IMG/VR virus record: IMGVR_UViG_3300008266_000574
Location: 1 to 21,558 of that record
Source: a virus
Length of the DNA: 21,558 nucleotides
Strand: one strand, 5' to 3'
Shown here: in pieces, positions 1-21,558 of the stretch
Position numbering within the stretch: the stretch's first letter is position 1
Layout of the letters: each line of letters opens with the position of its first letter
Made by a program: the position numbers and the translations under genes
Notes under the pieces: model-generated
Database searches by the model: none
What the model was told of the DNA's origin: nothing
The model's input: the letters and a program-made list of their open reading frames with translations, nothing else

Positions 1-12
1 TCACCGCCTAAA

Positions 13-97
13 GGAAGATTGCCAGAGTGGTTAATGGAGCGGTTTGCTAAACCGTCGTCAAGAAATTGATGCGTTGGTTCGAATCCAACATCTTCCG
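13..97 (+). tRNA. tRNA-Ser(GCU)
   Basis: The sequence folds as a class II tRNA. The 7-bp acceptor stem (13-19 with 90-96) is perfect and the discriminator base is G97. The anticodon stem is 39-43/51-55 with a 7-base loop whose anticodon GCT lies at 46-48, so it reads AGU and AGC serine codons. The long variable arm (56-71) forms a 6-bp stem closed by a GAAA tetraloop, as expected for tRNA-Ser. The T arm is 73-77/85-89 around a TTCGAAT loop. CCA is not encoded, so the host must add it. AGT is a frequent serine codon in the downstream structural genes. Confidence 0.96.
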
Positions 98-120
98 CCC
101 GAACGAAGCAAATAACGGAT

Positions 121-201
121 GCCCAAGTGGTGGAATGGTAGACACGCTGGTCTTAGGAGCCAGTGCCGAAAGGCGTGAGAGTTCGAGTCTCTCCTTGGGT
201 A
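121..201 (+). tRNA. tRNA-Leu(UAG)
   Basis: This is a second class II tRNA, 23 bases after the tRNA-Ser. The acceptor stem pairs 121-127 with 194-200, with a terminal G-U pair, and the discriminator is A201. The anticodon stem is 147-151/159-163 with the anticodon TAG at 154-156, so it reads CUA/CUG and possibly other CUN codons by wobble. The variable arm has a 3-bp stem (165-167/172-174) closed by GAAA. The T arm is 177-181/189-193 around TTCGAGT. CCA is not encoded. Confidence 0.96.
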
Positions 202-230
202 CTAATTTTTTAAACTTAATCATTAATGTT

Positions 231-572
231 ATGGAATTTCATGTTTCAGATAGGTTTACCGAAGAAGGTAAACAGAAAGTGGCATTAGTAGATATTGATG
301 AAACTATCTGCTTTTACCCAGAACAAAGAAGGTATGATTTATCAGTGCCTAATAATAAAAATATAGCTAAAATAAATAAACTTTATGATGAAGGTTGGAA
401 AATAGTCTATTGGACAGCTAGAGGTTCAATCTCAGGTAAAGATTATAGGGAACATACTTTATCTCAACTTAAAAATTGGGGGTGTAAATACCATGAACTT
501 AAATGTGGAGATGAAAAACCCCATTTTGATTTAGTAATAGACGACAAAGCTAAAAGAATAGAAGAACTATGA
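231..572 (+). CDS. HAD-superfamily phosphatase, small single-domain
   Basis: This 113-residue protein keeps all four catalytic motifs of the HAD hydrolase superfamily. Motif I is DIDET at 21-25, with D21 as the predicted nucleophile and D23 as the general acid/base. Motif II is TAR at 62-64, the motif III lysine is K96, and motif IV is the acidic pair D104-D105. It is a minimal core with little room for a cap domain, similar to small phage and bacterial phosphatases. The substrate (a sugar phosphate, nucleotide or nucleic-acid 3' end) cannot be told from sequence. The reading frame stays open upstream through both tRNA genes, but ATG 231 is the first start after the tRNAs and leaves a full HAD N-terminus. 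There is no Shine-Dalgarno. Its stop overlaps the next start as ATGA. Confidence 0.88.
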   Translation: MEFHVSDRFTEEGKQKVALVDIDETICFYPEQRRYDLSVPNNKNIAKINKLYDEGWKIVYWTARGSISGKDYREHTLSQLKNWGCKYHELKCGDEKPHFDLVIDDKAKRIEEL

Positions 573-1018
573 AATTTCGAACAGTTGATGGAAAACCGGT
601 AAATCCCATCACCTACACTGCTAAAATGATAGGTGGCGATCCATTCATAGAAGTACATATAGGGACGGATTCTCAACGTTATGGGCAAGAAGTTATATAT
701 GTTACAGCTATAGCTTATAGATATCCCAATAATGGTGTTCATTACATTTATCAAAAAAATTCTTTTCTTCCAACTAAAGACAATTGGACTAGGTTATGGA
801 AAGAAACTGAGTTATCTTTAGAAGTAGCTAGTTTAATAACTGAGAACATGCCTAGTATTAAGGTTGAGATAGATTTAGATTATAATGATGATGAATTTTT
901 TTTTAGTAATAAATTAGTCTCAGCAGCGAGAGGATGGGTTACATCTTTAGGATATAAAGCTAATATTAAACCTGTTAAACAGATAGCTACACGAGCCGCT
1001 GATTATCACTGTAAATAA
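569..1018 (+). CDS. YkuK-like RNase H-fold protein
   Basis: This 149-residue protein resembles the YkuK/DUF458 family, which has a ribonuclease H-like fold. The first strand carries IGTDSQ at 31-36 with the conserved acidic residue D34. E79 and E81 lie in the first helix. A second acidic cluster at 100-104 (E100, D102, D104) is followed by S113/N114. The C-terminus has the ADYH pattern at 144-147 preceded by KP at 134-135, matching the family's terminal signature. These residues could form a two-metal nuclease site. The family's biochemical role is poorly established, so nuclease activity is inferred from the fold. It starts within the stop of the HAD gene (4-base overlap), so the two are probably translationally coupled, and together they suggest a nucleic-acid or nucleotide processing pair. 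Confidence 0.75.
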   Translation: MKFRTVDGKPVNPITYTAKMIGGDPFIEVHIGTDSQRYGQEVIYVTAIAYRYPNNGVHYIYQKNSFLPTKDNWTRLWKETELSLEVASLITENMPSIKVEIDLDYNDDEFFFSNKLVSAARGWVTSLGYKANIKPVKQIATRAADYHCK

Positions 1019-1026
1019 TATTTATA
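1019..1026 (+). promoter_or_regulatory. TATTTATA motif upstream of the gene at 1033
   Basis: This octamer fills most of the 14-base gap between two genes and ends 6 bases before the ATG at 1033. The same octamer, with A or C last, precedes the genes at 3538, 6013 and 16726. Read on the minus strand it is TATAAATA, the T4 late-promoter consensus. It is a candidate control site seen by recurrence only. Confidence 0.35.
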
Positions 1027-1032
1027 ATTAAC

Positions 1033-1473
1033 ATGCCTATTGATCCTGATAAGGTTTTTGATCTGTTTGGAGGTAAAGGAGGGTTAGATCCTAAGGGGCC
1101 TGATTATGTCAGTCCTACTTCTTTGCCTAAGATAGATTATAATGATCCTTTAACTATGCTTAAAATGTTTAAGAAGATGATTATGAATTATACTTCTTAT
1201 AATAAAGGGTTAACTTTAATGTTTAAACAAGTTGACCCTAAATTAGATGTTAAAGAGATAGAAAGAGCAGGTGAGGCTATGTTATATGAAAGAGCTTACA
1301 CTTATATAAGCAAGTTTAAAGTAAAGGACAAAAAGTCCCAAGAAGTTTTAGCTTCATACATGGACAGTGAATTAGAAGTTGCCTTTAAATTATCTATTAA
1401 GCATTTTGAAGAAATTGAGGAATATGAAAAATGTGCCCTCTTAAAAAAAATTTTTGACCTTTCTTCAAAATAA
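1033..1473 (+). CDS. conserved phage protein, unknown function, UVR-like C-terminus
   Basis: I do not recognise a function for this 146-residue protein. The first 38 residues are rich in Gly, Pro and Asp and probably extended, and the rest looks mainly helical. Residues 120-142 have the pattern of a UVR motif, the short helical hairpin used by UvrB, UvrC and several other proteins for protein contacts: alternating Glu/Phe/Leu with a central E-Y-E-x-C-A-x-L core. A segment at 40-66 is rich in Met, Phe and Lys. It is preceded by the recurrent TATTTATA site and followed by a 69-base AT-rich gap in which I see no hairpin or promoter. It may be a small scaffold or a partner of a nucleic-acid enzyme, but this is speculation. 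Confidence 0.8.
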   Translation: MPIDPDKVFDLFGGKGGLDPKGPDYVSPTSLPKIDYNDPLTMLKMFKKMIMNYTSYNKGLTLMFKQVDPKLDVKEIERAGEAMLYERAYTYISKFKVKDKKSQEVLASYMDSELEVAFKLSIKHFEEIEEYEKCALLKKIFDLSSK

Positions 1474-1542
1474 ATTGGCCTTCCCTAAAAAGTTTTATAA
1501 CTTCAAATTCAAATATTAAAAAATAAAAGTTAGTAAGAAAAA

Positions 1543-1737
1543 ATGAAACAGAGAGAGTATATAAATAATCAGATAGATAGGTTAGAAGCTAAAATGAAGC
1601 ATATAGATTTTTATGCCTCTAGAGGAGACCTAGATAATGTTAGAGTTACTTTAGCAGAGTGTTTAGAGCAATTAGGTGATATTAGATCTTCTATTGAAAG
1701 AGAATCAATTGAAGGCAGAGAATTAAATAAAATTTAA
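1543..1737 (+). CDS. small coiled-coil protein, unknown function
   Basis: This 64-residue charged protein is predicted to be almost entirely helical. Hydrophobic residues (I, L, M, V) recur at 3-4 spacing through residues 7-55, consistent with a short coiled coil or helical hairpin; a break near G28-D29 would be the turn. No catalytic residues stand out. The start has an A-rich leader and no Shine-Dalgarno. It lies 69 bases after the previous gene and 13 before the HD-domain gene. The reading frame and its fit between neighbours support it as real. The function is unknown. Confidence 0.7.
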   Translation: MKQREYINNQIDRLEAKMKHIDFYASRGDLDNVRVTLAECLEQLGDIRSSIERESIEGRELNKI

Positions 1738-1750
1738 AAAAATAAAGGTT

Positions 1751-2527
1751 ATGGAATTAACAGCGGAGCAAATCCAACAGAATTGGATAGATTTAGAAGA
1801 GACTATTAAAACTTTTATTGAAGAACCTCGTCGTTCTCAATTACTAGATTTCTATTCCCAATACTCTGATCGTATTATGATGATGCCTGCGGCTCATAAA
1901 AAAGAATATCATAATGCTTTCCCAGGAGGTTATGTAGACCATGTCCTTAGAGTAGTAGATTGTGCTCTGAAACTAAATAATGTCTGGGTTGAGATGGGAG
2001 TAGATACTTCTACTTATACTGAGGAAGAGTTAGTTTTTTCTGCTCTAAATCATGACTTAGGTAAAATCGGAGATGAAAATCATGAAGCCTATATCCCTCA
2101 GACTGACCAATGGAGAAGAGAAAAATTAGGTGAAACTTACCAACATAGTGAAAAGTTAGCCTTTGCTTCTATCCCTGATCGTGGCCTATATCTCCTCCAG
2201 GCTCATGGTATTAGATATACCTTCAATGAAATGATAGCAATCCAGACTCATGATGGATTATATGATGAAGCTAATAAAAAATATTTAATTAACTTCTCCC
2301 CAGCTACTAAACCTAGAACTGCCCTTCCTTATATTATCCATCAAGCTGATTTAATGGCTGCTAGGATTGAATTTGAAAAAGAATGGCTTCCAACTTTTAA
2401 AGAAACTAAAGTTGAAGTTAAAAATGAAAACTTTACTCTAACTAAGGAAAAAAAGACTCCTATTAAACAGAAAGCTTTAGGAAGTATTAAAAGTGAAAGT
2501 TTAAAAAATCTATTAGATAATCTATGA
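1751..2527 (+). CDS. HD-domain metal-dependent phosphohydrolase
   Basis: This 258-residue protein carries the HD-superfamily metal ligands in order: H54 and H64 in a segment containing GGYVDH (59-64), the H101-D102 pair in NHDLGK (100-105), H167-D168, and D200 in HQADLMAARIE. The H-x-A-x-x-GG-x-x-x-H arrangement resembles the HD domain of YhaM-type 3'-5' exoribonucleases, although no OB-fold RNA-binding domain is present. HD enzymes of this kind hydrolyse phosphomonoesters or phosphodiesters of nucleotides or RNA, and the actual substrate is not evident. The basic C-terminal 40 residues, rich in Lys, could contact nucleic acid. Its stop overlaps the next start as ATGA. With the HAD and YkuK-like genes it makes a cluster of nucleotide or nucleic-acid hydrolases before the late sigma gene. 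Confidence 0.88.
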   Translation: MELTAEQIQQNWIDLEETIKTFIEEPRRSQLLDFYSQYSDRIMMMPAAHKKEYHNAFPGGYVDHVLRVVDCALKLNNVWVEMGVDTSTYTEEELVFSALNHDLGKIGDENHEAYIPQTDQWRREKLGETYQHSEKLAFASIPDRGLYLLQAHGIRYTFNEMIAIQTHDGLYDEANKKYLINFSPATKPRTALPYIIHQADLMAARIEFEKEWLPTFKETKVEVKNENFTLTKEKKTPIKQKALGSIKSESLKNLLDNL

Positions 2528-2802
2528 CTATTATAATAATTAGTATATTAGGTTGTTTGGTTGTGATCTTAGGATTCACAACCTTTAACCTTCTAAAGAA
2601 AAATGAAAAACAAGAAGATATCTTGGTAGAATATCAAAACTATCTAGATAGCCTCTCCAGAATTGTTGAGTTTGCTGACGAAAAAATAAAAACTATAGAT
2701 AGTAAAGGTATTTTTAAAACAGATGATGAAGTAGGTTTTATATATGAAGAAATAAAAAACCTACAAAAGGTTCTATCAAATTTTAGAATAGATAAATTAT
2801 GA
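2524..2802 (+). CDS. small single-pass membrane protein, unknown function
   Basis: This 92-residue protein begins with a hydrophobic segment (about residues 2-23, rich in Ile, Leu and Val) followed directly by positive residues KK at 25-26. That fits an N-terminal membrane anchor with the rest in the cytoplasm. Residues 27-92 are charged and probably helical, including an acidic patch around the DDEVGF motif. The hydrophobic segment lacks a clear signal-peptidase site, so an uncleaved anchor is more likely than secretion. It overlaps both the HD gene upstream and the sigma gene downstream by 4 bases, so the three are almost certainly co-transcribed. It may place a phage factor at the membrane. 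The function is unknown. Confidence 0.78.
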   Translation: MTIIIISILGCLVVILGFTTFNLLKKNEKQEDILVEYQNYLDSLSRIVEFADEKIKTIDSKGIFKTDDEVGFIYEEIKNLQKVLSNFRIDKL

Positions 2803-3518
2803 TAAAAGAAGTAACAGAAAAGAAAAAGAAACCGTCATCAAATAATTACTTTACTCAAGAGACTGAAGATGCTATAGTGGCCTATAATAGGGCCACTTCC
2901 ACTGATGAAAAGGAAAAAATTTATCATAAATATATTCATTATGCTTTTTTTAAATTAACAGAAAATATTATCCATACCTTTAAGTTTTATTACACTGAGG
3001 TAGATAATATTGAAGACTTGCAGCATGAAATTATAACTTTTCTCCTCCAAAAAATGCACCTCTTTAACCCTGAGAAAGGAGCCAAAGCATATTCTTATTT
3101 TGGAACAATAGTTAAAAGATATCTTATTATCCAGAATACTAAAAACTATAAAAAAAGAGTTGATAAAGCCCCAGTTGAGGAATTATATAAGGATACAAAT
3201 CATTCTTATGAATTAGACACCCCTCTTAACCAATCTGACTATATTTCAGATTTTATAGATCAGTATGTAGAGTATTGTTCTGAAAATATTTATGAACTCT
3301 TTCCTAAAGATAAAGATGCCCAAGTAGCAGATGCTATTTTAGAAATTTTTAGAAAAAGAGAAAACATAGATATTTTCAATAAAAAGGCTCTTTACATTTA
3401 TATTAGAGAAATGATAGATGTTAAAACCCCACATATAACCCGTGTAGCAGATCGTTTAGGTGAGATATATAAAGAACAATATATTTTTTATTTAAATAAC
3501 GGATATACCAATTTTTAA
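2799..3518 (+). CDS. 55: late-transcription sigma factor, T4 gp55-like
   Basis: This 239-residue protein fits the gp55 family, the phage-encoded sigma that binds host RNA polymerase core and recognises late promoters. Residues 71-110 show the sigma region 2-like core: an acidic/aromatic helix (IEDLQHE), then a short loop with FNPEKG at 89-94, then AYSYFGTIVKRYLI at 97-110. This mirrors the F-x-P-x-K-G-x-x-x-x-x-Y region of sigma-70 region 2. It is longer than T4 gp55 (about 185 residues). The extra C-terminal part (about 130-239) is charged and helical and may hold the contact for the sliding clamp or for the promoter. There is no -35-binding region 4, as in gp55. Its place directly before the structural genes fits a regulator of those genes. 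Confidence 0.85.
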   Translation: MIKEVTEKKKKPSSNNYFTQETEDAIVAYNRATSTDEKEKIYHKYIHYAFFKLTENIIHTFKFYYTEVDNIEDLQHEIITFLLQKMHLFNPEKGAKAYSYFGTIVKRYLIIQNTKNYKKRVDKAPVEELYKDTNHSYELDTPLNQSDYISDFIDQYVEYCSENIYELFPKDKDAQVADAILEIFRKRENIDIFNKKALYIYIREMIDVKTPHITRVADRLGEIYKEQYIFYLNNGYTNF

Positions 3519-3524
3519 CTAAAG

Positions 3525-3536
3525 TATATTTATCAT
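3525..3536 (+). promoter_or_regulatory. 12-base motif containing TATTTATC before the gene at 3538
   Basis: The 12-mer TATATTTATCAT lies in the 19-base gap after the late-sigma gene. It is repeated exactly at 16696-16707, before the fibre gene cluster. Its core octamer ends 3 bases before ATG 3538. If it were a -10 element, transcription would start at about the AUG, giving a leaderless mRNA. Function is inferred from recurrence and position. Confidence 0.4.
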
Positions 3537-3537
3537 C

Positions 3538-3882
3538 ATGGGTAAGTTTGATAAAAAAATATTTGGTAAAGTTACTTTTTCTAATCTTTTAGAAGAAATT
3601 TATAATAATCAAAAAAAGAAAGAAGAACAAATCTCAGTCCTAATTCAAGAGCTTAAACCAATGGTTCAAGAGATTGGTGATGCTACTCTTATAGTTCCTT
3701 TAATTAAGGAATATCTTGAAATAGGAGTTAAGAATGATGAGGCCTTAATTAAAATGGCTACCATTGTTCAACGTTCTATGCAGGTTGAAGAAGGGGGAGA
3801 TGCTTTTGGAATGTCTGAAGCTGAAAAACAGCAATTATTAGATGAAGTAAAAAAATATAATGAGGATAAAGGTAAAAAATGA
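3538..3882 (+). CDS. small helical protein next to the late sigma, unknown function
   Basis: This 114-residue protein is charged and looks wholly helical. A basic N-terminus (residues 1-11) is followed by an amphipathic Glu/Lys/Leu stretch (12-45), a conserved-looking central segment around IVPLIKEYLEIGVKN (53-67), and a Lys/Glu tail. I do not recognise the function. It could be a small co-activator of late transcription of the gp33 type, suggested only by its size and its place next to the gp55-like gene, or a small baseplate assembly factor, suggested by its 4-base overlap with the hub gene. No motif settles this. Confidence 0.8.
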   Translation: MGKFDKKIFGKVTFSNLLEEIYNNQKKKEEQISVLIQELKPMVQEIGDATLIVPLIKEYLEIGVKNDEALIKMATIVQRSMQVEEGGDAFGMSEAEKQQLLDEVKKYNEDKGKK

Positions 3883-5129
3883 GTACTACCTACGGCTTTT
3901 CAGGAGCAGTTAATAATTCTCAAAATAGAAATAATACAACTGGTAAAACTGGTTTTTCTATTGAAGGGCATAGAGTTAAGGACATAATATTAGGTCCTGA
4001 AAGTAAGGGATATGAAGAATATGGAGGAGACGCAGCTATAGGTTATATTTTTTTTGAAAAAATTAATGGGGGTTCAACCAATCGTGAAATCTACTCAAAC
4101 CCCGCAATACCATTATTTCCTAATTTAAAATTTTTTCCATTAATTGGAGAAATAGTACCTATAATAAATTTACCTCAAAGTTTAACCTCTACTCAAAGAA
4201 CAGGAGTCAAAGTCCCTTACTACTTCCCCCCAGTTAATATATGGAATAATCCTCATGTTAACCCATCTCCTTATGTTAACCCTACAATTGAATCTCAAAA
4301 TAAATCTTTAGACGAAATTCAGGCAGGTTTTGCTAAAAAGGTTAATCCTAATCTTCCTGAATTAAAATTAGGAAATACTTTTAAAGAAAAAGACAATATC
4401 CGACCTCTTCAACCATTTGAAGGAGATCATATAATTGAAGGAAGATGGGGTAATTCTATAAGACTTAGTAGCACAATAAAAGATTCAACTAATTGCGCTA
4501 AAAATGAATGGTCAAAAATAGGAACAAATGGAGATCCTATTATAATTTTAAGAAATGGCCAACCCAACCTTCCCCCAGCTTCTTTATCAACATCTTCTTC
4601 TATCACTCCTATAACTGAAGAAGTAGATAAAGATAAATCTTCCATTTATTTAACTTCTACCCAACAAATCCCGCTTAAAAATACACTAAGTGATTATAGC
4701 AGTTATACCTCATATATACCTAAAGCCCCTGGAGAATATACTGGTAATCAAATAATGCTCAATTCAGGTAGGATAATGCTTAACGCTAATTCAGACCATA
4801 TAGTTATGTCATCTAAATTAACAACTAGTTTTAATGCTGGAAAAGGATTTAACTTTGACTCAGGTACTAATTTTGTAGTTAAAACTAAAACTACAATTAG
4901 ATTAGGAGATAAAATGGCTCCCCATCCTCTTCTAAAAGGAGATGTAACTATAAAAATTCTAACAGATTTTCTTAAAAATTTAAAAATATTTTTAAATACT
5001 TTACAATCTTCAACTGATCCTGGACTAGTAGCTATGGTTGGAACTTTACCTTTCTTTTTACAAAATATAGAGGATACTATAGTTGATTTAGACACTAAAA
5101 CCAAATCTTCTAAAACTTATACTAAATAA
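3879..5129 (+). CDS. gp5-like baseplate hub/spike protein without lysozyme domain
   Basis: This 416-residue protein has the layout of a tail-tip spike. An N-terminal beta-rich region at about 45-100 looks like the OB-fold of gp5/VgrG proteins. A conserved block at 181-196 (EGDHIIEGRWGNSIRL) is followed by GDPIIILRNGQP and SSIYLTSTQ at 254-262. A beta-helix-like stalk at about 289-345 has short alternating hydrophobic/polar strands (SGRIMLNANSDHIVM at 297-311), as in spikes that puncture the outer membrane. Residues 341-360 give LGD..APHPLLKGD, a typical closing motif in related phages. T4 gp5 (about 575 residues) has a lysozyme domain between the OB-fold and the stalk; nothing here resembles one. 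It overlaps the upstream gene by 4 bases and the downstream gene by 1. Confidence 0.75.
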   Translation: MSTTYGFSGAVNNSQNRNNTTGKTGFSIEGHRVKDIILGPESKGYEEYGGDAAIGYIFFEKINGGSTNREIYSNPAIPLFPNLKFFPLIGEIVPIINLPQSLTSTQRTGVKVPYYFPPVNIWNNPHVNPSPYVNPTIESQNKSLDEIQAGFAKKVNPNLPELKLGNTFKEKDNIRPLQPFEGDHIIEGRWGNSIRLSSTIKDSTNCAKNEWSKIGTNGDPIIILRNGQPNLPPASLSTSSSITPITEEVDKDKSSIYLTSTQQIPLKNTLSDYSSYTSYIPKAPGEYTGNQIMLNSGRIMLNANSDHIVMSSKLTTSFNAGKGFNFDSGTNFVVKTKTTIRLGDKMAPHPLLKGDVTIKILTDFLKNLKIFLNTLQSSTDPGLVAMVGTLPFFLQNIEDTIVDLDTKTKSSKTYTK

Positions 5130-5995
5130 TGTCCATAGTATTAGATGAAAATGTAATAAATGAATCTACCCCTGAAGAATCAAAAGCTAAGGGGGCTGAA
5201 GCTTTTGGAAAAACTATAGCTCAAAAGGGAGTAAAGTTTGCTATACAATTAACTCCTAAATTAATTGAGTTAGCTAATATCAATATAAAACCTGAAAATG
5301 TCTGCCTTCCCCCAGATGATATAAAAAAAATAACAGACTTAAGAAATAATATTGTAGGTCAAGCTAATAATATATCTAAAACATTAGATATTTTAACTAA
5401 AAGTATATTAGGGGTATCAAGTTTTTTAGATATAACTATATTTTTAATCCAAACTATAAAAGGAGTAAAGATAGCTACCAGTGCGGCCTCATCTATTCTT
5501 CCAGTAACCCCTGGTTTTATTCCAGCTGTTATCAGTAACACTGATGATGCTATAACTTTAACTACTTTTGATAAACTAGGTACTTCTAGATTAATTAAAC
5601 TTAAAAATATTACAAATAAAGCCTCAGTACCTATATCATTAACTAATAGATATATAAAACAATTTATAGACATACTAAATAATTTAGACAATTTATTAGT
5701 AGGATGTGCTTCTGAAATTGGAATAGATTTGACACCTGTTGATCCTAATTTAATTAGGATAGCTAATGAGGTAGAACAGGCTGAAAAAACTGAGAATCAA
5801 AATACATATCAAGGTTTTAAAATTGAGATAGAGACAATTCCATATACTCCTACAGTTAATAGAAAACGAGCAATTGGGTTAAATCAAGATAATATTAAAT
5901 TAATAGAAACAACTTTATCATTTACAACAAATGATCAAACTTTAATTGATGAACTTAAATTTATTATTGATAGAGATAATTTAAAAGCTTATTAA
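5129..5995 (+). CDS. hub-associated structural protein, unknown function
   Basis: I do not recognise this 288-residue protein as a named family. Residues 30-60 and 65-115 look helical. Residues 95-136 are hydrophobic, rich in Ile, Ala and Ser, and end in a Pro/Gly-rich stretch (SSILPVTPGFIP), possibly a buried assembly segment rather than a membrane anchor. Residues 226-288 form a separate C-terminal beta/alpha domain beginning YQGFKIEIETIPYTP and ending TLIDELKFIIDRDNL. Such a C-terminal domain is familiar in baseplate proteins of marine phages, from memory rather than a search. It starts on the last base of the hub gene (TAATG) and precedes the gp25-gp6 wedge genes, which places it in the baseplate hub or its assembly. 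Confidence 0.75.
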   Translation: MSIVLDENVINESTPEESKAKGAEAFGKTIAQKGVKFAIQLTPKLIELANINIKPENVCLPPDDIKKITDLRNNIVGQANNISKTLDILTKSILGVSSFLDITIFLIQTIKGVKIATSAASSILPVTPGFIPAVISNTDDAITLTTFDKLGTSRLIKLKNITNKASVPISLTNRYIKQFIDILNNLDNLLVGCASEIGIDLTPVDPNLIRIANEVEQAEKTENQNTYQGFKIEIETIPYTPTVNRKRAIGLNQDNIKLIETTLSFTTNDQTLIDELKFIIDRDNLKAY

Positions 5996-6000
5996 ATAAA

Positions 6001-6008
6001 TATTTATA
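6001..6008 (+). promoter_or_regulatory. TATTTATA motif before the gene at 6013
   Basis: This is an exact copy of the octamer at 1019-1026, in the 17-base gap before the unit that leads into gp25 and gp6. It ends 4 bases before the ATG. Candidate late control site by recurrence. Confidence 0.35.
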
Positions 6009-6012
6009 AACA

Positions 6013-6342
6013 ATGAAGACTAACACTTTCAAATCTGTAATTAAAGAAGCAGTTAGAGAAGTTATTAGAGAAGAATTAAGGGAAATTTTATTAGAAGCAG
6101 TTAAAGCTCCTAAACAAACTGTTACAGAATATGTTCCTCAATCTTCTCCATCTTATTCTCCTTCTCCCTCACTAACCACAGAACAAAAAAGAGAACAATA
6201 TAGAAATATTTTAGGAGAAACAGCAACTAGCTTCACAACCCAAAATATAGCCCCGTTTAATCCTATGGGAACTATGCCAGGAGGTGACCTCCCAGCTGGT
6301 GAATTAAGTATGAATCAAATAATGAATTTAATGAGTAAATAA
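6013..6342 (+). CDS. small helical protein before gp25, unknown function
   Basis: This 109-residue protein starts with a strongly amphipathic Arg/Glu-rich helix (residues 7-31, EAVREVIREELREILLEAV). A Pro/Ser linker (35-53) follows, then a short charged segment, then a Gly/Met/Pro-rich tail with NPMGTMPGGDLPAGEL at 83-98. The pattern of an oligomerising helix plus flexible linker suggests an adaptor or assembly factor. No enzymatic motif is visible. It overlaps gp25 by one base (TAATG), so it is very probably made together with the wedge proteins. Confidence 0.78.
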   Translation: MKTNTFKSVIKEAVREVIREELREILLEAVKAPKQTVTEYVPQSSPSYSPSPSLTTEQKREQYRNILGETATSFTTQNIAPFNPMGTMPGGDLPAGELSMNQIMNLMSK

Positions 6343-6758
6343 TGGCTTTTGAGATAGCTAATAAAACTATAAGTACTTCTTCAAAAAGAACAGCTGTTGG
6401 GATATCTATACCTTTTTCAAACCAAAAAGCTATATTTAACCAGACATATTCTACAAAAGAACAAATTAAATCTAATATACTTAATTATTTATTAACTAAT
6501 AAAGGAGAAAGAGTCTTAAATCCTTCTTTTGGAAGTAACTTACTTAAACAAATTTTTGAACAAATTACCCCTGATTTACTCTCAGGGCTTGAAATTCAAT
6601 TACGTGAAGATATAAGTAATAACTTTCCTTTAGTTAGGATAAATACTTTAGATGTTATACCCAATCATGATTCTAACACAATCACTATATCTTTAACATA
6701 TACCGTTTTAAATAGTGAGATTGAAAACATAGAAGTAAATATAAATACTACCCAATAA
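6342..6758 (+). CDS. 25: baseplate wedge protein, gp25-like
   Basis: This 138-residue protein matches the gp25/GpW-like wedge family (T4 gp25 is 132 residues). Family hallmarks are the helix with NYLLTNKGERVLNPSFGSNL (48-67), in which GER and PxFG are the conserved core, then an amphipathic helix (70-92), then the closing beta strands (ITISLTYTV at 114-122). In the T4 baseplate gp25 joins the inner wedge (gp6, gp7, gp53) to the first sheath ring. Here it lies 2 bases before the gp6 gene, the conserved gp25-gp6 pairing of contractile tails. No Shine-Dalgarno is seen. Confidence 0.95.
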   Translation: MAFEIANKTISTSSKRTAVGISIPFSNQKAIFNQTYSTKEQIKSNILNYLLTNKGERVLNPSFGSNLLKQIFEQITPDLLSGLEIQLREDISNNFPLVRINTLDVIPNHDSNTITISLTYTVLNSEIENIEVNINTTQ

Positions 6759-6760
6759 AA

Positions 6761-8635
6761 ATGGCTACTAATAGAGATGTAAAATATTTAAATAGAGATT
6801 TTAATTCTTTTAGAAATTCTTTAATAGAATTTTCTCAAACCTATTTCCCCAGCACATACACTGACTTTAGCCCAGCTTCTCCAGGAATGTTATTTATAGA
6901 GATGGCATCTTATGTTGGGGATGTTTTATCTTTCTATTTAGATAATCAAATACAAGAAAACTTTATTCAGTATGCTAGACAAAACCCTAATTTATACACT
7001 TTAGCTTATACTTTAGGTTATAGACCTAAAGTAACAGGTGTAGCTACAGCTGATATTGAATTTTATCAACAAGTTCCTTCCATACAAGATATATCAAGTA
7101 GCACTTGGGTACCTGATTTTAATTATGCTTTAAATTTTGACGCTAATACTCAAATTAAATCTAATTTAAACGCTGGAACTTTCTTTTTAGTAGAAGATAC
7201 TGTTGACTTTACTTTTTCTAGTTCATTAGATCCCACTGATGTTTCTGTTTATCAAATAGGTGATGATCGCCCTGAATATTTTCTTCTTAAGAAAACTAGA
7301 AAAGGTATCTCAGCTAAAATTAATACCCAAAATTTTACATTTGCAACTCCAACTAAATATTCTACTATTACTATTAATAGTGAAGATATTATTGGTATAC
7401 TAGATATAGTAGATAGTGATGGTAATATTTGGTATGAAGTACCTTATTTAGCCCAAGAAACAATCTTAAATAAAATTAAAAATAAAAGTACATTTGCTAC
7501 AGATCCTAATTTAGATGATGATTCTAGTGTTGTACCCTATATTTTAGAATCTAAAAAAATACAAAGAAGATTTGTCACTAGATTTAAATCTGATAATCAA
7601 CTTGAAATTCAATTTGGAGCTGGAAGTGTTAATGATAATGATGCTAATATAGTACCCAATTCTGATAATGTTGGATTAGGTTTACCTTTTATAAAAGATA
7701 AATTAACAACAGCATATTCTCCAACTAATTTCTTATATACTAGTACTTATGGAATAGCCCCTTCAAACACAACTTTAACAGTTAGATACCTAACTGGGGG
7801 TGGATTAGGGTCTAATGTTCCTTCTAATGTATTAACTATTATAAACAACCCAGGTAATATTAAATTTACCAACTCAAATTTAGACCCAACTACTGCTCAA
7901 TACATATATAATTCTGTAGCTATAAATAACCCTAACCCAGCAGTTGGAGGAAAAGATGGAGATACTGTTGAAGAGCTTAGATTAAACTCTTTAAATACAT
8001 TCCAAACTCAATTAAGGACAGTAACTCAAGAAGATTATTTAATAAGAGCTTTAAGTCTACCCTCCGAATATGGATCTATAGCTAAAGTTTATGTTGAACC
8101 AGAAAAAGTTGAAAACCTCCTCCCAGGAGAAATACCATCAATATTAAATCTGTATGTTTTAGCCTTTAATAGTGGTAAACAATTAACATTGGCTTCTACT
8201 ACTTTAAAACAAAATTTAAAAACATATTTATCACAATATAGGATTATAAATGACTCTATTAGAATTAAAGATGCTTTTATTGTTAATATTGGAATAGACT
8301 TTGAATTAATATTATTACCTAATTATAATAGTAATGAAATTATAAATAAATGTATAATTGAATTAAAAAATTTCTTTAATATAGACAACTGGCAAATAAA
8401 TCAACCTATAGTTTTAAGAGATTTATATATATTATTGGATAAAGTAGAAGGTGTACAAACTGTTAAAAATATTACTATATATAATAAAGTAGGTGAAAAT
8501 GTTGGATATTCGCAATATGCCTATGATATAAATGGAGCTACTCAAAATAATATAATATATCCATCATTAGATCCTTGTATTTTTGAAGTAAAATATCCTA
8601 ACTTTGATATTAGAGGTAAAGTAACATCATTCTAA
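6761..8635 (+). CDS. 6: baseplate wedge protein, gp6-like (baseplate J family)
   Basis: This 624-residue protein is close in size to T4 gp6 (660). The N-terminal helical domain is well conserved: residues 5-89 contain YLNRDFNSFRNSLIEFSQTY, SPGMLFIEMASYVGDVLSFY and an LAYTLGYRP ending. A central beta domain follows, then the baseplate-J-like core at about 330-600, with VRYLTGGGLGSNV and the GKDGDTVEELR...TVTQEDYLIRAL block at about 396-432. A C-terminal helical/beta region ends in a short positively charged tail. gp6 dimers form the inner ring of the baseplate that triggers sheath contraction. Its direct neighbours, gp25 before and other baseplate genes after, agree. Confidence 0.95.
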   Translation: MATNRDVKYLNRDFNSFRNSLIEFSQTYFPSTYTDFSPASPGMLFIEMASYVGDVLSFYLDNQIQENFIQYARQNPNLYTLAYTLGYRPKVTGVATADIEFYQQVPSIQDISSSTWVPDFNYALNFDANTQIKSNLNAGTFFLVEDTVDFTFSSSLDPTDVSVYQIGDDRPEYFLLKKTRKGISAKINTQNFTFATPTKYSTITINSEDIIGILDIVDSDGNIWYEVPYLAQETILNKIKNKSTFATDPNLDDDSSVVPYILESKKIQRRFVTRFKSDNQLEIQFGAGSVNDNDANIVPNSDNVGLGLPFIKDKLTTAYSPTNFLYTSTYGIAPSNTTLTVRYLTGGGLGSNVPSNVLTIINNPGNIKFTNSNLDPTTAQYIYNSVAINNPNPAVGGKDGDTVEELRLNSLNTFQTQLRTVTQEDYLIRALSLPSEYGSIAKVYVEPEKVENLLPGEIPSILNLYVLAFNSGKQLTLASTTLKQNLKTYLSQYRIINDSIRIKDAFIVNIGIDFELILLPNYNSNEIINKCIIELKNFFNIDNWQINQPIVLRDLYILLDKVEGVQTVKNITIYNKVGENVGYSQYAYDINGATQNNIIYPSLDPCIFEVKYPNFDIRGKVTSF

Positions 8636-8639
8636 AAAC

Positions 8640-9797
8640 ATGGCCGTATATAAAATTTTTCCCGAAAAAGACACTACAATTTATTCTCTATTTCCTTTTA
8701 TGAATACTGGAATAGATGAGATTTTAGAAGCTACAACTACAACTTTTGGATTAGATGTTAACCCTCAAGTGAGTAGAGCTCTTTTAAAATTTTCAACTGA
8801 CCAAATAACTAGTGTTATCAATAACACTATAGGAGGTTTTAACAATTTAGGCGATACCAGACTTAAAATGTTTATAGCCACAGCTGAAGGTCTTAACACA
8901 GATACAGCCCTAGAATTCTTCCCTATCTCTGGATCTTGGAATATGGGTACAGGTAGATATTTGGATGATCCTATAACCCCTAATGGAGCAAGCTGGCAGT
9001 GGAGTGACTTTTCAGGCTCCAAAAGATGGCCTATTAATAATTTTTCCCCTTCAGGATATGTTACAGGATCTTGGGATCCTACAGGATCTGCTGGTGGGGG
9101 AACATGGTGGTTCAGAAATCCTGATACTAACACCATCTTTAATATAACCCAATCCCTTAATTACTCAGACACTAAAGATATCACAGCTACTATAACTCCA
9201 TATATAACAGCTTGGTATAGTGCCTCAATTAATAGTGGAACATTACATAATGAAGGTATTTTAATCAAACAAACTCCTCCAAATGAATTTATATACTCAG
9301 AATATAAAGCTACTGAGTTAAAATATTTTTCTATAGATACCCATACTATATATCCACCTCATTTAGAATTTAGGTGGATTGACTATTCCTTTAATACCGG
9401 GTCTTCAACTAACACTATTATAACAACTCCCCAATTATATGTTAGTTTAGATAATAATAATGGATTTTTTAGAAGTGGTAGTGTACATAAATTTAGAATT
9501 AATAGTAGACCTAAATATCCTACTAGAGTATTCCAAACTTCTTCTTTATATACTAAAAATTATTATTTACCAACATCTTCTTTTTATGCTATAAAAGATT
9601 TAGATACTAATGAATTTATTATAGATTTTGATACTAATTATACACAAATAAGTGCTGACAATGAAAGTAGTTATTTTACTATATATATGAATGGATTAGA
9701 ACCTGAAAGATATTATCAAATTTTAATTAAAGTTTTAATTGGGGGAGAAACTTTAATATTAGATAATAATTATTATTTTAAAGTAATAAACGGATGA
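8640..9797 (+). CDS. beta-rich baseplate/tail protein with DNRLRE-like domain
   Basis: The first 245 residues of this 385-residue protein resemble the DNRLRE beta-sandwich domain: a starting strand with KDTTIYSLFP (10-19), a mid R-ALLKF strand (46-51), FPISGSWNMGTGRYLDDP (94-111) and GASWQWSDF, then D-I-x-A-x-I-x-P-Y-I-x-x-W (180-192) and NEGILIKQ (204-211). The region is rich in Trp, Ser and Gly. Residues 245-385 form a second beta-rich domain ending in aromatic strands. DNRLRE domains occur in surface proteins and are associated with binding. The position after gp6 is where T4 has gp7 and gp8, so it may replace an outer wedge protein. Function in tail or baseplate is inferred from context. 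It overlaps the next gene by 4 bases. Confidence 0.72.
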   Translation: MAVYKIFPEKDTTIYSLFPFMNTGIDEILEATTTTFGLDVNPQVSRALLKFSTDQITSVINNTIGGFNNLGDTRLKMFIATAEGLNTDTALEFFPISGSWNMGTGRYLDDPITPNGASWQWSDFSGSKRWPINNFSPSGYVTGSWDPTGSAGGGTWWFRNPDTNTIFNITQSLNYSDTKDITATITPYITAWYSASINSGTLHNEGILIKQTPPNEFIYSEYKATELKYFSIDTHTIYPPHLEFRWIDYSFNTGSSTNTIITTPQLYVSLDNNNGFFRSGSVHKFRINSRPKYPTRVFQTSSLYTKNYYLPTSSFYAIKDLDTNEFIIDFDTNYTQISADNESSYFTIYMNGLEPERYYQILIKVLIGGETLILDNNYYFKVING

Positions 9798-10177
9798 GTA
9801 CTTTCACTTTAGATAAAACTTTATATAATAAAAGAGATTATAATATTTTTATAGACACTTCTTTTACAGAGTTAGTTCCTCCCCAAGAAGAATTACCTTC
9901 TTCTTTAACAGTATCTGACTTTTTTGCTTTATATAACACCTTATTTTTTGATATACCTAAAAATGGTGAAACCAATTCTCATGAATATTTAATTCAACAA
10001 AGTTCTGAGTATCTTGGTAGAGGTTTTATAGAAACAGATATTCAACCTTTAGTTGATGAAATAACTTTTCTAAGACAAGAATTACTAGAGACAAAACAAC
10101 AATTAACTAGTCTATTAGGAAATTCTACTTTAACTTCACAAACATTAAGTAACATATCAAATACACCTGAGTTATGA
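9794..10177 (+). CDS. small baseplate-associated protein with C-terminal coiled coil
   Basis: In this 127-residue protein, residues 1-28 (LDKTLYNKRDYNIFIDTSF) form a short start, and residues 40-76 (DFFALYNTLFFDIPKNGETNSHEYLIQQS) look like a conserved helical core. Residues 81-108 show a heptad-like pattern of Leu/Ile with Glu/Gln, so a coiled coil is likely. The tail is Ser/Thr-rich. The combination of small size, coiled coil and 4-base overlaps with both large structural neighbours suggests a trimerising adaptor or clamp in the wedge. I do not recognise a named family. Confidence 0.75.
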   Translation: MSTFTLDKTLYNKRDYNIFIDTSFTELVPPQEELPSSLTVSDFFALYNTLFFDIPKNGETNSHEYLIQQSSEYLGRGFIETDIQPLVDEITFLRQELLETKQQLTSLLGNSTLTSQTLSNISNTPEL

Positions 10178-13100
10178 GTAATTGTCAAAGTATATCAATT
10201 ATAGCTTCTGAAAATGTCACAATCCTCCCCCCTTCAGGATCTGATGAATTAGTAACTTTAGCAATATCTGACTCAACTCAAACTCAAACCTATTCAGATA
10301 ATGAACTTACTCTTATCAATCCTATAACAACATCTTCTTTATTTAATCCCGCTGAAGATTATATAGAATTCACTATTTATGATTCCAATGAAAATCATTT
10401 AAAGACTGAATTTAATTATGATAGATTTAAGATTTTACAAGATTTTGGTAATTTAGCCGCTGGATTAGTATCTAATCTATTAATAGATGTTATATCTGAT
10501 CTTATTTTTCAAGGACTAGATTTTGGTAAATATAATACATCATATAATTTTCTTCATAATGAATTAGGTTCTTCTTCTGATAATAGGACCTATAGTATAA
10601 AAGAAATATCTTCAAATCGTACTGAGATACGATTAATTACAACAGAATATTCAAATAGTGAATTAAGTGAATTAGTTAATTCTTTTTCATCAAGTTTATC
10701 TTTAGGGGATTATTTTGATAATTTCTATTTAAATTTTGGTTATAATTATTTATTAATAGCTAATAATATTTTATTAGACACTACTAGTGACCCTCATACA
10801 GTTCTAATTAAACTATATGAACCTCTTCCTTCTGACATTAGTATTAATGATAAACTATGGATTGTAACTAAAAAAGCTAATACTTTATCATTAAATGTTA
10901 ATTTACCATTAGTCCCTATTGCAGAAGAAGTTATACATCCTAAATTAAAAGGACCAAACTTTAATATAGACCTTAAAAATCAAATAAACCAATCTACCCC
11001 TCTTAAATCCTACTCAGATCTAATCAATGTACCTCTAACATCATCTTATAATCAGTTACAAAATCTTCTTAATCAAAAGGGTATTAAAATAAATGTAGAT
11101 TATACAAATTTTAATAACTTTACCCATTTCTCTTCAGCTAAAACCAGACTAGAAAATTTTTACTATAAAGTTAGTCTTATTGAAAACTATAATAATGAAC
11201 TTTCTTTATTAAACTCAATCACAGGTTCTACTTCAAGTTCACTCCAAGTATCTTCTAGTAAAGCTGTTTTAGAATATAATATTCAAGATATTATAACTAA
11301 CTTTGATGGATTTGATTACTTTTTATATTACACTTCAAACTCCTCAGCTTGGCCTAAACAAAATGGAGAACCCCCTTATATTTTATACTCAACAGGAAGT
11401 TCACAAGTCTTAAATTGGTATGGTAGTGATATAATAAATAATCCATACTATGGTGGGCAAATCTTAAGTGCCTCAGATTATGATAGAGAAAATCAAGAAA
11501 ATTTATTAAAAACTATACCTGAATTTTTAAGAGATGATCCTTCTAATTCTCAATATGAACTTTTTATTGAGATGATAGCTCATCACTTTGATAATATTTG
11601 GTTATATATAAAAGATGTTACTAATAAATTTGATAATGATAATAGATTAAGTTATGGAGTTTCTAAAGATTTAGTTGCCCAAATTTTAAGAGATTTTGGT
11701 ATTAAACTTTACCAAAATAATTTTTCATCAGACGATCTTTATTCAGCATTTTTAGGTATAAATGCTTCAGGAAGTTTATTACCTCCAACTGGGTCAGAGT
11801 ATATTGAAAATTATATAACCGCTTCTAATGAAGCCTTACCTTTAGATGATGTTAATAAAGAAATATATAAAAGAATATATCATAATTTACCCTTCTTATT
11901 AAAAAAGAAAGGTACTATTGAAGGACTAAGAGCCCTTATAACATGTTATGGAATACCTGATACTATACTAAGAATCTCAGAATTTGGGGGTAAGGATAAA
12001 ACTAATTTTAATGATTGGGATTATTTTTATAGAAGATATAGTAAGGCATTTCAAACTAAAGGAGTTGACACTGCTTATATATCTTTTCCTTGGCTTCCTT
12101 TAAAGACTCATCAACAAGCTAATAATGAATGGAAAGTCCCTGACACACTTTTATTTCGATTTAAAACCTCAGGAATCCCCCCATCTTCCCATTTTTCTCA
12201 ATCTTTATGGTTATTAGGATCTTCTAATAACCTTGACACTACTTCTAGTTTTAATGCTGGATTATTTTTATTTTATACAGGATCTGGAGCTTTAACCAGT
12301 GGATCTTATTCAGGTTCTATCCCTAGTGAAAGTAAATATAATGGTGACTTAACCTTATATATATCAGGAGCTAATGGAACTTATTTAAGTTGTTCAGTCA
12401 ATTTACCATTTTATAATAATGATTGGTGGAGTGTTATGGTTCGAAGATCACCATCTATTAATATAAATGAGACTGGTTCTAGTGATGTTGTGTATAGTCT
12501 TTATACTAAAAATAAAATATATGAAGGGTGGGATGGTGATAAAATAGGTTATCAAGCCTCATCATCTATCATAAACACATCAAGTCTATCTTCTTCAATA
12601 AATTACTCCTGGGCTACCTTTACAAGCAGTTCAGCCATAAATACTGGTTCAACTTCAACTATTTTACAAAGTGGAGCTTCTTTAGGATCAAGATTTGGTT
12701 ACACTGGCTTTACTAAATCTGATGGTATAAAAATACTAACCACAGGCTCAATTTATTTCACAGGCTCTTTTCAAGAAATTAGAGCATATAGTGTCCCTTT
12801 AACAGAAGAAGTATTTAATGATTATGTTATGAATCCTGAATCTGTTGAAGGATTAGCTTTAACAGGTTCTAATTCATCATTTAGTATTCTTCAATTTAGA
12901 GCCCCCTTAGGAAATGAATTAGAATTACCTACTAATAATACCCAATCTGCCCCTAATGTATACCAGGTATTTACATCGCTTCATCCTTCAATAACTGGTT
13001 CCAATATAAACTTAATAACTGCTTCTTTTGTAATTTCTAATCCTACAGATAATCCATCTAACTTATATCCTAGCCAAAGTTCTTATTTTATAAGAGACAA

Positions 13101-14154
13101 CCAAGAATCACCCTCTGATTTAGGAAATTATTTAATAGATAATGAAGAAATTTATTACTTAGACCAGCCTGCTGTTGGTATAAGAAATAGAATAACTGAC
13201 AAAATTAGAATTGAGTCTTCTAGTTTACCTAGTGGAAACACTTTAACACCTTATATTAATGTTCAACAAAAATATCCTCAAAGTGAAAGTTATACTCGAG
13301 ATGTAAATTATCTTGAAGTCGCTTTTTCTCCCCAAAATGAGATAAATGATGATATATCTTCAACCTTAGGATATTTTAACATTGGAGAATATATTGGTGA
13401 CCCCAGACAGATATCTGAGTCTTCTACTTCTTATAGAGATTTAAACAAAATTAGAGATGAATATTTCCAAAAATACTTTTCTAAATATGATGTAAAAGAT
13501 TTTATAAGAATTATTAAATATTTTGATAATTCTTTATTTAAAATGATTAAAGACTTTGTACCCGCTCGAACTGGAGTTTCAACTGGAATTGTTATTAAAC
13601 AACATCTTTTAGAAAGAAATAAACATCGCCCACCCCAAGTAAGCCAAGAAAACATTACCTATACAGGTTCTATTAAGTCTAATCAAATTTGGGACCCTAT
13701 AAATGAGACAACTTACATATCAAATTCTTTAATTGAAACTTTTAAAGGAGAAACTGGAGGAGTGTTTGAAACTTATGCTGGATTAGGAACAAATCCTGAA
13801 GGTCAGTCTCAAGGATATTCAAATAATATTCATCCTGAAGTAACTCAAAGTTGGTTTGAATTAATTCTAGGACCTGGGGGAGGTGTTTTTGTTACTAAAT
13901 CAACTCAAGATGAATTTTATAATGGAGAATTAAGTGGCTCTAGATATGTTGTGACTAATGGTGAGCTTAACCCTAATAACCCTTACTTAGATTATATAGG
14001 TATCACAGCTAATTATAAACTTAAATTTTATGGAGGTTATGAAGATATGTTTGTGCCTATAGATCTTTTCTTAGATGAAGCTACAACTGGATCTTTAGGT
14101 TATGCTTATTTATATTATGATACTGGTAGTGTTTTTAATCCTTTAAATATTTGA
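10174..14154 (+). CDS. large wedge-like structural protein with tail-protein-I-like blocks and an apparent LamG-like domain
   Basis: At 1326 residues this is the largest protein in the window. Residues 1-430 are mixed alpha/beta with no recognised motif. Residues about 440-600 resemble a tail protein I framework: IPEFLRDD...ELFIEMIAHHFDNIWLYI near 450-480, then IYHNLPFLLKKKGTIEGLRALITCYGIPDT at about 565-594. Residues about 655-880 are beta-rich with alternating Ser/Gly/Tyr and aromatic strands, like a LamG/concanavalin-type jelly-roll (SLWLLGSS, GLFLFYTGSG, NDWWSVMVRRSP, GSFQEIRAYSVPLT). Helical tail-protein-I-like sequence returns at about 1040-1160 (RDEYFQKYFSKYDVKDFIRIIKYF, DFVPARTGVSTGIVIKQHLLER). 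The remaining C-terminus is beta-rich. The place after gp6 suggests a gp7-like outer wedge arm. A lectin-like domain could contact cell-surface sugars. Confidence 0.72.
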   Translation: MSNCQSISIIASENVTILPPSGSDELVTLAISDSTQTQTYSDNELTLINPITTSSLFNPAEDYIEFTIYDSNENHLKTEFNYDRFKILQDFGNLAAGLVSNLLIDVISDLIFQGLDFGKYNTSYNFLHNELGSSSDNRTYSIKEISSNRTEIRLITTEYSNSELSELVNSFSSSLSLGDYFDNFYLNFGYNYLLIANNILLDTTSDPHTVLIKLYEPLPSDISINDKLWIVTKKANTLSLNVNLPLVPIAEEVIHPKLKGPNFNIDLKNQINQSTPLKSYSDLINVPLTSSYNQLQNLLNQKGIKINVDYTNFNNFTHFSSAKTRLENFYYKVSLIENYNNELSLLNSITGSTSSSLQVSSSKAVLEYNIQDIITNFDGFDYFLYYTSNSSAWPKQNGEPPYILYSTGSSQVLNWYGSDIINNPYYGGQILSASDYDRENQENLLKTIPEFLRDDPSNSQYELFIEMIAHHFDNIWLYIKDVTNKFDNDNRLSYGVSKDLVAQILRDFGIKLYQNNFSSDDLYSAFLGINASGSLLPPTGSEYIENYITASNEALPLDDVNKEIYKRIYHNLPFLLKKKGTIEGLRALITCYGIPDTILRISEFGGKDKTNFNDWDYFYRRYSKAFQTKGVDTAYISFPWLPLKTHQQANNEWKVPDTLLFRFKTSGIPPSSHFSQSLWLLGSSNNLDTTSSFNAGLFLFYTGSGALTSGSYSGSIPSESKYNGDLTLYISGANGTYLSCSVNLPFYNNDWWSVMVRRSPSININETGSSDVVYSLYTKNKIYEGWDGDKIGYQASSSIINTSSLSSSINYSWATFTSSSAINTGSTSTILQSGASLGSRFGYTGFTKSDGIKILTTGSIYFTGSFQEIRAYSVPLTEEVFNDYVMNPESVEGLALTGSNSSFSILQFRAPLGNELELPTNNTQSAPNVYQVFTSLHPSITGSNINLITASFVISNPTDNPSNLYPSQSSYFIRDNQESPSDLGNYLIDNEEIYYLDQPAVGIRNRITDKIRIESSSLPSGNTLTPYINVQQKYPQSESYTRDVNYLEVAFSPQNEINDDISSTLGYFNIGEYIGDPRQISESSTSYRDLNKIRDEYFQKYFSKYDVKDFIRIIKYFDNSLFKMIKDFVPARTGVSTGIVIKQHLLERNKHRPPQVSQENITYTGSIKSNQIWDPINETTYISNSLIETFKGETGGVFETYAGLGTNPEGQSQGYSNNIHPEVTQSWFELILGPGGGVFVTKSTQDEFYNGELSGSRYVVTNGELNPNNPYLDYIGITANYKLKFYGGYEDMFVPIDLFLDEATTGSLGYAYLYYDTGSVFNPLNI

Positions 14155-14163
14155 TGAATTAAA

Positions 14164-16695
14164 ATGCCTAAAATTGTAGGAAATGTTGGAGGTAATGTTG
14201 TACCTCAAGGTGTTAGTAAAGGAGTAAAATTGATAAAAATACATCGTTATGATAATGATAATAATGATCAGTCTTTTTATTTAGAAAATCTACAAAATAT
14301 TTCTTTTAATTACTCTGATGCTGGTTTAGCTAATTATACTATAGTATCAACTAAAGAATATGATGACTATTTTTTATTTGGGATTAGTCCAACTGGGGGT
14401 TCTCAACTCTTAACTTCTAGCGCTGATGATAATGTTTTAGATTATATTGTTCAACCTCAATTAGCACCTAATAGTAGTGATATTGTATTATCTTCAAGTT
14501 TTAAAGGATTTACTGAAGTTGGGCAAAAATTAATAGGTACTAGTGTGGCCCCACCTTTTCCTGATACTTTAAATTATTTTGGAACAGTTGGTGCTAGTAA
14601 TAGTGGTAGATATAGACCTACAGATACTCCTAATACTAGATTTACTATATCTAATCCTATTCTTTATTTTACCTTAAATGGAGCTACAGGACAATCTGGT
14701 GCCGCCTTTGTAGATATCCAATTTATAGCCCAAATATCAGGAGATGCTTTAGGTTTAAGAGATATAATTTTATATAAAAAGACTGTAAGTCTAGGAGGGG
14801 CTTCATACCCTTACAATGTTGATTTTACTTCAAATACAGCTGTTAACCCTACTTTTAATGTTGGGGCTGGGGGAGTTGTTAAATTTGGAGCTAGATTCTT
14901 TATAGCCTCCGGATATTCTACAACCTCAGTCTGGGGAACTTCTAGGACCCCTTCAACATATTGGGGGACTTTTCTTATAGCCCCTCGTAATGATAATACC
15001 GCAGGTGAAATTGAATCTTCATTTCAAATTGGAGTTGAAGATGATAATTTTAATGACTCTGATTATAATCCATTCTTTAACAATGTTGAAGATAGTAAAC
15101 CTTCAAGCAAATATTATAAAGTAGACTATAATGGGTCAACAATCCCAACTAATTTAGATTTAATTTTAAATGAAGCTGCTTTAAAAGCTGAAGTTAATGA
15201 CTATTATTATTCTTTAGAAAGACACACCAGACCTAGATATAAAGGTAGTAAATATGAAGGATTAGACTTTAACCTTTCACTATATAAAAGAGGAGACAAC
15301 CTCCCCTCAGCTGAAAGAAATGGTGTTTATTTTGCTAAGATATTAGGGGCAGGAGGTCAATCTCCTGAGTATATCAATAAAACTTTTTTCTTTACTGACA
15401 AATTAATAGATGTTAATAGTAATGTGTTTGACTCTAAAGACCCAGACTTTCCTCAATTTATAGATTATAAACATACTTTTGAAGAAGGAAAATATGTAGA
15501 TGTTAATATAAATCCTGCTACCCCTACATTTACGGGTTATACTAATCTAACAGGAAGACATAAAATTTTAAGATTAGGTACTTTAAAAACTTTATTAGTA
15601 ACAGGTTATAACACTGGAAGTCTTGATTATGTAAATAATGGATTTGTTTTTGAAAATACAAGTGAAGAAGTTGATGATAGTCTTAAAGATTTTAGATTTG
15701 TAGTGAATAGGAATGCTGATCAAGTTTTAATAGCTAATACTAATGATACTATATTATTTAACACCACTATAAGTGAACCTGAAGCTGGAGATAAAGGATT
15801 TACATATAGTAGTGGGATATACACTTTTAATATAACAGAAGATTCAACTGAGGCTACTGTTAAATTCAAAGCTAATCTCACTTTATTAAATAATAAACTT
15901 CCTTCCCCTAGTGAAGAAATTGGCCCTCCCACTAATTACACAGTAACTATTTTTAAAAACTCAACAATCTCTCTAGCCTCAACCACGGGTATTATACCTG
16001 GTTATAATAGTAATACAAGTACTCCTGGTGAAATTAATATATCTTTAGAATCTCCTCCAATAACATTTATAGATGATGATAATGTTCGTGTCCAAATTAA
16101 TGTAAACCAAGGTTTACAAGAGGTTAAACAATATAGTAATCTTCAAGTAACCCAAAATCCTTCACCCGAAAATATAATCTCGGAATCAACTTACCTGAAT
16201 CCTGTGACGGATATAACATCCACAGCTTATACCTCAAGTCCTACAACATTCCTATGCCTCTCTGAAGGTCTTTCAGAAAACTATGGTAATAAACAAATAT
16301 TATCTTCATCACAAACTACTTTTGGTTACTCACAAAATACTATATCTCCTTTCACACCCCAACCTGGAGATGAGATTAGATTTGGATATAATGAAGATAA
16401 TATGTTTAGAATAGTTAATGTTTTTCTCCCAACTGAAACTTCAACTGGAAGACTTTATTTACAAATAGATAGAGAAACTTCTATAACAGGTTCTTCTCGT
16501 AATCATTTTTTAATTAGAACATTTTTAAATGATAATGCTGGTATGACTCTTGATGTTAAAAAAGAATATGCTAATCCTAATGGAATTGATGGAACTACTA
16601 AATCAAGTACTATTAAACCTCAATATATTTCAAATGAACTTAAACAAAATTTTTCAAATATAGTGCGTGATCTTACTAATGAGGGTGTACTTTAA
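14164..16695 (+). CDS. large beta-rich tail/baseplate structural protein, unknown family
   Basis: This 843-residue protein is almost all beta, rich in Ser, Thr, Asn and Gly. Residues 1-60 contain the basic-to-aromatic start GVKLIKIHRYDNDNNDQSFYLENL. Residues about 150-280 form a Gly/Ala-rich beta domain. A conserved-looking block lies at 345-378 (DYYYSLERHTRPRYKGSKY), with Arg/Lys and Tyr crowded together. Residues 430-520 and 560-700 are further beta domains with short Asp-rich loops that could bind calcium. No enzyme motif is visible. It sits 9 bases after the wedge-like gene and before the fibre genes, which suggests an outer baseplate or fibre-attachment protein. Related proteins are familiar in marine T4-like phages, but I give no name. 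Confidence 0.75.
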   Translation: MPKIVGNVGGNVVPQGVSKGVKLIKIHRYDNDNNDQSFYLENLQNISFNYSDAGLANYTIVSTKEYDDYFLFGISPTGGSQLLTSSADDNVLDYIVQPQLAPNSSDIVLSSSFKGFTEVGQKLIGTSVAPPFPDTLNYFGTVGASNSGRYRPTDTPNTRFTISNPILYFTLNGATGQSGAAFVDIQFIAQISGDALGLRDIILYKKTVSLGGASYPYNVDFTSNTAVNPTFNVGAGGVVKFGARFFIASGYSTTSVWGTSRTPSTYWGTFLIAPRNDNTAGEIESSFQIGVEDDNFNDSDYNPFFNNVEDSKPSSKYYKVDYNGSTIPTNLDLILNEAALKAEVNDYYYSLERHTRPRYKGSKYEGLDFNLSLYKRGDNLPSAERNGVYFAKILGAGGQSPEYINKTFFFTDKLIDVNSNVFDSKDPDFPQFIDYKHTFEEGKYVDVNINPATPTFTGYTNLTGRHKILRLGTLKTLLVTGYNTGSLDYVNNGFVFENTSEEVDDSLKDFRFVVNRNADQVLIANTNDTILFNTTISEPEAGDKGFTYSSGIYTFNITEDSTEATVKFKANLTLLNNKLPSPSEEIGPPTNYTVTIFKNSTISLASTTGIIPGYNSNTSTPGEINISLESPPITFIDDDNVRVQINVNQGLQEVKQYSNLQVTQNPSPENIISESTYLNPVTDITSTAYTSSPTTFLCLSEGLSENYGNKQILSSSQTTFGYSQNTISPFTPQPGDEIRFGYNEDNMFRIVNVFLPTETSTGRLYLQIDRETSITGSSRNHFLIRTFLNDNAGMTLDVKKEYANPNGIDGTTKSSTIKPQYISNELKQNFSNIVRDLTNEGVL

Positions 16696-16707
16696 TATAT
16701 TTATCAT
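16696..16707 (+). promoter_or_regulatory. second copy of the 12-base motif, upstream of the fibre cluster
   Basis: TATATTTATCAT is identical to 3525-3536. It lies at the start of the 30-base gap at 16696-16725, the longest gap in the structural block, and its core ends 20 bases before ATG 16726. It is a candidate late promoter for the fibre cluster, here with room for a short leader. Confidence 0.4.
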
Positions 16708-16725
16708 ATATAATAATATAAAATA

Positions 16726-17382
16726 ATGGGATACTTAAATAACGCTGTTTTAACTATTGATGCTATTTTAACTAAAAAGGGCAGAGAACTTCTAGCTAAA
16801 AATGATGGTTCATTTAGAATAACTCAATTTGCTCTAGCTGATGATGAAATTGACTATTCTCTATATAATCCTACCCACCCTTCAGGGAGTGCTTTTTATG
16901 GGCAAGCTATTGAAAATATGCCCTTACTAGAAGCTTTCCCAGATGAAACACAAGTAATGAAATATAAATTAGTAACCTTACCTAGAGGTACAGCTAAAAT
17001 GCCTATACTTGACTTAGGATTTAGTTCAATAGTATTAAAACAGGGGGCTTCACTAGCTATAACTCCCCAAACTTTAAATTACCTAGGAAATAATCAAACA
17101 TATGAATCAAATGGTTATACAGCTACTATATCTGATGTTAGATTATTAAATACTTTTAATGGAGTAGGTATTAATACAGAAGCAGCTCAAACTTTAAATT
17201 CTACTACAACTTTAGGTACTAATGTATCTAAAACAGTTGTTGGAACTACATTTAATTTAACAGCCACAACTGTAAACACACTATTTGGTAATAATGTCCA
17301 ATTGCAAGCTACATTCACAGTTATAGGTAGAGATAGTGGGGCTAGATTAACCATACCTGTCACTATAACTAAAACTTCTTAA
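16726..17382 (+). CDS. fibre-assembly/structural protein with conserved N-terminal domain
   Basis: The N-terminal half of this 218-residue protein is conserved-looking: residues 10-47 contain TIDAILTKKGRELLAKNDGS, FRITQFALADDEIDYSLYN, followed by a Pro/His segment and MPLLEAFPDETQVMKYKLVTLPRGT to residue 89. This ILTKKGRELLA...FALADDEIDY block is found in structural proteins of many phages (family recollection, not a search). The C-terminal part (about 105-218) is Thr/Asn/Val-rich and beta, like an Ig-type or adhesin domain, ending ARLTIPVTITKTS. It starts the fibre block just after the second 12-base motif copy, 12 bases before the next gene. A tail-collar or fibre-base role is likely. Confidence 0.78.
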   Translation: MGYLNNAVLTIDAILTKKGRELLAKNDGSFRITQFALADDEIDYSLYNPTHPSGSAFYGQAIENMPLLEAFPDETQVMKYKLVTLPRGTAKMPILDLGFSSIVLKQGASLAITPQTLNYLGNNQTYESNGYTATISDVRLLNTFNGVGINTEAAQTLNSTTTLGTNVSKTVVGTTFNLTATTVNTLFGNNVQLQATFTVIGRDSGARLTIPVTITKTS

Positions 17383-17394
17383 TATATAAAAAAT

Positions 17395-18429
17395 ATGTCA
17401 TTTAAAAGATTAGATGCTGAGGATCTAGTAGTAAGCGCTGATAGTATAACAGCTACTTTATGGAGTACTAATGTTCCTATTCAAACAGAATTTTTCACCA
17501 GCTCAGTCCAAGCTTCAGGTACTAGTGGTAATTTTTACATAAATATTTACCAAACTTCTTCAACAGACCCATCTGCTACTACACAATTTAATATAGCTTA
17601 TGGGAATAAATACGGCTCTGGGTCTTTAGACTATACAACTGGTGTTTATGGAAAGTCCCCAACATCCACTATATATGGTCAATTTCAAAATTTAATTTTA
17701 GGGGATGAGAATACTGATTTTAATTTCAATGGAATTACTAAAACTGATTTTTATACCATTACTTTTGATAGACAAAGATTTAAAGAAAAATTATTCCCGG
17801 GTTCTCTTAATTTAAAATTAACTTCAGGCTCAACTACTATTCAATTAACAGATAATAGTGAAGATGTCACAAGTATAACCTTTACAGAAGCTGGTAGAGT
17901 ATTCCAAATAGTCTCAGGCAGTAATGGTAGTGCTATAGCTTCAGCTACATCAGCTACAGACTCTATAGCTGCTGGCATGACAATTTCAGGATCATATGGT
18001 TTATTCTTACCTGATATTGGTACAATTATATTAAATGCTTCAGCTTTAGACTTACCTACTAACCGTGGAGGATTAGCTCTAGGTACAGTTAGAGGAAGTA
18101 ATACAAATAATAATAATAATACTAGATTATACTCTGTTATATCTCAATCAGCTTATTTTAAAATAAACTCAGAAGAAACAATAACCTCAGACTTTGTATT
18201 TATAAGAGCTAGAAATGCTGAATTTAATTATTCTGAAAATCCTTCTTTTATAAGTGGTAGCCAAGGTACAGTTATATATGATTCTTTTATTAACAACCCT
18301 CAAACATTTGTCACCACTATAGGTTTATATAATGATACAAATGAATTACTAGCTGTAGCTAAATTAAGTAAACCTCTTAAAAAAGATTTTACAAAAGAAG
18401 CTCTTATTAGGGTTAAATTAGATTTCTAA
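17395..18429 (+). CDS. tail structural protein A, first of a tandem paralogue pair
   Basis: This 344-residue beta-rich structural protein has an N-terminal conserved block (1-100) including EDLVVSADSITATLWSTN and YGNKYGSGSLDYTTGVYG. The middle segment FDRQRFKEKLFPGSLNLKLTSG (124-145) is followed by a strand-rich domain (QLTDNSEDVTS, GRVFQIVSGSNGS) to about 220. A short Asn run (239-242) is encoded by (AAT)5. The C-terminal domain at 269-344 closes with NPSFISGS (282-289), TTIGLYNDTNELLAVAKLSKPL (307-328). The next gene shares this C-terminal domain, so the two are distant paralogues. Likely a tail fibre or baseplate-attached protein, with a role inferred from position. Confidence 0.75.
   Translation: MSFKRLDAEDLVVSADSITATLWSTNVPIQTEFFTSSVQASGTSGNFYINIYQTSSTDPSATTQFNIAYGNKYGSGSLDYTTGVYGKSPTSTIYGQFQNLILGDENTDFNFNGITKTDFYTITFDRQRFKEKLFPGSLNLKLTSGSTTIQLTDNSEDVTSITFTEAGRVFQIVSGSNGSAIASATSATDSIAAGMTISGSYGLFLPDIGTIILNASALDLPTNRGGLALGTVRGSNTNNNNNTRLYSVISQSAYFKINSEETITSDFVFIRARNAEFNYSENPSFISGSQGTVIYDSFINNPQTFVTTIGLYNDTNELLAVAKLSKPLKKDFTKEALIRVKLDF
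18106..18120 (+). repeat. (AAT)5 trinucleotide run
   Basis: Five tandem AAT codons encode the short Asn run in the structural protein at 17395-18429. Expansion or contraction would stay in frame and change a surface loop length. Confidence 0.9.
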
Positions 18430-18432
18430 TGA

Positions 18433-19347
18433 ATGAGTGTATTCAAAAAATTTCTATCACGAGACATTATTGTCACACCATTTAAAGTCACTAAAAACTT
18501 TCACTTTGAAGGGGCTAGTGCTTTAACTGGGTCTAATGTTGAAATTGATAGATTCTTAGGTAAAAATATAAGTGGTTCTTCTTATGATCCTGATCTAGGG
18601 CCTGTTACTGGTCAAGTAACATCTGAATATCAAGAATTAATTTATGATTCTATAAAACATTTATATTATAGTAATTATATTAGTAGTAGTGTAGGTGGTG
18701 GGAGTTATGAAAATTATTTATCTTCTACTTTAACAGCTTCTAGATTATTCCCAACTGGGGGAAATGATATTATAGGTGTTATATCTATCCCTTCTAAATT
18801 ATATGGCGAATATATACAACCTTCTTCTTTTAGATTTATCTCAGATAGTGGTAGTATAACAGATGATGGTGAGGGAAATCTTATATTCAACAATAACAAA
18901 TATTGCGGTAATATTCTATATAAACAAGGTATTATTGTTATTAATGGATTTTATTTAGGAGGATATGGCTCCGTTTCTTATGGAAATGCAACTTATGGAG
19001 GAGCAGAATTAGAATTTTCTAATTTAGATAGTTACATAACAAATTTTATAACTTCTAGTAATATTACTTGCTCCTTTACATCCACATATACTATATATGA
19101 AACTCAATATAAATGTACTATAGATGCTGATGAATTTAATCTTTCATACAACCCTAGCCTTATCTCAGGTAGTTTAACAGGAAGTATTTACAAAGACATA
19201 GTAACTGGTTCTGAATTTTCTCCTTATATAACAACTATAGGTTTATATGATGAAAATCAAGAATTATTAATGGTAGGTAAATTAGCCCAACCTCTCCCAA
19301 CATCACAAACAACTGACACAACTATACTTATAAACATAGATAGATAA
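18433..19347 (+). CDS. tail structural protein B, second of a tandem paralogue pair
   Basis: This 304-residue protein has several beta-rich or conserved-looking segments. The N-terminal segment FLSRDIIVTPFKVTKNFHFEG (7-27) is followed by YDSIKHLYYSNYI (71-83) and FPTGGNDIIGVISIPSKLYG (106-125). Then come EYIQPSSFRFISDSG (126-140), SITDDGEGNLIFNN and the GIIVINGFYLGGYGS stretch near 166-180. The C-terminal domain at 228-304 is shared with the preceding protein: NPSLISGS (240-247), PYITTIGLYDENQELLMVGK (264-283), then Q-P-L. The YDSIKHLYYSNYI motif is absent from the first paralogue. It starts 3 bases after the upstream stop. Likely another fibre or baseplate-attached structural subunit. Confidence 0.77.
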   Translation: MSVFKKFLSRDIIVTPFKVTKNFHFEGASALTGSNVEIDRFLGKNISGSSYDPDLGPVTGQVTSEYQELIYDSIKHLYYSNYISSSVGGGSYENYLSSTLTASRLFPTGGNDIIGVISIPSKLYGEYIQPSSFRFISDSGSITDDGEGNLIFNNNKYCGNILYKQGIIVINGFYLGGYGSVSYGNATYGGAELEFSNLDSYITNFITSSNITCSFTSTYTIYETQYKCTIDADEFNLSYNPSLISGSLTGSIYKDIVTGSEFSPYITTIGLYDENQELLMVGKLAQPLPTSQTTDTTILINIDR

Positions 19348-19351
19348 TATT

Positions 19352-20611
19352 ATGGCAAAAGTCCTTAAAAATATTTTTTCATCAAGTGTAGATGAAATTA
19401 ATCAAAATTACACTATTGAGTCATGGCATGTGTCTCAATCAATAGATGCTTTTACTGGAGTAGATGCCTATGATATTACTGTGAGTGGGAGTTTAAGTAT
19501 AGTTGGAACTACCAACATCACAAGCTCATTAAAGATATCAGGTTCTACTATAATAACAGGCTCAACAAATATTGCTGGGATTTTAACAGTTACTCAAGGT
19601 ATAACAGGTAGTTTATTTGGAACTTCAAGTTGGTCTTCAAATTCTATTAGCAGTTCTTATGCTTTAAGTAGTTCTTATGCTTTAAGTAGTTCTTATGCTC
19701 TTAGTAGTTCTTATGCTCTTAGTAGCTCATATGTTTTAAGTAGTTCATATGCTCTTAGTAGTTCTTATGCTCTTAGTAGTTCTTATGCTTTAAGTAGTTC
19801 TTATGCTTTTAGTTCAACAAGTGCTTCTTATGCTCTTAGTAGTTCTTATGCTTTAAGTAGTTCCTACGCGGTTAATGCTGTTTATGATGGTAACATGGGT
19901 TTTATAGATCCTGGATCTTTTACTTCTATTGTTGTTAATAATCACTATTATAGCAGTGTTAGTAAATATATTGTTAGTGATATTGATGGAACCAACCCAA
20001 CAGCTAATGGTGATCTTAGTGTAGATAGTGGTACACCTAGTTCTGTAACTACAATTGAAATAGAGAGACAAGACTCAGATGGTACTACTATCAGTGCTTT
20101 AGCTAATGTTGATATTGGTTCTACCATCCAACTTCAAAGCGGTACAGGAGCCTTAAATTCTACTTATATAGTTACAGGTGTCCTATCAACAGCTGGTTAT
20201 TATAGATTCTTCGTAAAATCCCTCTCTACCTCAGGAACTTTCACTAAATTAGCTTCACTAACTGTTACTATAATTACATATGAAAATCAAACTATATCAA
20301 CAGGTTATACTAAATTAAATATTGAAAATCAACAATCTGGTCAAGATTTGAAAGTAAGATTTGTTCCTTCTAATACTAATAATATTGGAGATATAGCTAT
20401 TATAGAAGTAGTTAATAATGTTTCATCTAATGATGCTTTAGATTTTTCTTATGCTCAAGCTTGGAACAGCACTAATGGCTCTCCTAACAAATATAGTTCA
20501 GATATAGTCACTGATATAACATCTGGAGAGCCAGCCTTTTTCTCTTTTATGACCATTCAATCTGGATCTTTAAAGGGATTAATGCCTTTAGGTTATGAAA
20601 ACTTTAGTTAA
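19352..20611 (+). CDS. tail fibre-like protein with hexapeptide repeat array
   Basis: This 419-residue protein has an N-terminal part (1-98) with ESWHVSQSIDAFTGVDAYDI and then short repeating strands of the form SGS/TGS and ITSS..., ending in SLFGTSSWSSN. The middle, residues 99-173, is a repeat tract of about eleven 6-residue units of the LSSSYA type with one 9-residue interruption, whose sequence is listed separately. The C-terminal part (174-419) is a beta-rich globular domain rich in Ser, Thr, Asp and Asn, with short Asp/Gly turns that could bind ions, and would be the receptor-binding tip. The repeat tract could form a trimeric beta-strand shaft. The protein is the last structural gene before the GIY-YIG gene. 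Confidence 0.82.
   Translation: MAKVLKNIFSSSVDEINQNYTIESWHVSQSIDAFTGVDAYDITVSGSLSIVGTTNITSSLKISGSTIITGSTNIAGILTVTQGITGSLFGTSSWSSNSISSSYALSSSYALSSSYALSSSYALSSSYVLSSSYALSSSYALSSSYALSSSYAFSSTSASYALSSSYALSSSYAVNAVYDGNMGFIDPGSFTSIVVNNHYYSSVSKYIVSDIDGTNPTANGDLSVDSGTPSSVTTIEIERQDSDGTTISALANVDIGSTIQLQSGTGALNSTYIVTGVLSTAGYYRFFVKSLSTSGTFTKLASLTVTIITYENQTISTGYTKLNIENQQSGQDLKVRFVPSNTNNIGDIAIIEVVNNVSSNDALDFSYAQAWNSTNGSPNKYSSDIVTDITSGEPAFFSFMTIQSGSLKGLMPLGYENFS
19646..19870 (+). repeat. in-frame 18-bp repeat array (hexapeptide LSSSYA type)
   Basis: The array is 225 bases and 75 codons: nine 18-base units, a 27-base irregular unit (19808-19834, FSSTSASYA), then two more 18-base units. Most units read (TTA or CTT)-AGT-AGT-TCT-TAT-GCT. 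The first unit starts ATT and the last uses TCC-TAC-GCG; one mid unit (fifth) has GTT in place of GCT. TTA and CTT units are mixed, in runs of two rather than in strict alternation. Serine is coded mainly by AGT and TCT. Confidence 0.97.
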
Positions 20612-20623
20612 AAATAATAAAAT

Positions 20624-21076
20624 ATGAATTGGTTATATTATGAGGATGAGATTGTTAATATATCACAATTTCCTGAAGAAACTTATGGGTTTATCTATAA
20701 AGTAACTCATAACCCTTCAGGAAAAATATATATTGGTAAAAAAGTACTTTACCATAATCAAAAGAAAAAACTTACCAAAGCTGAATTAGAATTATCAACT
20801 GGTAGAGGTAGAAAATCACTATATAAAATAGTTCAAAAAGAAAGTGATTGGAAAACTTATTATGGTTCTCAAAAAGACATTAAAGAATGTATTACTCAAG
20901 GTAAAAAAGAAGAATTCAAACGAGAAATTCTTCAATTTATAAACAATAAGAAACTTTTAACCTACTTTGAGACAAAATGGTTATTTACACTTGGAGTATT
21001 AGAACACCCCGATTCATATTTTAATGATAATATTCTAGGCAAGTTTTATAGAAAAGATTTTGATACTCAAGAATAG
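20624..21076 (+). CDS. GIY-YIG family endonuclease-like protein
   Basis: This 150-residue protein has the GIY-YIG signature strands: YGFIYKV at 21-27 as the first motif and KIYIGKK at 34-40 as the second. A conserved acidic residue E116 in YFETKWL (114-120) fits the metal-binding Glu of the family, and N134 in the YFNDN segment fits a later conserved Asn. Between them are a Lys-rich segment (46-51), RGRKSLYKI and an ESDWKTYYGSQ block at 73-83, which is typical of small phage members of this family. Such proteins cleave DNA and can be homing endonucleases or repair/packaging helpers. No separate DNA-binding domain is seen, so a role is unclear. It sits between the fibre gene and the primase gene, at the border of two modules. 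Confidence 0.82.
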   Translation: MNWLYYEDEIVNISQFPEETYGFIYKVTHNPSGKIYIGKKVLYHNQKKKLTKAELELSTGRGRKSLYKIVQKESDWKTYYGSQKDIKECITQGKKEEFKREILQFINNKKLLTYFETKWLFTLGVLEHPDSYFNDNILGKFYRKDFDTQE

Positions 21077-21083
21077 TTTTATA

Positions 21084-21091
21084 TCTTTATA
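21084..21091 (+). promoter_or_regulatory. one-mismatch copy of the TATTTATA motif before the primase gene
   Basis: TCTTTATA matches the octamer at 7 of 8 bases and ends 5 bases before ATG 21097, similar spacing to the copies at 1019 and 6001. It could be the same signal or chance in AT-rich DNA. Confidence 0.2.
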
Positions 21092-21096
21092 CTTTG

Positions 21097-21558
21097 ATGA
21101 TAAATCACATCCTAGTAACGCTAGTTGATTCTGTCTTAGGGCAAGGTAAAAAAACATCAAATGGTAATTATGCTTACCATTGTCCTTTTTGTCACCATCA
21201 TAAACCTAAACTTGAAATAAACTTTACAGAAAATAAACAAGGACATAATCCTTGGCATTGTTGGGTTTGTAATACTAGAGGAAAAACTATAGTAGGATTA
21301 TTTAAAAAAACTGAAGCATCCCCTGAAAAAATAGCTGAAGCTAAATCTTATGTTAAAAGTGGATATGAGGTAGAAGAAACCATTGTTAAAAACACTCTAA
21401 AACTACCTGAAGAATTTACTCCCCTATACCCAATACCTTCTGGTATTTCAGCTAAACATGCTTTATTTTATTTAAAGAAGAGAAATATAACAACTGAAGA
21501 TATTATAAAATATAATATTGGGTATTGTGAGTTTGGAGAATATGCTAATATGATTGTT
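21097..21558 (+). CDS. DNA primase, zinc-binding N-terminal part (cut by window edge)
   Basis: The first 154 codons of an open frame run off the right edge with no stop. A zinc-ribbon-type domain lies at residues 28-58: C29-x2-C32 (HCPFC) and C55-x2-C58 (HCWVC), with HHHKPKLEIN between. This C-x2-C...C-x2-C pattern with flanking His and basic residues fits the N-terminal zinc domain of a DnaG or T4 gp61-like primase, which recognises the template. Residues 108-154 have a helical segment (AKHALFYLKKRNITTEDIIKYN) like the start of the primase core. The catalytic TOPRIM part would lie beyond the window. It begins 20 bases after the GIY-YIG gene and appears to begin a replication module. The start at 21097 is the first ATG and keeps the zinc domain intact. 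Confidence 0.85.
   Translation, partial: MINHILVTLVDSVLGQGKKTSNGNYAYHCPFCHHHKPKLEINFTENKQGHNPWHCWVCNTRGKTIVGLFKKTEASPEKIAEAKSYVKSGYEVEETIVKNTLKLPEEFTPLYPIPSGISAKHALFYLKKRNITTEDIIKYNIGYCEFGEYANMIV

Follow-up and report, generated by a model that had tools for sequence, protein, structure and literature searches.

A probable single-box late promoter of T4-like Bacteroidota phages and its candidate sigma-like reader

The octamer TATTTAT(A/C) recurs in the gaps before four genes of a viral DNA fragment, and the question raised by this locus is whether it is a late promoter and, if so, in which direction it is read. The window, that is the whole stretch of DNA analysed, is an IMG/VR record complete at 21,558 bp; it is a linear fragment with 30% GC and every gene rightward. 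Two tRNAs are followed by an operon of early appearance that closes with a sigma-like gene (2799-3518); the units after it belong to the baseplate and the rest of the tail module. As annotated relatives it has Flavobacterium phage immuto, whose 160-kb genome is complete, Microcystis phage Mel-JY01 and the huge phage LR756508, and the clade is abundant in IMG/VR, where hundreds of contigs were matched. Contigs with the same sigma family were binned together with MAGs of Winogradskyella, Flavobacteriaceae, Flavobacteriales, Bacteroidetes and Saprospiraceae, which points to Bacteroidota as the most likely host group of the window phage. The units relevant to the question are the following:

1543..3518, + strand: sigma operon, consisting of a 64-aa ORF, an HD phosphohydrolase-like gene, a 92-aa ORF and the sigma gene, with no box at any start.
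2799..3518, + strand: phage protein resembling a sigma factor, with sigma-70 region 2 in a gp55-like N-terminal half; it is the candidate for reading the box.
3538..5995, + strand: predicted late unit of the genes (ORFs) at 3538, 3879 and 5129, the internal starts having 0/51 and 1/21 boxes among relatives.
6013..16695, + strand: predicted late unit with gp25- and gp6-like baseplate wedge genes (PHROG baseplate wedge matches) and further tail-module genes.
16726..20611, + strand: predicted late unit, its first gene 80% identical to immuto gp107.

Two other genes of the window have peculiarities. The ORF at 66-572, called from a TTG at 66, traverses the tRNA-Leu gene, and the true start of this gene, which has PHROG matches to phosphoheptose isomerase and polynucleotide kinase, is probably an ATG inside the listed ORF. 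The tail-module gene at 19352-20611 includes about ten tandem SSYAL repeats.

The original prediction named four octamers as a late control signal, and all four are present, each on the + strand:

1019..1026, + strand: candidate late box TATTTATA before 1033, found in 14/37 relatives and thus kept in part of the group only.
3527..3534, + strand: candidate late box TATTTATC before 3538, directly after the sigma stop codon, found in 47/47 non-redundant relatives.
6001..6008, + strand: candidate late box TATTTATA before 6013 (baseplate unit), 4 nt from the ATG, found in 49/50 relatives.
16698..16705, + strand: candidate late box TATTTATC before 16726, found in 35/35 relatives, and also in immuto, G001 and Mel-JY01.

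The 12-mer common to 3525-3536 and 16696-16707 is TATATTTATCAT. Counted over the whole window and both strands the octamer shows no enrichment (14 copies vs. 13.4 expected). Nine intergenic gaps measure 8 bp or more (195 bp in all, 88% AT) and hold four sense copies and no antisense copy, with 0.11 expected (P about 5e-5 for a fixed motif); the proposed excess in the gaps is real, while its hand-estimated expectation of about 0.05 has to be replaced by a computed value about twice as large. When any shared 7-mer is allowed, one occurs in four of the nine gaps by chance in 13% of simulations, and therefore the window alone is suggestive of a real signal and provides no proof. Within the window, a 14-base extended pattern amounted to noise only, and E. 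coli-type sigma-70 promoters or terminators were not enriched. A 7-of-8 copy at 21084-21091, grouped with the other sites in the original prediction, was dropped as a late box: it precedes an apparent DnaG-like primase gene, and the orthologs of immuto DnaG are boxless in 9/9 genomes.

Conservation was assessed in up to 134 relatives, from the sequence preceding the ortholog of every window gene; near-duplicates were removed, and TATTTAT counted as a match when no more than 50 nt before the orthologous start. The gene starts of relatives are predictions, in places possibly wrong. The reversed word was unusable as a control, since TATTTAT is palindromic in its lettering and gives the same word backwards. 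At this threshold the box was found before 3538 in 47/47 non-redundant relatives, before 6013 in 49/50, before 1033 in 14/37 and before 16726 in 4/4; for the last start, a second set of 75 loci, searched up to 60 nt upstream, gave 35/35. Beyond these four, starts with at least 21 relatives had zero to three matches each, with the exception of 8640 (10/48). No box was found within 50 nt at the starts of the sigma operon (1543, 0/10; 1751, 0/55; 2524, 0/31; 2799, 0/47), and the word is nearly absent at 3879 (0/51), 5129 (1/21), 6342 (0/48) and 6761 (1/52) as well as at 9794 (0/30), and scarce at 10174 (3/42). The starts at 569 (0/3), 14164 (0/4) and 17395 (0/4) were boxless as well, with too few relatives to judge. 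Across relatives the box is constant, whereas its flanks, the length of the gap and the spacing from box to start (8-30 nt at 3538) vary. Five relatives (L093, L106, L125, L127, L134) have a gap so short that the box overlaps the 3' end of the sigma gene, and their scoring as boxless at 3538 was rejected.

The octamers picked in the window are, by this comparison, the conserved ones, that at 1033 in part. A chance product of AT-rich gaps would agree with the unremarkable window-wide count and with the 7-mer simulations, but it has virtually no probability left and is refuted by the orthology test: a box kept at 47/47, 49/50 and 35/35 of the same starts, and at almost none of their neighbors, is therefore a real element.

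The association with late genes was followed into complete relatives. The 52 late gaps of immuto (2,076 bp) contain 17 sense octamers, with 0.8 expected and a maximum of 4 in 300 simulations, and 3 antisense ones; its early gaps (5,611 bp) contain 7. TATTTAT is the 7-mer that best separates late from early gaps in this genome (P 2.8e-6). In the upstream gaps of immuto, G001, G005, G007 and G012 it is the top or near-top unbiased 7-mer. Pooled over related genomes, with structural and early classes assigned by homology to immuto and P values accordingly nominal, the box precedes 62/190 orthologs of structural genes vs. 6/126 early genes (P 5e-10). Together with its retention at orthologous unit starts, this preference for late genes supports the proposed late promoter element. 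Genes at which the box is conserved are, among others, gp107, gp73, gp20 (portal), sheath, tube, hub and tape measure; a box also occurs before some early genes, among them GroES in 2/5 genomes, and none lies directly before the major capsid gene itself. A terminator-like hairpin precedes 5/23 late boxes of immuto vs. 1.8% of random late-region positions. The huge phage LR756508 (484 kb, 40% GC), whose sigma is 43% identical, has no enrichment of TATTTATA (4 sense vs. 6 antisense copies) and no matching late word; its late signal may have diverged.

The direction of the box had been left open, because the reverse complement of its A variant is exactly the T4 late word TATAAATA. Reading it as a T4-type late promoter on the minus strand, which would generate antisense transcripts, has a very slim probability. 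Scored against the orientation of the gene that follows, and in genomes lying either way round on their contigs, the upstream gaps hold 25 sense and 7 antisense copies in immuto, 20 and 2 in G001, 15 and 1 in G005, and 18 and 5 in Mel-JY01; the sense form dominates likewise in fragments and genomes with one-strand genes, and leftward genes are nearly absent in immuto. Moreover, the flanks of the box are asymmetric, with A before it and A-rich sequence after it, and track the direction of the gene, and the antisense word fails to separate late from early genes (17/190 vs. 8/126, not significant). A further argument comes from the capsid operon, in which a structured RNA lies downstream in the sense direction.

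At the operon corresponding to gp67-capsid of immuto, the box is located about 95-109 nt before the start codon in 24/24 non-redundant relatives. Two hairpins come after this box, and many relatives have a terminator-like hairpin upstream of it.

L170:27521-27625 (immuto 125521-125625): predicted two-hairpin leader RNA, also in L340, L233, L353, L228 and L176 (alignment A4).

RNAalifold and a structure drawn by hand agree on 13 pairs, with 99.3% of cells paired, and 11/13 pairs show double compensatory changes, which none of 500 shuffles equaled (0/500). The first stem begins about 15 nt past the initial T of the box, as would fit a transcript start at about position 11-12. The leader is present in one copy per genome in 6/7 relative genomes scanned; the scan found none in Mel-JY01 or in the window, and the four examples tested matched no Rfam family. 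Upstream of the gp67 ortholog of G003, G013 and G015, TACGTAT(A) stands at the place expected of the box, before the first leader hairpin, and is possibly a variant late box. The leader supports promoter function, and its direction, independently of the short distances between box and start codon that prevail elsewhere. Since it lies directly downstream of the box, the direction is fixed as sense: from the sense excess and the position of this RNA, the box is to be read on the sense strand of the genes, as TATTTATA, and not as minus-strand TATAAATA.

An A+U-rich word 3-20 nt before the start codon, as seen at many sites, could also act in the mRNA, in ribosome binding, as a translational operator or in RNA processing. 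Such a role is improbable to a high degree, because the coupled internal starts of the same late units are boxless (0/51, 0/48, 1/52), the distance to the start ranges from 8-30 nt at 3538 to about 95-109 nt at the capsid operon, and the box can fall inside the coding sequence of sigma.

The sense-strand consensus is TATTTAT(A/C/T), and the fuller box is ATATTTATAA; A/purine-rich bases follow at about 11-12 nt from its initial T. A logo of 168 non-redundant gap sites displays a single 8-bp TATA-like box with no conservation at -35 and no -33 partner; a weak signal near -22/-23 appears in one genome set. These features bear on whether ordinary host holoenzyme might read the late genes, the box being a variant of the -7 element of the host primary sigma. 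Bacteroidota promoters consist of TTTG at -33 and TAnnTTTG at -7 (PMC6847099; PMC9723704), and the ATATTT core in common, the TTGG found at -33 of some sites and the weak signal near -22/-23 all speak for this reading, which is nevertheless unlikely. Late boxes have no general -33 element, and the G at -5 and the T at -12, which hardly vary in Flavobacterium johnsoniae (PMC6847099), are unconserved here. The split between late and early genes would require another factor, and the same genomes contain distinct early promoters of host type (TTG...TATATTTAGG in immuto, TTG...TATATTTGT in Mel-JY01).

The early-type signal of immuto is TTG(C/G)-N~20-TATATTTAGG, with 14/16 sites at 22-77 kb, outside the virion region; that of marine relatives is TTGG-N~19-CGTATATTTA, and that of Mel-JY01 is CTTGCATA-N~12-CGTATATTTGT. 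The early gaps of these phages thus carry predicted promoters that resemble the Bacteroidota -33/-7 type. In some places the two kinds of signal coincide: a host-type promoter, TTGG-N~19-CGTATATTTATAA, overlaps the late box at immuto 90660 and at G003 23947 and 41572, and further overlaps occur at G004 42040, G006 12244 and 3604, and G009 22934, which suggests promoters used both early and late. Mel-JY01 (L172 / PP395634) combines Bacteroidota-type -33/-7 promoters (CTTGCATA...TATATTTGT) with the late box, so that it may in reality infect a Bacteroidota bacterium and not Microcystis.

If the box is a late promoter, the protein encoded at 2799-3518 is probably the factor that reads it. Pfam Sigma70_r2 is detected in 15/27 members of its family (best 4.7e-6), the window protein alone falling below the Pfam cut-off. 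The gp55-like character assigned to it in the original prediction holds for sigma-70 region 2, while the relation to T4 gp55 itself is weak: HHalign of the two families covers 96 columns, in region 2 only, with E 4.6e-4 and a probability of 33%. Searched without a profile, the sequence has no significant PDB or PHROG match, and a PDB profile search likewise gave none. The predicted structure (pTM only 0.45) is made of helices, the N-terminal half resembling region 2 and the C-terminal part forming a domain of its own; its top PDB matches in a fold search are mostly sigma factors, at non-significant E values above 0.1. An assignment of the C-terminal domain to the Trp repressor / DnaA helix-turn-helix was rejected as too weak (Pfam E about 0.04).

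Upstream of the sigma operon lies a feature of the host type:

1475..1503, + strand: candidate host-type -33/-7 promoter of the sigma operon, TTGG-N17-TATAACTT, from sequence.

The pattern TTGG-N17-19-NGTA(T/C)NT is found upstream of this operon in 14/60 relatives vs. 0.4 expected, and in 0/160 cases at three control starts (2799, 3538, 6013). The relaxed pattern was picked with the sequences in view, and the copy in the window matches it inexactly, an earlier strict pattern having given 6/60; a host-type promoter at this place is therefore put forward tentatively.

The interpretation that best accommodates these observations, and one we consider very probable, is that the box is the single-box late promoter of T4-like Bacteroidota phages, read by a phage sigma that redirects host polymerase. 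Comparison among genomes establishes its position, orientation, conservation and late specificity, the lack of a -33 partner and the structured capsid leader downstream. The host enzyme would probably transcribe the sigma operon (1543-3518) early, from the host-type -33/-7 promoter, and the sigma-like protein (2799-3518) would then redirect host RNA polymerase to the late boxes, one of which lies directly behind its own gene and each of which would start a unit in the direction of the genes. Transcription would begin about 11-12 nt past the initial T of the box, so that little or no leader would be left on the 3538 and 6013 transcripts; leaderless late transcripts may be tolerable in a phylum that does without Shine-Dalgarno signals. 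In F. psychrophilum leaderless mRNAs make up 5.5% of the mapped set (PMC9723704). The TTT core and the upstream A of the box are, however, common to the host -7 element (PMC6847099), so the host sigma could use some box copies. A bolder version is rather doubtful: one protein might join the gp55 role (box reading by region 2) and the gp33 role (flap contact by a C-terminal helical, possibly helix-turn-helix domain), with clamp-independent late transcription, a TATTTATA box derived from the host -7 element, and virion mRNAs mostly with no leader or a very short one.

For the cultured phage immuto, the analysis supplies a predicted consensus together with a predicted reader gene and an early/late map, and the regulatory cascade is therefore directly testable. 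The system also offers a natural comparison of the ways in which gp55-like factors change their box specificity when the polymerase has promoters unlike those of E. coli, and the late boxes are candidate strong promoters for Flavobacterium genetics. In the open journal papers searched, no description of late promoters of T4-like Bacteroidota phages was found.

Bacteroidota primary sigma promoters (TTTG/TAnnTTTG) share with the late box the TTT core and an A matching -11 (PMC6847099), and they occur in the early gaps of the same phages. By contrast, the late box has no -33 partner and carries A, not G, at the position aligned with -5; with -33 unconserved and no G after TTT, it does not fit the sigma-A type. 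The likeness to the late promoters of T4 (gp55-gp33-gp45) is closer, as both have an 8-bp AT-only box, no conserved -35 and AT-rich DNA just downstream, and both serve virion genes, with a phage sigma-region-2 protein as the likely reader (PMC2988020). The conserved purine-rich bases at 11-12 and the capsid leader from near 15 agree with a start site about one helical turn from the box, as in T4. The box here is probably slightly closer to the start site, and the sigma is longer than T4 gp55 (239 aa vs. 185), with an extra C-terminal helical domain. Searches of immuto and four relatives with the clamp families PF02916 and PF02768 gave no match, the PF02916 control being likewise silent. Late boxes related to the T4 consensus have been described in silico for the cyanophage, Vibrio and Aeromonas T4-like phages S-PM2, KVP40, 44RR and Aeh1 (PMC2988020); these keep a T4-like consensus or vary at -13/-12, whereas in the present phages, whose host is most likely of the Bacteroidota, the two central positions differ. 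The sense strand reads TATTTATA in place of TATAAATA, the two central bases being exchanged, so the T4 word itself is not found on the sense strand. Other T4 traits are found: a single box with no -35 (168-site logo), a preference for virion over early genes (62/190 vs. 6/126) and, in the candidate reader, a sigma region 2. With a probable T4-like function and a different sense-strand word, the box is therefore classed as a probable variant of T4-type late promotion.
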